DNA from: an uncultured Prevotellaceae bacterium
Lineage (GTDB): Bacteria; Bacteroidota; Bacteroidia; Bacteroidales; Bacteroidaceae
Assembly: GCA_902776195.1 (NCBI GenBank)
Contig: CACYPF010000001.1
Span: 223,578-287,577 of the forward strand
DNA: 64,000 nt
Direction: 5' to 3'
The position numbers and the translations under genes were made by a program. The notes under the pieces are model-generated. The model ran no database searches. It was not told where the DNA came from and saw nothing but the letters and a program-made list of their open reading frames with translations. Positions within the stretch are counted from its first letter, which is position 1, and each line of letters begins with the position of its first letter. Shown piece by piece: positions 1 to 64,000 of the stretch.

Positions 1-1262
1 AACCTATGGGCAGCCTTACGCTTATGAAGGGTGTATATCAAGAAAAAGACAATCAGTAATATAAGGGCTACACCCGTGCTCCATAGCCGCTGCTGTGAGA
101 GTTTCACCTGCTGGTGGGCAATCTCAGCCTCCTTGCCCTGCGTATCATAAATAGTGGCAAGTTCCGCTGTCGCGGTAATCTTCTGTCCACTGATGGCAGA
201 GTCAAGCATCATAATAATACGCTGGCCTATCCTCATCGTAGAGTCTTTGCGTCCAATCTTATCATTCGCCATGTATTTCGGCAACATATAGAGTTGGATA
301 TTATCCAGAGAGAGGTCTGTACCCCACTCATGAAGCGCCTGGTCTAAGTAACTATAGTTATCAGCAGCTTCCCGATAACGTTTTGCAAGCATCAGATAAT
401 CGTTGCCATTGATATGACCCGCAGCGGTCTTAGAATAAGCAGTCTTCTGGAATCGCAGGAATGCCTCTGCAGCCTTCTCCGTACTGTCAAGACTCTCCAT
501 TGCGACAGCACGCATCACCTCGATACGTCCCTGATACTCATCGAAATACTCCTTACGGGCATCTTCACGCTGACGGTATTTATCCAGCAGCATCTCCGTA
601 CGGTCAATCCAATAGACCGCATCCGCATAACGGCGTGTATTGATGTATGCCTGACTGGTATAGACCGTACCAAGGACTGCTTCCTGAAAACCACGACTTG
701 TCGTGTCTGTCGTCCATCGGTTGATATAATGCTGACGGGCTTCCTCAAAACTTGCTTTCGCCTCCTGGTCCCGCCCAAGGTTCAGTTGACAACATCCTAT
801 ATTATTCAGCAGGATAGCATAGTCAATGTCAGAGCCGATCTTCGTCTCATCAATCTTCTTCACAGCAGGAACCGCTACTTTCAATGCCCCCTCATAATCA
901 CCTCTCACCAACAGCAACTCCGAGAGCCGGCGGGCACATTTATTATAGTTTTTCTGGTCAAGACTGGTTTTCACCTCACAATCCAGTGCCTGACGATAGT
1001 ATTTCTCAGAAGCAGTGAACTGTTTTTGATGATAAGCTAACACTCCCCGCCAGCGATTAACATTCATCTCATTGATGTCACCCGTCTTTGCAAAACTGTC
1101 AATGAGCACTTCCATACGGGCATAGTTCATAACGGCTCCAGCATCGAACAGAACACTGTCAGCATGTGCGGAGCGTATCTCCCTGTTTTTCACCTTCTGG
1201 CATGATGCCATCACGAGAGTGAAACATAAGGCGATGAATACTACTTGTCTTAACTTGTCCAT
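1..1262 (-). CDS. TPR lipoprotein with transmembrane helix, probable sensor (partial)
   Basis: The 5' end lies in the window and the gene runs off its left edge after about 420 codons. The N-terminus has a signal peptide ending in a lipobox (VMASC, Cys21). The following ~350 residues are helical and tetratricopeptide-like, with repeated patterns such as YYRQAL and GDYEGALKVAV. A hydrophobic helix (about residues 390-408) is followed by a basic stretch (HKRKAAHR), so the lost part is cytoplasmic. In Bacteroidetes this plan (periplasmic TPRs, one membrane helix, cytoplasmic output) is typical of sensor histidine kinases or LuxR-type regulators, but the output domain is not visible. A -7 box (TATCTTTG, complement of 1301-1308) lies about 40 nt upstream of the ATG, divergent from the peptidase promoter. 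The start is the ATG before DKLRQVV. Confidence 0.75.
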   Translation of the reverse strand, partial: MDKLRQVVFIALCFTLVMASCQKVKNREIRSAHADSVLFDAGAVMNYARMEVLIDSFAKTGDINEMNVNRWRGVLAYHQKQFTASEKYYRQALDCEVKTSLDQKNYNKCARRLSELLLVRGDYEGALKVAVPAVKKIDETKIGSDIDYAILLNNIGCCQLNLGRDQEAKASFEEARQHYINRWTTDTTSRGFQEAVLGTVYTSQAYINTRRYADAVYWIDRTEMLLDKYRQREDARKEYFDEYQGRIEVMRAVAMESLDSTEKAAEAFLRFQKTAYSKTAAGHINGNDYLMLAKRYREAADNYSYLDQALHEWGTDLSLDNIQLYMLPKYMANDKIGRKDSTMRIGQRIIMMLDSAISGQKITATAELATIYDTQGKEAEIAHQQVKLSQQRLWSTGVALILLIVFFLIYTLHKRKAAHR

Positions 1263-1347
1263 TTGCGTTTATACAGTAATCTTCTTCCACATTTATTCCG
1301 CAAAGATACAAATAAATATGGAATAAAAACGAATGTTTGCTAATAAA

Positions 1348-1379
1348 TTTGGCTTTTCAATCGTTATTTTGTAACTTTG
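1348..1379 (+). promoter_or_regulatory. Bacteroidetes-type promoter for the S9 peptidase operon
   Basis: TTTG at 1348-1351 and TAACTTTG at 1372-1379, separated by 20 bp, match the -33/-7 consensus of the Bacteroidetes primary sigma factor. The predicted transcript would start about 13 nt before the ATG at 1399. Confidence 0.7.
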
Positions 1380-1398
1380 CACTCTACATACCATTTAT

Positions 1399-3624
1399 AT
1401 GAAAAAGTTACTGACCCTTTTAGCAGCGACCCTGCTTTTAGCACCAGCCTCCCTGAAGGCTCAAGAAGAAGTGAATATCGGAAAAAGTAGTATCAAACTG
1501 ACCAGTCGTATGATGACCCCGGAGGCTCTTTGGGCAATGGGACGCATCGGCACCGTAGAGGCATCACCTGACGGTAGACAAGTGGTTTATCAGGTAGGCT
1601 ATTACAGCGTTAAGGCTAATAAGAGCCATCAGGTGATTTATATCATGGACGCTGATGGCAAGAACAATAAGCAATTGACTGTCAGCAGCAAGAACGAGAC
1701 AGACCCGACATGGGTAGACGCTAATACCATCGCCTTCCTTTCCAGTGGAGAGATATGGACGATGAAAGCTGATGGTTCCGAACGTCACCAATTGTCACAG
1801 ACTGAAGGTAAGGTGGAGGGCTTTAAGTTCTCCCCTGACCGTAAGCACGTCATTATCATCAAGAGCATTCCTTTCCATGAGATTATCAAGGAGAATCCGT
1901 CAGACCTTCCCAAAGCTACCGGTCGTCGTGTCACCGACTTGATGTACCGCCACTGGGACCACTATGTGGAAAGCATCCAGCATCCCTATCTGGCGAAATT
2001 AGAAATGAGAGATGATAAATTAGAAATGGTTAATGACGGTATTGCCGATATTCTTGACGGTGAGCCTTATGAGTGCCCCATGGAACCGTTTGGCGGTATT
2101 GAGCAACTGGCATGGAGTCCTGACTCCAAGACGATTGCCTATACTTGCAGGAAAAAGACTGGACTGGAGTATTCAATCTCCACTGACTCTGATATTTTCT
2201 TATATAATATAGGTACGCGGAAGACGACAAATCTCTGTAAGCCCGCCAACTATAAGGCTCCCGCCAACGACCCGACCCGCACGCTGAAGATTCAACCTGT
2301 CAATGCTCCAGAGAACCTGAAGAATAATGTAGGTTACGACCAGAACCCACAGTTCTCACCGGACGGTAAGTACATCGCCTGGCAGTCGATGGAGCGTGAT
2401 GGTTATGAGGCTGACCTCAACCGCCTGTGCATTTACGAGATGGCAACAGGTATCAAGCGTTATGTCAACTGGAAGAGTGATGTAGAGGCATTCTGCTGGG
2501 CTCCACAGAAAGACAAGTTGGCACAGTTGTATTTCCTCAGTGTATGGCATGGATGCAATAATATGTACTGCGTCAACTGGAAGGGGGAGGTGAAGCAACT
2601 CACTGAGAGTTGGGGCGACTGGACCAGTCTGCAACTTGCCAATGACGGCAAACGCCTTATAGCTACCCGCCAGAGTCTCTCCGCACCTACAGATATTTAC
2701 AGGGTCACCCCTTCCCCTGTGGCAGAACAGCCATTGGACGCGACACCTGGTACACACCACATCGTAGAGAGTCATATCGAACAGATCTCTTTTGAGAACA
2801 AGCATATCCTCGACCAACTGGACTTCGGTAAGGTCATGCAGCGTTGGGTTCCTACTTCCGACGGCAAGCAGGAACTGGTATGGATAGTACTGCCCGCCAA
2901 TTATGAGGAGGGGAAGAAATACCCCACTCTGCTCTTCTGTGAGGGAGGTCCACAGAGTCCTGTATCACAATTCTGGAGCTATCGCTGGAACTTCCAGATA
3001 ATGGCTGCCAACGGCTATGTTGTCGTGGCACCTAATCGACACGGACTCCCTGGTTTCGGACAAGAATGGAAAGAGCAAATCAGCGGAGACTGGTCTGGAC
3101 AGTGCATGTCCGACTATCTCGCAGCTATCGATGACGCTGCCCAGAACTTGTCATTCGTGGACAAAGACCGTCTCGGATGCGTTGGCGCTTCCTTTGGAGG
3201 TTTCAGCGTCTATTACCTCGCCGGTCACCACGATAAGCGCTTCAAGGCTTTCATCTCCCATGACGGAGCTTTCAACCTTGCCGCTATGTACTTAGAGACG
3301 GAGGAGAACTGGTTCTCCAACTGGGAATATGACGAGGCTTACTGGCACCGTCCACAGATGCCCAATGCAAAGAAGACCTACCATGACTCTCCGCATAAAT
3401 ATGTGGAGAACTGGGATACGCCGATTCTCTGTATCCATGGCGAGAAAGACTATCGCATCAATTACACACAGGGAATGGCTGCTTTTAATGCGGCACGCAT
3501 GAAGGGGATTCCCGCAGAACTTCTGATCTTCCCTGATGAGAACCACTGGGTGCTCAAGCCCCAGAACGGCATCTTATGGCAGCGCACGTTCTTTAACTGG
3601 CTCGACAGATGGCTAAAAGACTGA
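1399..3624 (+). CDS. S9-family prolyl oligopeptidase, DPP5-like
   Basis: 741 residues with a signal peptide (cleavage after SLKA), so periplasmic. The N-terminal ~450 residues are a beta-propeller with repeated SPDGR, SPDRK, SPDSK and SPDGK blade motifs. The C-terminal alpha/beta-hydrolase has the nucleophile elbow GASFGG (Ser598), Asp684 in HGEKDYR and His716 in ENHW, giving a Ser-Asp-His triad with family-typical spacing. The elbow followed by YYLAGHHDKRFKAF resembles the DPP5 group of asaccharolytic and oral Bacteroidetes, which release dipeptides from oligopeptides. That sub-assignment is by recall; the S9 family call is firm. It has its own promoter at 1348-1379, and the last 16 nt overlap the downstream transpeptidase gene, implying translational coupling. 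Confidence 0.88.
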   Translation: MKKLLTLLAATLLLAPASLKAQEEVNIGKSSIKLTSRMMTPEALWAMGRIGTVEASPDGRQVVYQVGYYSVKANKSHQVIYIMDADGKNNKQLTVSSKNETDPTWVDANTIAFLSSGEIWTMKADGSERHQLSQTEGKVEGFKFSPDRKHVIIIKSIPFHEIIKENPSDLPKATGRRVTDLMYRHWDHYVESIQHPYLAKLEMRDDKLEMVNDGIADILDGEPYECPMEPFGGIEQLAWSPDSKTIAYTCRKKTGLEYSISTDSDIFLYNIGTRKTTNLCKPANYKAPANDPTRTLKIQPVNAPENLKNNVGYDQNPQFSPDGKYIAWQSMERDGYEADLNRLCIYEMATGIKRYVNWKSDVEAFCWAPQKDKLAQLYFLSVWHGCNNMYCVNWKGEVKQLTESWGDWTSLQLANDGKRLIATRQSLSAPTDIYRVTPSPVAEQPLDATPGTHHIVESHIEQISFENKHILDQLDFGKVMQRWVPTSDGKQELVWIVLPANYEEGKKYPTLLFCEGGPQSPVSQFWSYRWNFQIMAANGYVVVAPNRHGLPGFGQEWKEQISGDWSGQCMSDYLAAIDDAAQNLSFVDKDRLGCVGASFGGFSVYYLAGHHDKRFKAFISHDGAFNLAAMYLETEENWFSNWEYDEAYWHRPQMPNAKKTYHDSPHKYVENWDTPILCIHGEKDYRINYTQGMAAFNAARMKGIPAELLIFPDENHWVLKPQNGILWQRTFFNWLDRWLKD

Positions 3625-4718
3625 TATTCCTTTTAACACTTTTACCTCTTTACCTCTATGGTCAGTCGTTGCCTGCCGACGGTCCCTTGACACTCCGTCC
3701 GCTCCTTCAGGACCTCGGCAACCGATTACTGCAGGGAAAGACGGGCAGCATCGTTGCCATCAACCCTGCCAATGGTGAGATACTATGTATTGCCACCCAC
3801 ACGCCACAGGGCTATGATGTACGACAGGCAATCGGAAAGCCACAGGCTCCCGGCTCCACCATCAAGACCGCACAGGCACTCACCCTGCTCTCCGAGGGTA
3901 TCGTCACCACAGAGACTGCCGTTGACTGCAACAAGGGATTCATCGATGGGAATATCCGGGTAGGCTGTCACCAGCACCATTCTCCCCTTAAACTTAAAGA
4001 TGCCATTGCACAGAGCTGTAACTCCTGGTTCCTTGTCACCTTTGCCGCTATGATCAACGACAACTTCATCTATGAGGATAAGAATGAGGCAATTACTACA
4101 TGGCGAAGTTATATGCAGTCGATGGGGTTAGGCGGTCCTATGCACATCGACATCAAGGGGGAGGAAGGCGGACTGCTCGCCGGTGCCGACTACCTCAACC
4201 GCCGCTATAAAGGAAAATGGGATGGCAAGACTATCTGGTGGGCTGGCATGGGACAGGGTGACATCACCGTTACGCCCCTACAGCTCTGCAACCTTGCCGT
4301 GACGATAGCCAACCGTGGTTGGTTTTACGTGCCACACATCCATAAGGACACAAAGAACAAACGCTACCTGACTAAAAGACATACCAAGGTGGATGCCAGT
4401 GTCTATACACCTGTCATTGAGGGCATGCGCCTTGCAGTGGAGAAAGGAACGGCAACCTGTTTGCGCACCACTTACCCAGTGTGTGGTAAGACTGGAACCG
4501 TAGAGAACCCTGGTGCCGACCATTCCGCTTTCATCGGCTTCGCCCCCATGAACGACCCGAAGATCGCCATTGCCGTCTATGTGGAACATGGTGGTTTCGG
4601 TAGTGACATGGCAGCCCCAATGGCAGGACTTATCATGGAGCAGTACCTGAAAGGAAAGCTTTCCGCCACTTCCGCCGCAAAAGCCAGCAAACTGGAAAAG
4701 ACAAGACTCTCGAAATAA
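3609..4718 (+). CDS. Transpeptidase-only penicillin-binding protein (class B-like)
   Basis: 369 residues. A short signal peptide (MAKRLIFLLTLLPLYLYGQS) is followed almost at once by a penicillin-binding transpeptidase domain. All three catalytic motifs are present: SxxK as Ser83-Thr-Ile-Lys86, SxN as Ser136-Cys-Asn138, and KTGT as Lys294-Thr297. The segment GMGQGDITVTPLQLCN is characteristic of PBP2/FtsI-type class B enzymes. Those are normally 600-700 residues with a membrane anchor and an N-terminal pedestal domain; both are missing, so the product should be soluble or only loosely attached in the periplasm. The start overlaps the S9 peptidase by 16 nt. It could act on peptidoglycan cross-links, as a carboxypeptidase, or as a beta-lactam-binding decoy; the sequence does not decide. 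Confidence 0.85.
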   Translation: MAKRLIFLLTLLPLYLYGQSLPADGPLTLRPLLQDLGNRLLQGKTGSIVAINPANGEILCIATHTPQGYDVRQAIGKPQAPGSTIKTAQALTLLSEGIVTTETAVDCNKGFIDGNIRVGCHQHHSPLKLKDAIAQSCNSWFLVTFAAMINDNFIYEDKNEAITTWRSYMQSMGLGGPMHIDIKGEEGGLLAGADYLNRRYKGKWDGKTIWWAGMGQGDITVTPLQLCNLAVTIANRGWFYVPHIHKDTKNKRYLTKRHTKVDASVYTPVIEGMRLAVEKGTATCLRTTYPVCGKTGTVENPGADHSAFIGFAPMNDPKIAIAVYVEHGGFGSDMAAPMAGLIMEQYLKGKLSATSAAKASKLEKTRLSK

Positions 4719-4739
4719 CAAAACAAAAATAATAAAGAA

Positions 4740-6503
4740 ATGTCACAAGCAATTGAAAAGACCCTTCGCGACTCCGCCGCCATGCGGTGGACCGCCTTGC
4801 TGCTCCTGGCTCTTGCCATGTTCTGCAGCTACATCTTCATGGACATCCTCTCACCTATCAAGGACCTGATGCTCTCCGAGCGTGGTTGGAGTTCTACGGC
4901 TTTCGGCACTATGCAGGGCGCAGAGGTATTTCTCAACGTTTTCGCCTTCTTCCTCATCTTCGCAGGTATCATTCTCGACAAGATGGGTGTGCGCTTCACC
5001 GCCGTGCTCTCGGCCATCGTCATGCTCATTGGTGCCTGCATCAAGTGGTATGCCGTCAGCGACGACTTCATCGGCACTGGACTGGAGGCATGGTTTACCA
5101 ACAACCTCAACTATATCCCCGTGTTCGATGAACTGGGCATATCGCCTTTCTATGGTCCTTCCATTGAGGTCATCAATGGCGTAGAAATCGCTATTCCCGG
5201 TATGCCGGCTTCCGCCAAGCTGGCCACCCTGGGCTTTATGATCTTCGGTTGCGGTTGCGAGATGGCAGGTATCACGGTAAGCCGTGGTATCGTGAAGTGG
5301 TTCAAGGGACGTGACATGGCACTCGCCATGGGCTCTGAGATGGCGCTGGCTCGCCTCGGCGTTGCCACCTGCATGATATTCTCACCCTACTTCGCCCGTC
5401 TTGGCGGTCACATCAGTGTCAGTCGCTCTGTGGCTTTCGGTGTCGTACTCATGTGCATCGCACTCATCATGACCATTGTTTATTTCGTGATGGACAAGAA
5501 ACTGGATGCTCAGACTGGCGAGGACGAAGAAAAGGACGACCCCTTCAAGATTAGTGACCTCGGACAAATTCTCACCTCCAGCGGTTTCTGGCTGGTCGCC
5601 CTGCTCTGCGTGCTTTATTATTCTGCCATTTTCCCCTTCCAGAAGTATGCTGTCAACATGCTGCAGTGCAACCTCACTCTCTCGGCACCCGCTGAGGGCA
5701 CATTCTGGGCCAGCGAAAACGTTACCTTTGTCCAATTTGCCATTATGCTGCTGGTAGCCATCCTGGGATTTGCCAGCAACTTCCAGAAGCAGAAGGTACG
5801 CCAATTCACGCTGTTAGGTCTATCCATAGCCTTCCTCATTGTATATTGCTACATGGGCTTCATGCGCCAGTCCGCCAGTGCCATCTTTGCCGTATTCCCT
5901 CTGCTTGCCGTGCTCATTACTCCCATTTTGGGTGGATATGTAGATCATAAAGGCAAAGCCGCATCTATGCTAGTCCTGGGGTCACTGCTGCTCATCGGCT
6001 GTCACTTGACGTTTGCCTTCGTACTGCCCGCTTTCAAGGAGTATGCTGTCGGCGGCATCATCATCGCCTATACCACCATTCTGGTGTTAGGAGCATCCTT
6101 CTCGCTCGTTCCCGCCTCCTTGTGGCCCAGCGTTCCCAAACTGGTAGAGCCGAAAATTATCGGATCAGCATATGCCCTCATCTTCTGGATTCAGAACATC
6201 GGTCTGTGGCTCTTCCCCCTGCTCATCGGCAAAGTGCTCGATGCCACCAACGCAGAACTCGTTTCCAAAGTGGTGACTTTCAAGACCACCACCATGGCAG
6301 AGGTTGCAGCCCATACCAAGAGCATTGAGGTCGCCGAAGAAGAAATTGCTAACTTCTCCGAGCAGATCGCCGTTCAATACGACTATACCGCACCGCTGGT
6401 GATGCTCGCCTGCCTGGGTGTTGCCGCCCTCATCCTCGGCTTCATCCTCAAGGCTGTTGATAAGAAGAAAGGTATCGGACTGGAAGAGCCGAACATCAAA
6501 TAA
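4740..6503 (+). CDS. MFS transporter with large periplasmic insertion
   Basis: 587 residues and about 12 hydrophobic helices, beginning after a 17-residue polar N-terminus. The loop after helix 2 (LDKMGVRF) matches the major facilitator motif A region. An unusually long polar insertion (about residues 103-157, containing NNLNYIPVFDELG) separates helices 3 and 4, and a second long hydrophilic stretch with an AEVAAHTKSIEVAEEEI helix (about 515-550) lies before the last helix. The nearest general resemblance is to NarK/oxalate-formate-type anion exchangers, but I cannot name a substrate. It follows the penicillin-binding protein by 21 nt and is probably the last gene of that transcript. Its stop is one base from the stop of the convergent EEP gene, with no visible terminator between. 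Confidence 0.8.
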   Translation: MSQAIEKTLRDSAAMRWTALLLLALAMFCSYIFMDILSPIKDLMLSERGWSSTAFGTMQGAEVFLNVFAFFLIFAGIILDKMGVRFTAVLSAIVMLIGACIKWYAVSDDFIGTGLEAWFTNNLNYIPVFDELGISPFYGPSIEVINGVEIAIPGMPASAKLATLGFMIFGCGCEMAGITVSRGIVKWFKGRDMALAMGSEMALARLGVATCMIFSPYFARLGGHISVSRSVAFGVVLMCIALIMTIVYFVMDKKLDAQTGEDEEKDDPFKISDLGQILTSSGFWLVALLCVLYYSAIFPFQKYAVNMLQCNLTLSAPAEGTFWASENVTFVQFAIMLLVAILGFASNFQKQKVRQFTLLGLSIAFLIVYCYMGFMRQSASAIFAVFPLLAVLITPILGGYVDHKGKAASMLVLGSLLLIGCHLTFAFVLPAFKEYAVGGIIIAYTTILVLGASFSLVPASLWPSVPKLVEPKIIGSAYALIFWIQNIGLWLFPLLIGKVLDATNAELVSKVVTFKTTTMAEVAAHTKSIEVAEEEIANFSEQIAVQYDYTAPLVMLACLGVAALILGFILKAVDKKKGIGLEEPNIK

Positions 6504-6504
6504 A

Positions 6505-7425
6505 TTATTGAAAACGGAAACGCACTACCAATGGCAAGTGGTCGCTGAATCCCAGTTGGTAGCGCATCCCATGATAGGTACGGAGGGGTTTGACTCCTCC
6601 GTATTTTTTATCCTCTTCCAACAGGAAGGGGGAGTCATTGATATATACCCGCTCGACATGGTCAAGCAACAGGCGACTGACAAAGACATGGTCGATACTC
6701 CCCCACTCGCCCTGATAGCGATAGGTTGCCTTCGCCCCATGAGATCCTGTAGCATCACGGGTAATATTCCTGAGGGAATGACTTTCCAGAAAACGCAAGG
6801 CCGGGTCATCCGCCCCATCATTAAAGTCACCCGCCACGATGACCTTGGCATCGGAAGGCAACAGACGGATAGTCTGTATCAGTCTGTCTGCCACAGCCTG
6901 ACGGTTAGGACGTGTTGCTTTCTCCCCTCCGTAGCGGCTGGGAGCATGGACGACAAAGACATGCAGGGTATCACCGGTGATATACTCCCCTTGCACGTAG
7001 AGGATATCACGGGTGGGACGCATACCCTCCACAGGAGTAACGGAAAGATAGTCGCAACAAAGAGGACGGAACATGAAAGGCTGATAAAGCAAGGCGACAT
7101 CAATACCACGCTCATCGGGGGAGTCTGTCATCAGATAGTGATAACCGGCATTACGCAACAGGGACTTACGCGTCAGGTCGAAGATCACCGAGTCATTCTC
7201 CACCTCCACCAGTGCGACGAGGTCAGGCACACCCTCCTCCTGACAAGACAGGATAGTCTGCCCGATATGGTTTACCTTCCGCCAATAGCGGGAAGGTGTC
7301 CAATGACGCGTTGAAGCAGGCAACCATTCGGTGTCCTGCTTCAACGTATCGTGGCAACAATCAAAGAGATTCTCGCAATTCAGTTCTACTAACGTGAGAA
7401 AGGATGTCAGCAAAAAGCTTAACAT
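6505..7425 (-). CDS. Endonuclease/exonuclease/phosphatase-fold protein, secreted
   Basis: About 306 residues from the ATG at 7425 (MLSFLLTSFLTLVELNCENLFD). A longer reading frame to 7527 exists but its extra residues lie inside the upstream transporter. The family motifs are in order: NCENLFD, the metal-binding Glu in ALVEVEN, ERGIDVALLY, HAPSR, the active-site GDFND, and the C-terminal SDHLP with catalytic His. This is the DNase I-like fold found in nucleases and phosphodiesterases. The single-subdomain Bacteroidetes form is generally annotated as an endonuclease, with substrate unknown. A short hydrophobic N-terminus suggests export. The ATG overlaps the stop of the peptide transporter by 7 nt, so the pair is co-translated. 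Confidence 0.85.
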   Translation of the reverse strand: MLSFLLTSFLTLVELNCENLFDCCHDTLKQDTEWLPASTRHWTPSRYWRKVNHIGQTILSCQEEGVPDLVALVEVENDSVIFDLTRKSLLRNAGYHYLMTDSPDERGIDVALLYQPFMFRPLCCDYLSVTPVEGMRPTRDILYVQGEYITGDTLHVFVVHAPSRYGGEKATRPNRQAVADRLIQTIRLLPSDAKVIVAGDFNDGADDPALRFLESHSLRNITRDATGSHGAKATYRYQGEWGSIDHVFVSRLLLDHVERVYINDSPFLLEEDKKYGGVKPLRTYHGMRYQLGFSDHLPLVVRFRFQ

Positions 7426-8948
7426 ACCTTCTCCAAACGCTTCATCATGACAAACATGAAGACAGCGGCAATCAGGCAGACGGCGAGGAACACACTCCAG
7501 CACAGCCAGAGGGGAACAGCACCCCATAACAGTCCACCGACGACAACGAGTTGGTTACCTATCGCTGTCGCAACGAACCAGCCACCCATCATCATACCTT
7601 TGTATTTGGGAGGTGCCACCTTCGACACGAAAGAGATACCCATCGGTGACAACAACAACTCCCCAAAGGTCAGGATGAGATATACGGAAATCAACAGGTT
7701 AGGAGTCACGTCAGCCACATGAACGGCAACAGGATTACCATCGGCACCTATCTCTGTCTGTGGCATAGGAAGACCTAACGAGCCAAATGCCATCAGAGCA
7801 TAGGCGACAGCAGCGACTATCATACCATAGGCTATCTTACGGGGAGCAGAAGGCTCCTTACCCTTTGCTGCCAAAGCACCGAAGATTGCCATAGAGACAG
7901 GAGTCAATGCTACCACATAGAAGGGATTAAACTGCTGGAAGATAGGAGCAGATACCTTGACAGTTCCTGAAGGGTCGTACTGCAGACAGAGGAAGCAGAC
8001 GGCAAGAGCTATGACGACAAGGGAGATAATCTTACCCTTGCTGGTTTTCGACTGAAACAGTGAGAAACCAGCATAGACGATGAAGATGATGGCAACGAGG
8101 TTCCATACATCGAAACACATCGCCTGCAAGCCTGATGCTGAGTTTGCCGTGAATTCGTCGGCAAAGTATGTCAGAGAGAGACCGTTCTGGTGGAATGCCA
8201 TCCAGAAGAATATCACAACGGCAAAGACAAGACACAGGGCGACGATGCGCTGTTTGGTCTCCTCCTTAGATAATTCCTCAACAGCGTTATCAGCAGCTTG
8301 TGTTGTCTTTTTCGTTCCTCCTTCCGTATGACGGAAGGTGGAGCGGAAGATATAATAGATAGCAATAGACAAAATCAGTGACGCACAGGCAACGGCGAAG
8401 GAGAAATGATAGGCATCATTACTGCTATACCCCAGAGTCGTCTCCGCATATTCCTTGATCTTAATGGCAGCGGTAGGAGCAAACAAAGCACCGATATTAA
8501 TTGCCATGTAGAAGATAGAAAAGCCCGCGTCTCGCTTGTCTTTATACTGCGGATCGTTATAGAGGTCGCCCACCATCACCTGCAGGTTACCCTTGAAGAG
8601 TCCGGTACCAAAACCGATCAACAACAGAGCGGCGAGCATCACTATAAGGGCAAAGCTATCACCTCCCAAGGGGACACTCAGCAACAGATAACCTGCAAAC
8701 ATGATGATGATTCCCGTGGTGACCATCTTGCCAAATCCGAACTTGTCGGCAAGCATACCTCCAAACAAGGGAAAGAAATAAACAAACATGAGGAAAGCAC
8801 TATAGATCGTACCTGCTATAGCGGGTGATAATCCATAGTTTGCCCTCAGAAACAATGCGAACACTGCAAGCATGGTATAATAACCAAAGCGCTCTCCCGT
8901 ATTGGCGAGAGCCAGTGCAAATAAACCTTTTGGCTGTCCTTCAAACAT
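7419..8948 (-). CDS. POT/PTR-family proton-coupled di/tripeptide transporter
   Basis: 509 residues with 12 or more hydrophobic helices. The signature ExxERFxYY region appears at the N-terminus as NTGERFGYYTM, and the second POT signature as GLFKGNLQVMVGDLY. Both identify the proton-dependent oligopeptide transporter family, which imports di- and tripeptides across the inner membrane. A polar linker with several lysines and glutamates (about residues 215-235) separates the two six-helix bundles. It follows the PorT-like gene by 4 nt and overlaps the EEP gene by 7 nt in the same operon. A dipeptide-releasing S9 peptidase is encoded only a few kilobases away, which fits a peptide-using metabolism. 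Confidence 0.92.
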   Translation of the reverse strand: MFEGQPKGLFALALANTGERFGYYTMLAVFALFLRANYGLSPAIAGTIYSAFLMFVYFFPLFGGMLADKFGFGKMVTTGIIIMFAGYLLLSVPLGGDSFALIVMLAALLLIGFGTGLFKGNLQVMVGDLYNDPQYKDKRDAGFSIFYMAINIGALFAPTAAIKIKEYAETTLGYSSNDAYHFSFAVACASLILSIAIYYIFRSTFRHTEGGTKKTTQAADNAVEELSKEETKQRIVALCLVFAVVIFFWMAFHQNGLSLTYFADEFTANSASGLQAMCFDVWNLVAIIFIVYAGFSLFQSKTSKGKIISLVVIALAVCFLCLQYDPSGTVKVSAPIFQQFNPFYVVALTPVSMAIFGALAAKGKEPSAPRKIAYGMIVAAVAYALMAFGSLGLPMPQTEIGADGNPVAVHVADVTPNLLISVYLILTFGELLLSPMGISFVSKVAPPKYKGMMMGGWFVATAIGNQLVVVGGLLWGAVPLWLCWSVFLAVCLIAAVFMFVMMKRLEKVC

Positions 8949-8952
8949 AATA

Positions 8953-9705
8953 CTATTTTATTTTATCGTTTTTAGTCTTCACAATATCAAAGAGATAAGT
9001 TGCCTTGATGACTATCTGTCCGAAATTCGATTTCCCGAAATAGTCACTCTTCGAGTTGCCATAGATATTACCTAATCCATAATAATAACGCCCCTCCAGC
9101 ATGAAATGCCCTACCTTAGGCACGGAGAACTCAATGCCCGCACCACCGGCAATGCCATAGTCGAACTTCTTCTCGACAGGCATCGACTCCTGTTTGACGA
9201 TATTCGATGAGCGTTGCTCTGTCGGTTCTTTGTCATCGACGAGGTTAGTGGTGGTTGACTCACTAAGGAAAATGCCCAACTGAGGACCAACCTGGAAGAA
9301 ACCCTGTATTCCCTTGCGTTCCCTACCCCAGCCCAGACGGGCAAAGAGTGGGATCTGCAAGTAGGTCATCTTACGCTGGTAATGAAGTGCCTCTGTAGAG
9401 CCCTCGTAATATAGAGGTTGGTTTTCTAAACCTTGTATTTTCTCCTTCCATCCCGTCTGCACGAGATTAACCTCGGCAACAATCGCACAGATACTCTTGA
9501 AATATTTCTCACAGGTATAACGGAGGGTGACACCCATCGTCATACCACCCAACATCGACTGTGGTACATCTGGTTGGAATCCGATATTGCTCAACACATA
9601 CCCGCCATTGACACCCACGGCGAAATCGGTACGATATTCTCCTACCTGCGCCTTAGCGGCAAAAGAGATAATGGACAGAAAAAAGACAAAAAGGAATTTT
9701 CTCAT
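8953..9705 (-). CDS. PorT-like outer-membrane beta-barrel protein
   Basis: 250 residues from the ATG at 9705 (MRKFLFVFFLSIISFAAKAQ, a clean signal peptide). An in-frame ATG at 9726 would add MKNANEE and is less likely. The mature part is built of alternating amphipathic strands (YRTDFAVGVNGGYVLS, YLQIPLFARLGWG, GFFQVGPQLGIFLSE, FMLEGRYYYGLGN), the pattern of the PorT/OMP_b-brl_2 eight-strand barrel family. PorT itself is a component of type IX secretion. This gene resembles that subgroup, but many paralogues have other roles, so participation in secretion is inference. It lies between a LysM envelope protein and a peptide transporter, with gaps of only a few to about 30 nt. Confidence 0.75.
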   Translation of the reverse strand: MRKFLFVFFLSIISFAAKAQVGEYRTDFAVGVNGGYVLSNIGFQPDVPQSMLGGMTMGVTLRYTCEKYFKSICAIVAEVNLVQTGWKEKIQGLENQPLYYEGSTEALHYQRKMTYLQIPLFARLGWGRERKGIQGFFQVGPQLGIFLSESTTTNLVDDKEPTEQRSSNIVKQESMPVEKKFDYGIAGGAGIEFSVPKVGHFMLEGRYYYGLGNIYGNSKSDYFGKSNFGQIVIKATYLFDIVKTKNDKIK

Positions 9706-9733
9706 TTCTTCATTTGCATTTTTCATTTCTCAT

Positions 9734-11122
9734 TTAGAAATAAATCGATTCTGTTCTACGCTCCGGCATATAATGCACGAAGATCATGCTACGGTTCTTC
9801 AATCCGCCATTGCCAATCCGCTCAAAATGAAGAGGAGTCTGGATGGGGGTATAGCCAACCATTCCTGATCCACCAGAGAAGTTCTTTCCATACATATGAA
9901 TACCCTTCAACAGGAAATAAGCATGGTCGAAACCGGTAATGGCAAAACGCGGCAGTGCATTAGACATCATGTCGCAATGGAAGTTCCAGCGATACTTCTG
10001 CATAATACGCTCCGTCTGGTATGATGAGAAGTTGGTAAAGAATGGAGCCGGAATATAGGTGTCAAATTTATAGAAATTCTCTAACTGATAACGGGTATAG
10101 AGCATCCAGTCTGTATAGCCGAACACACTAATCTGGAGTTCCGGATGTGAGAGGCGCAGTCCATTAAGCTTTGCCATTGCCGCATTGAGCTCCTTGGAAC
10201 GTCCGGTATTCAGAATTACTATATTACGCTTAGTCGTGCTGAAAGAGCTGAAGAAAGCTCCATCGCTGGAGTTGAGATTGGTAATCTTATACGCTATACC
10301 TTTCGTCTCCAAACGGCGACGCAGTCCAAAGGTGAATATTCCTTTCTGACTGGTCGTGTCGTTACAGTCGATGAACACAGGATGTGTGTCACTGAAACGT
10401 TCCATGAAATGGTTGATGATGGTCTCATTCTGCTCTGTGGCTGGCTGGTAAACCTGCATGATGTTTCGGTTGACAAGCACCTCATGACTGTTGATAGAGA
10501 AGGGAATAAACACCCGTATGTCATGCTGAGTGGCGAAATCAGCGAGGGGCTTCACCATCTTGGTATACAACGGTCCTATAATTACATCACACTCTGCCGC
10601 CTTGTGGTCAGCAAGGAATGTGCGGATATCCGTATCCTCTGCCACATTCCATGCACGGATATCCGTAGAGATATTGTTGGCACGCAACGAGTCACATGCC
10701 ATCAGGATACCACGATAGTACTCCAGCATACGCTTGCCGTCACCATTGACTTTATGAAGGGGGAGCATGATACCCACACGAATCTCACGGTTCCGGACAT
10801 CCACTGCCTCAACCCTCACAGGAGCCTCCGGCTGCTTACTGGTTGCGGCAGGAACATCAGTGTTCGGTGTCTGTGGCTGGTTCTTCGGCCAGGGAATATT
10901 GATATAGTCTCCTTTCTTCAACTCATAGCCTGGGGTGTTCATCTCCGGATTGGCATCGATGAGTTCCTGAATAGTGATACCATACATGCGAGAGATACCG
11001 AAGATGGTTTCTTTCCGCTTCACCTCATGTTGCTCACGGATTTTTATTTGCTGTGCCAGTGCTGTCTCGACAGAGAATGCCACACATACCAGCAGCAGAT
11101 AATATCGGATGATTTGCTTCAT
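9734..11122 (-). CDS. LysM protein with periplasmic-binding fold
   Basis: 462 residues with a signal peptide (cut after TALA). One LysM peptidoglycan-binding domain spans about residues 30-76 (HEVKRKETIFGISRMYGI, ending GDYINIPW). A Pro/Thr/Ala-rich linker follows, then a type I periplasmic-binding-protein fold (about 108-440), recognisable by IRVGIMLPLHK, YYRGILMACDSLR and DVIIGPLY. This combination is widespread in Bacteroidetes and suggests a cell-wall-tethered sensor or scaffold, comparable in plan to LpoA-type activators; its ligand is unknown. It is the first gene of a four-gene operon with the PorT-like barrel, the POT transporter and the EEP protein. A -7 box in TAATTTTG form (complement of 11151-11158) lies upstream, facing the duplicated promoter of the divergent gene. 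Confidence 0.8.
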   Translation of the reverse strand: MKQIIRYYLLLVCVAFSVETALAQQIKIREQHEVKRKETIFGISRMYGITIQELIDANPEMNTPGYELKKGDYINIPWPKNQPQTPNTDVPAATSKQPEAPVRVEAVDVRNREIRVGIMLPLHKVNGDGKRMLEYYRGILMACDSLRANNISTDIRAWNVAEDTDIRTFLADHKAAECDVIIGPLYTKMVKPLADFATQHDIRVFIPFSINSHEVLVNRNIMQVYQPATEQNETIINHFMERFSDTHPVFIDCNDTTSQKGIFTFGLRRRLETKGIAYKITNLNSSDGAFFSSFSTTKRNIVILNTGRSKELNAAMAKLNGLRLSHPELQISVFGYTDWMLYTRYQLENFYKFDTYIPAPFFTNFSSYQTERIMQKYRWNFHCDMMSNALPRFAITGFDHAYFLLKGIHMYGKNFSGGSGMVGYTPIQTPLHFERIGNGGLKNRSMIFVHYMPERRTESIYF

Positions 11123-11164
11123 AATTTCAGCTTTTTATTATTTTCGCCTACAAAATTACGAAAA

Positions 11165-11283
11165 TTCTTTTGTTCTGCTCTCGATTTTTCGTAATTTTGC
11201 CATAAAAAGGCGAAATTACTTCTTCTCGGCATAAAAAAGAAACGACTTTCTTTTGTTCTGCTCTCGATTTTTCGTAATTTTGC
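11165..11283 (+). repeat. Exact 36-bp direct repeat carrying two promoters
   Basis: Positions 11165-11200 and 11248-11283 are identical over 36 bp. Each copy contains a full promoter: TTTG at 11169-11172 with TAATTTTG at 11192-11199, and TTTG at 11252-11255 with TAATTTTG at 11275-11282, both with 19-bp spacers. The second would start transcription about 10 nt before the ATG at 11299. In addition CAAAATTACGAAAA at 11151-11164 is the exact reverse complement of 11186-11199 and 11269-11282, so the divergent gene has a mirrored -7 region. Confidence 0.85.
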
Positions 11284-11298
11284 AAAAACATTTAGGAT

Positions 11299-11757
11299 AT
11301 GAAAAAGATTTTATATGTATTTTTACTGCTTTTTGTCATCGCAGCACTCCCTTCCTTCGCTGTCATGGATGATGATGACGATGAAGATCAATACGACGAG
11401 TATACTGATAGCACAGAGGTAGACAGTACGGCACTGCAGACAAGTATCTTGGAGATGCCAAATGCCATATCACCTAACAATGATGGCATCAATGATGTCT
11501 ACCGTCCTAAAAAGATACAGAACATTGTGGAGCTCAAAGGAATGATCTTTAACCGCTGGGGAACGTGTATCTACACTTGGAATGATATCAACGGCAGTTG
11601 GGACGGCACCTACCGTGGTAAGCCTGTGAAGGACGGTGTCTACTTTGCACGAATAAGGGCAAAAGGAGGTGACGGAAAGGAGTTTGATATCAAAAAAGAC
11701 ATCAATGTCATGCGTAGATATAATGAGGTAACGGGGGAGAGCAATGGGCAGCAGTGA
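11299..11757 (+). CDS. Minimal type-B (gliding-motility) C-terminal domain protein
   Basis: 152 residues: a signal peptide (to about Ala20), an acidic low-complexity stretch ([13 protein letters not shown]), and then only a gliding-motility-associated C-terminal domain. The domain is identified by [28 protein letters not shown] and [20 protein letters not shown]. In larger proteins this domain is a C-terminal sorting signal for type IX secretion (type B); here there is no cargo besides the acidic linker. The gene follows a duplicated promoter and its last 14 nt overlap uvrA. It may be a small cell-surface protein, a processed remnant of a larger adhesin, or simply the leader gene through which uvrA is expressed. 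Confidence 0.8.
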
Positions 11758-14572
11758 CCAGAAAATCAACGTATGGGGTGCCAGGGTCCATAACCTCAAG
11801 AATGTGGACGTGGAGATACCACGTAACTCCCTGACAGTCATCACGGGACTCAGTGGCTCAGGCAAGTCTTCTCTCGCCTTTGACACCATCTTTGCTGAGG
11901 GACAGCGTCGTTATATCGAGACTTTCTCGGCATACGCCCGTAATTTCCTTGGAGGTATGGAGCGTCCCGACGTGGATAAGATCACCGGACTGTCACCTGT
12001 CATCAGCATCGAACAGAAGACGACCAATAAGAATCCCCGCTCTACCGTGGGTACCACGACAGAGGTATACGACTATATGCGTCTGTTATTCGCCCGTGCC
12101 GGTAAGGCTTACAGCTACATGACGGGGGAGCCGATGGTGAAATACACCGAGGAGAAGGTGATAGAGATGGTGACGCACGACTATGCGGGCAAGAAAATAC
12201 TGATCCTCGCACCTGTGGTGAGAAGTCGTAAGGGTCATTACCGTGAACTCTTCGAGAGTATGCGCCGCAAAGGTTACCTGCATGTCCGTGTGGATGGTGA
12301 GGTATTGGAGATTACCCGTGGCATGAAGGTTGACCGCTATAAGAACCACGATATCGAGGTGGTCATCGACCGCATGGCAGTAAAGGACAGTATTGACGAC
12401 CGTCTCAAGAAGAGCGTCCAGATGGCGATGAAACAAGGTGAGGGTCTGCTCATGATCATGGACTACGAGACTGGTGCCGTGAAACATTTCTCCAAGCGAC
12501 TGATGTGCCCCACTACGGGTATCTCATACAGCGACCCAGCTCCTAATACCTTCTCGTTCAACTCCCCACAGGGTGCCTGTCCCCGCTGCAAGGGTTTGGG
12601 ATACATCAACGAGATAGACTTGGAGAAGGTCATCCCAAACCGTAAACTGTCTATCCACGAGGGTGCCATCGTCCCCTTGGGAAAATACAAGAACCAGATG
12701 ATATTCTGGCAGATAGACGCTATCCTCCAGAAATATGACTGCACGGTGAAGACTCCCGTCAAGGATATCCCCGAGGAAGCGCTGAACGAGATTCTCCATG
12801 GCTCGCTGGAGACGATACGTATCGACAAGGAACTGGTACACACGTCGAGTGACTACTTCGTGTCGTTCGACGGTATCGTGAAATACCTGCGTAACGTCAT
12901 GGAGAATGATGACAGCAGCAGCGGACAGAAATGGGCTGACCAGTTTCTTGCTGAGTGTGAGTGTCCTGAATGCCATGGGCAACGGCTCCACCGCGAGGCT
13001 TTGTCCTACCGTATCTGGGATAAGAACATCTCGGAACTCGCCTCCATGGACCTCAACGAGCTTAGGGAATGGCTGGATGAGGTGGAACAGCACATGGACC
13101 ACCAGCAACAGCAGATAGCCACGGAGATACTGAAGGAGATACGTACCCGACTCGACTTCCTGTTGGAGGTGGGACTCGACTACCTTGCCCTCAACCGCCA
13201 GTCGGCATCCCTGTCGGGCGGTGAGAGTCAGCGCATCCGTCTTGCCACACAGATCGGCTCGCAACTGGTGAACGTGCTGTATATCCTCGACGAACCGAGT
13301 ATCGGACTGCACCAGCGGGACAACGACCGTCTCATCCGTTCCCTCAAAGAACTGCGTGACCTCGGCAATACCGTCATCGTGGTGGAGCATGACCGTGACA
13401 TGATGCTCAATGCCGACTATATCGTGGACATCGGTCCGAAGGCTGGTCGGAAAGGTGGTGAGGTGGTGTTCCAAGGTACTGTCGATGAGATGATGAAGGC
13501 GAATACGATTACCGCACAATACCTCAGCGGTGAACGTAATATCGAGATTCCGGCATCACGACGCAAGGGGAATGGCAAGAGTCTGTGGCTGCGTGGCTGC
13601 CGTGGCAATAACCTGAAGAATATCGACGTGGAGTTCCCGTTGGGTAAACTCATCGTCGTTACTGGGGTCAGTGGCTCGGGTAAGTCGACGCTTATCAACG
13701 AGACACTCTACCCTATCCTCTCCAAGCATTTCTACCGTTCCCTGCAACAACCCATGCCCTACGACAGCATTGAGGGACTGGAATATATAGATAAGGTGGT
13801 GAATGTCGACCAGAGTCCTATCGGTCGCACCCCACGCTCGAACCCTGCCACCTATACAGGGGTCTTCTCGGATATCCGCTCTTTGTTCGTCAACCTCCCC
13901 GAGGCACAGATCCGTGGCTATAAGCCGGGACGCTTCTCCTTCAATGTGAAGGGAGGACGCTGTGAGACGTGTGGTGGTAATGGCTATAAGACCATCGAGA
14001 TGAATTTCCTGCCTGACATACAGGTGCCATGTGAGGAGTGTCATGGCAAACGCTATAACCGGGAGACCTTAGAGGTGCGCTTCAAGGGTAAGTCGATTGC
14101 CGACGTGCTGGACATGACCATCAACCAGGCGGTGGAGTTCTTCGAGAACGTCCCTGACATCCTGCGGAAGATCAAGACGATACAGGACGTGGGACTGGGG
14201 TATATCAAACTCGGACAGCCTTCCACGACACTGAGTGGTGGGGAGAGCCAGCGTGTGAAACTCGCCACGGAGCTGTCGAAGAAGGACACGGGAAAGACAC
14301 TCTATATCCTCGACGAGCCGACAACGGGTCTGCACTTCGAGGACATCCGCATCCTCATGGACGTGCTGCAGAAGTTAGTAGACCGTGGCAATACCGTCAT
14401 CGTCATCGAGCATAACCTCGATGTCATCAAACTCGCCGACCATATCATAGACATGGGACCGGAGGGTGGCCGCAACGGTGGTACTGTCCTCACCACGGGA
14501 ACCCCTGAGGTGGTGGCGAAGAGCAAGAAAGGCTATACCCCCAAATTCCTCAAAGAGGAGTTGAAAAGGTAG
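11744..14572 (+). CDS. uvrA: UvrA, excinuclease ABC subunit A
   Basis: 942 residues, full length for UvrA, the ATPase that finds bulky DNA lesions and loads UvrB in nucleotide-excision repair. Both ABC modules are complete: Walker A GLSGSGKS (Lys41) and GVSGSGKS, signature LSGGESQR twice, and YILDEP Walker B twice. The C-terminal zinc finger is intact (CETC ... CEEC). The first finger reads CPTT (Cys255, Thr258) ... CPRC (Cys279, Cys282), so one of the four E. coli-type ligands is replaced by Thr. I believe this substitution recurs in Bacteroidetes. The start overlaps the preceding sorting-domain gene by 14 nt; the 3' end overlaps the convergent propeller gene by 40 nt. Confidence 0.97.
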
Positions 14573-15978
14573 AGTTTATTACCAATAGCATAATAGACGT
14601 ATTGTCCTGCTTTCACTATATTACGGATACCCTCTGGAAGGTGTCGTACGACTGTTCCTTGCCTGTCAATGAGATAGAAGTCATTCCCGTCAGGACAGAA
14701 CCGTCCAACGCATATCATGTCACCTATTTCGAAAATACGACGATAGACCATTTCGTCCATGAATTTCTTCTTGACAGTCATTTGCTGATCCAAGAGATAA
14801 GCATCCCCCTTGTCGACCGTGACCATATACCCTCCTTTGTCCAATTCAAGTTTTGAAAAAGCAGTGTCTTTGTTTTGAAGTATATACACGTCATCTGCTG
14901 TTGCTCTTATTCTGACAATCCTGCCATCAGACTTTTTCCAATTAATATAATCCAAGGAAATTTGTTTCCCACTTTGTTTGTCATAAGTCGCAATATAAGG
15001 TTTATTGAGATATGTTATAGGGAAAAGGATTCCATCATTGAAAATATATCCATAGTTCACCAACTGTATCCTGGTAGAGTCATCCGGTACTCCAACAATG
15101 TCATTAATACCAACAGACGGATGAGACGATGTCCACAACACCTGCATAGAATCATTTAAACAAATAAGTGACTGACTGTCTGACGCATAGTAATGATGAC
15201 CATCAACAAAAAAAGACACAGGAACACCATTTGTAGAGGATTTATACTTTACACTATCATGGGAACCATTCTTCCGTCCCCACTTATATATCTTGTCCGC
15301 AGCAATAAGAACAGTGGAGTCATTGACACCATAGATGACGTGTAACTTATTGAGGAATGTCGAAGATATTTCCTTGGTCCACAGTGACTTACCATCACTA
15401 AGTCGGATGGCATTCAATTGATGAGGTGCTTGCAGGTTATTCACATAAACCCCCAAATCAACCTCGCTCTTCTGTACGAAAGCGTTTGCAAATGGTAATT
15501 CCCACAACACGATGCCATTAACATCATAATGGGTATAATACATCCCAGTGGTCTTTTTAGAAAAGATGTCCCTCTCCCTTACAGGCAGTCCTATCAGCAC
15601 ACCGTTGGACAAGACAGCCATTCCTCCTCCGTGCTTAACATCCAGTGGGGTGGTTACAAACGATAATCTTTGCTGGTCCAGACGGAAGATACCATACCGG
15701 ACAGACTTCATGTCAATTTTGTTCTTTTTGTCTCTCTTCGCCATGGTGACAGCTAAGAAAGAACTGTCAGAGTTAAGTGAAAAACTCTCTATTTGTTCCG
15801 GGAACACAAACTCTTTTGCATCCTGTCCTAATGCCACTGATGTGCAACAAACGAAAACAATCAAGCATACTATCTTACTCTTCGTACACATCTTCACCAC
15901 AAAAGAAGCAATACCAAAGGCAATAATAAAACTAACAACATTAGCAACTTGTTTCCAACTTTCCTTCTCTATTTTCAT
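14533..15978 (-). CDS. Secreted PQQ-like beta-propeller protein, function unknown
   Basis: 481 residues from the first ATG. The body is a repeat-rich all-beta protein with quinoprotein-like blades ([56 protein letters not shown]), so a seven- or eight-bladed propeller of unknown ligand. The N-terminus is odd. It has a hydrophobic segment at residues 11-28 and, after Met30, a second complete signal-peptide-like segment (KIVCLIVFVCCTSVALG). Translation may therefore really start at the ATG at 15891. It lies 15 nt downstream of a barrel gene and is probably co-transcribed with it. Its end runs 40 nt into the 3' end of uvrA. Confidence 0.6.
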   Translation of the reverse strand: MKIEKESWKQVANVVSFIIAFGIASFVVKMCTKSKIVCLIVFVCCTSVALGQDAKEFVFPEQIESFSLNSDSSFLAVTMAKRDKKNKIDMKSVRYGIFRLDQQRLSFVTTPLDVKHGGGMAVLSNGVLIGLPVRERDIFSKKTTGMYYTHYDVNGIVLWELPFANAFVQKSEVDLGVYVNNLQAPHQLNAIRLSDGKSLWTKEISSTFLNKLHVIYGVNDSTVLIAADKIYKWGRKNGSHDSVKYKSSTNGVPVSFFVDGHHYYASDSQSLICLNDSMQVLWTSSHPSVGINDIVGVPDDSTRIQLVNYGYIFNDGILFPITYLNKPYIATYDKQSGKQISLDYINWKKSDGRIVRIRATADDVYILQNKDTAFSKLELDKGGYMVTVDKGDAYLLDQQMTVKKKFMDEMVYRRIFEIGDMICVGRFCPDGNDFYLIDRQGTVVRHLPEGIRNIVKAGQYVYYAIGNKLYLFNSSLRNLGV

Positions 15979-15993
15979 GATATTATTTGATTA

Positions 15994-16701
15994 TTACAAG
16001 TGGAAGCGATAACCAAGGGTAAAGCCGAAATAACTGTTGCGACTACTGGTAATGGCAGGGGGATTGATATGACCATCACTCATTGTCTGATAGTATTCCT
16101 TGCCAACCTTTGTCAATCCGATATAATAACGGGCATCCAGCACGATGTTCTTGTATTCATAGGAGAGACCAACGGGTATACCGAAGTCTACGGACTTACA
16201 GACGCCTGTCTCCCACATGCCAATTTTCTGACGGCTGTTGAATTCAGTCACCATCGAAGAAAATCCCGGATGGATCTCCGTCGTCACCTCCACCTCACTC
16301 TTCAGGCAGAACCCCAGCTGAACACCAGCTTTGACAGCAAGCCCCCGCACACCAGGGATATACACATTGGCAAGCAAAGGAAGGTTGAGATAATGGCTTT
16401 TCAACTTACCCGTGTTTTTAGTCACCGCATCAAGCTGTAGCTCAAATTTGTCTATCTTCGCACCCTGTTGTGAGTAAAGTGCACCTAACGAGACCCCTAA
16501 CCAGTCGCTCACGCCATACTCAGCCTCCACACCGGCAGTAAAGCCCACCTTGCTTTTGAACATGTCGCTGTTACTTCCACCTGACAGTCCTACCACGTTG
16601 ATACCTGCCATGGGCTTGATAGAAAACGTCCCTTTAGGATTCTGTGCGTTCATCACGATAGCGCAGCATGCGAATGCCGCCAATAATACTGTCTTTTTCA
16701 T
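15994..16701 (-). CDS. Outer-membrane beta-barrel protein (PorT/OMP_b-brl_2-like)
   Basis: 235 residues from the ATG at 16701 (MKKTVLLAAFACCAIVMNAQ, a signal peptide). The mature chain is a small barrel with alternating strands (SIKPMAGINVVGLS, VGFTAGVEAEYGVSDWLGVSLGALYSQQG, YLNLPLLANVYI, FGIPVGLSYEYKNIVLDARYYIGL) ending in an aromatic strand (YFGFTLGYRFHL), the hallmark of an outer-membrane C-terminus. It is clearly paralogous to the next barrel gene upstream (16913-17548), with the same AGIN, GVSLGALYS and DARYYIGL positions. A 22-bp repeat array fills the gap between the two paralogues. A weak -7-like box (AATCTTTG, complement of 16714-16721) is just upstream of the ATG. Confidence 0.8.
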   Translation of the reverse strand: MKKTVLLAAFACCAIVMNAQNPKGTFSIKPMAGINVVGLSGGSNSDMFKSKVGFTAGVEAEYGVSDWLGVSLGALYSQQGAKIDKFELQLDAVTKNTGKLKSHYLNLPLLANVYIPGVRGLAVKAGVQLGFCLKSEVEVTTEIHPGFSSMVTEFNSRQKIGMWETGVCKSVDFGIPVGLSYEYKNIVLDARYYIGLTKVGKEYYQTMSDGHINPPAITSSRNSYFGFTLGYRFHL

Positions 16702-16762
16702 TTTATGTATTTCCAAAGATTAAAATATGATACCACCTACGTCTGTCACAAGAGGAACCTGT

Positions 16763-16894
16763 CATTGTAAACTAAGTCTCCTTCCATTGTAAACTAAGTC
16801 TCCTTCCATTGTAAATCAAATTGATTTGCAAAGTAAATCAAATTGAATTACTGAGTAAATCAAATTGAATTACCGAGTAAATCAAATTGATTTA
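16763..16894. repeat. Array 1: six 22-bp units with palindromic core
   Basis: Six consecutive units of exactly 22 bp. Units 1-2 share GTAAACTAAGTCTCCTTC. Units 3-6 share the core gtaaatcaaattga followed by ttt or att. The best unit contains gtaaatcaaattgatttac, two 9-bp arms (gtaaatcaa/ttgatttac) around a central A. The four bases before each GTAA run catt, catt, catt, caaa, ctga, ccga. The array starts 17 nt beyond the stop of the barrel gene at 16913 and ends about 60 nt upstream of the next barrel gene. A 22-bp period is close to two helical turns, so all cores face one side of the helix. Confidence 0.9.
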
Positions 16895-16912
16895 CAATTA
16901 AAGGAATGGTTC

Positions 16913-17548
16913 TTACAACCCAAACTGATAACCGAGCGTAATCCAAAGGGAGTTCGTTTTCCACGAGTCCTCTACCTCTAACTCCTTGTAACACATATTC
17001 ATCAAACCGATGTTATAGCGTACATCGGCAACGAAACGCTTGTAAGTATAGGAGATGCCGGCAGGGATGGATACATTGACACGCTTGAAGTCGCTGGTAT
17101 TGGTCAGCGTACCATTGTTATCCTTGTATTTTCCACTCACGAGGTATCCCAACTGCACACCAGCCTTCAATGCCAGACCGGGAAGGATGTTCGGCTCAAT
17201 ATAGAAATTGACGAGGATGGGAACATTGATGAAATGCAGGGTCTGTGTGATCTTACCCAGGTCGTCAACGTTGCCATAGGTATAACCCTCGTTGGAGTAA
17301 AAGGCACCTACGGAGATACCCACCTGCTGCCAAGCCTGATACTCAGCATCCAAGCCACCCACGAAACCCCATTTGCGTTTCGCGCTGACCGCACGGTCCA
17401 TGTCCGTCCAGAGGTCTTCCACCGACATGTTCGACGTGTTGATTCCTGCCCGTGGAGTCAGTGTCCACGAGCCAGTCTCCTGCTGTGCCTTCACACCCAA
17501 AGAGAGAGCAAGGAAGGCGAATATAACTAAAAACCTGTTCATCATCAT
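16913..17548 (-). CDS. Outer-membrane beta-barrel protein, paralogue of the neighbouring barrel
   Basis: 211 residues beginning MMMNRF; any of three consecutive ATGs (17548, 17545, 17542) could be used. The signal peptide ends at GVKAQ. Strand patterns TPRAGINTSNMS, WGFVGGLDAEYQAWQQVGISVGAFYSNEG, INVPILVNFYIEPN, GLALKAGVQLGYLVSGKY, SIPAGISYTYKRFVADVRYNIGL and the terminal SLWITLGYQFGL describe the same small PorT-like barrel as the gene at 15994-16701. The two are tandem duplicates that have diverged. Ligand and role are unknown. It is followed directly by the 22-bp repeat array. Confidence 0.8.
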   Translation of the reverse strand: MMMNRFLVIFAFLALSLGVKAQQETGSWTLTPRAGINTSNMSVEDLWTDMDRAVSAKRKWGFVGGLDAEYQAWQQVGISVGAFYSNEGYTYGNVDDLGKITQTLHFINVPILVNFYIEPNILPGLALKAGVQLGYLVSGKYKDNNGTLTNTSDFKRVNVSIPAGISYTYKRFVADVRYNIGLMNMCYKELEVEDSWKTNSLWITLGYQFGL

Positions 17549-17608
17549 TCGTTTTTATCTTTTAAACGCATGACAAAGGCGATTTATTTTGTCGGTAACA
17601 AAAAAGGA

Positions 17609-17626
17609 GTACATCCGAAGATGTAC
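17609..17626 (-). terminator. Rho-independent terminator for the barrel gene at 17670
   Basis: On the minus strand GTACATC-TTCG-GATGTAC forms a 7-bp stem (longer with flanking G:C pairs) capped by a UUCG tetraloop, followed by a run of six T. It lies 44 nt after the stop of the gene. Confidence 0.85.
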
Positions 17627-17669
17627 CCCTCCATAGGAAATTTATTTAAATATAATGCTTTTCCTTTGA

Positions 17670-18200
17670 TTAGAAGTTGAAATACAAACCGAAATCAACT
17701 GCGGTGAGGTTGAGACCGAGGTCTACAGACTGAACAGACTTAGCGTTCTTAGCCTTTGCAGAAGCCCAACCGAACTCACCGACATGAGCTACGAAGCTAA
17801 CCTTCTCGTTCAGGTTTACAGCAACACCTGGCTTGATGTTGATACCAAAGCCGTTAGCCTTCTCATCACCTACCTTAACGTAGTTGTACTCGAAACCACC
17901 ATCAACGAAGAAGTTTACTTTATCAAGCTTAACAAAAGTGTAACGAGCGTAAGGATTTACAACAAACTCATGAGCCTTAGCATCGTCAACCTTGGTGTAA
18001 CCATAACCGATCTTCATACCTACAGCCCATTTGTCGTTCAGGTTGTAACCTACCTCAGGAACGATCTGGAAAGCGTTAGACTTAACATCAGTGTTCTTGT
18101 CCTTAGTGTAGCTGTAACCTACAGTACCACCAACATACCACTGAGCGTTCATGGTTGTTGCCATAGCAACGGCAACGAGAGTCATCAAAATCTTTTTCAT
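17670..18200 (-). CDS. Small outer-membrane beta-barrel protein
   Basis: 176 residues with a signal peptide (MKKILMTLVAVAMATTMNAQ). The mature chain is a compact barrel of about eight strands (WYVGGTVGYSYTK, AFQIVPEVGYNLNDKWAVGMKIGYGY, FVVNPYARYTFV, VNFFVDGGFEYNYV, GFGINIKPGVAVNLNEKVSFVAHVG, LGLNLTAVDFGLYFNF), the usual plan of OmpX/opacity-type proteins. The final residue is Phe, as expected for BAM-dependent insertion. It is a monocistronic unit, with a -7 box (TAACTTTG, complement of 18268-18275) upstream and a strong terminator downstream. The strand sequences rich in Lys/Asp/Asn and the compact size suggest an abundant structural protein, but this is not provable from sequence. Confidence 0.82.
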   Translation of the reverse strand: MKKILMTLVAVAMATTMNAQWYVGGTVGYSYTKDKNTDVKSNAFQIVPEVGYNLNDKWAVGMKIGYGYTKVDDAKAHEFVVNPYARYTFVKLDKVNFFVDGGFEYNYVKVGDEKANGFGINIKPGVAVNLNEKVSFVAHVGEFGWASAKAKNAKSVQSVDLGLNLTAVDFGLYFNF

Positions 18201-18267
18201 AATCTTTTACCTTTCTTTAATTAATAATTATCCTAAATGTATTTTGCATTCTTTTTGAATTGCGGTG

Positions 18268-18275
18268 CAAAGTTA
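18268..18275 (-). promoter_or_regulatory. -7 box of the barrel gene at 17670-18200
   Basis: The complement reads TAACTTTG, matching TAnnTTTG. No clear -33 TTTG lies 19-20 bp upstream. The predicted leader is about 60 nt. Confidence 0.5.
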
Positions 18276-18366
18276 AGGACTTTTATGATTTACCGCTCTG
18301 TTATCGCACACAAAATGACTAAAAAGGGGCTTTTCGATGACCTAAATCAAGAAAAAGACAAAAAAA

Positions 18367-18384
18367 GAGCATCCGAAGATGCTC
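18367..18384 (-). terminator. Terminator of the nuo operon
   Basis: GAGCATC-TTCG-GATGCTC on the minus strand, followed by a T tract, 26 nt after the nuoN stop. It uses the same UUCG loop and ATC/GAT stem closure as the terminator at 17609-17626. Confidence 0.85.
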
Positions 18385-18410
18385 CTTTTCTATATGAAAT
18401 TTATTGAATA

Positions 18411-19877
18411 TCACATGGCCGAGCTGGCAAACAACCAGTCATAGATGCAAGAGCAGACACCGAAGAGCACGATACCTGCCGTGCATACGGCAAGGGCAAG
18501 ACGTGTCATACAGTCTGTCTTGAAGGTGGGCAGCGGATTGTCGGAGGTCTTGATATACATCGCCTTCACAATCAGCAGATAGTAGTACAGTGACACAACT
18601 GTGTTGATCAAGGCAATGAATACCACGAAATATGCCCAGAACGAACCCTGCTGTGCTGCTGCCATGAACACGAAGAACTTCGAGAACATACCTGCAAACG
18701 GTGGAATACCTGCCAGTGAGAACAAAGCGAGGGTCATGAGGAACGCCAGCTTCGGATTGGTCTGGTAGAGTCCGTTGTAGCTGTGCATCATCGTCGTACC
18801 ACCATTATTCTCCTCTACAGTAGAGATCACAGTGAAGACTGCCATGTTGGCAACGACATAGACAAGGATGTAATACATCAGTGCTGCCATACCGTTCTGT
18901 GAGGCACCAATCACCGCCAGCATGATATAACCTGCCTGTGAGATAGAGCTGAATGCCATGAAGCGCTTCAATTCCTTCTGACGGATAGCGAAGAGGTTGG
19001 CAATAGTGATGCTCAGTACGATAACGATATAGAGCATATACTCCCAATACTCGGTCAATGGAGCGAAGACCTTCACAAGGATGGTCATCAGCGCAAAGGC
19101 AGCGGCACCTTTGGAACATACACTCAGATAACCCGTGACAGGTGTTGGAGCACCCTCGTAGGTATCGGCAGTCCAGAAATGGAAAGGAACCAGTGAGAGT
19201 TTAAAGCCCAGTCCGCTGAAGAAGAATACAAGTCCCATGATGAGCATAGGCACCTGACTCTTATACTGTGCGAAGAAAGCGATACGCTGCATCACGTCAT
19301 CATAGTATAGTGTTCCTACCGATCCATAGATAAAGGAGATACCATAAAGCATCACGGCACTGGAGAAAGTAGCGGTGATGATATATTTGGCACCACCCTC
19401 GGCAGAGTTCTTCTTATGCTTGTCGAAAGCCACCAAGCACGCCATGGGCACACTTGCCATCTCCAGACCAAGGAAGAACATGAGGAAGTTACCACTCGAC
19501 ACCATCATGAACATACCCAGAAGCGTTGAGATGACGAGCTCGACATACTCACCGGCATTCTTCCGCACATCCGCACGGCTTGCCCAGGGGTGTGACATAA
19601 TCAGCACCACCAATGCTCCAAAGGTCAGGATAGCCTTGATGGCTGTGGTGGAGGCATTGTTGAAATACATTCCTCCAAATGCGGATACCTCACCATTATA
19701 GATCGGATTGATAAACAAGATGTGACACAAGAGGTAGACCAAGGGACCAAATGTCGCAACTACCACTAAAGAGCGCTTCTCAGTACCTTTTGTGAACATA
19801 TCACAGAGAAATACCACAATAAGAGTCAGCACGAGAATCACCTCTGGCATCATCTGTAAGAATTGTCCGTAATTCAT
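18411..19877 (-). CDS. nuoN: NADH-quinone oxidoreductase-like complex I, subunit N
   Basis: 488 residues, about 14 membrane helices. NuoN is one of three antiporter-like proton-pumping subunits of complex I. The proton-antiporter domain is recognisable by GFKLSLVPFHFWTADTYEGAPTPVTGYLSV, with the Lys and His residues of the pumping channel, and by the QKELKRFMAFSSISQAGYIMLA segment. It is the last gene of the ten-gene nuo operon, 18 nt after nuoM and followed by a terminator. Length and motifs are normal. Confidence 0.95.
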   Translation of the reverse strand: MNYGQFLQMMPEVILVLTLIVVFLCDMFTKGTEKRSLVVVATFGPLVYLLCHILFINPIYNGEVSAFGGMYFNNASTTAIKAILTFGALVVLIMSHPWASRADVRKNAGEYVELVISTLLGMFMMVSSGNFLMFFLGLEMASVPMACLVAFDKHKKNSAEGGAKYIITATFSSAVMLYGISFIYGSVGTLYYDDVMQRIAFFAQYKSQVPMLIMGLVFFFSGLGFKLSLVPFHFWTADTYEGAPTPVTGYLSVCSKGAAAFALMTILVKVFAPLTEYWEYMLYIVIVLSITIANLFAIRQKELKRFMAFSSISQAGYIMLAVIGASQNGMAALMYYILVYVVANMAVFTVISTVEENNGGTTMMHSYNGLYQTNPKLAFLMTLALFSLAGIPPFAGMFSKFFVFMAAAQQGSFWAYFVVFIALINTVVSLYYYLLIVKAMYIKTSDNPLPTFKTDCMTRLALAVCTAGIVLFGVCSCIYDWLFASSAM

Positions 19878-19895
19878 ATCTTATACCCTCCTTTT

Positions 19896-21377
19896 TTAAA
19901 TGATATTAGCCAAAATAGGACCTACAGCGTCAGAGATGACGTTGCTTGCCCATAAGGGGAACAAACCGAGACCTGCCACACAAGCGATGAGGCAGATGAC
20001 TGCGACACGCTCATCCCATGTGGCATCGGTCAACTCCAGATAATGCTTGTTCTTCACCTCACCATACAGGATCTTACCTACCACACGGAGGATATAGACG
20101 GCTGTCACGACAATGGACGTACAAGCAATGATGGTAGCGACACGATGGAACTGGTCGGGATTCTCGAAAGAACCCACGAAGATGGTCATCTCAGCAATGA
20201 AACCAGAGAAGCCCGGCAGACCGAGGTTGGCAAGACCTGCCACTACATAACCCACGGCAAGGAATGGCATGATCTTCATCAGACCGTCCAAGTAACGGAT
20301 GTCACGGGTATGGGTACGTCCATAGATCATACCGATGAGGGCGAAGAAGAGTGCCGTCATCAGACCGTGAGAGAGCATCTGCAGGATTGCACCCGTACAG
20401 GATGTCTTGGTCATCATCAACAGGGCGAAGAGCACCAGACCGCAGTGGGACACAGAACTGTAGGCATTGATATACTTCAAGTCGGTCTGTACACATGCGG
20501 AGAAGGCTCCGTACACTACAGAGATCGTAGTGAGAATCAGGAATATCCACGCCAACTCATTGGCGGCATCGGGCAACAGATACATGGCAACGCGGAAACA
20601 GCCATAGCCTCCGAGCTTCATCAGCACACCGGCATGCAGCATAGACACTGCCGTAGGGGCGGAAGCATGACCGTCAGGTGACCATGTGTGGAAGGGGAAG
20701 AGAGCACCCAGCACACCGAATCCGATGAAGATGAAGGGGAAGAACACCTTCTGAGTCTCCACAGGAATATTGTGCATGGCAGCAATCTCGTTGACATTCA
20801 TCGTCGTAGCACCACTGTAATAGTAGATACCCAAGATACCGAGAATCAAGAGGGCAGAACCTCCCATCAGCATCAGGGTCAACTTCATTGCGGCATACTC
20901 CTTGTTACCACTACCCCACACACCAATCAACAGATACATCGGGATCAAAGCCACCTCATAGAACATGAACATCGTGAACATGTCTGTGCAGATGAAGAAA
21001 CCATAAACACCCGTGGAAAGGAGCGTGAACCACAGGAAATACTCCTTCGTCATCGGCTTCAACTGCCAAGAGGCGAATGTTCCTGTGAACACGATGATAC
21101 TTGACAACAACAGCATCACGACAGAGATACCGTCAACACCTACCGAGTAGGCGATGTTCAGTGGTTTGAACCACGGTGTGGATGCTGCCAGCAACATCAC
21201 GTCAGTATTACCTGCCGCACGCTGCTGGATAAAATAGATGGTCAGCCATATAGACAGGGCGAGTAAGCACGACGCACCAGCCACCATCACGCCACGCACC
21301 TGATTAAGGTTCTTGGCAAGCCAAAGACCCAGTAGCATCAGGGCGGGAATGCAAACAAATAAACTTAGTATATTCAT
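19896..21377 (-). CDS. nuoM: Complex I, subunit M
   Basis: 493 residues, antiporter-like membrane subunit with about 14 helices. Diagnostic segments are FTLLSTGVYGFFICTDMFTMFMFYEVALIPMYLLIG (carrying the conserved channel Glu), FPFHTWSPDGHASAPTAVSMLHAGVLMKLGGYG and DLKYINAYSSVSHCGLVLFA. It transports protons in the membrane arm. It lies between nuoL and nuoN, 6 nt after nuoL. Confidence 0.96.
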   Translation of the reverse strand: MNILSLFVCIPALMLLGLWLAKNLNQVRGVMVAGASCLLALSIWLTIYFIQQRAAGNTDVMLLAASTPWFKPLNIAYSVGVDGISVVMLLLSSIIVFTGTFASWQLKPMTKEYFLWFTLLSTGVYGFFICTDMFTMFMFYEVALIPMYLLIGVWGSGNKEYAAMKLTLMLMGGSALLILGILGIYYYSGATTMNVNEIAAMHNIPVETQKVFFPFIFIGFGVLGALFPFHTWSPDGHASAPTAVSMLHAGVLMKLGGYGCFRVAMYLLPDAANELAWIFLILTTISVVYGAFSACVQTDLKYINAYSSVSHCGLVLFALLMMTKTSCTGAILQMLSHGLMTALFFALIGMIYGRTHTRDIRYLDGLMKIMPFLAVGYVVAGLANLGLPGFSGFIAEMTIFVGSFENPDQFHRVATIIACTSIVVTAVYILRVVGKILYGEVKNKHYLELTDATWDERVAVICLIACVAGLGLFPLWASNVISDAVGPILANII

Positions 21378-21383
21378 AATCGT

Positions 21384-23381
21384 TTAGATGCTTAAAAGGA
21401 TTAATGTTAAAGCTACGGTGCCCGTCAGGAACCATACGGCATACTGACGAACGTCACCACTCTGCCAGGGACGGATAGACTCACCAGCCTCGTTGGCACC
21501 CCATGCCAGGAAGTTGAAGGTACCGTCAACAACATGACGGTCGAACCATGCAATAGGTGTGGAGATGCAACGGAAGATGATACGGTGAGTGACATACTGC
21601 CATATCTCATCCTGATAGAAACGCTTATAGGCTGCCTGATGCAGACGTGGGAACTGCTTGTACAGACGGTCGGCAATAGGCTGGCTCTCTCCTTTATAGA
21701 TATAGGTGGCAAGACATATACTCAGGATAGCGATCACCGTGGAGGTCAATGCTATCTGTGTATCGAAATGAATGGTATAGTTGGTACCTGCGGCACTGAC
21801 AAACTGACCGAAAGAACCACCCCACCCTGCGAAGCCGGCGATAGTGGTATAAATACCCACACCGCATGTGATGACGCAAAGGATAATCAATGGAATAGTC
21901 ATCGTGGCTGGAGCCTCATGGGGTGTATGATGCTCATGCGCCTCCTTGTTCTCTGTACCCCAGAAGATACCGTAGTACAGACGGAACATATAGAAAGCGG
22001 TCATGGCAGCGATACCCGTCATAATCCATCCCACTACAGGACTGTAGGCGAAACATGCCGTGATAATCTCATCCTTCGAGCTGAAACCAGAGAAGAATGG
22101 AATACCGGCAATCGCCAGACAGCTGATCAGGAAGGTGATATGGGTGATAGGCATGTACTTACGAAGTCCTCCCATCAACGCCATCTCATTACTATGGACG
22201 GCATGGATGATACAACCGGCACCCAGGAACAGGCAAGCCTTGAACATGGCATGGGTGAACAGATGGAACATACCAGCCATGAAACCTAACTGCGCATGAT
22301 TGTCAAGTACTGCCTCATGACCAGGGAGAGAAACACCCAGTGCCACCATCATAAACGCAATCTGTGAAATGGTGGAGAAAGCAAGTACACGCTTGATATC
22401 ACTCTGAGCACAGGCAACTGCTGCTGCATAGAAAGCTGTGAAGACACCCACCCATACGACGATGCTCAACTGCGGCTGAGCATACTCAATCCACAGAGGG
22501 AACATACGGGCAATCTGGAACACGCCGGCAACCACCATCGTGGCAGCGTGGATCAATGCGCTGACAGGTGTCGGACCCTCCATGGCATCGGGCAACCAGA
22601 TATGCAACGGGAACATCGCACTCTTACCAGCACCACCGATGAACATCAGTACCAGTGCGGTCGGTAAGATGAACGCTCCTGCTGCCATTGCCTTGGCTGC
22701 ATTACCCTCGATGAACGGAGTAGTACCCACGCCCATCTGGATGTCTCCCGCAAAGGAGAAGCTGAACGAGTCAGTGTAGTAACCGAAGAGCAGGATACCG
22801 ATCAAGAAGAACATATCCGCGAAACGAGTCACGATAAATGCCTTCTTAGAAGCGGCAATAGCTGGCTTCAAAGGATAGTAGAAACCAATCAGCAAGTAAG
22901 ATGACACGCCTACCAACTCCCAGAACGTATACATCTGGAAGATATTCGTGGCAAGTACGAGTCCGAGCATAGACATCGTGAACAGCGAGAGGAAGGCGTA
23001 GTAACGCTGGAAACCCTTCTCACCGTGCATATAGCCGAATGAGTAGATATGTACCATGAACGATACCGTAGAGATGACTATCAGCATCATGACCGAGATA
23101 GGATCCAGCAGGATACCCATATCGAAATGCAGATTGCCCAACGGCAGCCAGGTGAAGTTATAAGGAACGATGGTGGCAAAGGTACCATCGGCAAGACGGT
23201 CAGCACCGAAATAGGCGAAAGCCGTCAGGTATGACAGTACCGTCACCAGTCCCAGGGATGTAGTACCGATAAGACCTGCTGTCTTATACGACATCTTCAT
23301 ACCTGCAAGCGCAAGAATCACAAAGGATAACGCCGGCAGCAGAAGAATCAGGAATGAATAACTATATATTTCCATAACCAT
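21384..23381 (-). CDS. nuoL: Complex I, subunit L
   Basis: 665 residues, the largest antiporter-like subunit. The N-terminal and core signature YYAFLSLFTMSMLGLVLATNIFQMYTFWELVGVSSYLLIGFYY is followed by MFPLHIWLPDAMEGPTPVSALIHAATMVVAGVF and DIKRVLAFSTISQIAFMMVALG. The C-terminal extension contains the long lateral helix that spans the membrane arm in complex I. The first ATG (MVMEIYSY) is at 23381, touching the nuoK stop; the ATG two codons later (23375) is equally possible. It is 6 nt before nuoM. Confidence 0.96.
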   Translation of the reverse strand: MVMEIYSYSFLILLLPALSFVILALAGMKMSYKTAGLIGTTSLGLVTVLSYLTAFAYFGADRLADGTFATIVPYNFTWLPLGNLHFDMGILLDPISVMMLIVISTVSFMVHIYSFGYMHGEKGFQRYYAFLSLFTMSMLGLVLATNIFQMYTFWELVGVSSYLLIGFYYPLKPAIAASKKAFIVTRFADMFFLIGILLFGYYTDSFSFSFAGDIQMGVGTTPFIEGNAAKAMAAGAFILPTALVLMFIGGAGKSAMFPLHIWLPDAMEGPTPVSALIHAATMVVAGVFQIARMFPLWIEYAQPQLSIVVWVGVFTAFYAAAVACAQSDIKRVLAFSTISQIAFMMVALGVSLPGHEAVLDNHAQLGFMAGMFHLFTHAMFKACLFLGAGCIIHAVHSNEMALMGGLRKYMPITHITFLISCLAIAGIPFFSGFSSKDEIITACFAYSPVVGWIMTGIAAMTAFYMFRLYYGIFWGTENKEAHEHHTPHEAPATMTIPLIILCVITCGVGIYTTIAGFAGWGGSFGQFVSAAGTNYTIHFDTQIALTSTVIAILSICLATYIYKGESQPIADRLYKQFPRLHQAAYKRFYQDEIWQYVTHRIIFRCISTPIAWFDRHVVDGTFNFLAWGANEAGESIRPWQSGDVRQYAVWFLTGTVALTLILLSI

Positions 23382-23690
23382 TTACCATTTCATATTCTTA
23401 ATACTGTCAACGGTATCGCTCTTGAAGTTGCGATAGACATTGATGATAATTGCGATAGCCACAGCACACTCGGCTGCACAGACTCCAATAGCGAAGAGTG
23501 TCATGAACATACCCTCCATGGAACCAGGATAGAGCAGGCGGTTAAAAGCGGCGAAATTGATATCAACGGCATTGAGCACCAACTCAACAGAGATGAGCAT
23601 GGCAACCAGATTACGACGGGTGATGAAACCGTACACGCCGATGAAGAACAACAGTGCGCTAAGCACGAAATAACATTCTACAGGTACCAT
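23382..23690 (-). CDS. nuoK: Complex I, subunit K
   Basis: 102 residues, three membrane helices, MrpC-like. The start is the ATG at 23690 (MVPVECYFVLSALLFFIGVYGFITRRN); a longer frame upstream lies inside nuoJ. It carries the conserved helix-embedded glutamates in ISVELVLNAV and CAAECAVAIAI, which form part of the proton path between the hydrophilic and antiporter modules. It overlaps the nuoJ stop by one base (TAATG). Confidence 0.95.
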   Translation of the reverse strand: MVPVECYFVLSALLFFIGVYGFITRRNLVAMLISVELVLNAVDINFAAFNRLLYPGSMEGMFMTLFAIGVCAAECAVAIAIIINVYRNFKSDTVDSIKNMKW

Positions 23691-24211
23691 TATTCGTTCT
23701 CCTCCTTTCTTGCAATAACCAAACCACCAATAATACATGCCAACAGGAATACGGAGATGAACTCAAAAGGCAGGATATACTGATACTTATCAGCACCTAC
23801 CAATGCCATACCGATCTTCTTCATCGGCACCTCCTCATCAGGCATTGACATGGCTGTATACATAAACTGATTCTTCAGCAGCACCAAGATCACAACAGCA
23901 CAGCCCACTATACTCAACAGTGCTCCACAAATAGCACGGCTGAGTTTGATACGCTTTATCGTACCCTGCAGCGTACGCTTGCTCACCAACTGGATGGCAA
24001 AGACGAAAATCATCGTCACGCCACCGGCATATACAGCAATCTGTGCCGCACCTAAATAAGTATAGTCGAGCAGGAAGTAAAGACCTGCCACACCTAAGAG
24101 CACGAACAACATGAAAGTTGCGGCCCGCATGATTCGCGTTGTCATCACACACATCAGGGCTGAGCCGATGATGACGACAGCGAGGATGCAAAACATTACT
24201 AAATTTGCCAT
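23690..24211 (-). CDS. nuoJ: Complex I, subunit J
   Basis: 173 residues, five membrane helices. The pattern PxxAAxxxLxxxxGLYxLLxxxFLGAAQIxVYAGGVTMIFVFAI typical of NuoJ is present as RAATFMLFVLLGVAGLYFLL... and AAQIAVYAGGVTMIFVF. The C-terminal part is variable, as in the family. It is located between nuoI and nuoK, with a 5-nt gap after nuoI and a one-base overlap with nuoK. Confidence 0.94.
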   Translation of the reverse strand: MANLVMFCILAVVIIGSALMCVMTTRIMRAATFMLFVLLGVAGLYFLLDYTYLGAAQIAVYAGGVTMIFVFAIQLVSKRTLQGTIKRIKLSRAICGALLSIVGCAVVILVLLKNQFMYTAMSMPDEEVPMKKIGMALVGADKYQYILPFEFISVFLLACIIGGLVIARKEENE

Positions 24212-24216
24212 AGTCC

Positions 24217-24762
24217 TTACTTCGTTTTAGTATTAAACTTACCAATCTCAAAGTCGGCACCACCTTCTATCAGGTTAGGCAGTGAACCACCTTGATAGAC
24301 CTCTTTGTCGAGATGGAGCACCAGTTTGTTGCGGTCGAACACCGCATTCTCGAAGTCATTGGTAAACTCAATGGCATCGAAATTACATGCATTGGTGCAT
24401 AACTGACAGAACATACAGTCACCCAAGTCATACAGATAGTCGTCCAGCACCTTCTTCTTCTTTCCCGTCTCAGGATCCTCCTGCATGTGGGAAACAATCT
24501 TGATAGTACCATTAGGACATGACTTCTCACACAAGGTACATGCCGTACATTTATAAGAACCGTCCTCATTACGCTTGAACACCAAACGTCCACGATGACG
24601 TTTCGCCACATGCAGCGTCGTCTTACGGTTTTCGGGATACTGCTCCGTCGACTTGTTGGTGAAGAAGTCCTTGAAATACTCTTTCCAAGTGACTCCCATA
24701 CCAGTGGCAAGGGTCTTCAGGGCATGCCCGATTTCTCCGAAATATGATTTATTTTCTTCCAT
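24217..24762 (-). CDS. nuoI: Complex I, subunit I (two 4Fe-4S clusters)
   Basis: 181 residues. Two ferredoxin-type motifs are complete: Cys72/75/78 with Cys82, and Cys116/119/122 with Cys126, each CxxCxxCxxxC. These bind clusters N6a and N6b, which pass electrons to NuoB. The N-terminal ~45 residues contain an amphipathic helix (GHALKTLATGMGVTWKEYF) for membrane attachment, and the C-terminus extends about 45 residues past the second cluster. In a complex without NuoEFG this subunit is the likely entry point for an unidentified electron donor. The upstream gap to nuoH (40 nt) holds two short palindromes. Confidence 0.95.
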   Translation of the reverse strand: MEENKSYFGEIGHALKTLATGMGVTWKEYFKDFFTNKSTEQYPENRKTTLHVAKRHRGRLVFKRNEDGSYKCTACTLCEKSCPNGTIKIVSHMQEDPETGKKKKVLDDYLYDLGDCMFCQLCTNACNFDAIEFTNDFENAVFDRNKLVLHLDKEVYQGGSLPNLIEGGADFEIGKFNTKTK

Positions 24763-24776
24763 TTTTCTTTAATTTA

Positions 24777-24808
24777 TATAGTTACTATAGGCACTATAGT
24801 TACTATAG
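24777..24808. repeat. Duplicated short palindrome between nuoH and nuoI
   Basis: The stretch holds two copies of tatagttactata, and the second extends to ctatagttactatag: 7-bp arms CTATAGT/ACTATAG around a central T. The distal copy overlaps the nuoH stop codon. It could form small intercistronic hairpins in the nuo mRNA. Confidence 0.6.
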
Positions 24809-25888
24809 ATACCAACCCAATGCCACCACGATAGTCATCAATACCAGATTAATCAGTGACAGCGGCATCAGATACTTCCACTCCAGCTTCAGAATCTGGT
24901 CAATACGAAGACGTGGGAAGGTCCACTTAATCCACATCAGTATCCATACCAGGGCAAAGGTCTTACCCAAGAACCAGACGATACCTGGGATATAGTTCAT
25001 AACAGCGTCGAAAGCCTCCACACCGATATTGACAGGAGCCCAACCGCCAAGGAAGACAGTAGCGGCAATACCTGCGGTGATAAAGAGGTTCATAAACTCA
25101 GCGAGGTAGAAGTAACCAAAGCCCATACCACTATACTCCGTATGGTGACCTGCCGTCAACTCGCTCTCAGCCTCAGCCATGTCGAACGGTCCGCGGTTAG
25201 CCTCCGCATTACCGGCAACCAGGAAAGTCAGGAAGGCGATGATAGCAGGGATATGTCCCTGACAGATCAACCACTTGAAAGGACCCGTCTGTGCCTCCAC
25301 GATACCAGAGACCTGCATGGTACCCGTCAGGATTACAGCAGTTATCAGACAAAGGCAGAGCGACAACTCGTAAGAAATCATCTGTACAGCACTACGCATG
25401 GCAGACACCACTGAGTACTTGTTGTTAGAGCCCCATCCTGCGAGGAAGATACCAATAATACCTATCGAGGAAATAGCTGTCAAGAGGAACACACCCACGT
25501 TGAAGTCAAGGATGGTGGCACCATTGTTCCACGGCAGGAATGCAAAGGCACCCACAGAGCCGATGACAACAAGGATAGGAGCAACGATATACAGGAACTT
25601 ATCTGCCTTGTCGACAAAGAAGATCTCCTTGATGAGCATCTTCAATACATCGGCAAGTACCTGCAATAATCCCCAATAACCGACACGCATCGGACCAAGA
25701 CGGCACTGGAAATAAGCACATACCTTACGTTCCATAAAAATCAGAACCATGGCGATAAGCGCATAAGCTGCCAAGATAATGACACCTACCAGCACACATT
25801 CTATCAATATCGACCAAAAGTCACCCAAACCTAAGGTCACCCTGAGTAATTGGTCGAACCATTGTGTTACAATACTAAAATCAAACAT
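24803..25888 (-). CDS. nuoH: Complex I, subunit H
   Basis: 361 residues, eight or more membrane helices. Conserved NuoH segments are MERKVCAYFQCRLGPMRVGYWGLLQVLADVLKMLIKE, ERRKxxGxxQxRxGP-like at residues 52-69, and RGPFDMAEAESELTAGHHTEYSGMGFGYFYLAEF, which lines the quinone chamber. The latter keeps the acidic residues needed for coupling quinone reduction to proton transfer. The gene sits 12 nt after nuoCD and 40 nt before nuoI. Normal length and no irregularities. Confidence 0.96.
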   Translation of the reverse strand: MFDFSIVTQWFDQLLRVTLGLGDFWSILIECVLVGVIILAAYALIAMVLIFMERKVCAYFQCRLGPMRVGYWGLLQVLADVLKMLIKEIFFVDKADKFLYIVAPILVVIGSVGAFAFLPWNNGATILDFNVGVFLLTAISSIGIIGIFLAGWGSNNKYSVVSAMRSAVQMISYELSLCLCLITAVILTGTMQVSGIVEAQTGPFKWLICQGHIPAIIAFLTFLVAGNAEANRGPFDMAEAESELTAGHHTEYSGMGFGYFYLAEFMNLFITAGIAATVFLGGWAPVNIGVEAFDAVMNYIPGIVWFLGKTFALVWILMWIKWTFPRLRIDQILKLEWKYLMPLSLINLVLMTIVVALGWYL

Positions 25889-25900
25889 AATCTTCGCTTT

Positions 25901-27514
25901 TTATCGGTCGATATCAGGAATTACAAAGTCAATAGCAGCACCCGTAGCCACCAGGTCGGCAATCTTCTGACCACGCAGCATCGGATCAAGGGCACCTGTC
26001 AGGGACAGTCCCATCGGACGCATCTTCAAACGGTAAGGGCTCTTGTCACCACGTGAGTCGAGATAGACACCAAACTCACCGCTGGCGCCCTCGACAGAGA
26101 AGTACCACTGTCCTTCGGGAACCTTGATAATCGGTTTCTGCTTCACATAGAAATCACCCTCGGGGATATTATCGATGAGCTGCTCGATGATATGCAGGCT
26201 CTGATACATCTCGTTGATATGGCAAGTATAACGGTCCATGGTGTCACAACCCGTCATAATGACCTGCTCCCACTCTACCTTATCGTACATGACATAAGGA
26301 TGGTTCTTGCGGACATCATTCTTCCAACCGGCAGCACGACCGGCAGGACCTGTGACAGCATAGCTGATACAATCCTCCTTGCCCATCGGGCCAACCTTCT
26401 CGAAACGGTTATGGGTGATGATGTTATCACCAAACACATCCACATACTCCTGAATGATTGGTTTCAGGTATTTCACCAGATCCTTCACGTTCTTCACGAA
26501 GTTAGGATCGATATCATCCTGCAGTCCACCGATTCTATAATAGTTCTGGATGAGTCGTCCACCTGTAGTCTCCTCCATGCAGTTGAGCACATGCTCACGG
26601 TCACGCATCGAATAGAGGAAAGCTGTCAGCGCACCCATATCCTGTGCACAGCAACCGACATACAGCAGGTGTGAGTCGATACGCTGTAACTCATCCATGA
26701 TAGTACGGATATACTTGATACGATCGGTCAGTTCCACACCCATTCCCTCTTCTATGACACCTACCAGGGCATGACGGTGCATCATGGCAGAAAGATAGTT
26801 CAGACGGTCGGTCAACGCCAATGTCTGAGGATAGGTCATCGTCTCACACATCTTCTCGATACCACGGTGGATATATCCTAAGTGCGGATAGACACGCTTC
26901 ACCGTCTCACCGTCAAGGACAGTCTGCAGACGCAGTACACCATGAGTTGACGGGTGCTGAGGACCGATGTTTATCACATAGTCATCAGAAGTGAAGAGTT
27001 TATTCTGCTTCGACTGCAAGTTACCGTCACGGTCAAAATAATACTCCAAGCCATAATCTACCTCCACATCATCAGCCAGTGTGTAGCTGTCATCGAACTT
27101 CCAGTCCTTACGGAAAGGATAACCCTTGAAGTCATTTCTCAGGAAGAGACGACGCATGTCGGGATGACCAATGAAGACAATACCGAAGAAGTCATAGACC
27201 TCACGCTCCAGCAAATCGGCAACCTTCCATATATTGATAACCGTAGGGAGGTATGGCACGACCTGACCATCTGTCTCACCAACACCATTGGAGGCGATGC
27301 CGTCACCACATACCTGAGTACGGGCAATCATCTTCACAGAACAACGCTCATGAGTCTCCGTATTCTCCAAGATATAGATACATCCCAGACCCTCTTCCGG
27401 ACCGAAGTCCTCTCCGACAATCGTTACAAGATAGTCAAAATGCTTCTTCTCCTTCAAGTTCTGCATCTCAGAAGCGAACTTGTCGTAATCGAATGATAAG
27501 AATTCTAATTTCAT
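25901..27514 (-). CDS. nuoC: Complex I, fused subunits C and D
   Basis: 537 residues: an N-terminal NuoC domain (about 1-135, with VADLLEREVYDFFGIVFIGHPDMRRLFLRNDFKGYPFRKD) fused to NuoD (about 160-537, starting near DDYVINIGPQHPSTHGVLR). The NuoD part forms the quinone-binding site with NuoB; the HPSTHG motif and GVCLDSRGDKSPYRLKMR-like C-terminal segment (here GVYLDSRGDKSPYRLKMR) are intact. Fusion of C and D is common in Bacteroidetes and enterobacteria. The ATG overlaps the nuoB stop in an ATGA. Confidence 0.96.
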   Translation of the reverse strand: MKLEFLSFDYDKFASEMQNLKEKKHFDYLVTIVGEDFGPEEGLGCIYILENTETHERCSVKMIARTQVCGDGIASNGVGETDGQVVPYLPTVINIWKVADLLEREVYDFFGIVFIGHPDMRRLFLRNDFKGYPFRKDWKFDDSYTLADDVEVDYGLEYYFDRDGNLQSKQNKLFTSDDYVINIGPQHPSTHGVLRLQTVLDGETVKRVYPHLGYIHRGIEKMCETMTYPQTLALTDRLNYLSAMMHRHALVGVIEEGMGVELTDRIKYIRTIMDELQRIDSHLLYVGCCAQDMGALTAFLYSMRDREHVLNCMEETTGGRLIQNYYRIGGLQDDIDPNFVKNVKDLVKYLKPIIQEYVDVFGDNIITHNRFEKVGPMGKEDCISYAVTGPAGRAAGWKNDVRKNHPYVMYDKVEWEQVIMTGCDTMDRYTCHINEMYQSLHIIEQLIDNIPEGDFYVKQKPIIKVPEGQWYFSVEGASGEFGVYLDSRGDKSPYRLKMRPMGLSLTGALDPMLRGQKIADLVATGAAIDFVIPDIDR

Positions 27515-28218
27515 ACGGCAGCCTCCTTCTTCAATTCTTCCACAAACTCCTGTGGCACATCTGTCACCACGATAGGCTCACGGCGGGTATCACCAATCTT
27601 GCGTGCCAACAGCTCCTCATTGGAAACACCAAGTTCACGCTCCTCTTTAGTCTGCTTATGGTTTGCACCACCGAAGAATTTCTCCACCTTCACCTTGCGC
27701 TGTAACTGCATCATACCATACATGATAGCCTCAGGACGAGGAGGACATCCTGGGATGAACACATCAACAGGAACAATCTCCTCTATACCTTTCACCACAT
27801 GATAACTCGATTTAAAAGGACCGCCACTGATAGCGCAGCCACCAACTGCTATCACATATTTCGGTTCTGCCATCTCGTCGTACAGACGTTTCAAAGCAGG
27901 TGCCATCTTATGCGTGATAGTACCGGCACACATAATCAAGTCTGCCTGACGGGGAGAGTTACGGGTTACCTCAAAGCCAAAACGGGCAAAGTCGTAACGC
28001 GAACAACCGCAGGCCATAAACTCAATACCACAACATGATGTGGCAAAGGTCAAAGACCACAGGGAGTTGGCACGTCCCCAGTTGATCAACTTGTCAAGGG
28101 AACCAACCACTACGTTAGTGCCACCCTCTTGCAATTCATCAACAAGCTTGTCCAAAGTCTCATTGTCCTTCCATTCCTCATAAGGAATACTCTTGATGTA
28201 CGGTTTCCTTACTTCCAT
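27511..28218 (-). CDS. nuoB: Complex I, subunit B (N2 cluster)
   Basis: 235 residues from the ATG at 28218 (MEVRKPYIKS); a longer open frame upstream overlaps nuoA and is not credible. The four ligands of the N2 cluster are Cys62, Cys63, Cys128 and Cys158 (SCCGIEF, GGCAIS, PGCPPRPE). The C-terminus extends about 60 residues past the family core (VEKFFGGANHKQTKEE...), which looks lineage specific. The start overlaps the nuoA stop by 10 nt and the stop overlaps nuoC by 4 nt. Confidence 0.96.
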   Translation of the reverse strand: MEVRKPYIKSIPYEEWKDNETLDKLVDELQEGGTNVVVGSLDKLINWGRANSLWSLTFATSCCGIEFMACGCSRYDFARFGFEVTRNSPRQADLIMCAGTITHKMAPALKRLYDEMAEPKYVIAVGGCAISGGPFKSSYHVVKGIEEIVPVDVFIPGCPPRPEAIMYGMMQLQRKVKVEKFFGGANHKQTKEERELGVSNEELLARKIGDTRREPIVVTDVPQEFVEELKKEAAV

Positions 28219-28559
28219 TCCAGATCTCCTTTCCTCCAGGCATAAACCAGCCCGAATACTAATACTACCAGGAAGAAGCCGATGCTCAGCAGTGCCGCTG
28301 ATCCAAACTCCTTCACGACGACAGCCCATGGATAGAGGAAGACAGTCTCCACATCAAACATGAGGAACAAGATGGCGAACAGGTAGAATCCTACAGTGAA
28401 AGGCAACCAAGAAGAACCATGAGTCGGAATGCCGCACTCATAAGGCTCGCCTTTGATCTTGTTGTAGGAACGCGGACCTATCAGCTTCGCAATAACGTAA
28501 GCTCCAGCCACCAACGTAACAGCCGTCAATACAACGGTAATTAACAACGTAAAGTTCAT
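28209..28559 (-). CDS. nuoA: Complex I, subunit A
   Basis: 116 residues, three membrane helices. The diagnostic loop YECGIPTHGSSWLPFTVGFYLFAILFLMFDVETVFLYPWA contains the ECG motif and the membrane-embedded acidic DVE. It is the first gene of the nuo operon; a -7 box (TACCTTTG, complement of 28591-28598) lies about 30 nt upstream. Confidence 0.95.
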   Translation of the reverse strand: MNFTLLITVVLTAVTLVAGAYVIAKLIGPRSYNKIKGEPYECGIPTHGSSWLPFTVGFYLFAILFLMFDVETVFLYPWAVVVKEFGSAALLSIGFFLVVLVFGLVYAWRKGDLEWK

Positions 28560-28590
28560 AACTAAAATAATATTGAATTCAATTTGCCTG

Positions 28591-28598
28591 CAAAGGTA
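28591..28598 (-). promoter_or_regulatory. -7 box of the nuo operon
   Basis: The complement reads TACCTTTG, matching TAnnTTTG, about 32 nt before the nuoA ATG. A TTTG at the expected -33 position is not present; a string of ATGAGAAATG/ATGAGTA micro-repeats occupies it. Confidence 0.5.
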
Positions 28599-28682
28599 CT
28601 AATTATAAATGAGAAATGAGTAATGAGTAATGAGAAATTTGGATAAAAACGGAAAAAATTTACAACGTACAGAAAAATAAAA

Positions 28683-28707
28683 GCCGTCGCCTGTGCAGGC
28701 AACGGCT
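28683..28707 (-). terminator. Terminator after the XRE regulator gene
   Basis: GCCGTTGCCTG / CAGGCGACGGC on the minus strand forms an 11-bp stem with one mismatch and a short loop, followed by a T-rich tail. It ends the transcript of the small regulator 5 nt after its stop. Confidence 0.8.
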
Positions 28708-28711
28708 TTAA

Positions 28712-28924
28712 TTATTTACGTTTAGGAAATGCTTCTTCGGACAATTCCTTAAAGAAGTCGTACTCCAAAATAACGCTGATACGCATCAATAATCGTACGT
28801 CCAGACTTTTACGCTTGAAAATGTTATAAACATTCGTGCGTTCGCAAGGGATTTGCGTTGCTAACCATGAAGCAGACTTCCCCTGCTTCCTAAGAATTTC
28901 TTCAATGTGCTTACCTATATTCAT
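28712..28924 (-). CDS. Small XRE-type helix-turn-helix regulator
   Basis: 70 residues, essentially one Cro/CI-type DNA-binding domain. The helix-turn-helix is visible as KQGKSASWLATQIPCERTNVYNIFKRK (about residues 14-40), followed by VRLLMRISVILEYDFFKELSE, the usual dimerisation helices. The tail is lysine rich. It has its own -7 box (TACCTTTG, complement of 28970-28977) and its own terminator, so it is monocistronic. Its targets are unknown; it lies between the mannan operon and nuo, with no sign that it regulates either. Confidence 0.8.
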   Translation of the reverse strand: MNIGKHIEEILRKQGKSASWLATQIPCERTNVYNIFKRKSLDVRLLMRISVILEYDFFKELSEEAFPKRK

Positions 28925-29031
28925 CGGTCTCTGTCGGTGTTGGTTAATCTATTATTAACTTTCCGTCGGCAAAGGTACGGAATAAATTCCAATATATCAG
29001 CACTTTATTGTAGAAATTGTTTTCTCAACAC

Positions 29032-30546
29032 TTAATCAAACATCAAAACATCCCCAATACATGCATTCGTTTGTTGAATATGCAGCAACGAACAGACTGT
29101 AGGGGCAATGTCTGTGATATGCACTTCTTTTGGATGACTACCATGAGGGACATGCCATCCATAGAACAGCAATGGGATATGCGCGTCATAGGGATTCCAC
29201 TCGCCATGAGTTGTACCGACAGGGGAAGACCATGAACCATACTCATAATAGCCCGGCTCTGGAACAACATATATTTCTCCTCCCCGGTGATAATTATACC
29301 CCAACAGCATCCGGTCACGAATAACAGGGGGAATGGCAGAGGTGGCAATTTTCTCGGCATCAACGACGAAAGAGAGATTCGGACTTTGCTGAAGATATTC
29401 TATGATAACCTCCTTGACGCGCTGATAATCGAGTCCTTGCTGGCGAACACCTTCCTTATCCAAGAAAAGGCGATAGTCCAGAATACCGAGTATCACTGAT
29501 TTCGTATTCCCTAATTTAGAAGCTACATAAGCATCCAGCTCTTTTCGCAGATTCTCAGACAACCACTTACCCGCATGCAGCTGATGATCCTCCATGAATT
29601 GTATGTTATGAGCGGCACCATGGTCAGCAGTCAGGAACACGATATAGTTACCCTTCCCCACTTGTTCGTCAAGTGTATCAAAGAGACGGGCAAGTTCTTT
29701 ATCAAGTTCTATATAAGCCTCATCGGTATGTTCCCCACGCGTACCCCATTTATGTCCGATAACATCAGTATGGGAGTAACTGACACATAACATATCCGTC
29801 TCATTACCCTGTCCCATCTTCTCACCTTTGACAGCAGCTATTGCCATATCGGTAATCAACACACCGGTCAATGGGGACAGACCGACATCCACGCCAAGCC
29901 GCTTCAACTCCTTATTCTGAGCCATCTGCCTATTCACATCCTTAACCCATGTGGGAAGTTCCTGCATGTAATAGGTACTGGTGACAAACTGTCCGTTTTT
30001 CAAGTCCATCCAATAGGCTGCGTTGGCGGAGTGCCCAGCGGGGAAGATAGCGGCGCGGTCCTTATACGAGATGCCTATCACCTTAGAACGGAAATTCGTG
30101 TGAAGACGCAACTGGTCACCAATCGTAGTAGCAAGCAGGTTGCGGGGTGACATTTTCCCTACATTCTTATTGTCAGTACCTACGGTGCGCACTGTACTGT
30201 CCGCACAACAATAAGTCCTTCTGCCATCTATAAAGAAAGTATTCCCGCAGATACCATGAAAGGCAGGCGAGGTTCCCGTATACGCACTGGTATGTCCTAT
30301 CGCTGTCACTGTTGGGATATAGTTTATCAAACAGTTATCAAAACTATATCCCTCATCTATCATCCGACGGAATCCATTATGCGTGAACCTATTATAATAT
30401 ATAGAGAGATAGTCCCAACGCATCTGGTCTACAACGATGCCGACCACCAGTTTGGGCTTCTCTCCGAAAGTTGGGCGGGCACTACTTGCTGACACTGTCA
30501 GTACCATGCCGACCATCCATAACACAAAAAATAATTTCTTTTTCAT
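29032..30546 (-). CDS. pafA: PafA-like alkaline phosphatase
   Basis: 504 residues with a signal peptide (to about SASSA). Member of the alkaline phosphatase superfamily: metal ligand Asp40 in GIVVDQMRWDYL, a Thr nucleophile in IPTVTAIGHTSAYTG (Thr79 or Thr81), Asn102 in GNTFF, and the KxR pair Lys162/Arg164 in SYKDRAAIFPAGHSANAAYW. Thr, Asn and the Lys/Arg pair are the signature of the PafA group of calcium-activated periplasmic monoesterases found in Bacteroidetes. The later metal ligands DHG (LTADHGAAHN) and the terminal His (VGTTHGE) are present. It overlaps the epimerase stop by 4 nt (ATGA), so it is the last gene of the mannan operon and could release inorganic phosphate used by the GH130 phosphorylase. 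Confidence 0.88.
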   Translation of the reverse strand: MKKKLFFVLWMVGMVLTVSASSARPTFGEKPKLVVGIVVDQMRWDYLSIYYNRFTHNGFRRMIDEGYSFDNCLINYIPTVTAIGHTSAYTGTSPAFHGICGNTFFIDGRRTYCCADSTVRTVGTDNKNVGKMSPRNLLATTIGDQLRLHTNFRSKVIGISYKDRAAIFPAGHSANAAYWMDLKNGQFVTSTYYMQELPTWVKDVNRQMAQNKELKRLGVDVGLSPLTGVLITDMAIAAVKGEKMGQGNETDMLCVSYSHTDVIGHKWGTRGEHTDEAYIELDKELARLFDTLDEQVGKGNYIVFLTADHGAAHNIQFMEDHQLHAGKWLSENLRKELDAYVASKLGNTKSVILGILDYRLFLDKEGVRQQGLDYQRVKEVIIEYLQQSPNLSFVVDAEKIATSAIPPVIRDRMLLGYNYHRGGEIYVVPEPGYYEYGSWSSPVGTTHGEWNPYDAHIPLLFYGWHVPHGSHPKEVHITDIAPTVCSLLHIQQTNACIGDVLMFD

Positions 30547-31733
30547 TTAAAAGGCCTTTCTATCATTTCCAAACACATGCGGCTATTATGATAAGGACAT
30601 TTCCAGAAACCGGCCTTGTCATCCACCGTATTCAGTGTCCCGTCAGGATGACGGCTCCAGTGCCACTCTCCGTTCTCCCAGTCTATCAGATTGTCTTTGA
30701 TATACTGCCAGCAACGGACACCATGCTCAAGGGCATCCTTATCACCGAAATGCTGATAGATATTCATCCAGCCCACGACATTCTCCGCCTGTACCCACCA
30801 GTGCAGGTCATCATCCACATGTCCTGTATCCAGATTCGCCTCATGAATCATCGACCCATCAGGACGCAACCCCTTCTCAGAGGCTTTTGCAACCATCTTG
30901 ACGACTTCCTCCATTTTAGCGAGTACATCCGGATCACCTAATACCAAGGCAGCCTCATGCATCAACCATGAGCACTCAATATCATGACCGTAACTCTCCA
31001 ACTGTCCTGCACCACGTGTCCAGTCGTTCTCGAAGAAGAGATCCAGATGGTGCGTCTCTGGGTTCAGGATATGTTCCGTAAAGATATTGATGATGTTACG
31101 TAAAGCCTTCTCCACCTTTGGAGCCTTACATATCCGGTAAAGATTAGCATAAGGCTCAATAATATGCAGATGAGTATTCTGCGACTTCGGGAAGTTGGCA
31201 TCCAGTTCAGACAAACGCATGTCGGCAATCGGTTGCCAGTCACGGGTCTTTGCCTCAATATAACCATTATAGACAGGATCTAAGGCATGTTCCTCGATAC
31301 AGTCAAAGAACTGAAGGGCACAATCCAGTGCTTCCTGATCACCTGTGGCACGAGCATATTCTGACATACCATAAAGGGCAAACCCGATGGCATAGAACTG
31401 CTTACGGGTGTTTAACGGCTGACCTTTATAATCCAAACTCCAATAAACACCGCCATACTCCTTGTCCAGGAAATGCTCCATGAAATACTCTTTGGCATAA
31501 GTTGCCATCTTCAGGTACTCAGGATTTCCCAATACCCGATAAGCGGCAGAGAAAGACCACAGAATACGGGCATTGAGGATTGCCCCTTTCTCTGCATCGG
31601 CATGCAACACCTCTTTCCCGTCAATACGACCATAGAACCCTCCGTTCTCATGGTCCACCATCTTTTCCATCCAAAAGCGCAGGATGTTGTTCTCCACAAC
31701 ATCCTGCATCTCCTTTTTCATTTCTTCTATCAT
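30543..31733 (-). CDS. Cellobiose 2-epimerase (AGE family)
   Basis: 396 residues from the ATG at 31733 (MIEEMKKEMQDVV). A longer frame starting with GTG at 31751 overlaps the symporter gene. The (alpha/alpha)6 barrel family is shown by NGGFYGRIDG, WSFSAAYR, HDIECSWLMHEAA, HWWVQAENVVGWMN and WKCPYHNSRMCLEM, holding the catalytic His residues. Cellobiose 2-epimerases convert the reducing-end residue of beta-1,4-disaccharides; here the expected reaction is mannobiose to 4-O-beta-mannosyl-glucose. The gene order GH26, GH130, symporter, epimerase matches the mannan cluster characterised in Bacteroides fragilis. It starts one base after the symporter stop and overlaps pafA by 4 nt. Cytoplasmic; no signal peptide. 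Confidence 0.92.
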   Translation of the reverse strand: MIEEMKKEMQDVVENNILRFWMEKMVDHENGGFYGRIDGKEVLHADAEKGAILNARILWSFSAAYRVLGNPEYLKMATYAKEYFMEHFLDKEYGGVYWSLDYKGQPLNTRKQFYAIGFALYGMSEYARATGDQEALDCALQFFDCIEEHALDPVYNGYIEAKTRDWQPIADMRLSELDANFPKSQNTHLHIIEPYANLYRICKAPKVEKALRNIINIFTEHILNPETHHLDLFFENDWTRGAGQLESYGHDIECSWLMHEAALVLGDPDVLAKMEEVVKMVAKASEKGLRPDGSMIHEANLDTGHVDDDLHWWVQAENVVGWMNIYQHFGDKDALEHGVRCWQYIKDNLIDWENGEWHWSRHPDGTLNTVDDKAGFWKCPYHNSRMCLEMIERPFK

Positions 31734-31734
31734 A

Positions 31735-33132
31735 TCAGTCTTCAATAGCACGTATTTCTTTCAGTTCCGCATTAATGGCGTTGATGCGCTCAGTAGTCAG
31801 AGGATAGAACCATACCACACACATAGACAGCAGAGCGACACAAGCTGGGATAAAGCTCATCAGCCAACGCAGACAGGACAGTGCCAGCTCCGGCTGAGCG
31901 ACACCCTGTGCCAACTGAGTGGCGTCAGTGATGTAACCAAATCCGTCAAGCAGCCATAACACGGCAGCACCACCGATAGCACCACCAAACTTCTGCGCCA
32001 TAGAGCTGGAAGAGAATATCAGACCTGTTGAAGCAGTCTTGAACTTCAACTCCGCATAGTCACTCACGTCAGCATACATACTCCATACCAAGGGAGACAT
32101 GATACCCGTCAGGATAGATATCAGTATCTGGAAGATAAGCATCATCCAGTAACCAGTCGGAGTAGATGGAATGAAATAGAACAACACACTCAGCACTACC
32201 AATGAGGCGTTCACTAAGATAAAGGTAGTTTTCTTTCCCAACTTTCCTGAGATGGGCACACAAGAGGCGACACCCACCATGTTAGACACCTCACCGATTC
32301 CGAGGAACAGTCCTGCATAGAAAGCAAACATCAGTCCGAAGAATACCAGATTGACATTCGGTCCGATGATATCCTGGAAGAAATAGGCTACGGTAGCACC
32401 ACGGACGGTATTGAACAGGTTGAAGCACAGGGCAGCACCAATGAGCAGCCACCAAGGCTTGTTAGAGAGCAATGCCTTGAAGTCGTTGCCTACACTGACA
32501 GTAGACATGGTCTTCAGGTGCTCCTTGGTCATCATGAAGCACAGGATGAACATCACGAAGCAGGCAGCGGCAATCATCACCATTGCCCAGAACCATCCCT
32601 TGGGAGAGTCATATCCTCCCATGAGATTACACAGGGGTTCCCAAAGGAACAACGAGATGAATGAACCACCATAGGCGAAGAACATACGGAATGAGGAGAA
32701 CACCGTCTTCTCATTCGTGTCATCGGTCATCACACCCAGCATAGCACCGTAAGGCACATTGATTCCCGTATAGACGGTCATCATCAGGATATAGGTGACA
32801 TACGCCCATATCAGCTTTCCTCCATAGTCCAAGTCTGGAGTGGTAAACAACAGAATACCGCAGATGGAGAAGAACGGAGCCACCCACAACAGGTAAGGAC
32901 GGTACTTTCCCCATTTAGTAGTCGTACGGTCGGAAATCACGCCCATCATCGGATCGCTGACAGCATCCCATATACGTGTAACGAGCACCAGGACACCGGC
33001 ATCCACCAATGACAGTCCGAAGATATTACTATAGAAGAACGGCAGGTAATATGAGAATATCTTCCAGAACATGCTGGACGACATATCACCGAAACCGTAT
33101 CCTATTTTCTCTGATAATTTAGATTTAGCCAT
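31735..33132 (-). CDS. GPH-family sugar:cation symporter (probable mannobiose importer)
   Basis: 465 residues from the ATG at 33132 ([16 protein letters not shown]). The frame extends to a TTG at 33150 but that lies inside the phosphorylase gene. Twelve helices and the family motifs identify a glycoside-pentoside-hexuronide (MelB-type) symporter: [44 protein letters not shown], and [13 protein letters not shown]. In the operon between the phosphorylase and the epimerase it most likely imports mannobiose or mannosyl-oligosaccharides with Na+ or H+. It overlaps the GH130 gene by 8 nt. Confidence 0.9.
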
Positions 33133-34291
33133 TCTGTTTGTTCTTAGCAATAAGTTTCTTGATGGTTTCCACGGAAGCTGCTGTATAAAGTCCGTCCTCC
33201 GGTGTATTCATACAGTAGTCTGTAAGTTTATCTATGGTTGAGGTGGCAACATGCATACGGGTATCTGCTGATGCATAGTAGATGAACACACGTCCGTCCT
33301 CATCGGCGATCCATCCGTTGGCAAATGCCACGTTCATCACGTCACCCAAATACTCGTCACCCGTAGGAACGAGGAAGAATCCTCCTGGCTGGGCTATCAC
33401 CTTAGTGGGATCTTCCAGTGAAGTCATATACATATATAACACGTAACGCAGTCCATCGGCAGTGGCACGAACACCATGCGCCAGATGCAGCCACCCTTTC
33501 TCGGTCTTGATAGGATGAGGTCCCTCACCGTTCTTCACCTCAGTGATAGTATGGTAGTGGCGGGCATTGATAATTTTCTCCTCCTTCACCTCGGCATGTG
33601 TAATGTCGTCAACGAGTGCCCAACCGATACCGCCACCAGAGCCTGTATCAATAAAGCCATCCTGCGGACGGGTATAGAACGCATACTTGCCATTGACGAA
33701 CTCAGGATGCAGCACCACGTTACGTTGCTGTGACTTCGTCTTCAGGTCCGGCAGGCGCTCCCAAGTCTTCAAGTCCTTGGTACGGGCGATACCTGCTGTT
33801 GCCGTTGCCGCACTCAGATTACCGGGCTGTGAGTCATCATGACGCTCTGCGCAGAACACACCATAGATCCAACCATCCTCATGCTTCGTGATACGCATAT
33901 CATAGATATTGGTAGCGGGAATCACATCATCGGGCATGGTGACAGGCTCCTCCCAGAAGCGGAAGTTATCCACACCATTGGGACTCTCGGCAACGGCGAA
34001 GAACGACTTACGGTCAGCTCCTTCCACACGTACTACGAGGCAATACTTGCCATTCCATTTGATAGCACCTGAGTTCAGGGTGGCATTCATCATGATGCGC
34101 TGCATCAGGTAAGGATTATCCTTCTCATTGAAGTCATAACGCCACTCCAGCGGAGTATGCTCTGCGGTCAGGATAGGGTTCTTCCACTTATCGTAAATTC
34201 CATTGCCCCACTCTACGGGTTCGTTCTTGCGTGTCAGCAGCTCCTCGTGATGAGCACGCAGTGCAGCTACTTTGGTTTTAAAATCGCTCAT
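33125..34291 (-). CDS. GH130 beta-1,4-mannosylglucose phosphorylase
   Basis: 388 residues from the ATG at 34291; the frame can be read two codons further to a TTG. Five-bladed propeller family GH130, subfamily 1 by resemblance to the Bacteroides fragilis enzyme. The general-acid Asp is in [14 protein letters not shown] and falls at residue 131 when the ATG is used, the number I recall for that enzyme. Other conserved segments are [49 protein letters not shown] and [33 protein letters not shown]. It phosphorolyses mannosyl-glucose to mannose-1-phosphate and glucose in the cytoplasm. The start is 6 nt after the GH26 stop. Confidence 0.93.
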
Positions 34292-34297
34292 ATTCAA

Positions 34298-35413
34298 TTA
34301 TTTTATATCGTTCTGGAATAAGGTTTTCTCATCGTTATAGAAGTCCACGAAATATTTCGCATCAGCCTTCGAGGGAGCTGGTCCGAACCATTCCTCCTTG
34401 TAATTACGCCACGTCAACAGATAACTGATAGGGAAATCCTTTACGGCAGGCAGCAGTGTGGAGGTCCACCAGTCGGGCTGTGTCATATTCTTCATACCTG
34501 TCTCTGTCAGTGCAGGAATCAAGTTGTGCTCCTTTGCCACGGCACAAAGTACCTCCAGGTTCTGCTTGGTACGCTCAATGAACTTGTCTTTCTCCTCGGG
34601 TACCCACTGATAACCGTCCAGTCCCAGCATATCGACACGGTCATCACCGGGATAACGGTCAAGCAGGCGCTCAGCGGTCAGGTTATCCTGACAACCGGGA
34701 GAGTATGACCATACCAGATTATCGAAGCCGTCAGCCTTCAGCTTATCCTGCAGCATGTTCCACAAAGCCTTGTATTCCTCTACGGTACAGAGCTTCTCAC
34801 CCCACCAGAACCAAGAGCCTGAATTCTCATGCCAAGGACGGAAGATGACAGGAATCTTCTGTCCGTTATCATCTTTCAAAGTCGCGAGGAAGTCAGATAC
34901 ACGCTGCATCCAGCCCTCGAACCTCTGGTGGAACTCACCACCAGGAAGAATCTTCTTCACAATGGTAGAGTCGGTGACATCCCATGCCGTTCCTTCCGGG
35001 AACTTCTGTCCTGCCCAGCCACCACCTTCAATAGTGGTGACAGGATTGCGGGGATGCCAGCTCAAGGTAACGATACCACCACGACGGTAATGGTTCTGTA
35101 TCTCCTCTGTCATACGGGTAAAGGGAACACTGTCCAGGTTCTTCTTATCACCCATCTCGATACCACCGAGGTCGAAGCCCATGATAGCGGGATAGTCGCC
35201 ACATACATTCTTCACATCACTGGAGTCTTTGTCATACTCCCATGTGAGTCCATACATCGGGTCATCCTGGTGTCCGTACATGATTCCCTTCTTCTGAAGA
35301 GAGTCCAGACGTTCCAACAACTGCTGAGCCACTGTCTTCTGAGGCTCAGCCTGCTTAGTGGCACATGCTACCATCGCCATTGCTACCGTTCCTATTACCA
35401 ATAATTTCTTCAT
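34298..35413 (-). CDS. GH26 endo-beta-1,4-mannanase, lipoprotein
   Basis: 371 residues with a lipobox at VACA (Cys17), so anchored to a membrane, probably at the cell surface or in the periplasm. The GH26 (clan A) barrel shows the conserved GHQDDPMYGLTW, SWHPRNP, acid/base Glu196 in FRPWHENSGSWFWWG and nucleophile Glu304 in PALTETGMKN. This is the typical mannanase form of the family, and the same gene precedes GH130 in the B. fragilis mannan cluster, where its product releases mannobiose from mannans. It lies 59 nt after the acetyl-esterase gene and 6 nt before the phosphorylase. Confidence 0.94.
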   Translation of the reverse strand: MKKLLVIGTVAMAMVACATKQAEPQKTVAQQLLERLDSLQKKGIMYGHQDDPMYGLTWEYDKDSSDVKNVCGDYPAIMGFDLGGIEMGDKKNLDSVPFTRMTEEIQNHYRRGGIVTLSWHPRNPVTTIEGGGWAGQKFPEGTAWDVTDSTIVKKILPGGEFHQRFEGWMQRVSDFLATLKDDNGQKIPVIFRPWHENSGSWFWWGEKLCTVEEYKALWNMLQDKLKADGFDNLVWSYSPGCQDNLTAERLLDRYPGDDRVDMLGLDGYQWVPEEKDKFIERTKQNLEVLCAVAKEHNLIPALTETGMKNMTQPDWWTSTLLPAVKDFPISYLLTWRNYKEEWFGPAPSKADAKYFVDFYNDEKTLFQNDIK

Positions 35414-35472
35414 ATTCTTAATTCTATATTACTCCACGCTTACAAGTAATCATAATTATTCATTACTCATTA

Positions 35473-36771
35473 CTAATTCCTGATTTTCATCTGCCGCAGC
35501 ATCCAGTCCTCCCACTCGTCCCATTGTTCCTGGAACCAGAAGTGCCAGGTAGCCTGATACGGTTTAATCGTCTTGGGACCCTTCACCGTATTATACGTTG
35601 CCCATGCGGTAGTGGGGGGCACCACATCATCGTTATAGCCGAACGAGAACCACCCCGTCTGCTTATCAGTTATCATGCGGGCGAAGTTCACACCGTCGTA
35701 ATAGCGGGAAACCTCAATCTGCTTCTCCTGTCCCTTGCCTTTATTCCAATAGAAATAATGAGGCCACCCACAAGCGACTCCCTGTAGAGAGGCGGTATGG
35801 TCGCAGAGGGCAGCATGCACAGGAGCATAATAAGTGATGCGTTTGTCAAGTGCAGCAGTGGCGAGCGTCAGGAAACCTCCCTGACTGGAGCCTGACACAC
35901 CCATCTCCTTACCATTCCATGGGGTATATTCCGCAATATAGTCGAGAGCACGGATACAACCCAGCACCACGCGTTTGTAATAGTTCTTGTCACGGTCGTC
36001 GGTATAGAACTCCCAATACCAGTTCAAGGCACCATGGAAGATGTCATCATACACCTTCTGCTCCATGGTCACGGGAATACCATGAATACCTATCTCCAGG
36101 GTGATGGCACCTTGTGACGCGGTATAGACATCACCGCCATAAGGACGCACACCAGCTCCCGGTACCCTCAGCAATGCGGGATATTTGCCTTCCTTGACAG
36201 GGACACAGAGGATACCATAGGTACGATAGTCCCACTGCATGTTATTGAAGGACACCTCATAGACATTCACATCCTTGGTGCAACGCTCTGGCAACAAGCG
36301 TTTGGTGGGGTTCAGATCGGTCTTGCGAGCCTCCTTGATAGCGTTCTGCCAGAACTCCTCGAAGTCCTTGGGCATCACTGTCGTAGGCTGCAGCTTCTCC
36401 GGTGAGAAAGCTGCGCCACATGCACCTTTATATTCCTTTCCTCCTACATGCGCCTTGACATCAACACGATAGAAACCTGGCTTTGTCATTTTACCCTTCA
36501 GGGTCAGCGTACCGTCTTTCAGTACCACGCCCTTTTTCTTCACGTCCTGATACATCTCCGGACCCGCCTCATAGTCGACAGTCACATTATCTATCAGAGT
36601 GGCGGAGCGTGTCACACTGATCTTGAAGGTAGCCGTCTCCCCCACCTCATACTTCCAGTCCTGATGGTCGGGTACGACATTCACTTGTATTTCATTGCCT
36701 CGAATCTGAGCCTGTACGGGTACCACACATGCTAACAGCAGCAACAATAAAACGGTTTCTATTCGTCTCAT
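35473..36771 (-). CDS. CE7-type acetyl esterase (AXE1 family) with N-terminal beta domain
   Basis: 432 residues with a signal peptide (to VQAQ). Residues 25-120 form an immunoglobulin-like beta domain (VGETATFKISVTR, LKGKMTKPGFYRVDVKA). The C-terminal alpha/beta-hydrolase matches the acetyl xylan esterase/cephalosporin deacetylase family: Ser296 in SGSSQGG, Asp381 or Asp382 in GYNDDVVPP, and His410 in ATWHFWF. Genes of this type remove O-acetyl groups from plant polysaccharides or their oligosaccharides. First in the operon with GH26, GH130 and the symporter, it should deacetylate acetylated mannan. A -7 box (TAACTTTG, complement of 36808-36815) lies about 36 nt upstream. Confidence 0.88.
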   Translation of the reverse strand: MRRIETVLLLLLLACVVPVQAQIRGNEIQVNVVPDHQDWKYEVGETATFKISVTRSATLIDNVTVDYEAGPEMYQDVKKKGVVLKDGTLTLKGKMTKPGFYRVDVKAHVGGKEYKGACGAAFSPEKLQPTTVMPKDFEEFWQNAIKEARKTDLNPTKRLLPERCTKDVNVYEVSFNNMQWDYRTYGILCVPVKEGKYPALLRVPGAGVRPYGGDVYTASQGAITLEIGIHGIPVTMEQKVYDDIFHGALNWYWEFYTDDRDKNYYKRVVLGCIRALDYIAEYTPWNGKEMGVSGSSQGGFLTLATAALDKRITYYAPVHAALCDHTASLQGVACGWPHYFYWNKGKGQEKQIEVSRYYDGVNFARMITDKQTGWFSFGYNDDVVPPTTAWATYNTVKGPKTIKPYQATWHFWFQEQWDEWEDWMLRQMKIRN

Positions 36772-36807
36772 TCTTCTAAATGTTTAGATCTGTAATAATA
36801 TCGGTTG

Positions 36808-36815
36808 CAAAGTTA
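36808..36815 (-). promoter_or_regulatory. -7 box of the esterase-GH26-GH130 operon
   Basis: The complement reads TAACTTTG, a TAnnTTTG match about 36 nt before the esterase ATG. No clear -33 TTTG at the expected distance, which is common for regulated promoters. Confidence 0.45.
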
Positions 36816-36878
36816 GCATTAATTTTATAAATATAATGATACTTTGTTGCTTTTATCACATACAATTTAATATATTTG

Positions 36879-38171
36879 CTACTTTACATGACTCATTCGT
36901 TCTACCTGAGTACGGATAACATCAAGCGTTGTAGTATCTGTAGCGAAGACGGAATTCAAACCTTGTGCCTCTTGTGCCGGGTCGTTGGTATAGGGATCAC
37001 CCACCTGCCACTGCTCGTGCTTGGGCTCCGCGAAACCACCCCAGCCCCAGAAGTTACAACCGGCGAACTTTCCTCCACTCTCGGCATTGTCGGCAACCAG
37101 TGAGAACACATATTTATAATAGCCGTCACGTCCTTGGGTGGGAGTACCGATGGCAAACTTAAAGCCATCACGAGGATAACCGAACTCCTCCATGACGAGG
37201 GGTTTGTTCAAGCTGTCACAGACGGCAAGATGCTCGTCGATATATTTCTTCGTGTTCTCACAGGCTATGGGCAGATGCTCGATAAGAGAGTCAGGCTTTG
37301 CCCATCCCCAGTTGTAGGGCCACAGGTGCACGTTACAGTAGTCGATATTCTCATCGGCACAGATGCGTGACCATGAACTCAGGTCGTTCTCACAGCCCCA
37401 TGAGCCCTCACTGCCTACGGAGATCAGATGGTTCTTGTCCAATGAGCGGATCAGTGCCGAAGCCTCGGCAAGCCATTTCTCAAAGGCAGGCAGTGCCTCC
37501 TTGGAGAAGGCGCGTGGCTCATTACCTATCTGCCATGACATGATGGCGGGGTCATCGGTATACTTCAAGCCCGTATAACGATTGGTACGTCCGATGATGA
37601 AACGCACGTAGTCATAGAATAACTGGTGAGCCTTCTCGTTGGTGGCATATTTAGCCATCGCAGCCATGAAAGCAGGATAGCCAGCCTCGTCAGGACGTGG
37701 CTGCTTACCCTCACCGGCATGCTCCAGATAGAAGCCATAGCCCCCACTCCATTCCCATGAGTTGTTCAGGTATAGCACGGCAACCATGTCGCGTTTGCCC
37801 ATCTCCATCAACAGGTAGTCGAGTCCTGCCAATATCGTATCATTATATACACCGGGAGCTATCTGCAGTGTCGGCTCCACCTTGGTCTTCACCCCACGCT
37901 CACCATCTGAGCCTACGAGGATGCGCAGGTTGTCGATACCCATGCGCTTCATCTCATCCAGTTCACGACCCAGACGGGCACGGTCACCGCCCTGTCCCTC
38001 GGAGCCGAGGATGGCACCATACCAGAAGTTGGTACCCACATAGTAATATGGTTTACCACCACGGACGAAGTGTCCGTTCTCCACTTTCACAAAATCCTTT
38101 GCCATCTCTTGTTTCTTTTGACAGGCGATTACCAAAACAGCAACCATCATTAGTAGTAATAGTTTCTTCAT
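36879..38171 (-). CDS. GH5 endo-beta-mannanase (subfamily 7-like), lipoprotein
   Basis: 430 residues; lipobox VIAC with Cys17. TIM-barrel glycoside hydrolase family 5: GTNFWYGAIL, GIDNLRILVG, acid/base Glu218 in WQIGNEPRAF, VHLWPYNWGW and nucleophile Glu329 in PLVMEEFGYPR. The NFWYG...VHLWPYNWGW arrangement and aromatic subsites are those of plant-type and bacterial mannanases (GH5_7). It complements the GH26 enzyme on long mannan or galactomannan chains. It is transcribed alone, with a full promoter at 38209-38239 upstream; the esterase operon begins 107 nt downstream behind its own -7 box. Confidence 0.9.
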   Translation of the reverse strand: MKKLLLLMMVAVLVIACQKKQEMAKDFVKVENGHFVRGGKPYYYVGTNFWYGAILGSEGQGGDRARLGRELDEMKRMGIDNLRILVGSDGERGVKTKVEPTLQIAPGVYNDTILAGLDYLLMEMGKRDMVAVLYLNNSWEWSGGYGFYLEHAGEGKQPRPDEAGYPAFMAAMAKYATNEKAHQLFYDYVRFIIGRTNRYTGLKYTDDPAIMSWQIGNEPRAFSKEALPAFEKWLAEASALIRSLDKNHLISVGSEGSWGCENDLSSWSRICADENIDYCNVHLWPYNWGWAKPDSLIEHLPIACENTKKYIDEHLAVCDSLNKPLVMEEFGYPRDGFKFAIGTPTQGRDGYYKYVFSLVADNAESGGKFAGCNFWGWGGFAEPKHEQWQVGDPYTNDPAQEAQGLNSVFATDTTTLDVIRTQVERMSHVK

Positions 38172-38208
38172 TATCGTATTGGTTTTATTCGTTATTCATT
38201 GACAGGGC

Positions 38209-38239
38209 AAAGATAACACTTTCTTTCCTAACCTCCAAA
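38209..38239 (-). promoter_or_regulatory. Promoter of the GH5 mannanase gene
   Basis: Minus-strand TTTG (complement of 38236-38239) and TATCTTTG (complement of 38209-38216) with a 19-bp spacer. The -33 box is extended to TTTGGAGGTT, shared with two other promoters nearby. A terminator for the upstream unit begins 13 bp from the -33 box. Confidence 0.75.
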
Positions 38240-38252
38240 TTTTCACATGAAA

Positions 38253-38279
38253 AAGGTGGAACCTTGGGGGCTCCACCTT
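38253..38279 (-). terminator. Terminator after the 36-residue peptide gene
   Basis: AAGGTGGA ... TCCACCTT 8-bp stem, longer with G:C pairs, followed on the minus strand by TTTTT. Nearly identical to the terminator at 38915-38941 (only two differences in the hairpin region). Confidence 0.8.
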
Positions 38280-38299
38280 ATTTATGATTTAAGGGATAA

Positions 38300-38410
38300 T
38301 TACTGTTCTGGAGAAGACACATTATTACTTTTCTTATCTTCTATCAAGAAGTAAGACACTCCAACAATAGCCATTATCATGACTGCGATTAACATTACAT
38401 TTGCTGCCAT
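38300..38410 (-). CDS. 36-residue membrane peptide
   Basis: An ATG at 38410 opens a 36-codon frame ending TAA at 38300. The product begins MAANVMLIAVMIMAIVGVSY: one hydrophobic helix of about 18 residues followed by a charged tail (LIEDKKSNNVSSPEQ). It starts 5 nt after the stop of the decayed VapC gene and ends 20 nt before a strong terminator, so it is the last gene of that transcript. I recognise no family. It might be a small type I toxin-like or regulatory membrane peptide, or a recently derived fragment. The positioning between stop and terminator supports it being translated. Confidence 0.5.
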   Translation of the reverse strand: MAANVMLIAVMIMAIVGVSYFLIEDKKSNNVSSPEQ

Positions 38411-38415
38411 AGTTC

Positions 38416-38574
38416 TTACATTTTGTTTACCCAGTTCTCTAAATGAATATCTTTGATATTCTCAAAGTCCTTTATGTTTTGAGTTACCATCACCATTTTT
38501 CTTGAAACCGCAGTACAGCCTATTAACAAATCAAAATCACTCGTAGGTGTACCTGCCATTGTCAGGCGAGCCAT
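38416..38574 (-). pseudogene. C-terminal remnant of a VapC-type PIN-domain toxin
   Basis: A 52-codon frame (MARLTMAGTP, SDFDLLIGCTAVSRKMVMV, TQNIKDFENIKDIHLENWV) matches the last third of PIN-domain VapC toxins, whose usual C-terminus reads GTPIxDFDLLIAATA...VTNNxxHFxRIxGLxLENW. The N-terminal ~80 residues, which carry the first catalytic acids (LLDTNIxI), are absent, so it cannot be an active ribonuclease. The remnant is in the same frame as the antitoxin gene ahead of it, separated by that gene's TAG, which suggests an internal deletion joined the two. It is followed by the 36-residue peptide. Confidence 0.75.
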
Positions 38575-38577
38575 CAC

Positions 38578-38847
38578 CTAAAGAAACAAATTATTACGAC
38601 TACTATTAATGTGGCGATTGTCCCGAATGACTTTCACCATCTCCTCAGCGTCCATATACTCAGCATCACTCCATATACCAGCAAAGTCATCTGCAGTATA
38701 CTTCTTATCTTTGACCTCCTTCTCTGCAACAGCAGGAAGTACAGCATCACTGAGTTTCTTTATCAGTGCTAATTTTACTTCATTACCAGCATCCTTTATA
38801 AGGTTCCAGTAACTATCCGTTTCATGCTCTAATACTACAGCAGTCAT
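38578..38847 (-). CDS. Orphan antitoxin-like protein
   Basis: 89 residues, no signal peptide. Features: MTAVVLEHETDSYWNLIKDAGNEVKLALIKKLSDAV, a Lys/Glu linker, and a C-terminal DDFAGIWSDAEYMDAEEMVKVIRDNR. This plan (short N-terminal beta/alpha unit, then a conserved xxFxGxWxD ... EEMVxxIRxxR tail) is that of small Bacteroidetes proteins encoded directly upstream of PIN-domain toxins, where they act as the antitoxin. Its toxin is represented only by the fragment at 38416-38574. It retains a full promoter (38870-38901). The last residues (SSRNNLFL) depart from the family pattern and may derive from the deletion junction. Confidence 0.65.
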   Translation of the reverse strand: MTAVVLEHETDSYWNLIKDAGNEVKLALIKKLSDAVLPAVAEKEVKDKKYTADDFAGIWSDAEYMDAEEMVKVIRDNRHINSSRNNLFL

Positions 38848-38869
38848 ATCTCTCCATATTTGTTTGGTG

Positions 38870-38901
38870 CAAATTTAGGAATTATTCTTGAATCCTCCAA
38901 A
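38870..38901 (-). promoter_or_regulatory. Promoter of the antitoxin gene
   Basis: TTTG (complement of 38898-38901) and TAAATTTG (complement of 38870-38877), 20-bp spacer. From -33 to -7 it is identical to the promoter at 40590-40621 at about 27 of 32 positions, including TTTGGAGG and GAATAATT. Confidence 0.75.
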
Positions 38902-38914
38902 TAAATCAACGAAA

Positions 38915-38941
38915 AAGGTGGAACCTTGAGGGCTCCACCTT
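38915..38941 (-). terminator. Terminator of the secreted protein gene at 38965
   Basis: AAGGTGGA...TCCACCTT stem followed by TTTTTC on the minus strand, 24 nt after the stop codon. It sits 13 bp from the -33 box of the next promoter, the same spacing as at 38239/38253. Confidence 0.8.
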
Positions 38942-38964
38942 CATATCACTCAAGGATATTCAAT

Positions 38965-40494
38965 TTATTTCTGAATGAACTTTTTACCGTTCTTGATAAC
39001 GATACCCTTATAGCTCTCGTTCACCTTCTGACCAGCGAGGTTGTAGATAGCACCGTTGTTAATCACCTTAACAGGTGCAACAGTCTCTTGGATGCCAGTA
39101 GCACCACCGTTAACCAGAAGTTTTGAGATGCGGAATCCACCAGCTGTCTCCTTAATCTGAATCTCAGATTCTGTAGCGGTGAACTTAACCTCAACGTACT
39201 CATCAACACTTGCAGCCTTAGCTACACTCTCAGGATTACCTGCATCTGCTGTGCAACCCTTCAGAGCCTCAAATTTAGAAGCAGTACTGCCCTTAGCACT
39301 AACGAAGAGAGAAACAACGTCATCAGCCTTAAGACCAGAAATAATGATAATACCATTCTTACCGTCTACCTGTGTAAATTTCTCTGCGAACTTATAGATG
39401 TTTTTCTTGCTACTACCATTCTTGTAAGCCAACTTCACGTTTTCCATGTTGCTGAATGAAGCATTCATGTAATCACCAGAACCTGTGTAGTTTACACTAG
39501 GAATAGTAACCTCGTCAAGTGTAGTAGTAGACTTCTCGCCATTAGCGTCAATAGTAATCATATCTGCAGTAATGCCACCAAACATATAGGTTGCACCAGT
39601 AGCCTCTTCGCCACCTTCACTGGCAGGAGCGGCAATACTCTTAATGTCAACAGCCATTGGATAACCACTTGCGGCACCGGCTTTCATGTATAATTTAACC
39701 AAGTTCTTTGCGGTAAAGTTTCCTGCGTCATCCTTAGAACCAACAGTTTCTGGACTCAAAGTCAGAGTGTAACTCTCGATTCCCTTATCAATGTTAAGCC
39801 AATTAAATCCGCCAGCAGCATCATTAAGCTCAAAAATCAAACCTTCTGCCTCAAGAGCTGAACCAAATGTAAAGACAATTTCGCGTTTGTCTGTGTCTGT
39901 TCCATCGTTAGTGTAGGTAATGTCCTTACCTTCTGCGTCTACAATTCGTAAGCCACCGTATTGACCTTTGAAGTTAATCTTACCACCAGCGATAAATGGC
40001 GAAACATTCCAGAGGTTCTGACCTGAACCAGGATAAGAAGCAATAGCTGTTTCTGTTCCATCTGCAGCAATTAATTTTACTGATTTCAGAAGGATTTTAG
40101 CATTTGCAACAGTACCCTGAATAGCAAGTTGACCACTGGTGATAGTCTTTCTAGCCTCTTCAAATTCAACTGTTGTCGATGTTTCGCTAGCATTCAAACC
40201 ATATGAGGTAGAATTCGCATCTGTACCATCACCATACTTTACATTGACCCAACCTTCTGTAGTTGCTGTTGAAGCATCGCCAGAGTATTCTACCTTGACA
40301 CCTTTGTACTGAGAGAAATCAACACCAGTAGCTATGATGAACTGTCCCCACTGTCCAAACAGCAACTGTGTATCAGCAGGATACTCTACCACTTCATAAT
40401 TCCAGGGATAAGAATCCACAGCAATCAAATAAGTCTGTGCACTTGCACCAACTGCCATCAGCGCAGCAGCAATAAGAGTAAATAATTTTTTCAT
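38965..40494 (-). CDS. Secreted multi-domain beta protein with Prevotella-type C-terminal tail, function unknown
   Basis: 509 residues with a signal peptide (MKKLFTLIAAALMAVGASAQ). Two beta-sandwich regions can be made out. The first (about 21-145) has PWNYEVVEYP and YKGVKVEYSGD, resembling carbohydrate-binding modules. A second, longer region (about 150-460) is Gly/Ala/Thr rich. The final 40 residues (AIYNLAGQKVNESYKG IVIKNGKKFIQK) are the tail found on many Prevotella secreted proteins (xYNLxGQxV...KGixIxNGKKxxxK), thought to act as a secretion or anchoring signal. I see no glycosidase catalytic motif. Location between mannan enzymes suggests a glycan-binding role. It has its own promoter (40590-40621) and terminator. 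Confidence 0.65.
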   Translation of the reverse strand: MKKLFTLIAAALMAVGASAQTYLIAVDSYPWNYEVVEYPADTQLLFGQWGQFIIATGVDFSQYKGVKVEYSGDASTATTEGWVNVKYGDGTDANSTSYGLNASETSTTVEFEEARKTITSGQLAIQGTVANAKILLKSVKLIAADGTETAIASYPGSGQNLWNVSPFIAGGKINFKGQYGGLRIVDAEGKDITYTNDGTDTDKREIVFTFGSALEAEGLIFELNDAAGGFNWLNIDKGIESYTLTLSPETVGSKDDAGNFTAKNLVKLYMKAGAASGYPMAVDIKSIAAPASEGGEEATGATYMFGGITADMITIDANGEKSTTTLDEVTIPSVNYTGSGDYMNASFSNMENVKLAYKNGSSKKNIYKFAEKFTQVDGKNGIIIISGLKADDVVSLFVSAKGSTASKFEALKGCTADAGNPESVAKAASVDEYVEVKFTATESEIQIKETAGGFRISKLLVNGGATGIQETVAPVKVINNGAIYNLAGQKVNESYKGIVIKNGKKFIQK

Positions 40495-40589
40495 AAGCTT
40501 TTAATTTTTAATTGTTTGGTTAATATAAATAATTTATCGGTTTTCTATCATCTATGCCCTGCCTCAAGGACGCAGGCAAATAAACGTTG

Positions 40590-40621
40590 CAAAAATAGAA
40601 ATTATTCCTGAAACCTCCAAA
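40590..40621 (-). promoter_or_regulatory. Promoter of the secreted protein gene at 38965-40494
   Basis: TTTG (complement of 40618-40621) extended as TTTGGAGGTTT, and TATTTTTG (complement of 40590-40597), 20-bp spacer, giving a leader of roughly 90 nt. Confidence 0.75.
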
Positions 40622-40633
40622 TATTTCTTTGTT

Positions 40634-40665
40634 AAAAAAAGTATTGTGACAAAAAAAGTCACAAT
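40634..40665 (-). terminator. AT-rich hairpin with T tract, terminator or operator
   Basis: On the minus strand ATTGTGAC-T7-GTCACAAT is a perfect 8-bp stem followed two bases later by seven T. It ends 13 bp before the -33 box of the downstream promoter, mirroring the terminator-promoter spacing at two other junctions. The same dyad (TGTGA...TCACA) could instead be a regulator site. Confidence 0.5.
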
Positions 40666-40772
40666 TCTGCAAAGAAAGTATTATCATTTAGAGGTGAGAG
40701 GTAAGAGGAAACTGAAGCAAGCAGAGCTTGCAAAAGTTGAGAAAATATACCCAAGTTTTAAAAATCGGGAAA

Positions 40773-40859
40773 AATCTGTCAATCTATCAGCGAGAGGACA
40801 TAACGTACTGACAGACAAAAGATTGCGCGCTGACAGATAGGCTGACAGATTGATAGATT
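40773..40859. repeat. Imperfect 19-bp inverted repeat
   Basis: Left arm aatctgtcaatctatcagc (40773-40791) and right arm gctgacagattgatagatt (40841-40859) are reverse complements except for two positions, enclosing about 49 bp that holds two further TGACAGA copies. Confidence 0.7.
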
Positions 40860-40919
40860 CAATGACGGCACCTTCATCAGCAGGAGGTGACACTTGCTTT
40901 TGACACCGATAACGACAAC

Positions 40920-41051
40920 CTTTGTAAAGGATGCCTCCCTTCATTGTAAATCAAATTGATTTGCAAAGTAAATCAAATTGATTTGCTGAGTAAATCAAAT
41001 TGAATTACCGAGTAAATCAAATTGATTTACATCGTAAACCAAGTTAGATTA
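40920..41051. repeat. Array 2: six 22-bp units with palindromic core
   Basis: Six units of exactly 22 bp. Units 2-5 carry gtaaatcaaattga plus ttt or att; the first (gtaaaggatgcctccctt) and last (gtaaaccaagttagatta) are diverged. The four bases before each GTAA run cttt, catt, caaa, ctga, ccga, catc. The order catt-caaa-ctga-ccga is the same as in array 1 at 16763-16894, so the two blocks share ancestry. It lies about 425 nt upstream of the secreted-protein gene start and about 110 nt downstream of the BACON-GH5 stop. Confidence 0.9.
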
Positions 41052-41109
41052 CAATTCAGCATGATATAGTTTTCATTTACAAACCTTACGCACACGAGGA
41101 AAGAAAAAA

Positions 41110-41138
41110 TGGGACTCTCCCGAAAGGAAAGTCCCATT
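41110..41138 (-). terminator. Terminator of the susC-susD-GH5 block
   Basis: ATGGGACT ... AGTCCCAT 8-bp stem followed by TTTTTTC on the minus strand, 22 nt after the GH5 stop. Confidence 0.85.
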
Positions 41139-41159
41139 ATTCATGTTATAATTCGTGGT

Positions 41160-42692
41160 TTACTTGAAGAGAGCGTCGACAATCTCCTGTTCGTACCACT
41201 CATCATCATCGCGGTTGTAGAGACCCATCCACCAGAGACCAGTCATGTTATACTCTGTGAACTTCTGTTTCAGATAGGTAGCATACTTCACACGCTCTGT
41301 CATACTCTTATCCTCGTCGATAGCACCAAACTCACCGAAGATGAAGGGGATACCAAGAGATGTACAACGCTTCTGGATGCGTGCGAATACCCTGTCAATC
41401 TCTGCCTTACAGTCATCATCGAAAATCTTGATGTTGTAGTCAAACGTGGTACCATCCTGATTCTTACCCGAATTGTTGTTACAGAAGTTGTAAGGATCAT
41501 AAGAGTGGATAGTCAGGTAGATATGGTTCTGTACCACATCCTGCGGAGCCTGGAACGCCTCAAGGGCAGCATCACTCGTACCCGTAGCGGCATATGTGGT
41601 GACAGCGAGGTTACGATACTGGTTGTTGCCACCAGTAGCACGTACAACGTTGACGAAGTCCTGCTGCAGTTTGTTGATAGCCTCATAAGCCTGGTCGGTA
41701 GCCGAAGAAGGAGCCGTCCATGAATAAGAAGCATTCAGGATCTCGTTAAACGACTCGAAGATAAGTTTCTCGTCATAGTCCTTGAAACGCTCGGCAATCT
41801 GCTTCCATATCTTCTGATAGAGAATGGTATTCTCTGGATAAGCATCCATATCGGCAGTCAGCCAGCACTGTTTGTCGGTACGTCCCTCGGCACGGGCACC
41901 TGTATCGTGCATCACATTGATGATACAGTAGCAGTTAGCTTTCAGCACGTAGTTGACAACCTCCTCAACACGAGCCATCCACTCCTCGTTGATGTTACCC
42001 TCCTCGTCGATATGCGGGAACCATGTCACAGGTACACGGATGATGTTGAAGCCCTTGCCTGCAATCTCGTTAATGATCTCCTGTGTGGTGACAGGCTGTC
42101 CCCAACACGTCTCATAAGTCTTCCAGTCACCGGGACCAGAAGGATGGAACCATGACTGAGAGGGGTCGTGGTTAGACTCCAAGGTATTACCCAGGTTGTA
42201 ACCCATCTTGATGTTAGACACCATATCCCATACACTCTCAATGGGGTCGTCAGAACTGCCACGGCCTGCCTGGTTGATGGTCAGTGTGGCAACGAGACTA
42301 CCTGTGGTGAAGGTGAGGATGGTAGAACGCTCTTCACCCTCGTTGTAATCAACCTTCAGTTTCACATAAGCATTCAGGTTAGTGGCATCCTCCTCATTGA
42401 CAGCCCATCCATAGCCCTCATGCGGAGTGATATGTACCCAAGTAGTGTCAGCATCAGGCATCGCTACCTGCCAGGCACCATCGGTATCGATGGAAATCAT
42501 ATAGGAAGTCAGCTCACCCATTGACACATTCAGTTCGGAGACCTCTGCCCCGTCGTGGGACAGATTAAGTACCGTACCAGCACCAGTCTTTCCGAAGCGG
42601 CCTTTGTTTCCGTTATCGCTGTCGCTGCAGCCCTGGAATCCCAGAGCTGCTGCGGCAAGCAACATAACGGTTAAAATATTCTTTATTTTCAT
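41160..42692 (-). CDS. BACON-GH5 endo-beta-glucanase/mannanase, surface lipoprotein
   Basis: 510 residues; lipobox before Cys22 (GFQGCSDSD), and the Asp/Ser-rich stretch after it fits surface export. Residues ~40-143 form a BACON-type beta domain (FTTGSLVATLTINQAG at its end), a spacer or glycan-binding module in Bacteroidetes. The GH5 barrel follows: GYNLGNTLES, FNIIRVPVTWFPHI, acid/base Glu317 in FESFNEILNAS, and nucleophile Glu454 in IFGEFGAID. The NLGNTL...GFNxIRVPVTW pattern is that of subfamily GH5_4, active on glucan, xyloglucan or glucomannan chains. Fourth gene of the susC block, 22 nt after the glycan-binding protein gene, and terminated at 41110-41138. Confidence 0.9.
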   Translation of the reverse strand: MKIKNILTVMLLAAAALGFQGCSDSDNGNKGRFGKTGAGTVLNLSHDGAEVSELNVSMGELTSYMISIDTDGAWQVAMPDADTTWVHITPHEGYGWAVNEEDATNLNAYVKLKVDYNEGEERSTILTFTTGSLVATLTINQAGRGSSDDPIESVWDMVSNIKMGYNLGNTLESNHDPSQSWFHPSGPGDWKTYETCWGQPVTTQEIINEIAGKGFNIIRVPVTWFPHIDEEGNINEEWMARVEEVVNYVLKANCYCIINVMHDTGARAEGRTDKQCWLTADMDAYPENTILYQKIWKQIAERFKDYDEKLIFESFNEILNASYSWTAPSSATDQAYEAINKLQQDFVNVVRATGGNNQYRNLAVTTYAATGTSDAALEAFQAPQDVVQNHIYLTIHSYDPYNFCNNNSGKNQDGTTFDYNIKIFDDDCKAEIDRVFARIQKRCTSLGIPFIFGEFGAIDEDKSMTERVKYATYLKQKFTEYNMTGLWWMGLYNRDDDEWYEQEIVDALFK

Positions 42693-42714
42693 AAGATATT
42701 GATTCTTTTGATGA

Positions 42715-44355
42715 TTACTTAGACGGAATATAGATCACACGAGCGTTGTCGAACTTGACATTGATCTTACCAGAAGGTGTTCCCTGGTTGAGGGACTGAA
42801 TGCGGAACTGGTTCAGACCAGTTGCCTTGATCTCCGCATAAGTCTTGCCCCAATAGCAGTCGAACGAGCTTAATGGCAGCACGTGGCGATACCACCGGCC
42901 TACGGGAGCCTCATTATTGATATCGGCAAGAACAGGACGTGCGAACGATGGTATCTGATTGTCGTAGTCTGCCCATGCGAAGCCGTTGTCATACTGGTTC
43001 TCTTTATCTCCGATAGGCTGGAACATATAGCGGACATAACCTGTGAAGGCGCCATTGTTATAGTCAGAGCCGTCGTTGTATACATTGATAGCGAAGTACA
43101 CCTCGTCCGCTGTTGCGGTATCAGGGATATTGTCTGAGAGTGGGAATGAGTTACCGTTCCAGTCCTTACGGAAGTAAACCATCGTACCCCACCACTGAGT
43201 ACCCTCTGACGGGATGTTCCAGTATGCATAGACACCATCGGCATCACCACCGTCAATGAACTGGGCATCTGGTCCCCAGCCATTATTGGTAGCATCGATG
43301 AAGTTTCCAGCATCATCCTTATTAAAGGTGGTCAGGATAGTTGAGTAGTCATAGAAGCGGTCGACAGAAACGGTACCACCAGGCGTGGTCACTGTCAGTT
43401 TAGCCTCGCTGCCAGCAGATGGTTTCTTAGCAAACGGAACCGTAATCTGAGTCTGTTCCTCGTTCACCTCAAACTCATCCTCAGTCAGGGTGACATCACC
43501 ATACTTGACGCTCTCCACCTGTACAAACTCAGTACCCTTGATAATCAGGTCCTCACCAATCTGCGGCATATCAGAAGAGATGCTGGTGATAGTAGGCTGA
43601 CCAGGTACCTTATAATAAGCGATATAGGTTGTACCTGCGGCACACTCCAGAACGATGACACCCGACTGATAGGGAACCTCTGGCATGGCAAACTTCAAGA
43701 TGGAAGTGGTCACATACGAGTTATTGGAGGCAAGATGATGATCCATCAGTACCGTCTCAATATTGCTGATAGCAACATGGTTACCACCAATCTCCTTACT
43801 CTCCGACTCAGCCAGTTCCTCAACGGTCACATCAGAGAAATAAGCATCCTCAATGTCCACCAGGTTCAGACCGTGCAGGATGATCTCATCACCAGTCACA
43901 CGGGGATATTCCGCCTGGATACGCTGCAACTGCGGACCGGGTGCCGTCACCTTAAACTCATAGGTAGCTACGCCACCGCGGGTCTCTACCCGGATCTCGT
44001 CAGGAACATCTTCGAAAGCGGAAAGCTTAAAGCCTTTCTCCTCTGTAGGAATAGAGACGATGATGCTATGATCAGTATTCATCGTGGTATTGAAGGTCAG
44101 TTCCTGATTATTGATGAACACCTTCAGGGCACCACCGAGGTTCTTACCCTCAATGGCTATCATAGTGCCGGGACCAGCCTTGGTGTAATATTCATCATAA
44201 CTGTAATTGAGTGTGTCAGAACTTAAGATCTTGACACCCGTGATCTCCGGTTGTCCGCCTGAGCTATTGCTATCGCTACAAGCCATGAAGCTGAACGATA
44301 TCACTCCCATCAGGAAGAGCACCAGGAGACTCTTGCTGTTTATTTTGTACTTCAT
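42715..44355 (-). CDS. IPT/TIG-domain surface glycan-binding lipoprotein
   Basis: 546 residues from the ATG at 44355 (MKYKINSKSLLVLFLMG); an ATG 11 codons upstream is less likely. The signal peptide ends in FMACSDSNSS, a lipobox with an acidic/serine export tail. Three IPT/TIG immunoglobulin-like repeats follow (PGTMIAIEGKNLGG, GDEIILHGLNLVD, GEDLIIKGTEF). The C-terminal ~200-residue beta-sandwich is rich in Trp/Tyr (GTQWWGTMVYFRKDW, VGRWYRHVLPLSSF), as expected for glycan binding. This is the architecture of SusE-position binding proteins. It lies between susD and the GH5 gene and should capture mannan at the surface. Confidence 0.87.
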   Translation of the reverse strand: MKYKINSKSLLVLFLMGVISFSFMACSDSNSSGGQPEITGVKILSSDTLNYSYDEYYTKAGPGTMIAIEGKNLGGALKVFINNQELTFNTTMNTDHSIIVSIPTEEKGFKLSAFEDVPDEIRVETRGGVATYEFKVTAPGPQLQRIQAEYPRVTGDEIILHGLNLVDIEDAYFSDVTVEELAESESKEIGGNHVAISNIETVLMDHHLASNNSYVTTSILKFAMPEVPYQSGVIVLECAAGTTYIAYYKVPGQPTITSISSDMPQIGEDLIIKGTEFVQVESVKYGDVTLTEDEFEVNEEQTQITVPFAKKPSAGSEAKLTVTTPGGTVSVDRFYDYSTILTTFNKDDAGNFIDATNNGWGPDAQFIDGGDADGVYAYWNIPSEGTQWWGTMVYFRKDWNGNSFPLSDNIPDTATADEVYFAINVYNDGSDYNNGAFTGYVRYMFQPIGDKENQYDNGFAWADYDNQIPSFARPVLADINNEAPVGRWYRHVLPLSSFDCYWGKTYAEIKATGLNQFRIQSLNQGTPSGKINVKFDNARVIYIPSK

Positions 44356-44395
44356 AAGAAATATCTGTTTAATAATGTTTCTGTACATACTTTAA

Positions 44396-46180
44396 TTATT
44401 CCTCACCAAAGTTGTATGGCTGCGGAGCCTCCTTCAGGTAGTGATTCTGAATCACGTCACTCTCAGGATAAGGCATGAAGACATTAGACTCGTTCAGGGT
44501 AATAGGCTGATAGTCAGCGCCCTTGGCAGTCAGCAATGTCTTACGCATAGCTACATACTCGTCATGCGTGAGTTTCCGCACCACGGTATTGTCATCAATA
44601 CTCGTACGCAGGCAGTCATTCCATAAGCAATATCCCTCCTCGGTGGTGAGATACCAGTTGTTGGTACCAGGGAAGACACCACGGTAGCTGAGAGTACCGT
44701 CTTCGTTCTTCAGCACACACCCCTCACGCATCTCCCAAGCACGATACTGCTGGTTGTTGAAGAAATCGAGCATGGTCTGTGGCTTCCAGCGATAATAGGT
44801 AGCCATGTCCCACCAGTTGAAGTACTCCATACAGAACTCGATACGGCGCTCACGGAGGATATCCATGAAGGTGATAGAGCTATAGGGGTCAACCTTAGCA
44901 CGGAGGCGGACAGCATTGAAGGCAGCAAGAGCCTCACCATCAGAAGTAGACTCAGCATTACCCAGGATAGCCTCAGCCTTCATCAGGTAAACATCAGCAA
45001 GACGCTGGATGTATGTGTTCAGTGGAGAAGCCATCTGAGCCAGTCCAGAAGGAGCGACATCCGCCTTGGTTCCAAGAACACCCTTCTTCAACTGCATCCA
45101 GTTATGGGCATAGGTATATCCGCCTTCGGCACCCTTGATATAGCTGTAATGCTCATTAGGTGTGAAGAAAGTAGCATCACGACGGATGGAATCCGCAGGA
45201 TCCTCGTTATACAGGTCTATCATATCCACTGAGGCATGCAGTGAGCCACCCCATACATTCACATCCGTCACCTCAGGGAATGCGAGGTCGGAATAAAGTG
45301 CATTCATGGCACCCCACTCACCAGTGTTAGGATCTGCCCAACGCATGGCAAGGATAGTCTCTGAGTTGTCGTTATGCTGTGCCTTGAAGAGGTCCTCATA
45401 ATTATCCATCAGACTATACTGACCACAGTTGATGACCTCATCGCAAAGTTCTACGACCTCAGCGAGGATAGAGGTGTTACGGTCATGGTCACCTTTAGTG
45501 GCATCATTCCAACCACTCTGTGCCAACAGTGCCTTGGCAAGGGCAGCCTTGGCAGCATACTTGGAAGGATGGAAGTCGGTGCCGGTCTCTGGCAGATACT
45601 CTGCCGCACGACGGAAGTCACGGACGATGAACTTCAGCACGTCAGCCTCCGGATTCAACGGCTGGATAGGATTGTCCACCATCGTCTGGTTATCCTCAAA
45701 CAGGATATTGGCACCCCAACCACGAAGCAGGTAGAAGTATGCCCATCCACGCATCAGGTAACACTCGCCGATGGCAGCATTCTTGGTTGTCTCACTGACA
45801 TCCTCGGAACAATATTTCTCCAAGTTATAGAGGGTGGCATTACTCATGGTCACCACATTATAAAGAGCTGACCAGGCAAGACCCATGTCCTCTGTCAGTG
45901 CCGTTACCTGGAAACGGGCGAACTCAGCACTTACGTAAGGGTTCCATGCGTCATTGGCACGATAAGAGCCCATACCCACAAGCGCACGACGGTTAAAGTC
46001 AAACCATGCACGGTTAAAGAGCGGCTCCGTTCCTTTCCTGACGGCTGCATCACTGCTATAGAATGTCTCAGCGGTGTAATTGCCCGTCGGTTTCTTGTCA
46101 AGGAAATCCTTACCGCAACTGGTCAGCATGGTAGAACCGCCGATCAGTGCACACATTATATATATTATATTCTTTTTCAT
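44396..46180 (-). CDS. susD: SusD/RagB-family glycan-binding lipoprotein
   Basis: 594 residues; lipobox LTSCGKDFLDKKP (Cys22), the usual SusD N-terminus. TPR-like helices include ECYLMRGWAYFYLLRGWG, the conserved RGxAYFxLL helix, and the C-terminal SusD domain shows LAAFNAVRLRAKVDPYS-type helix and DILRERRIEFCMEYFNWWDMATYYRWK. The protein forms the lid over its SusC partner and binds oligosaccharide at the outer surface. Located 17 nt after susC, as usual. Confidence 0.95.
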   Translation of the reverse strand: MKKNIIYIMCALIGGSTMLTSCGKDFLDKKPTGNYTAETFYSSDAAVRKGTEPLFNRAWFDFNRRALVGMGSYRANDAWNPYVSAEFARFQVTALTEDMGLAWSALYNVVTMSNATLYNLEKYCSEDVSETTKNAAIGECYLMRGWAYFYLLRGWGANILFEDNQTMVDNPIQPLNPEADVLKFIVRDFRRAAEYLPETGTDFHPSKYAAKAALAKALLAQSGWNDATKGDHDRNTSILAEVVELCDEVINCGQYSLMDNYEDLFKAQHNDNSETILAMRWADPNTGEWGAMNALYSDLAFPEVTDVNVWGGSLHASVDMIDLYNEDPADSIRRDATFFTPNEHYSYIKGAEGGYTYAHNWMQLKKGVLGTKADVAPSGLAQMASPLNTYIQRLADVYLMKAEAILGNAESTSDGEALAAFNAVRLRAKVDPYSSITFMDILRERRIEFCMEYFNWWDMATYYRWKPQTMLDFFNNQQYRAWEMREGCVLKNEDGTLSYRGVFPGTNNWYLTTEEGYCLWNDCLRTSIDDNTVVRKLTHDEYVAMRKTLLTAKGADYQPITLNESNVFMPYPESDVIQNHYLKEAPQPYNFGEE

Positions 46181-46197
46181 AGCGTTTTCTTCAATAT

Positions 46198-49100
46198 TTA
46201 GAATTTAACCTTCAGACCGAATGTATAGATGCGCTGAGAAGGATAACGGTAGTTATCAAGTCCCTGCAGAATCACACTCTGTCCCTGAGCACCGATTTCA
46301 GGATCGTAACCGTCATAACCACTGATGGTGAAGAGGTTCTGGATATTACCATATATCTGAACCCAGTCAAGTTTCAAAGGAGCCAGCCACTTCTTGGGAA
46401 GATTCCAAGCCAGTGACAAAGACTTCATGCGGAGGTAAGATCCATTCTCCACGAAACGGTCGCTGACACGGTTGTTGTCGTTCATGCTGGTACCTGCGGC
46501 ACTGATACGCTGTACACTTGCCGTGGATGCGTTAGACACATAGACATTCGTGATGTCGTTAGCAGAACCTTCCGGGTTATACAAACTAACACGGGCATAG
46601 TTGGCAACATCACTCATCTTGTTACCATAACCCTGCGTGTTGGTGTGCTCCATACGTACAATATTATAAATATCACCGCCTACACTTCCGTTAAGGAAGA
46701 AGCTCAGTTCGAAGTCACGCCATGTAATGGTATTGTTCAAACCAAAGGTGAAATCTGGATTAGGATCACCAATATAGGTTCTATCTGCTGATGTTATCTT
46801 TCCATCGCCATTGATGTCTTCAAAAATGTAGTCACCAACCCATATCCTGTTCTGTGCTATTTCATACATAGCACCGTTCTCACCTTCCTCAGCAGGACGA
46901 GCCACTGGGACGCGAGCACCAGTAGCATCAAGTAAGAACTCACCTTTTGCATTTTTCTGATAAAAGTCATCCTCGCAGGTAAACATACCGATAACCTTGT
47001 ATCCGTAGAAACGACCTACAGGACCTCCTACTTCTGATAACGTATAAGTATTGGTGCCTATCGAACCAGCAATCGTCGAACCATCGCTATTCAAACGGGT
47101 CAGTTTATTGCGGTTGATAGAGAGTGTAGCACCTGTACGCCACTGCCAGTCTTTATTAGAGATATTCACCGTATTCAGGGTGAACTCAACACCGGTATTA
47201 CGGATAGCACCGCTGTTCACCCAAGGAGCCGACATACCCATCCAGTCGTTATTGATAACGTATGAGGGGAGGGATGCCTGCATCAACAGGTTGTCAGTAT
47301 TCTTGTAATACCAGTCAACAATAAACTCAATACGGTTGTTCAGGAAAGAAAGGTCAAGACCAATGTTCCATGCCTTTGTACTTTCCCACTTCAAGTTAGC
47401 GTTGGGGAAATTACCAGGATAGTAACCGGTACCCCATGCGGTAGCAGTGTTAGCCATGGTAGCACCATAAGCATAAGAACCTGAACTCTGGTTACCCACA
47501 TGACCCCATCCGAGACGAAGTTTCATGTTGCTGAGCCATGAAGATGTTTTCTGCATGAAAGGCTCATTGCTGATACGCCAGGCAAGCGCAGCAGAGGGGA
47601 ACCAACCCCAACGGTTATTCTTACCAAATGAGGAAGAACCGTCGGTACGAAGTGTTGCCGTGAACAAGTAGCGGTCCAGCAGGTTATAGTTCAAACGTCC
47701 GAAGTAAGACTCAATACCCCACTCCGTTCCGTCATCACCATTATTGGTTGATGTGGAAGAGTCACCCACGTTCAGAGAGTGGATAGCATCAGAGATATAC
47801 CCTTTACGGGTACCGCTCAAAGACTCCCAGTTACCCCACTGTGACTCATGACCTAACATGACAGAGAAGTGGTGGTCGCTCTTGATGTCGAAGTTATAAG
47901 TAGCATACTGCTTGAATGTGCCATACTTGCTCATAGACTTCGTACGGGTAGAGTTTGACTCCACCATGATACTTCCATAGGTATACTCCGGTACGAAATA
48001 GTAGGTATTATTCCAACCTCTGCTTCCACCGTACTCTACACGGACATTCAAGCCCTTCAATGGAGTCAGACTGGCAAAGACATTATAGTCCAGCTGATAG
48101 TTGTCTGTCTTGTTCTCCTTCATATTCGCCTCGAAGATCGGGTTGCTGTAATAGGTAGCAAAATCATTCACCTCGGGAACGCCATACGATCCGTCTGGAT
48201 TACGGGGAGCCACATCAGGGAACTGGCTCAACGCGGTAGAGATCACATTACTCTCTGTGAACGTGATCACCTGCTTGGTGTTCGCAAAAGCGACATTCGT
48301 ACCAATCTGCAACCAGTCGGTGATATTGGTATCAAAATTACCACGGAAGCTGGCACGTTTGAAGCCTGAACCGATACCGACACCATCCTGATCCAGGTAA
48401 CCACCGGAGATAGAATAGTGCATATCCTTATTACCACCACTGACATTTACGGTATGGTTATGCATGAAGGCTGTCTGGAACAGCTCACTCTGCCAGTCAG
48501 TACCATTGGTCAGCAACTCAGGATGCTTATAGTCCTCACGGGTACCCCATCCCTGGATGGCAGCACGTACATTATAGAAATCCGCATACTGAGGGAGATT
48601 CATCACACTCAGTTTCTTGGGAATACTCTGCCAACCGAAATAGCCCTCATACTGAATCTTTGCCTTTCCTTCCTCACCACGCTTGGTAGTAATCAGAACG
48701 ACACCGTTAGAAGCACGGGAACCGTAGATTGCCGTAGCAGAGGCATCCTTCAACACCTCAATAGAAGTAATATCGGAAGGGTTGATGCTGCTCAACACTG
48801 AGCTGTTGCCACTGGTATTACCACTTACCTGGATACCGTCAATGACATACAGAGGCTCGTTACCACTCAGAGAGTTGATACCACGGATCTGTACGGAGAT
48901 ACCACCACCAGGAGCACCAGAGTTCTGGGTCACCTGTACACCGGCGATACGACCCTGCATGGCCTGCTCAAGAGAAGTGTTGACACCCTGCTTGATTGCC
49001 TTCTCGTCAATACTGGATACAGAACCGGTCAGGTCGGAGCGCTTCATTGTACCGTAACCAACGACAACGACTTGCTCCAGCATGTTGACATCCTCGGCAA

Positions 49101-49413
49101 TCTGGATGTCTAACTTGCCTGCTCCAGACACTTTGACCGATTTGGTCTGATAACCTACATACGAGACTTCGATGGTAGCACCCTGCCGCACCGACATCTT
49201 GTAATTACCCATGGCATCGGTAATAGTACCACCTGTGGAACCCTTTACCTTCACCGTAGCACCAATGACCTCCTCACCAGTGTTGGCGTCGGTCACTGTT
49301 CCTGAAATATTCACATTCTGTGCCAAGGCACCTAATGGGAACATCATCAAGAAGAGAACTATGCATCTGATTTTCGCAAATACACAGTTTGCAGATTTGA
49401 ATGTTTTGTTCAT
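46198..49413 (-). CDS. susC: SusC/RagA-family TonB-dependent transporter
   Basis: 1071 residues. After the signal peptide (to ALAQ) comes a carboxypeptidase-regulatory-like beta domain (NISGTVTDANTGEEVIGATVKVKG), then the TonB box region (EQVVVVGYGTMKRSDLTGS), the plug with SLEQAMQGRIAGVQVTQNSGAPG and IRGINSLSGNEPLYVIDGI, and a 22-strand barrel ending in a Phe (YTFGLKVKF). It imports glycan fragments with SusD. First gene of the block; a -7 box (TATTTTTG, complement of 49489-49496) lies about 75 nt upstream with no matching -33, as expected for an activator-dependent promoter. Confidence 0.96.
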   Translation of the reverse strand: MNKTFKSANCVFAKIRCIVLFLMMFPLGALAQNVNISGTVTDANTGEEVIGATVKVKGSTGGTITDAMGNYKMSVRQGATIEVSYVGYQTKSVKVSGAGKLDIQIAEDVNMLEQVVVVGYGTMKRSDLTGSVSSIDEKAIKQGVNTSLEQAMQGRIAGVQVTQNSGAPGGGISVQIRGINSLSGNEPLYVIDGIQVSGNTSGNSSVLSSINPSDITSIEVLKDASATAIYGSRASNGVVLITTKRGEEGKAKIQYEGYFGWQSIPKKLSVMNLPQYADFYNVRAAIQGWGTREDYKHPELLTNGTDWQSELFQTAFMHNHTVNVSGGNKDMHYSISGGYLDQDGVGIGSGFKRASFRGNFDTNITDWLQIGTNVAFANTKQVITFTESNVISTALSQFPDVAPRNPDGSYGVPEVNDFATYYSNPIFEANMKENKTDNYQLDYNVFASLTPLKGLNVRVEYGGSRGWNNTYYFVPEYTYGSIMVESNSTRTKSMSKYGTFKQYATYNFDIKSDHHFSVMLGHESQWGNWESLSGTRKGYISDAIHSLNVGDSSTSTNNGDDGTEWGIESYFGRLNYNLLDRYLFTATLRTDGSSSFGKNNRWGWFPSAALAWRISNEPFMQKTSSWLSNMKLRLGWGHVGNQSSGSYAYGATMANTATAWGTGYYPGNFPNANLKWESTKAWNIGLDLSFLNNRIEFIVDWYYKNTDNLLMQASLPSYVINNDWMGMSAPWVNSGAIRNTGVEFTLNTVNISNKDWQWRTGATLSINRNKLTRLNSDGSTIAGSIGTNTYTLSEVGGPVGRFYGYKVIGMFTCEDDFYQKNAKGEFLLDATGARVPVARPAEEGENGAMYEIAQNRIWVGDYIFEDINGDGKITSADRTYIGDPNPDFTFGLNNTITWRDFELSFFLNGSVGGDIYNIVRMEHTNTQGYGNKMSDVANYARVSLYNPEGSANDITNVYVSNASTASVQRISAAGTSMNDNNRVSDRFVENGSYLRMKSLSLAWNLPKKWLAPLKLDWVQIYGNIQNLFTISGYDGYDPEIGAQGQSVILQGLDNYRYPSQRIYTFGLKVKF

Positions 49414-49592
49414 AAAATGATTATTAAATTAGTAGTATTTTAATCAGCTATAGCCATCGCCAGCACGTAGCAACGACATTTCAAGATGCAAAAATAAGCA
49501 AAAAATAGTTACTACGAAAGAAAATGTGAATAAAAATTACCCACAAAAACAAAAGTATCATATTTCAGCAACAAAATATCATCCCCGGACTC

Positions 49593-50489
49593 CTACTGGT
49601 GATATTTCACCAACCCCTCCATCGGAGCGGACAGAATGGTACCGAGGAAAAATCCCTCTTGTTCTGCCGCCTCCCTCAACTCATCTTGGAAATGGAAGGC
49701 GATGCTTCCTACCGCATGGACAGGCAGGTCACGACGCTGGTACTGTATGAGATTATGTTGGAAGAACGTGCGGAAATTGGAAACGACCAAGTCCCGTAAA
49801 GGCTCATAGTCAAGATGCTCATGGATAAATGAAGCCGTAGAGGCAAGGAAACGGTTGGCAAGCGGTTCCCTATATACCTTATTTATAATAGAGGGGAGTG
49901 TCATCTTGGTCTCTGCCAGATAGGTGTCACGGATACTGGCAAACTGAGTGTTCTTAAAGATAGCATTCATGAATAACCGACCTAATACCGCACCACTACC
50001 CTCATCACCTAAGACATAACCAAGTGCGGGGGTGTTTTGTGCGATTTTCTCACCATCGAACAAACAAGAGTTAGCACCTGTGCCAAGTATACAGGCGATA
50101 CCCTCATCATGACCGCACAGTGCTCGTGCTGCCGCCATTAAGTCGCTATACACCTCCACTGTTTTTGGAGAAAACACCTCATCGAGCATCTGTTTCATCA
50201 TCGGCACATGGGCTGGCGTGCAACCACTGCCATAGAAAAACACTTGGATGTTCGACAATAGAGGACTTTCAAGAATTTTCGAATTAACCAGCTGGGCACG
50301 TGAGAAGGTAGAGAGCTGTGGCATCAGTTCCTGCGCCAGTATCTGCCGGATCTCAGCGGGCGACTGATGAACAGGAGTGATTCCCTGCGTTTTAAAAGAC
50401 ACCACTACCACATCCTCATTACGTAAACCTGTATCATGAAGGAGCGTCCAGTCCGTTTTGGTACTTCCGCTGTCAGCAATCAATTTCAT
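49593..50489 (-). CDS. BadF/BadG/BcrA/BcrD-type ATPase, probable amino-sugar kinase
   Basis: 298 residues. ASKHA-fold motifs are LIADSGSTKTDW (phosphate 1), CILGTGANSCLFDG (phosphate 2), LGDEGSGAVLGRLFM and VHAVGSIAFHF (adenosine). The combination is that of the BadF family branch related to N-acetylglucosamine kinases, and GDEGSG is the sugar-kinase variant. The substrate is not decided by sequence; glucosamine derivatives or hexoses are likely. It is monocistronic, divergent from the MscS-type channel and downstream-facing toward susC, with a -7 box (TATCTTTG, complement of 50516-50523) about 27 nt upstream. Confidence 0.85.
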   Translation of the reverse strand: MKLIADSGSTKTDWTLLHDTGLRNEDVVVVSFKTQGITPVHQSPAEIRQILAQELMPQLSTFSRAQLVNSKILESPLLSNIQVFFYGSGCTPAHVPMMKQMLDEVFSPKTVEVYSDLMAAARALCGHDEGIACILGTGANSCLFDGEKIAQNTPALGYVLGDEGSGAVLGRLFMNAIFKNTQFASIRDTYLAETKMTLPSIINKVYREPLANRFLASTASFIHEHLDYEPLRDLVVSNFRTFFQHNLIQYQRRDLPVHAVGSIAFHFQDELREAAEQEGFFLGTILSAPMEGLVKYHQ

Positions 50490-50567
50490 AGCCGTTTCTT
50501 TTTCTAAATTTGTTGCAAAGATACAAAAATATTAAGAACGAACAACTGAGAATTGAGAATTATTTCC

Positions 50568-50575
50568 TACCTTTG
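50568..50575 (+). promoter_or_regulatory. -7 box of the MscS-type channel gene
   Basis: TACCTTTG matches TAnnTTTG, 19 nt before the ATG at 50595. The -33 region is not clear. It supports the ATG at 50595 over the TTG at 50553 as start, since the latter is upstream of the box. Confidence 0.55.
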
Positions 50576-50594
50576 CACGAAATTACGCAAAAAC

Positions 50595-52919
50595 ATGAAG
50601 AAAATATTCTTTTTACTCATCATATTCTTCGCGGGAGTCTTTGACGCCCATGCCGTCCTGAAGGAGAAAGACCTCCCACAAACCCTGCAAATACTACGGA
50701 CAGAACTGACCACTTTCCACCGGGAGCTTTCCCAGATGCTGGAGATGAACAAAAAGCAGAGCGAGAAAGTCCGGGAGCAGTTGATGTCCACGATGAAGTT
50801 GTCGAATCAGAACTCGCTCATGCTCTACTCACAGAAGCAAGAATATGTTTTCGACCTGACTTACGCCTGCCATGAGGCGACAGAGCAATACTACACCTTC
50901 CAACGACAAAGAGCCCCTTTCAAGAACTTCCTGAACAAGGCAGATGCGGAAATCGCACGTTATGACTCACTGATCAATTCACTGAAGGTGATGCCCGTCC
51001 AGACACTTGACGAACAGTCAAAGATTGACAGGAACGTTTGTCTTACCCTTGCCACCAACATCCGCAACTCGATGGAAGAGAACCGTGCCACCATGCAGGA
51101 TTACATCCATTATTACAATATGACGGAAGAGCGGTTGTCCTATCTTAACGACTATGCGCAGAAACGCTATAACGACATACAGACGAGTATCTTTAAGAAT
51201 GGTGGCGACAGTTACTTTACCATCCTCAAAGACTGGAACAGACAATGGCAGATGATGAAAAGGACAGTGGCAAAGAAATACAAGCCAAACGCCTATTCGC
51301 AATGGGACAGCCGCTGGATATTCGGTCTGTTCATCACCATTATCATATATGCTATCATCGCCTCTCTGCTGAATTTCTCCATTATACGCTATATCGTACC
51401 CAAACGATTCCGCACGGAGGAGTTCATGAAAAAGCGGACCTGTATCACACTAGCCACGACCACCATCACCTTTGCCATTATCTTAGGTATCGCCCTTGCC
51501 CTTGCAAAACAGAACTTCATTATTATGGCAAGTAACCTGCTGGTGAATTTCGCCTGGCTGATGGGTGTCATCCTGATATCGCTTTTACTCCGCGTCAAAG
51601 GAGACCAGATCAAAAGCGCTTTCCGTATCTACACCCCGTTGATGGCAATCAGTTTCCTGGTCATCGCCTTCCGTATCATCCTGATACCTAATGAATTGGT
51701 CAACATGTTATTCCCACCGGTTCTATTCCTTTGTACCATCTGGCAATGGAGTGTCATTGCACGGCACAACCAGAACATCCCACGGTCAGACATCTTCTAC
51801 AGCTACGTCTCACTGATCGTATTCATCGCATCTGTCATCAGCTCATGGTCAGGTTACACGTTGATGGCTGTACAGATGCTGATATGGTGGACGATGCAAC
51901 TGACCTGTATCCTGACCATCACCTGTGCACTGCAATACATGAAGCTATATGGCATTAAGCACAAGATGGCAGACAAGCCTATCACCAAGACTTGGGCTTA
52001 CGACTTGTTCTATCAGGTATTGCTTCCCGTAGCGGGTGTCGTCTCTGTCATGATCAGTATTTACTGGGCTGCGGATGTCTTTAACCTCAGCGATCTGTGC
52101 TGGAAGATTTTCAATACCAACTTCGTCAACCTGAAAAACCTGAAACTGAGCATCGTCTCACTTGCCATCGTTGTCAGCCTGTGGTTCTTCTTTGCCTATA
52201 TCAGCAAGACCATCTTGCAACTGATGCGGATGCACTACCAGATAGCCGACCCGACCACTGCTGCCAGCAAGGAGGTGATGGGCAGAAATGTAATTCAGGT
52301 CATCATCTGGGGCACCTGGTTCTTGATTACGATGGGTATTCTGAACATTTCCCTCGCATGGCTGATGGTGGTTACCGGAGGCTTGTCGACTGGTATTGGT
52401 TTCGCCTCGAAGGACATCATCGAGAACATCTACTATGGTATCACCCTGATGGCTGGACGCATCAAAGTAGGCGACTGGATCCAGGTGGACGGCACTATGG
52501 GTAAGGTGACTAAGATCAGCTATACCTCAACGGTCGTCGAGTCACTGTATGGTGAGGTCATCACTTTCCAGAACTCTCAGTTATTTACCAAGAATTATAA
52601 GAACCTGACTCGCAACCACGGCTACGTCCTTGCCGTTATCCACTATGGCGTTGCCTATGGCAGCAATCTCCAACAAGTCATTGAACTCGTTGACGGTGCT
52701 GTCAACCAGATGAAACACAAGTGGATAGACAAATCGAAGAAGGCGAAGTCGGTTATTGGAGAGCTTGCTGACTCAAGCGTTAATCTGAAGATGTTCGTTT
52801 GGGCAGACGCTCCAAAACAGTCTTATGTCATCAGTGACGTGCTGAATACTATTTACAACACACTAAACCAAAACGGCATCGAAATCCCATTCCCTCAACA
52901 GGACGTACACATCAAATGA
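50595..52919 (+). CDS. Large MscS-family mechanosensitive channel
   Basis: 774 residues from the ATG at 50595 (MKKIFFLLIIFFAGVFDAHA, signal peptide). A ~230-residue periplasmic region of helices, including coiled-coil-like segments (LQILRTELTTFHRELSQMLEMNKKQ), precedes about ten membrane helices. The last helix and the beta domain are the MscS core: GGLSTGIGFASKDIIENIYYGITLMAGRIKVGDWIQVDGTMGKVTKISYTSTVV. The C-terminal domain continues for ~110 residues. The layout is similar to the large MscK/YjeP-like channels that release solutes on hypo-osmotic shock. Own promoter; the next gene (kdsA) has its own too. Confidence 0.88.
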   Translation: MKKIFFLLIIFFAGVFDAHAVLKEKDLPQTLQILRTELTTFHRELSQMLEMNKKQSEKVREQLMSTMKLSNQNSLMLYSQKQEYVFDLTYACHEATEQYYTFQRQRAPFKNFLNKADAEIARYDSLINSLKVMPVQTLDEQSKIDRNVCLTLATNIRNSMEENRATMQDYIHYYNMTEERLSYLNDYAQKRYNDIQTSIFKNGGDSYFTILKDWNRQWQMMKRTVAKKYKPNAYSQWDSRWIFGLFITIIIYAIIASLLNFSIIRYIVPKRFRTEEFMKKRTCITLATTTITFAIILGIALALAKQNFIIMASNLLVNFAWLMGVILISLLLRVKGDQIKSAFRIYTPLMAISFLVIAFRIILIPNELVNMLFPPVLFLCTIWQWSVIARHNQNIPRSDIFYSYVSLIVFIASVISSWSGYTLMAVQMLIWWTMQLTCILTITCALQYMKLYGIKHKMADKPITKTWAYDLFYQVLLPVAGVVSVMISIYWAADVFNLSDLCWKIFNTNFVNLKNLKLSIVSLAIVVSLWFFFAYISKTILQLMRMHYQIADPTTAASKEVMGRNVIQVIIWGTWFLITMGILNISLAWLMVVTGGLSTGIGFASKDIIENIYYGITLMAGRIKVGDWIQVDGTMGKVTKISYTSTVVESLYGEVITFQNSQLFTKNYKNLTRNHGYVLAVIHYGVAYGSNLQQVIELVDGAVNQMKHKWIDKSKKAKSVIGELADSSVNLKMFVWADAPKQSYVISDVLNTIYNTLNQNGIEIPFPQQDVHIK

Positions 52920-52984
52920 AATAAAATTTCATTATGATATGTAAAATAATTCTGAATTGATACGATTATTTTCAGAATAATCGC

Positions 52985-52992
52985 TATCTTTG
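52985..52992 (+). promoter_or_regulatory. -7 box of the kdsA operon
   Basis: TATCTTTG matches TAnnTTTG. Transcription should begin near 52997-52999, just before the ATG at 53000, so translation is either near-leaderless from 53000 or starts at the in-frame ATG at 53015. Confidence 0.6.
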
Positions 52993-52999
52993 CAAGGAA

Positions 53000-53776
53000 A
53001 TGGCGATAACGAATATGGGAAATACGATTATAGCAGGTCCCTGTGTTATAGAATCCGCCGAGCTGCTGGATACTGTTGCGGCGAGACTGGTGGACATCAA
53101 CAAGAAACTGGGGACTGATATTATATTCAAAGCTTCGTTTGACAAAGCGAACCGCACCTCTATCAGCTCCTTTCGGGGACCTGGCATTGATAAAGGACTG
53201 CAAATGCTTTGCGATGTCAAAGAAAAGCACGGTCTTCGCCTGCTCACAGATATACATGAGGCATGGCAGGCTGGTCCTGTCGGACAAGTAGTGGATGTTA
53301 TCCAGATTCCAGCTTTTCTATGCAGACAGACTGACCTCTTGATTGCCGCTGCACGGACAGGGAAAACCGTCAATATCAAGAAAGCGCAATTCCTCAGTGG
53401 ACGGGACATGCGCTATCCGGTGGAGAAAGCCCGTGATGCAGGAGCCAAAGACATCTGGTTGACAGAGAGAGGGAACATGATGGGATATAATAATCTGGTA
53501 GTGGATTTCCGCAACATCCCTGACATGCTGGAGATTGTTCCGACTGTTATTATGGACTGTACTCATAGTGTACAGCGTCCCGGAGGAGCAGGAGGAAAGA
53601 CAGGAGGGGACAGACGCTACGTGCCACAGATGGCTATAGCGGCTAAAGCCTTTGGAGCCACAGGGTGGTTCTTTGAGGTACACCCCACCCCCGACAAGGG
53701 ACTAAGCGATGCCGCAAACATGCTGGAACTGGACAAGTTGGAATCACTTGTCGCAAAACTGATAGACAATGACTGA
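53000..53776 (+). CDS. kdsA: KdsA, 3-deoxy-D-manno-octulosonate 8-phosphate synthase
   Basis: 258 residues from the first ATG; an ATG five codons later (MGNTIIAGPC) is also plausible. It joins phosphoenolpyruvate and arabinose-5-phosphate to give KDO-8-phosphate for the lipopolysaccharide core. It is the metal-dependent type: Cys15, His189, Glu226 and Asp237 (GPCVIES, DCTHSVQ, FFEVHP, PDKGLSDA) have exactly the spacing (174, 37, 11) of the Aquifex enzyme's metal ligands. Enzymes of the E. coli type have Asn instead of the Cys. Its last 8 nt overlap kdsD, which supplies its substrate. Confidence 0.97.
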   Translation: MAITNMGNTIIAGPCVIESAELLDTVAARLVDINKKLGTDIIFKASFDKANRTSISSFRGPGIDKGLQMLCDVKEKHGLRLLTDIHEAWQAGPVGQVVDVIQIPAFLCRQTDLLIAAARTGKTVNIKKAQFLSGRDMRYPVEKARDAGAKDIWLTERGNMMGYNNLVVDFRNIPDMLEIVPTVIMDCTHSVQRPGGAGGKTGGDRRYVPQMAIAAKAFGATGWFFEVHPTPDKGLSDAANMLELDKLESLVAKLIDND

Positions 53777-54716
53777 TAAGGAGAACGCCATACAATGTAT
53801 CAAAGACGAGGCTCAGGCGGTACTTGACCTGATTGCCAAGATAGACGACAACTTTGACAAAGCGGTCGACTTAATTATGCATTGCAATGGCAAGGTGATT
53901 GTCACGGGTGTCGGGAAGAGTGGACATATCGGTGCAAAAATCGCAGCGACATTAGCATCAACGGGAACACCTTCCTTCTTCATCAACCCCCTGGACGTAT
54001 TCCACGGCGACCTTGGCGTGATGTCTAAAGGAGACGTCGTACTTGCCATCTCCAACTCAGGACAGACAGACGAGCTTCTGCGTTTCATCCCCATGGTGCT
54101 GCATATGGAAATCCCTATTATCGCCATGAGCGGTAACCCGCAGTCGCTATTGGCAAAATACTCCACCTGTCATCTGAATGTGAGTGTGGAGAAAGAGGCA
54201 TGTCCTCTGAACCTGGCTCCAACCAGCAGTACGACAGCAACACTGGTAATGGGGGATGCACTGGCTGTTGCACTGATGAACAAACGCCATTTCCAGCCAC
54301 AGGACTTTGCTCAGTTCCATCCTGGCGGTGAGTTAGGCAAACGACTGCTGACGACCGCACAAGACGTGATGATTACGGAGAATCTGCCAATCCTGACCCC
54401 AGAGATGCATCTGGGCGAGGCTATCATCCTTGTCAGCAAAGGTAAACTGGGACTGGGCGTAGCCATTGCCAATGACACCATTGCCGGCATGATCACGGAC
54501 GGTGACATCCGCAGGGCGATGGAGAAATGGAAGGCAGAGTTCTTTGACCGCACAGTGAGTGACGTCATGACCCTATCCCCCAAAACGGTCTCTCCGCAGA
54601 CCAAGATCTCCGAGATACAGAAAATCATGAATAAATACAAAATACATAATGTGCTTGTCACTGACGCCAATAACAGACTGTTAGGTATCGTAGACCGCTA
54701 TGCATGTATTTTATAA
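53769..54716 (+). CDS. kdsD: KdsD, arabinose-5-phosphate isomerase
   Basis: 315 residues, close to the family length. The SIS isomerase domain (about 30-175) shows GKVIVTGVGKSGHIGAKIAATLASTGTPSFF, HGDLGVMSKGDVVLAISNSGQTDEL and the conserved CPLNLAPTSSTTATLVMGDALAVALM. Two CBS domains follow (VMITENLPILTPEM..., VMTLSPKTVSPQT...). It converts ribulose-5-phosphate to arabinose-5-phosphate, the KdsA substrate, so the pair is a two-step KDO module. Overlaps kdsA by 8 nt; the hybrid-regulator gene begins 18 nt later. Confidence 0.96.
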   Translation: MTDKENAIQCIKDEAQAVLDLIAKIDDNFDKAVDLIMHCNGKVIVTGVGKSGHIGAKIAATLASTGTPSFFINPLDVFHGDLGVMSKGDVVLAISNSGQTDELLRFIPMVLHMEIPIIAMSGNPQSLLAKYSTCHLNVSVEKEACPLNLAPTSSTTATLVMGDALAVALMNKRHFQPQDFAQFHPGGELGKRLLTTAQDVMITENLPILTPEMHLGEAIILVSKGKLGLGVAIANDTIAGMITDGDIRRAMEKWKAEFFDRTVSDVMTLSPKTVSPQTKISEIQKIMNKYKIHNVLVTDANNRLLGIVDRYACIL

Positions 54717-54734
54717 CAGAAAACAAAACAGGTT

Positions 54735-57700
54735 ATGAAAGGACTGAAGAAAATACTATTAGTACTGATGCTTGCCCTGCCTCTTGCAGTAGCAGGCGTT
54801 TATCTGTTCAAGACATTAGACATTAAAGACGGTCTAACCAGTAGTCAGATTAACTGTATCCTGAAAGATGGTCGAGGATATATGTGGTTTGGAACACCTG
54901 CCGGTCTTTATCGGTATGACGGTTACACTTTCAGGAATTTCCAAAGTAACTCCAAAGACGGGTCTTCCCTACCCGACAGTTATATCCGTAGTATACAGGA
55001 AGCTTTAGATGGCAATCTTTGGATTCTCACTTCTGCCGGGTATTGCGTCTATCATCCTCAAACAGAGACATTTGAGCGTGACATGAAACAGATTTATGCC
55101 CGAATGGGAATTGAAGGACTGCCAAATGTCGTTTACTTCGACCGACATAAGAATTTATGGGCTGCTATTCCCAACAAAGGAGTCGTAGCCTATAACATGC
55201 AGCAACAACTACTTTATGAGTTTGGATACACAGACGACAGTCATGGAGTTCCACAAGGAAACATCTGTTCTATCGGAGAATGCCGTGACGGTGCCATTAT
55301 AGTCTATGAGGACGGTCGGATAGTATGCTGTGACATCATGCACCAGCAACATACGGTATGGGCTTCCGATCATGTCGCCCAACAACACTTGAGAAAGAGT
55401 TCCTCTTTAAAAGTTTTTGCAGATCAGTCAGACAACATCTGGCTCTATGGACAAGGAACTCTCATGCAGTATAATAAAAGCACCAACGTATGGGACACCT
55501 CTATAGGAAACAGCATAGGGCTGACCAATGTGTCGGCTGACCATAGTGTGAACGGCATGGCAAGTGACCAGAATGGAAACATCTGGATAGGAACGGATCG
55601 TATGGGACTTCTCAGAATGGACATGAACACCCATGCAATAGAATCTGTACAGCCGCATGATGGAAGAAACAATCAGTTGACACAAGAGACCATTGGTGTC
55701 CAAAGTGTATATGTAGACGATACCGACTTACTATGGATTGGAACGGAGAAGTCCGGTGTAGCATTCTATGGAGACAACATATACAAATTCCAATCCTCTT
55801 TCAATGGTGACATCACCGCCATTGCACAAGACATCGACGGAAATATCTGGTATGGGACAAGTGACAAAGGTGTCATCGGATATGAAGGACCGTTGGCAAG
55901 TCAGAAAGTCTCATGTATGGAAACCACTAACGAAGGAAGTCTGTGGGTGGGGTCTCGCCAGAATGGTTTGACCCGCATCAAGGATGGAACCACACATATC
56001 TTCTCAGCATCAAGAGATAGTATGAGGACCCTTATTGACGACCATATCAATGCACTGGCAAAGGATAACAGCGGTAATCTATGGATTGCCACTAATGGAG
56101 GATTACAGGTATATAATCCCAAAATGAACACGTTCTCCTCTTATACACGTGAGAACGGCATGCTGAATACCAACAATATCACCAGCCTATTTTATGGGAA
56201 AAACAACATACTGCTTATTGGAACTTCAGAAGGAATGATCTTACTGAACCTATCCAACAGGGAGAAGACGCTCTTGACCGGTAATTCTACCAATCTCAAG
56301 ACGTTCACCAACAACTACATCACCCAAGTGTTTGAAGACTCCAGAGGTTTGATATGGGTTGGTACGCGTGAAGGTCTGAATGTATACAACTCTGAAACAG
56401 ACTCGTTGAATTATATTACTGAGAAAAACGGACTTTGCAACAATTCCATATGCGGTATTACAGAAGACAAAAGCAGTAATATCTGGGTGACGACCAGTAA
56501 TGGTATCAGCCGTATCGTAGTTCAAAGAAACAGAGAAGAAGGGTCTTTCGGTTATGGTCTCTATAATTACGACACGAAAGACGGACTGCAAAGTAATGAG
56601 TTCAACACCGGCTCTATTCTTACCAAATCAGACGGTTCTGTTATTTTTGGAGGTCTATATGGTGTAAACTGGGTTCGCCAAGCCGCAAAAGAAGACCAGA
56701 ACAGCCTTCCTCGTGTCATGTTGACGCAATTGTTCATCGGTGAAGAGGAAATTCTTGTAGGACATGAATACGACAATAATGTGATTCTCCCGCAAGCCCT
56801 CAATGAGAGTAACAAAATCAGTTTGAAGAATAAACAAAACACCTTCACCATCAAGTTCGCCGCAGGAAACTACAACCAAGGTGAACGACTACAATTCATG
56901 TATTGGATGGAAGGTCGTGACCACGACTGGAGGAACGGCGATGCCTTGCTCCACGGAGTGAAGTTCCGCGATTTAAGCAGTGGAACCTACACCTTGCACG
57001 TGAAAGCTGTCAGCGCTGATGGTGCGGTAAGTAATCAAGAGCGTAAATTGGAGATTTACATTGAGCGCCCATGGTGGCTGACTTGGTGGATGCTTTCCGT
57101 TTATGTGCTTATTGCAATAGTAATTTTGATTATTTGGCGTTATGGCTATAAGAAACTCAAGAATTACATGACCAGAAAGCGTACCGTCGTTGATGAATTG
57201 AAACGTCAACGTGAGGAAATCAAGCTAACCAGTGACGAGCTACGACAGCCAATGGCGCGAATGACTACGATTATAGGGAATCTTGCCGAGAAAGAGAATG
57301 ACTTAGAAGGCCGGGAGCAGTTGAACTCCCTACACTTCCAGATGCTCCAAGTCATCACTCGCATTTCCGAAATGCAAACTATTCTGGAGAATCCAGAAGC
57401 TAAAGCAGAATCTACTGCAAAAGACCGTCTGGAGCTGAATGACCAAGGAGAAGTCAGTCTCCCCTCTATTGCTACATCTGAGCTTACAGCTACCATTCAG
57501 CCTCTGCGCTTAGATAAGAAGACGCAAAAATTCAATGTCGTCTTCATAGACAGTAATAAGGACTTTAACAATTTCATGAATGCCCACTTGCGCGAAGTTT
57601 ATGATTTCCACATATACGATGATATCAGGCTTGCCATTCCTGACATTGAGTCTATGAAAGCCGACCTGGTTATTTGTAAACAGGACATGAAACACATGAC

Positions 57701-58487
57701 AGGCAGTGAGCTCTGTAACCAACTCAAATCCAACCCACGCACACAGCAAATCAAGTTTGTTTTGATGACTGACACTGTGCTGACCCAGGAGATGATGAGC
57801 GACATGAACATCACCCTTGCCGCAGACGATTATATTGCCAAGCCATTCAATGTCCAAGAAGCTGTTATGCGCTTCAACAAACTGATGGGATTAGGTCCTG
57901 TCGAAATGGAACAGAATACCATCGAAGGACGTGAGACGCGTATGCTGGAAGGACGTAATGCCAGTATGACAACTGCGACAATGGTCTATGAGGACATCCC
58001 ACATGCTACCGATACGGCCAAGTCATCTGTTGAAGAAACAAAAGATGTCTCACAACAAACTGTTACAGAAAGTACTCCTGAGAAACAAGGTGGAGTCTTA
58101 GCCCAGCAGTTCTATGGTGAGGACGAGACCATTGGCAACTACTCAATGAGCAACCTGATGGACCGTCAGCTGATGAGGAACGTGGAGCAATATGTACTCC
58201 AAAATATGAGCAGAGGACAGATCAGTCTGGAAGAAATGGCATCTGCTATGGGTATGGGACGTGTTCCTTTCTTCCATAAGATCAGGAATATCACGGCCAA
58301 GACACCAGCTGAAGTCGTCCGTGACATCCGCTTAAAACACGCATGTGTGCTCTTAACCAAGACAAACATCAATATGAGTGAGCTTGCCATCAATATTGGA
58401 TTCTCTACTGCGGAGAATTTCATTAATATCTTCAAAGACAAATATGGCATGACACCACTTGAATACCGCTTAAAGAACAAGCAATAA
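54735..58487 (+). CDS. Degenerate hybrid two-component-like regulator (HTCS without kinase)
   Basis: 1250 residues, shorter than usual HTCS (about 1300-1450). Order: membrane segment (6-24); two-component propeller repeats (about 30-690: GYMWFGTPAGLYRYDG, NIWIGTDRMGLLRMD, LIWVGTREGLNVYN); Y_Y_Y domain (about 700-775); transmembrane helix (about 780-805); DHp-like helices (820-885); receiver-like domain (933-1045); AraC helix-turn-helix (about 1150-1250). The H-box reads SDELRQP, with Asp834 where SHELRTP has the phospho-His. No ATP-binding domain exists between the DHp helices and the receiver. The receiver's phospho-Asp site reads DLVICKQDM, with Lys982 at the aspartate position, though the conserved Lys1036 (AKPF) remains. 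It therefore cannot signal by phosphotransfer but retains sensing and DNA binding. Encoded between kdsD and a cardiolipin synthase-like gene (18-nt and 1-nt gaps). Confidence 0.85.
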   Translation: MKGLKKILLVLMLALPLAVAGVYLFKTLDIKDGLTSSQINCILKDGRGYMWFGTPAGLYRYDGYTFRNFQSNSKDGSSLPDSYIRSIQEALDGNLWILTSAGYCVYHPQTETFERDMKQIYARMGIEGLPNVVYFDRHKNLWAAIPNKGVVAYNMQQQLLYEFGYTDDSHGVPQGNICSIGECRDGAIIVYEDGRIVCCDIMHQQHTVWASDHVAQQHLRKSSSLKVFADQSDNIWLYGQGTLMQYNKSTNVWDTSIGNSIGLTNVSADHSVNGMASDQNGNIWIGTDRMGLLRMDMNTHAIESVQPHDGRNNQLTQETIGVQSVYVDDTDLLWIGTEKSGVAFYGDNIYKFQSSFNGDITAIAQDIDGNIWYGTSDKGVIGYEGPLASQKVSCMETTNEGSLWVGSRQNGLTRIKDGTTHIFSASRDSMRTLIDDHINALAKDNSGNLWIATNGGLQVYNPKMNTFSSYTRENGMLNTNNITSLFYGKNNILLIGTSEGMILLNLSNREKTLLTGNSTNLKTFTNNYITQVFEDSRGLIWVGTREGLNVYNSETDSLNYITEKNGLCNNSICGITEDKSSNIWVTTSNGISRIVVQRNREEGSFGYGLYNYDTKDGLQSNEFNTGSILTKSDGSVIFGGLYGVNWVRQAAKEDQNSLPRVMLTQLFIGEEEILVGHEYDNNVILPQALNESNKISLKNKQNTFTIKFAAGNYNQGERLQFMYWMEGRDHDWRNGDALLHGVKFRDLSSGTYTLHVKAVSADGAVSNQERKLEIYIERPWWLTWWMLSVYVLIAIVILIIWRYGYKKLKNYMTRKRTVVDELKRQREEIKLTSDELRQPMARMTTIIGNLAEKENDLEGREQLNSLHFQMLQVITRISEMQTILENPEAKAESTAKDRLELNDQGEVSLPSIATSELTATIQPLRLDKKTQKFNVVFIDSNKDFNNFMNAHLREVYDFHIYDDIRLAIPDIESMKADLVICKQDMKHMTGSELCNQLKSNPRTQQIKFVLMTDTVLTQEMMSDMNITLAADDYIAKPFNVQEAVMRFNKLMGLGPVEMEQNTIEGRETRMLEGRNASMTTATMVYEDIPHATDTAKSSVEETKDVSQQTVTESTPEKQGGVLAQQFYGEDETIGNYSMSNLMDRQLMRNVEQYVLQNMSRGQISLEEMASAMGMGRVPFFHKIRNITAKTPAEVVRDIRLKHACVLLTKTNINMSELAINIGFSTAENFINIFKDKYGMTPLEYRLKNKQ

Positions 58488-58488
58488 T

Positions 58489-59748
58489 ATGATGCGAATT
58501 CTTTTATCCGCCTTATTGGTTCTCTTAACACTATCAGCGAGCGCTCAGACGAGTGACTCGCTGATTGTCCAAACACTACGCTCTAAGAAGATTCGGTTCT
58601 CTGACAACAACAGTGTAACGCTTCTGATGTCGGGACAAGAGAAGTTCGATGACATGTTCAAGGCTATCCGGCAGGCTAAGAGCAGTGTACACCTGGAGTA
58701 TTTCAATTTCCGCAATGACTCTATTGCTTCCTTGCTCTTCGATATTCTCCGAGAGAAACGGAAGGAAGGGGTGGAGATCAGAGCGATGTTTGACGGTTTC
58801 GGCAATGACTCCAATAACCAGCCACTCAAGAAACATCACCTGAAGGCATTGCGTGACGACAGTATCAATATTGTGGAATATGACCCGATCCGCTTTCCTT
58901 GGATCAATAAGATATTCGGACGTGACCACCGTAAGATAGTAGTCATTGACGGACAGATAGCCTATACTGGTGGGATGAATGTCGCCGACTATTACATCAA
59001 AGGAACTCCGCAAGTTGGGGAATGGCGTGATATGCACTGCCGCATAGAGGGAGATGCCGTCAATGAGTTACAGAAGATTTTCATTAGGATATGGAACCGG
59101 GTGACCGGTGAGAATGTGCATGGCATCAAGTACTACCGCGGCGGTACCATGACCCGCTTTGAGGGATTGAAACCCGATACGACATCCACCGCAGGGAGAA
59201 AGATGGTAGGCATTATTACCCGTGAGCCTTATCTGACCCCAAAGATCATGCGTGAGTTTTACATTAGCGCGATCAACGAGGCTCAAGACTCCATCAAGAT
59301 CATCAACCCCTACTTCACCCTGATACCCAAAGTCACAAGAGCACTGACCAGGGCTATCAAACGAGGGGTAAAGGTGGAAATCATGCAATCGGCAAAGAGT
59401 GACATACCCCTTACACCGGACTGCGCCTATTATCAGGCACACAAACTGATGAAACGGGGAGCCATCGTATGGATGTATCAGCCCGGTTTCCACCATTCTA
59501 AGATCATGATGGTGGACGGACGTTTTTGTACGATAGGCAGTACCAATCTAGATGCCCGCAGCTTGCGGTGTGACTTCGAGCAAAACGCTGTCATCATTGA
59601 CAAGGAGACCACTAAGGAGTTAGACGACATGTTTGACCGGGACACCAAGAAGAGTTTCCTGTTAACGGAGGAATCATGGGATCAGTTCCGCACCCCGTGG
59701 CAGAAGTTCCGTGGATGGTTCGCCCACCTTTTAGCCCCATTCTTGTAA
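58489..59748 (+). CDS. cls: Secreted phospholipase D-superfamily protein, cardiolipin synthase-like
   Basis: 419 residues. Two HKD motifs: His147-x-Lys149...Asp154 (DHRKIVVIDG, then TGGMN) and His336-x-Lys338...Asp343 (HHSKIMMVDG, then GSTNLD), which together form one active site. Cardiolipin synthases usually start with two membrane helices; here there is instead a short cleavable-looking signal (MMRILLSALLVLLTLSASAQ), so the enzyme should be periplasmic or outer-membrane attached. It joins two phosphatidylglycerols or hydrolyses phospholipid. Begins one base after the regulator gene and ends 4 nt before the acyltransferase, so all are probably co-transcribed. Confidence 0.85.
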   Translation: MMRILLSALLVLLTLSASAQTSDSLIVQTLRSKKIRFSDNNSVTLLMSGQEKFDDMFKAIRQAKSSVHLEYFNFRNDSIASLLFDILREKRKEGVEIRAMFDGFGNDSNNQPLKKHHLKALRDDSINIVEYDPIRFPWINKIFGRDHRKIVVIDGQIAYTGGMNVADYYIKGTPQVGEWRDMHCRIEGDAVNELQKIFIRIWNRVTGENVHGIKYYRGGTMTRFEGLKPDTTSTAGRKMVGIITREPYLTPKIMREFYISAINEAQDSIKIINPYFTLIPKVTRALTRAIKRGVKVEIMQSAKSDIPLTPDCAYYQAHKLMKRGAIVWMYQPGFHHSKIMMVDGRFCTIGSTNLDARSLRCDFEQNAVIIDKETTKELDDMFDRDTKKSFLLTEESWDQFRTPWQKFRGWFAHLLAPFL

Positions 59749-59752
59749 TCTT

Positions 59753-60871
59753 ATGCAACGCAACACCGTCATCTCAATCTGTAAGGCACTCGCCATTATC
59801 CTGATGGTGATAGGACATGCTGACGCACCGGATGTAGTCAGTGCTTTCCTGTACGAATTCCACATGCCGGTATTCTTCATCACGGCAGGCTATTTCTTTT
59901 CACTCCGTTATCTCAATGACGAGGCAACCTTCGTAAAGAAGCGCATCAAGGGACTCTACATTCCATTCCTGACATGGGCAGTATTTTTTCTCCTTATCCA
60001 TAACTGGATGTTCGACCTCGGCATCCTCAATGAGCAATACGGAAACTGGAGCGGTGGTGTGACCCACCCTTACTCATGGCATCAGATGCAACAGAACTTA
60101 TGGACGATGGTTACAGCAATGGGGGGCTACGACCAATTCCTATGTGGAGCGTTCTGGTTCTTCCGTGGACTCCTGGTAGCAAGTATCGCATACCTTATTA
60201 TATATAAGGGACTGAACACCATCACCGGGAACATCACGAAATTAGCACCTCATAAAGAGACCATAGTCCCCATAGGAGTCTGTGTCTGTATGTTATTACT
60301 TGCCGCATGGAAAACCGCAGAAGGACTTCGCATCATCACGCTGATCCAAGGAGGCTACCGGGAGATCATGGGTACTTTCTTCTTCGGTTGCGGGTTCCTG
60401 TTCCGCAAATGGGAACAACATTACAAGATATCCTGGTGGACGACCCTTCTATTCGCCGTTATTGTTTACCTCTTCTCCCAATATCTGACGGCTAACATGA
60501 ACTGGCGTTCCTCTTTCATCCAGTTTATCTCCTTACCCGTTCCCGCTATCTGCGGTTTCCTTATGACTTACAATATCGCACATTACCTGAATAAGCATGA
60601 GGGAATCGTCAAGCGCTTTCTTGTCTACTGTGGTGACAACACCTTACCCATCTTCGTCTTCCATATCATCAGCTATAAGGTTGTCAGCCTCATCAAGATA
60701 TGGTATTATGACTTGGACTTTGCACAGATTGGCTGTCACATGGTCATCCACGACCATGCCAAGGAAGACTGTTTTTGGATACTTTATACGATTGCGGGAG
60801 TGGGTATTCCACTTGGATGGACATGGTGTTACCGACGTATCAAGACAAGACTGCAGCCTCCATCAATTTGA
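59753..60871 (+). CDS. Acyltransferase-3 family membrane protein
   Basis: 372 residues, about ten membrane helices. The family's N-terminal motif appears as SICKALAIILMVIGHADAPDVVSAF, followed by FHMPVFFITAGYFF and KKRIKGLYIPFLTW. The motifs include the conserved active His (VIGH). Members O-acylate cell-surface glycans such as lipopolysaccharide, capsule or peptidoglycan; the acceptor is not predictable. It follows the PLD gene by 4 nt, at the end of a run beginning with KDO synthesis, which makes lipopolysaccharide or a related glycan a reasonable target. The 3' end overlaps the convergent TPR gene by 32 nt. Confidence 0.85.
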   Translation: MQRNTVISICKALAIILMVIGHADAPDVVSAFLYEFHMPVFFITAGYFFSLRYLNDEATFVKKRIKGLYIPFLTWAVFFLLIHNWMFDLGILNEQYGNWSGGVTHPYSWHQMQQNLWTMVTAMGGYDQFLCGAFWFFRGLLVASIAYLIIYKGLNTITGNITKLAPHKETIVPIGVCVCMLLLAAWKTAEGLRIITLIQGGYREIMGTFFFGCGFLFRKWEQHYKISWWTTLLFAVIVYLFSQYLTANMNWRSSFIQFISLPVPAICGFLMTYNIAHYLNKHEGIVKRFLVYCGDNTLPIFVFHIISYKVVSLIKIWYYDLDFAQIGCHMVIHDHAKEDCFWILYTIAGVGIPLGWTWCYRRIKTRLQPPSI

Positions 60872-62978
60872 TCTGAGTGCTACTGATGCCATACTCTTCC
60901 AATAGACGGTAGTCAAACAACAGGAAGCTCTTATCTTCCTCATAGGGTCCCGCATTTTTTCTGAAACAGTTGACAGCCTCGTCTATCCTGCCTGAGAACC
61001 AGCAGCAATAAGCATAATTATGCCAGTCGTCATCCATAGGATTCTCCATAGCGGTAAGTCTCTGGTAGATTTTATCAGCCTGCTCCAACTGATGATTGCA
61101 AAGAAGAGCCCAACCCAGGACACGGGTCACACGGTCATTATCGGGTTGCTCATAATTCAATCGGTACAATAGCTTCAAAGCCTCTTCGAAATCTTCTGTC
61201 TTAACAAGACAGACCGCCTTATTCAACAGATAGGTAGCGTTATCAGGATGCAGCAACAATAATTCATCGTAAGTGTCCATTGCCTCATCAAAAAGTCCGG
61301 ACTCAAACAACTTACGAGCCTTACCCCTCAAGGCTCTCTCATTCTGAGGTTCCAACTCTAAAGCTTGATCATATAACTCATTCCATATATAATATTGTAC
61401 CGAGCGATGATCGTCACTATACGAGTCCAGCAAGCGCACGGCAGGCTCATCCATCTTCTTGCGTTTCAACAACCGGACGACTTGGTCTTTATAAGGCTCC
61501 AGGGGAGAGCCTTTAAAAAGCCACAGACTGAAGAACTCACAGGCACCAAGATCAACAGAAGTGGTATTAAAGGGATTCACAAACTCATTACGACTTGGAA
61601 ACAGTCGATAGAAACGATAGAGATCCATCAGGTAGGCACGCCGAATGAAAGCTGGAGTGTCCAACTCGTCTTCAGGAACTTCTCCCATCGTCGCCTCACC
61701 CCGTTGCATTAAATTCCGCAGATTCTCCGGTATATGATCGAAAACCTGTTGGAAGGCGATGATGAACGAATACTTGTCACTATTGCAGAAAGGTCCTGCC
61801 TTCATCATTCTCTCCACAAATTTATTCCCTTGCATCCTGTTGACGAAGTGCTTGATGTCTGGATGCTGAAGATAAAAAGGAACAAACCAGTTGCTGATAT
61901 CATAAAAGAAAGGGAAACGCTTCATCTGCGAGAAACCACCGAAATAAATATCCGACCCCTGCTTCTGCATGTCCATCATACGACCGAAGGTGGACTCCAA
62001 CTTCTCCATCCGCTGCTCTGATGCCTCAGGATGAAGGATATCCTCCATCGGATCGTCTTCTTTTTCCTCAATGCTGAACGGACCGATCTTCAAGTTGTTG
62101 TTCTTGATAAGGTCTGGCATTATCTCTTTCTGGATGGTATTTGTATCCTTTTCCGCATTCAGACAATACACCAGCTGCATCTGCAGTTCCGTCAGTTCCT
62201 CACAAACAGTCTTAGAAGAAAGGAGCGATGTCACCAACTCCTCCTGCTCCGGGTATATCTCACGGACACTCTCTCTTAGTGACAATGCCCATCCTACCAA
62301 GGCACGCTGCCGTACAGCGACCTCCTGGGAACGACGGTAAACATTCACCAGCACACGGAATTTCACGATGTCGTACTGGTTCAACAATGACAAGGTGACG
62401 GCAGAAACCAATAACTGCTGGTCGTTACTATCAATAGTAGGAGAAATCAATAGCTCCTCGAAATCATTCCCCACTCCATCAGTCCACATCCGGGATGTCA
62501 GCACATAGCAAAACAGATTGTTCACCGCAGTCTGATGGTCCTTGTAAAGCTGTTCGCTCTTCTCCTGACGGGTATGCTCAGGCTCCAATTCCATCATGGC
62601 GATATTGCTAATGAACCCCTCCATCTCTTTACGGATATCCGTCAACGACCAGTCTTTCCTTTCCATCCGCACCCGGTTATGGATACCCGACAGCGTAGGG
62701 TACTGACGCAACCGGTGATACAGGGCGACATTGGCATAAAGCACATACACCCGCTGAAGGAGATGGTGATACAGCTGATCCAACTGGGGATCATTAACGC
62801 CACGACGCCAGTAGTCCCTCATCAACTCATATTCCGCCTTGATACCATTAAGCCGCTCTAATGTCTGCTGCTGCGGGTAAGCGGCAAGATAGGTCTCCAT
62901 CTCAGCAATTGCCAATCCGACATTGCCTTTGCGCAACTTCTCAGCGACTCTGTATAGTTGTTGTTCTGTACCTGTCAT
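60840..62978 (-). CDS. Large cytoplasmic TPR protein, function unknown
   Basis: 712 residues from the ATG at 62978; the frame also opens with GTG at 62981. No signal peptide or membrane helix. The N-terminal half is helical and mostly charged, with a conserved-looking Glu/Asp-rich break (EEKEDDPMEDILHPEASEQR) near residue 310. The C-terminal third has clear tetratricopeptide repeats (FDEAMDTYDELLLLHPDNATYLLNKAVCL, FEEALKLLYRLNYEQPDN, LEQADKIYQRL, IDEAVNCFRKNAG). Such proteins are frequent in Bacteroidales but have no assigned function. Start overlaps the stop of the substrate-binding lipoprotein by 1 nt (TGATG), so the two are co-translated. Confidence 0.75.
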   Translation of the reverse strand: MTGTEQQLYRVAEKLRKGNVGLAIAEMETYLAAYPQQQTLERLNGIKAEYELMRDYWRRGVNDPQLDQLYHHLLQRVYVLYANVALYHRLRQYPTLSGIHNRVRMERKDWSLTDIRKEMEGFISNIAMMELEPEHTRQEKSEQLYKDHQTAVNNLFCYVLTSRMWTDGVGNDFEELLISPTIDSNDQQLLVSAVTLSLLNQYDIVKFRVLVNVYRRSQEVAVRQRALVGWALSLRESVREIYPEQEELVTSLLSSKTVCEELTELQMQLVYCLNAEKDTNTIQKEIMPDLIKNNNLKIGPFSIEEKEDDPMEDILHPEASEQRMEKLESTFGRMMDMQKQGSDIYFGGFSQMKRFPFFYDISNWFVPFYLQHPDIKHFVNRMQGNKFVERMMKAGPFCNSDKYSFIIAFQQVFDHIPENLRNLMQRGEATMGEVPEDELDTPAFIRRAYLMDLYRFYRLFPSRNEFVNPFNTTSVDLGACEFFSLWLFKGSPLEPYKDQVVRLLKRKKMDEPAVRLLDSYSDDHRSVQYYIWNELYDQALELEPQNERALRGKARKLFESGLFDEAMDTYDELLLLHPDNATYLLNKAVCLVKTEDFEEALKLLYRLNYEQPDNDRVTRVLGWALLCNHQLEQADKIYQRLTAMENPMDDDWHNYAYCCWFSGRIDEAVNCFRKNAGPYEEDKSFLLFDYRLLEEYGISSTQIKLMEAAVLS

Positions 62979-63901
62979 CACTTTCTCTTCTTAAGCCATT
63001 TCTGTGCTCTGTCCATGTCTTTCTGACGAGGACCGACGGCATGCTGATACTTAATGGACTTGGGCAACGAGTCGACAACTTGCGCTGACACGCCATATTT
63101 TTTCACTATCAGGTCACGATAATAGCTTATCCCTCTTTTATTAATGGAGTCACATGCGGAATTATACGCCTTGACAAACAGATCCAGCTGTTTATGACGC
63201 TCCGGGTGACGCATCTCCTGTTCACGGAACACGATGACACCCATTTGCATGTCTGCGGTCCTGGTATCCAGCACCACGGGATTCTTCGCTATCCTGGCAA
63301 CAGTTGCATGCGGTTCCTGGAAGAAGAGGGCATCCATCTCATTATTACGCAACATATCCAACCGCACGTTCAAATCGTTAATCTGCACACGGAACACATG
63401 CTCATCCCGAAGTTTCACTGAGTCGACAATCATGTCACAGAGCATGTCCGTCACCGAGAAGCGGGTCATCGCTATCATCTTGTCATCCAACTGCTTGAGC
63501 TGATGAATACGTGAGTTCCTGTTGGTAATCAACTGCCAATAGCCACTCGTGGCAGAAACGTAACGCAGTTTCGTTCCCCGTTTCTCTATGCACGCCGCTC
63601 TTACGAGATCGCTCACACTACCCTCCACCCGCTTACGCTCTAAAGCAGTGTCACAATCCATATATGCCATAAAGGGTTTCAGACGCACCCCACCATTCAG
63701 GGTGTCAAACAAGTGATGATACTCTGCCACATACATCGGCAGACAGTCGAGTGTGGGCATGACCGCAATCTTCAGTGCAGCAGAGTCCTTACGCATTGCT
63801 TCCCGACGCTGTTGTCTTGACAAACGCTTCGTCTCCTCGTAAGACTGCCCGCATGCCGACAGGATCATCAAAGCTATGATAACATAAAACAACTTCTTCA
63901 T
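62978..63901 (-). CDS. Periplasmic substrate-binding lipoprotein (NMT1/SsuA-like)
   Basis: 307 residues from the ATG at 63901 (MKKLFYVIIALMILSACGQ), lipobox LSAC. The mature chain has the type II periplasmic-binding fold: LKIAVMPTLDCLPMYVAEYHHLFD, DCDTALERKRVEGSVSDLVRAACI, LDDKMIAMTRFSVTDMLCD and VRLDMLRNNEMDALFFQEPHATVARI, characteristic of the NMT1/THI5/SsuA group that serves ABC importers of sulfonates, nitrate or thiamine precursors. No permease or ATPase lies nearby, so its partners are elsewhere or it acts as a sensor. It overlaps the downstream TPR gene by 1 nt. A strong promoter (63912-63942) sits a few bases ahead of the ATG. Confidence 0.78.
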   Translation of the reverse strand: MKKLFYVIIALMILSACGQSYEETKRLSRQQRREAMRKDSAALKIAVMPTLDCLPMYVAEYHHLFDTLNGGVRLKPFMAYMDCDTALERKRVEGSVSDLVRAACIEKRGTKLRYVSATSGYWQLITNRNSRIHQLKQLDDKMIAMTRFSVTDMLCDMIVDSVKLRDEHVFRVQINDLNVRLDMLRNNEMDALFFQEPHATVARIAKNPVVLDTRTADMQMGVIVFREQEMRHPERHKQLDLFVKAYNSACDSINKRGISYYRDLIVKKYGVSAQVVDSLPKSIKYQHAVGPRQKDMDRAQKWLKKRK

Positions 63902-63911
63902 AATCAGAGTG

Positions 63912-63942
63912 CAAAGGTAATTTAAACCGAGCAAAGAACAAA
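63912..63942 (-). promoter_or_regulatory. Promoter of the substrate-binding lipoprotein-TPR operon
   Basis: TTTG (complement of 63939-63942) and TACCTTTG (complement of 63912-63919) separated by 19 bp. The expected transcription start is about 5 nt before the ATG at 63901. Confidence 0.75.
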
Positions 63943-63948
63943 ATAAAT

Positions 63949-64000
63949 TCATTTATTTTTTCTTTCGAGGTGCCACTTACCTTCGACCGCAAGGTCAAAG
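63949..64000 (-). CDS. Possible 3' end of an upstream gene (partial)
   Basis: The minus strand from the window edge is open for 16 codons (FDLAVEGKWHLERKNK) and ends TGA at 63949, just upstream of the next promoter. Position and amino-acid content fit the C-terminus of a gene that enters from the right, but the stretch is too short to identify. Confidence 0.3.
   Translation of the reverse strand, partial: FDLAVEGKWHLERKNK

Follow-up and report, generated by a model that had tools for sequence, protein, structure and literature searches.

A gene of an uncultured Prevotellaceae bacterium, lying in the window analysed here (one stretch of 64,000 nucleotides), encodes what is probably a hybrid two-component system (HTCS) that has become a one-component transcription factor of the AraC type, anchored in the membrane, signalling through its conformation and associated with an envelope operon. 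Throughout the loci examined, the phospho-acceptor histidine, the ATPase domain and the phospho-acceptor aspartate have been lost, and the gene is under purifying selection, occupies a fixed place among its neighbours and preserves the spacing between membrane helix and H-box. Since the whole family is without signal-passing chemistry, genes are probably switched by a change of shape alone, and conformational or oligomeric signalling of the ToxR/CadC kind would, judging from sequence, be the best reading.

Table 1. Features of the regulator gene and its operon (positions in the window)
Feature	Position	Strand	Basis or remark
Promoter-like TATCTTTG just upstream of kdsA	52985..52992	+	12/13 aligned carriers; remaining one TACCTTTG
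kdsA (KDO-8-phosphate synthase), first gene of presumed operon	53000..53776	+	NCBIfam NF003543/TIGR01362 above cut-off
kpsF/kdsD-type sugar-phosphate isomerase, directly upstream of regulator	53769..54716	+	TIGR00393 above cut-off
Whole gene, kinase-less HTCS-derived regulator, 1250 aa	54735..58487	+	ORF, Pfam, orthologues
N-terminal hydrophobic segment (signal peptide or first membrane anchor), residues 5-25	54747..54809	+	Read from translation
Periplasmic Reg_prop beta-propeller sensor, residues about 26-690	54810..56804	+	Pfam PF07494, E 2.3e-38
Y_Y_Y domain, residues 712-776	56868..57062	+	Pfam PF07495, E 8.5e-8
Membrane helix, residues about 787-806	57093..57152	+	Hydrophobic run by eye; aligns with corresponding part of ordinary HTCSs
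DHp-like helices without phospho-His, residues about 826-888	57210..57398	+	Alignment with ordinary HTCSs; weak HisKA match in 6/40 members
Asp834 codon, at phospho-His position	57234..57236	+	Alignment, orthologues
Short linker at ATP-binding domain position of ordinary HTCSs, residues 889-932	57399..57530	+	Pfam, alignment, locus lengths
Pseudo-receiver domain, residues about 933-1050	57531..57884	+	Pfam PF00072, E 2e-9; 40/40 members
Lys982 codon, at phospho-Asp position	57678..57680	+	AAG 76, AAA 38, CGT (Arg) 1 among 115 sequences
Alpha3-beta4 loop QQIK, at S/CHIP motif position of ordinary HTCS receivers, residues 1004-1007	57744..57755	+	Alignment; motif as given in a passage of PMC11253607
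Asp1013 codon (position T+1)	57771..57773	+	Ala in most ordinary receivers read
Conserved linker motif N.IEG.ETR.LEG.N.SMTTAT after pseudo-receiver, residues 1061-1082	57915..57980	+	Invariant alignment columns
AraC-type DNA-binding domain, residues 1142-1250	58158..58484	+	Pfam PF12833, E 4.5e-15; match to 12aw
Cardiolipin-synthase-like PLD protein, directly downstream of regulator	58489..59748	+	PLDc_2; TIGR04265 281.8 bits, just below cut-off 290

Domain plan and missing phosphotransfer parts

The gene is a single open frame, intact for 1250 codons (54735-58487, + strand) as the first-pass annotation had stated, and Pfam and alignment recover the HTCS plan described there, with propeller, Y_Y_Y domain, membrane helix (located by eye), DHp-like helices, receiver and C-terminal AraC domain. 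The Response_reg and HTH_18 matches cover residues 936-1043 and 1168-1245, respectively. By sequence, the best solved relative of the sensor is 4a2l, which we take to be BT4663 of Bacteroides, and the solved HTCS chain matched is 12aw. The receiver, too, resembles solved receivers in sequence.

The phospho-His, HATPase_c domain and phospho-Asp of an HTCS are all missing. The H-box SDELRQP aligns to SHELRTP of ordinary HTCSs, with Asp834 replacing the histidine, and CKQDM aligns to SDVMMP, with Lys982 replacing the receiver aspartate. Only about 45 residues separate the DHp-like helices, themselves shorter in the alignment than those of ordinary HTCSs, from the receiver, at the point where ordinary HTCSs have an ATPase domain; neither HisKA nor HATPase_c was matched in the window protein by Pfam at E up to 1. 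Among 40 diverse members, Response_reg and HTH_18 were found in all 40 and HATPase_c in none, and HisKA gave a weak match in six (best E 0.002). The DHp-like helices do align with those of ordinary HTCSs, and the protein might be classed as a pseudo-histidine kinase, in which one or more kinase functions are absent but part of the kinase domains is retained.

The search for orthologues that had been proposed as a check found both substitutions and the missing ATPase domain conserved through the family. Among 95 distinct orthologues (window copy excluded), 77 have Asp and 18 have Glu at the His site, and at the Asp site 94 have Lys and one has Arg. In the set of 115 distinct family sequences, which like the sets of 130 and 122 below includes the window's own gene, position 834 is acidic in 113 (Asp 94, Glu 19), the two remaining members (Asn and Gly) both carrying Asp at 835; position 982 is Lys in 114 and Arg in one, and the lysine codons vary synonymously (Table 1). 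The same residue picture is seen in 130 distinct C-termini. In each of 122 loci, the counterpart of residues 840-935 spans 95-104 residues, which leaves no space for an ATPase domain, and the presence of the same gap in all of them rules out an assembly deletion. A relative with a histidine and full ATPase domain, which the annotation had named as the sign of recent decay, was not encountered among the 122 loci, nor was such an orthologue found at the same gene place in 19 non-carrier loci.

The receiver matches its Pfam family with the phospho-Asp replaced, as in pseudo-receivers or aspartate-less receivers (ALRs). The pocket residues Asp939, Thr1012 and Lys1036 are nevertheless each kept in 95 of 95 orthologues (one member of the 115-sequence set has Leu in place of Thr1012), and the earlier claim that every phosphotransfer element has been lost is therefore slightly too strong, although it holds for the phospho-acceptors and the kinase. 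By domain content, with sensor and DNA-binding domain in one chain lacking phosphotransfer, the protein would count as a one-component regulator.

Selection, gene place and distribution

The suggestion that this is a maintained gene and not a relic is borne out by 115 distinct sequences, fixed synteny and low dN/dS that extends to the dead domains. Median values are 0.023 for the DHp-like helices, 0.051 for the pseudo-receiver, 0.022 for the AraC domain, 0.046 for the propeller, 0.034 for Y_Y_Y and 0.032 for residues 1051-1085, and 0.20 in the variable linker (residues 1086-1140), with 21 to 67 of 136 pairs per domain left out for dS outside 0.05-2.5. Mutual information placed two DHp-receiver pairs in the top 100 (7.6 expected) and eight receiver-HTH pairs (10.8 expected), from about 98 effective sequences with relatedness not removed, and thus gave no excess of either.

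The gene place, on which the first-pass annotation did not remark, is fixed as kdsA-kpsF-[gene]-cardiolipin-synthase-like gene. The PLD gene lies directly 3' of the regulator in every locus of a set of 80; in a second set of 20 it does so in 19, and the remaining locus ends at a contig edge. Among 19 non-carrier loci, picked from kpsF search matches, kpsF directly adjoins the PLD gene without the regulator in 16; one of the others shows kpsF only, and two show kdsA-kpsF without a PLD match (one of them from another family). Co-transcription is suggested by short intergenic gaps, as measured with mechanically assigned start codons, and by the promoter-like site before kdsA, which resembles what we take to be the Bacteroidetes -7 box. 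No carrier-specific operator was seen upstream of kdsA, only the promoter-like block, a variant of which is present in some non-carriers.

Some 5 kb upstream, the window contains a susC-susD-GH5 cluster. A role as PUL regulator seems unlikely, because only four of 80 carrier loci outside the window, 72 of them with 6 kb of upstream sequence, show a match to the window's SusC beside the operon. Gene position points instead to a putative regulatory link with the operon itself, and for a gene placed within a kdsA-kpsF-X-cardiolipin-synthase-like operon the likeliest role would be in envelope homeostasis (KDO/LPS, membrane lipid).

In one genus, 399 genomes were sampled and 157 matched the family profile (own genome included), two of the matches (G170, G349) being fragments at contig ends. 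With the best few candidates scored per genome, a family sample of 301 genomes gave six matches, all in one genus of 30; in an order sample of 295 genomes scored in the same manner, 14 gave a match at E 1e-25. Of these, the own genome alone covered the full length of the model, and the places listed in other genomes match no more than its HTH end. Among the best few candidates of the other genera sampled there was thus no full-length match. Family counts leave out the non-orthologous propeller proteins L023-L030, of which L024-L030 are ordinary HTCSs and L023 is part of a kinase-less protein. The history of the family has been mostly vertical, with three parsimony changes over 113 taxa. In one relative (L211, genome G188) the frame is broken, and the longer of its pieces represents it in the counts.

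Altered interface residues and the probable mode of signalling

Besides the lost acceptors, several changes that the first-pass annotation does not mention run through the family. In the 115 sequences, position 1013 (T+1) is Asp in 96, Glu in 17 and Asn in two, whereas most ordinary receivers read have Ala. The S/CHIP-DK motif, reported in a passage of PMC11253607 to form the interface between receiver and DNA-binding domain (DBD) in most, not all, HTCSs, is altered on the receiver side, where the loop reads QQIK and position 1007 is Lys in 112, Arg in two and Met in one. This position is Pro in 31 of 32 Asp-bearing receivers read (the exception, L264, has Lys); these were chosen for Asp-x-Met-Met-Pro, so that they give no measure of how often the Asp is lost, and one L160 hit in another protein was omitted. 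Ordinary receivers vary in the S/CH half as well (a count by eye gave SH in 20 of the 32), which leaves the Pro-to-Lys change as the one distinctive difference. The DNA-binding side is mostly kept (D in 113 of 115; K 87 and R 28, hence a basic residue in 115 of 115), and some receiver-DBD contact may therefore survive. According to the same paper, the loop in Bacteroides HTCSs helps to keep the DNA-binding domain off DNA, and alteration of the S/CH residues in a Bacteroides HTCS leads to phosphorylation-independent DNA binding.

All 115 members share a distance of 55 residues between the proline preceding the membrane helix and the H-box position. Among 29 H-box proteins (ordinary HTCSs and other Y_Y_Y kinases) it is 62 in 14, 55 in two and 76 in one, so that 17 of the 29 share the class 6 modulo 7, and the family spacing is exactly one heptad (seven residues) below the commonest measured; the distance was located by pattern, three of 32 H-box sequences gave none, and odd values (93, 85) are probably due to wrong anchors. 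The linker motif at residues 1061-1082 has diverged in L209, L210, L215 and L216 and is absent from the ordinary HTCSs aligned.

These features can be combined into a conformational mechanism. The periplasmic propeller and Y_Y_Y domain may sense an envelope-associated or glycan-like signal, and the resulting change would reach the AraC domains of a dimer by way of the membrane helix and a coiled coil that stays in heptad register with the DHp-like helices. The DHp-like helices would serve as the dimer stem, and the receiver as a frozen scaffold whose phosphorylation and metal pocket is presumably occupied by Lys982, with Asp939 and Asp1013 on either side. By analogy with the published work on Bacteroides HTCSs, the Pro-to-Lys change in the alpha3-beta4 loop may loosen or redirect the hold by which the receiver of ordinary HTCSs keeps the DNA-binding domain silent; DNA binding would then no longer wait for phosphate.

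In ordinary systems, the His and Asp sites are the two positions that meet during phosphotransfer. A more specific and rather doubtful elaboration is that the acid at 834 (835 in the two exceptions) and Lys982 form an electrostatic latch pinning the receiver to the stem at the former place of the ATPase domain; the sensor would then work the AraC domain mechanically, the phosphorelay having been fossilised into a switch hard-wired in the LPS/cardiolipin operon.

The changed inhibitory loop and the embedding of the gene in an operon could also fit a sensor uncoupled from DNA binding. The protein would then be a membrane-tethered AraC regulator that is always active, with its output depending on how strongly the kdsA operon is expressed; such control of constitutively active pseudo-receivers is discussed in PMC12632262. 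This reading appears unlikely given the strong purifying selection on the propeller (median dN/dS 0.046) and Y_Y_Y domain (0.034); in a sensor that runs free, such selection would be called for only if the domains had another purpose.

Improbable, too, is a heterodimer with an ordinary HTCS or with an ATPase-only propeller protein of the same genome (G000:C19; L163:3585-6653), by which a real phosphorelay would be dampened or redirected. The ATPase-only protein has HATPase_c and no HisKA match, and its membrane-to-ATPase part was matched in 15 of 22 carriers and in none of 38 non-carriers (60 same-genus genomes; E 2.3e-37 or better, a cut chosen after the list was seen), with the match reaching the ATPase part in 13 of the 15 and covering only the part before it in G018 and G054. 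However, the carriers are related, so the co-occurrence may reflect ancestry, the DHp-like helices are shorter than those of ordinary HTCSs, and no phospho-acceptor His or Asp was seen in either protein. Nor was a match found in the fairly complete carriers G034 (93%), G050 (91%) and G052 (99%), and an obligatory ATPase-only partner was accordingly rejected. Seven non-carriers gave weaker matches, in frames of 1230-1398 aa that are taken as ordinary kinases by length only.

A yet smaller probability is assigned to proteolysis, in which a stimulus would expose the juxtamembrane part to a protease and a soluble pseudo-receiver-AraC piece would act as the regulator. The relaxed linker (1086-1140, dN/dS 0.20) and the unexplained conserved motif (1061-1082) between receiver and AraC domain could be read in this way, but the relaxed linker is on the AraC side of the receiver and not at the membrane, and the invariant spacing from membrane helix to H-box in 115 of 115 members fits the mechanical coupling of the favoured reading better. 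Recent decay or an assembly deletion in the source strain is so implausible that it was rejected, as the orthologues show the same architecture in 122 loci, with profile matches in 157 of 399 same-genus genomes and low dN/dS.

Relation to known regulators

The favoured conformational reading likens the family to ToxR and CadC, which share with it the concept of a periplasmic sensor, a membrane helix and a cytoplasmic DNA-binding domain with no phosphotransfer. ToxR and CadC have a winged-helix DNA-binding domain N-terminal to the membrane helix. The family lacks this OmpR-type domain; its HTH_18 AraC-type domain is C-terminal, with a pseudo-DHp and pseudo-receiver in between.

The closest likeness in plan is to Bacteroides HTCSs (e.g. 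BT4663, BT4124), which have the same domains in the same order, from propeller to AraC domain, and L285, an ordinary relative for which a full alignment was made, shares 34% identity over residues 20-880. Unlike ordinary HTCSs, the family has no phospho-His, ATPase domain or phospho-Asp, bears an acidic T+1 and Lys for Pro in the receiver-DBD loop, possesses an extra conserved linker motif and sits in an envelope operon. An H-box without His within the HTCS plan is also found in BT4236, which has Gln848 for His and the motif CSIP-EK; Gao et al. (2024, PMC11253607) see in the His change a hint of a mechanism independent of phosphorylation. Apart from the motif, their passage on BT4236 names only the His change, whereas the family is also without the whole kinase core and the receiver Asp. 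With pseudo-receivers and ALRs (PMC12632262, PMC4395418) the family shares a receiver-family domain without phospho-Asp, and it follows the ALR trend in which the first acidic residue and the pocket Lys are kept and the second acidic residue varies. Basic residues (Arg, Lys and His together) account for only 4% of ALR substitutions (PMC4395418); in the family, by contrast, Lys is fixed and is paired with a pseudo-DHp in one membrane protein. No published description of the kinase-less family was recognised among the open-licence papers listed, as judged from titles and abstract openings.

The family joins two dead phosphorelay halves in one chain; their replacements are fixed, natural variants are numerous and the gene keeps one conserved place, which makes mechanical signalling through HTCS parts testable in a protein without its own kinase. 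HTCS machinery is usually associated with the use of polysaccharides, and the family suggests its recruitment to an envelope operon in Prevotella-type gut bacteria, the regulator keeping its sugar-sensor-like exterior. Kinase-less propeller-Y_Y_Y-AraC proteins occur elsewhere, with three in the same genome (L164, L165, L166) and two in another family of the order (L283, L284). These likewise join an HTCS-like sensor to an AraC domain in a one-component plan, but have no receiver match (by Pfam in L164-L166, by length and sequence in L283 and L284), whereas the present family keeps both shells under selection; kinase-less HTCS-like regulators may thus have arisen more than once in Bacteroidales.

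Protein architecture and lost catalytic sites

The regulator gene encodes a translated protein of 1250 amino acids with the Pfam domains listed in the table, and no HisKA or HATPase_c domain was detected in it at E-values up to 1. Alignment with ordinary hybrid two-component systems (HTCSs) places Asp834 in the phospho-His column and Lys982 in the phospho-Asp column, and leaves a gap where ordinary HTCSs bear the ATPase domain; the first-pass annotation, which had claimed these two replacements and the missing ATPase domain, is borne out. The receiver pocket residues Asp939, Thr1012 and Lys1036 are retained, each in 95/95 distinct orthologues. The protein differs from an HTCS in lacking its defining catalytic features, while its receiver fits the sequence definition of a pseudo-receiver.

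PMC12632262 puts absent phospho-sites at 0.9 % for the HisKA and 2.0 % for the receiver domains sampled, and describes how pseudo-receivers work as still a mystery. Among aspartate-less receivers, basic residues together make up 4 % of replacements (PMC4395418). BT4236 of B. thetaiotaomicron, with Gln at the His site, has been suggested to be phosphorylation-independent (PMC11253607).

Coordinates of the regulator, its domains and the other genes discussed
Feature	Coordinates	Basis
Regulator gene	window 54735-58487 (+)	translation
Reg_prop	8 stretches	Pfam
Y_Y_Y	residues 712-776	Pfam
Response_reg	residues 936-1043	Pfam
HTH_18	residues 1168-1245	Pfam
Linker motif	window 57915-57980	
susC-like, susD-like and GH5 genes	window 41160-49413	
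Divergent gene	window 49593-50489	
ATPase-only propeller protein	L163:3585-6653 (G000:C19)	
Propeller-Y_Y_Y-AraC proteins	L164:2236-5211; L165:2213-4657; L166:1726-4218	
Propeller-type sensors	L167:2093-4699; L168:5019-7634	by eye
Second propeller protein	L224:11296-15249	
Propeller-Y_Y_Y-membrane helix-AraC proteins	L283:8080-10956; L284:8340-11210	

Conservation and selection across the family

In 101 orthologous loci (window copy excluded; 95 distinct), the His site is occupied by Asp (77) or Glu (18) and the Asp site by Lys (94) or Arg (1). Adding the window copy and 20 loci, the deepest branches among them, gave 115 distinct sequences of 122, with D94/E19/N1/G1 at residue 834 and K114/R1 at residue 982; both the Asn and the Gly exception have Asp at 835. 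Widening the set to 130 distinct C-termini yielded D105/E23/N1/G1 and K129/R1, respectively. The segment equivalent to residues 840-935 measures 95-104 residues in 122/122 loci. Pfam matched Response_reg and HTH_18 in 40/40 diverse members and HisKA weakly in six (best E 0.002), with HATPase_c absent among the families matched; the DHp-like stem, the helices that would bear the phospho-His, does resemble a decayed HisKA domain.

Further changes are family-wide. Residue 1013, following the conserved Thr, is Asp in 96, Glu in 17 and Asn in two of the 115 sequences, and Ala in 30 of the 32 ordinary receivers read, a set selected for Asp. For most Bacteroides HTCSs, prediction has the recognition helix gripped and held off DNA by the alpha3-beta4 loop S/C-H-I-P, and S/CH substitutions resulted in phosphorylation-independent DNA binding (PMC11253607). 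The fourth loop residue is Lys in 112/115 family sequences (Arg in two, Met in one) and Pro in 31/32 ordinary receivers read, while positions one and two vary in both groups. From the Pro before the membrane helix to the H-box position, the spacing is 55 residues in 115/115 family sequences; in 29 H-box proteins (ordinary HTCSs and other Y_Y_Y kinases) it is 62 in 14, 55 in two and 76 in one. The family value lies exactly one heptad under the commonest, retaining the register class common to 17/29. Downstream of the pseudo-receiver, the linker motif N.IEG.ETR.LEG.N.SMTTAT is strongly conserved, diverged in a few members and absent from the ordinary HTCSs shown.

Median dN/dS, calculated by the Nei-Gojobori method (own script) for pairs 84-97 % identical (between 69 and 115 of the 136 pairs, depending on the domain), was 0.046 for the propeller, 0.034 for Y_Y_Y, 0.023 for the DHp-like part, 0.051 for the pseudo-receiver, 0.032 for residues 1051-1085, 0.022 for the AraC domain and 0.200 for the variable linker 1086-1140. 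The dead domains are therefore constrained about equally to the live ones. Codons for the replaced residues differ synonymously between members. The regulator family is real and maintained. At one locus (L211, G188) the family copy is broken into two frames, and the break may be genuine or come from an error in sequencing.

Distribution and operon context

The genome survey covered 100 genomes, 60 of the same genus (own included) and 40 from other families of the order. A high-scoring orthologue is present in 22/60 same-genus genomes, own included, and matches at E 1e-100 in the other families are to other propeller proteins (29-35 % identity). A 40-row profile of the cytoplasmic part (A1) matched 157/399 sampled same-genus genomes, own included, two as contig-edge fragments, and 6/301 genomes of a family-wide sample (30 genera), all six in this same genus. 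Among 295 genomes sampled order-wide, the whole model matched in the own genome only; at the other places listed, nothing but the HTH end aligned. Further loci from named contigs (best 80 of 186) are titled Prevotella, Prevotellaceae or Bacteroidales, and once Xylanibacter ruminicola; where a source is named, compartments of the ruminant stomach are frequent. A tree of kdsA-kpsF-PLD for 113 taxa (95 carriers and 18 non-carriers of the family gene) requires three changes of presence by parsimony, which indicates mostly vertical inheritance with a few gains or losses.

In all of these best 80 of 186 loci the next gene 3' encodes the PLD protein, which resembles cardiolipin synthase (TIGR04265, 281.8 bits; cut-off 290), and kpsF lies directly 5' in 77, the remaining three having nothing 5' among the genes searched for. 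Gaps range from -53 to 69 bases between kpsF and the regulator (77 loci) and from -4 to 161 bases between regulator and PLD gene (exactly -4 in 28/80). At 20 further loci, PLD is 3' in 19 and kpsF 5' in 18; L219 and L220 have no kpsF or kdsA match 5' of the regulator. In 16/19 non-carrier loci taken, kpsF is directly followed by PLD. Upstream of kdsA, the block TATCTTTG, which resembles the Bacteroidetes -7 box, occurs in 12/13 aligned carriers, the thirteenth having TACCTTTG. Synteny, short gaps, the non-carrier gene order and this block make it most likely that a housekeeping operon for KDO synthesis and membrane lipid either gained the regulator by insertion or lost it.

The susC-like, susD-like and GH5 genes lie beyond a divergent neighbour with a weak N-acetylglucosamine kinase match, and a match to the window SusC stands beside the operon in only 4/80 carrier loci (best 80 of 186). 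Among the 20 further loci, L224 also encodes, on the opposite strand and just 3' of the PLD gene, a second propeller protein of HTCS size (22 % identity).

Possible mode of action and related proteins

The most likely mode of action is that of a one-component regulator, and the features described fit one that is dimeric and mechanically driven. The sequences show the lost chemistry, the selection, the spacing and the synteny, while dimerisation, which way the switch works, the class of ligand and the tie to the operon are inferred. Lys982 may freeze the receiver together with Asp939 and Asp1013; alternatively, it may form a pair with the acidic residue at stem position 834/835. In a mutual-information analysis (~98 effective sequences, relatedness uncorrected), DHp-receiver contact was not favoured (2 pairs among the top 100 vs 7.6 expected), whereas membrane-DHp (9 vs 2.3) and DHp-HTH pairs (10 vs 5.7) were slightly favoured, which is weak evidence either way.

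L285, an ordinary relative found in a different family, shares 34 % identity over residues 20-880 and carries SHDLRTP and SDVMMP, so an ordinary HTCS is most likely the family's ancestor. The window's genome also encodes three proteins (L164-L166) of one-component plan, with no kinase or receiver match and for which no name was found, as well as L163, which combines propeller, Y_Y_Y and HATPase_c with no HisKA, receiver or HTH match. L283 and L284 (~958 aa), from two genomes of another family, share the same gene neighbourhood, and their kinase loss is apparently separate from that of the regulator family. Kinase-less use of HTCS parts thus occurs elsewhere too; the present family stands out by retaining both dead phosphorelay domains, their replacements fixed, within a core operon.

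By eye, the neighbours of the L163 gene are a LacI-like regulator on one side and a glycosidase-like gene on the other; in the genus sample, L163-type matches at E 2.3e-37 or better occur in 15/22 carriers, 13 of them reaching the ATPase part, and in 0/38 non-carriers. In the sensors L167 and L168 (~870 aa), as read by eye, the membrane helix is followed by a short acidic tail that ends the protein, with no visible output domain; both are encoded directly beside the ATPase-only protein.
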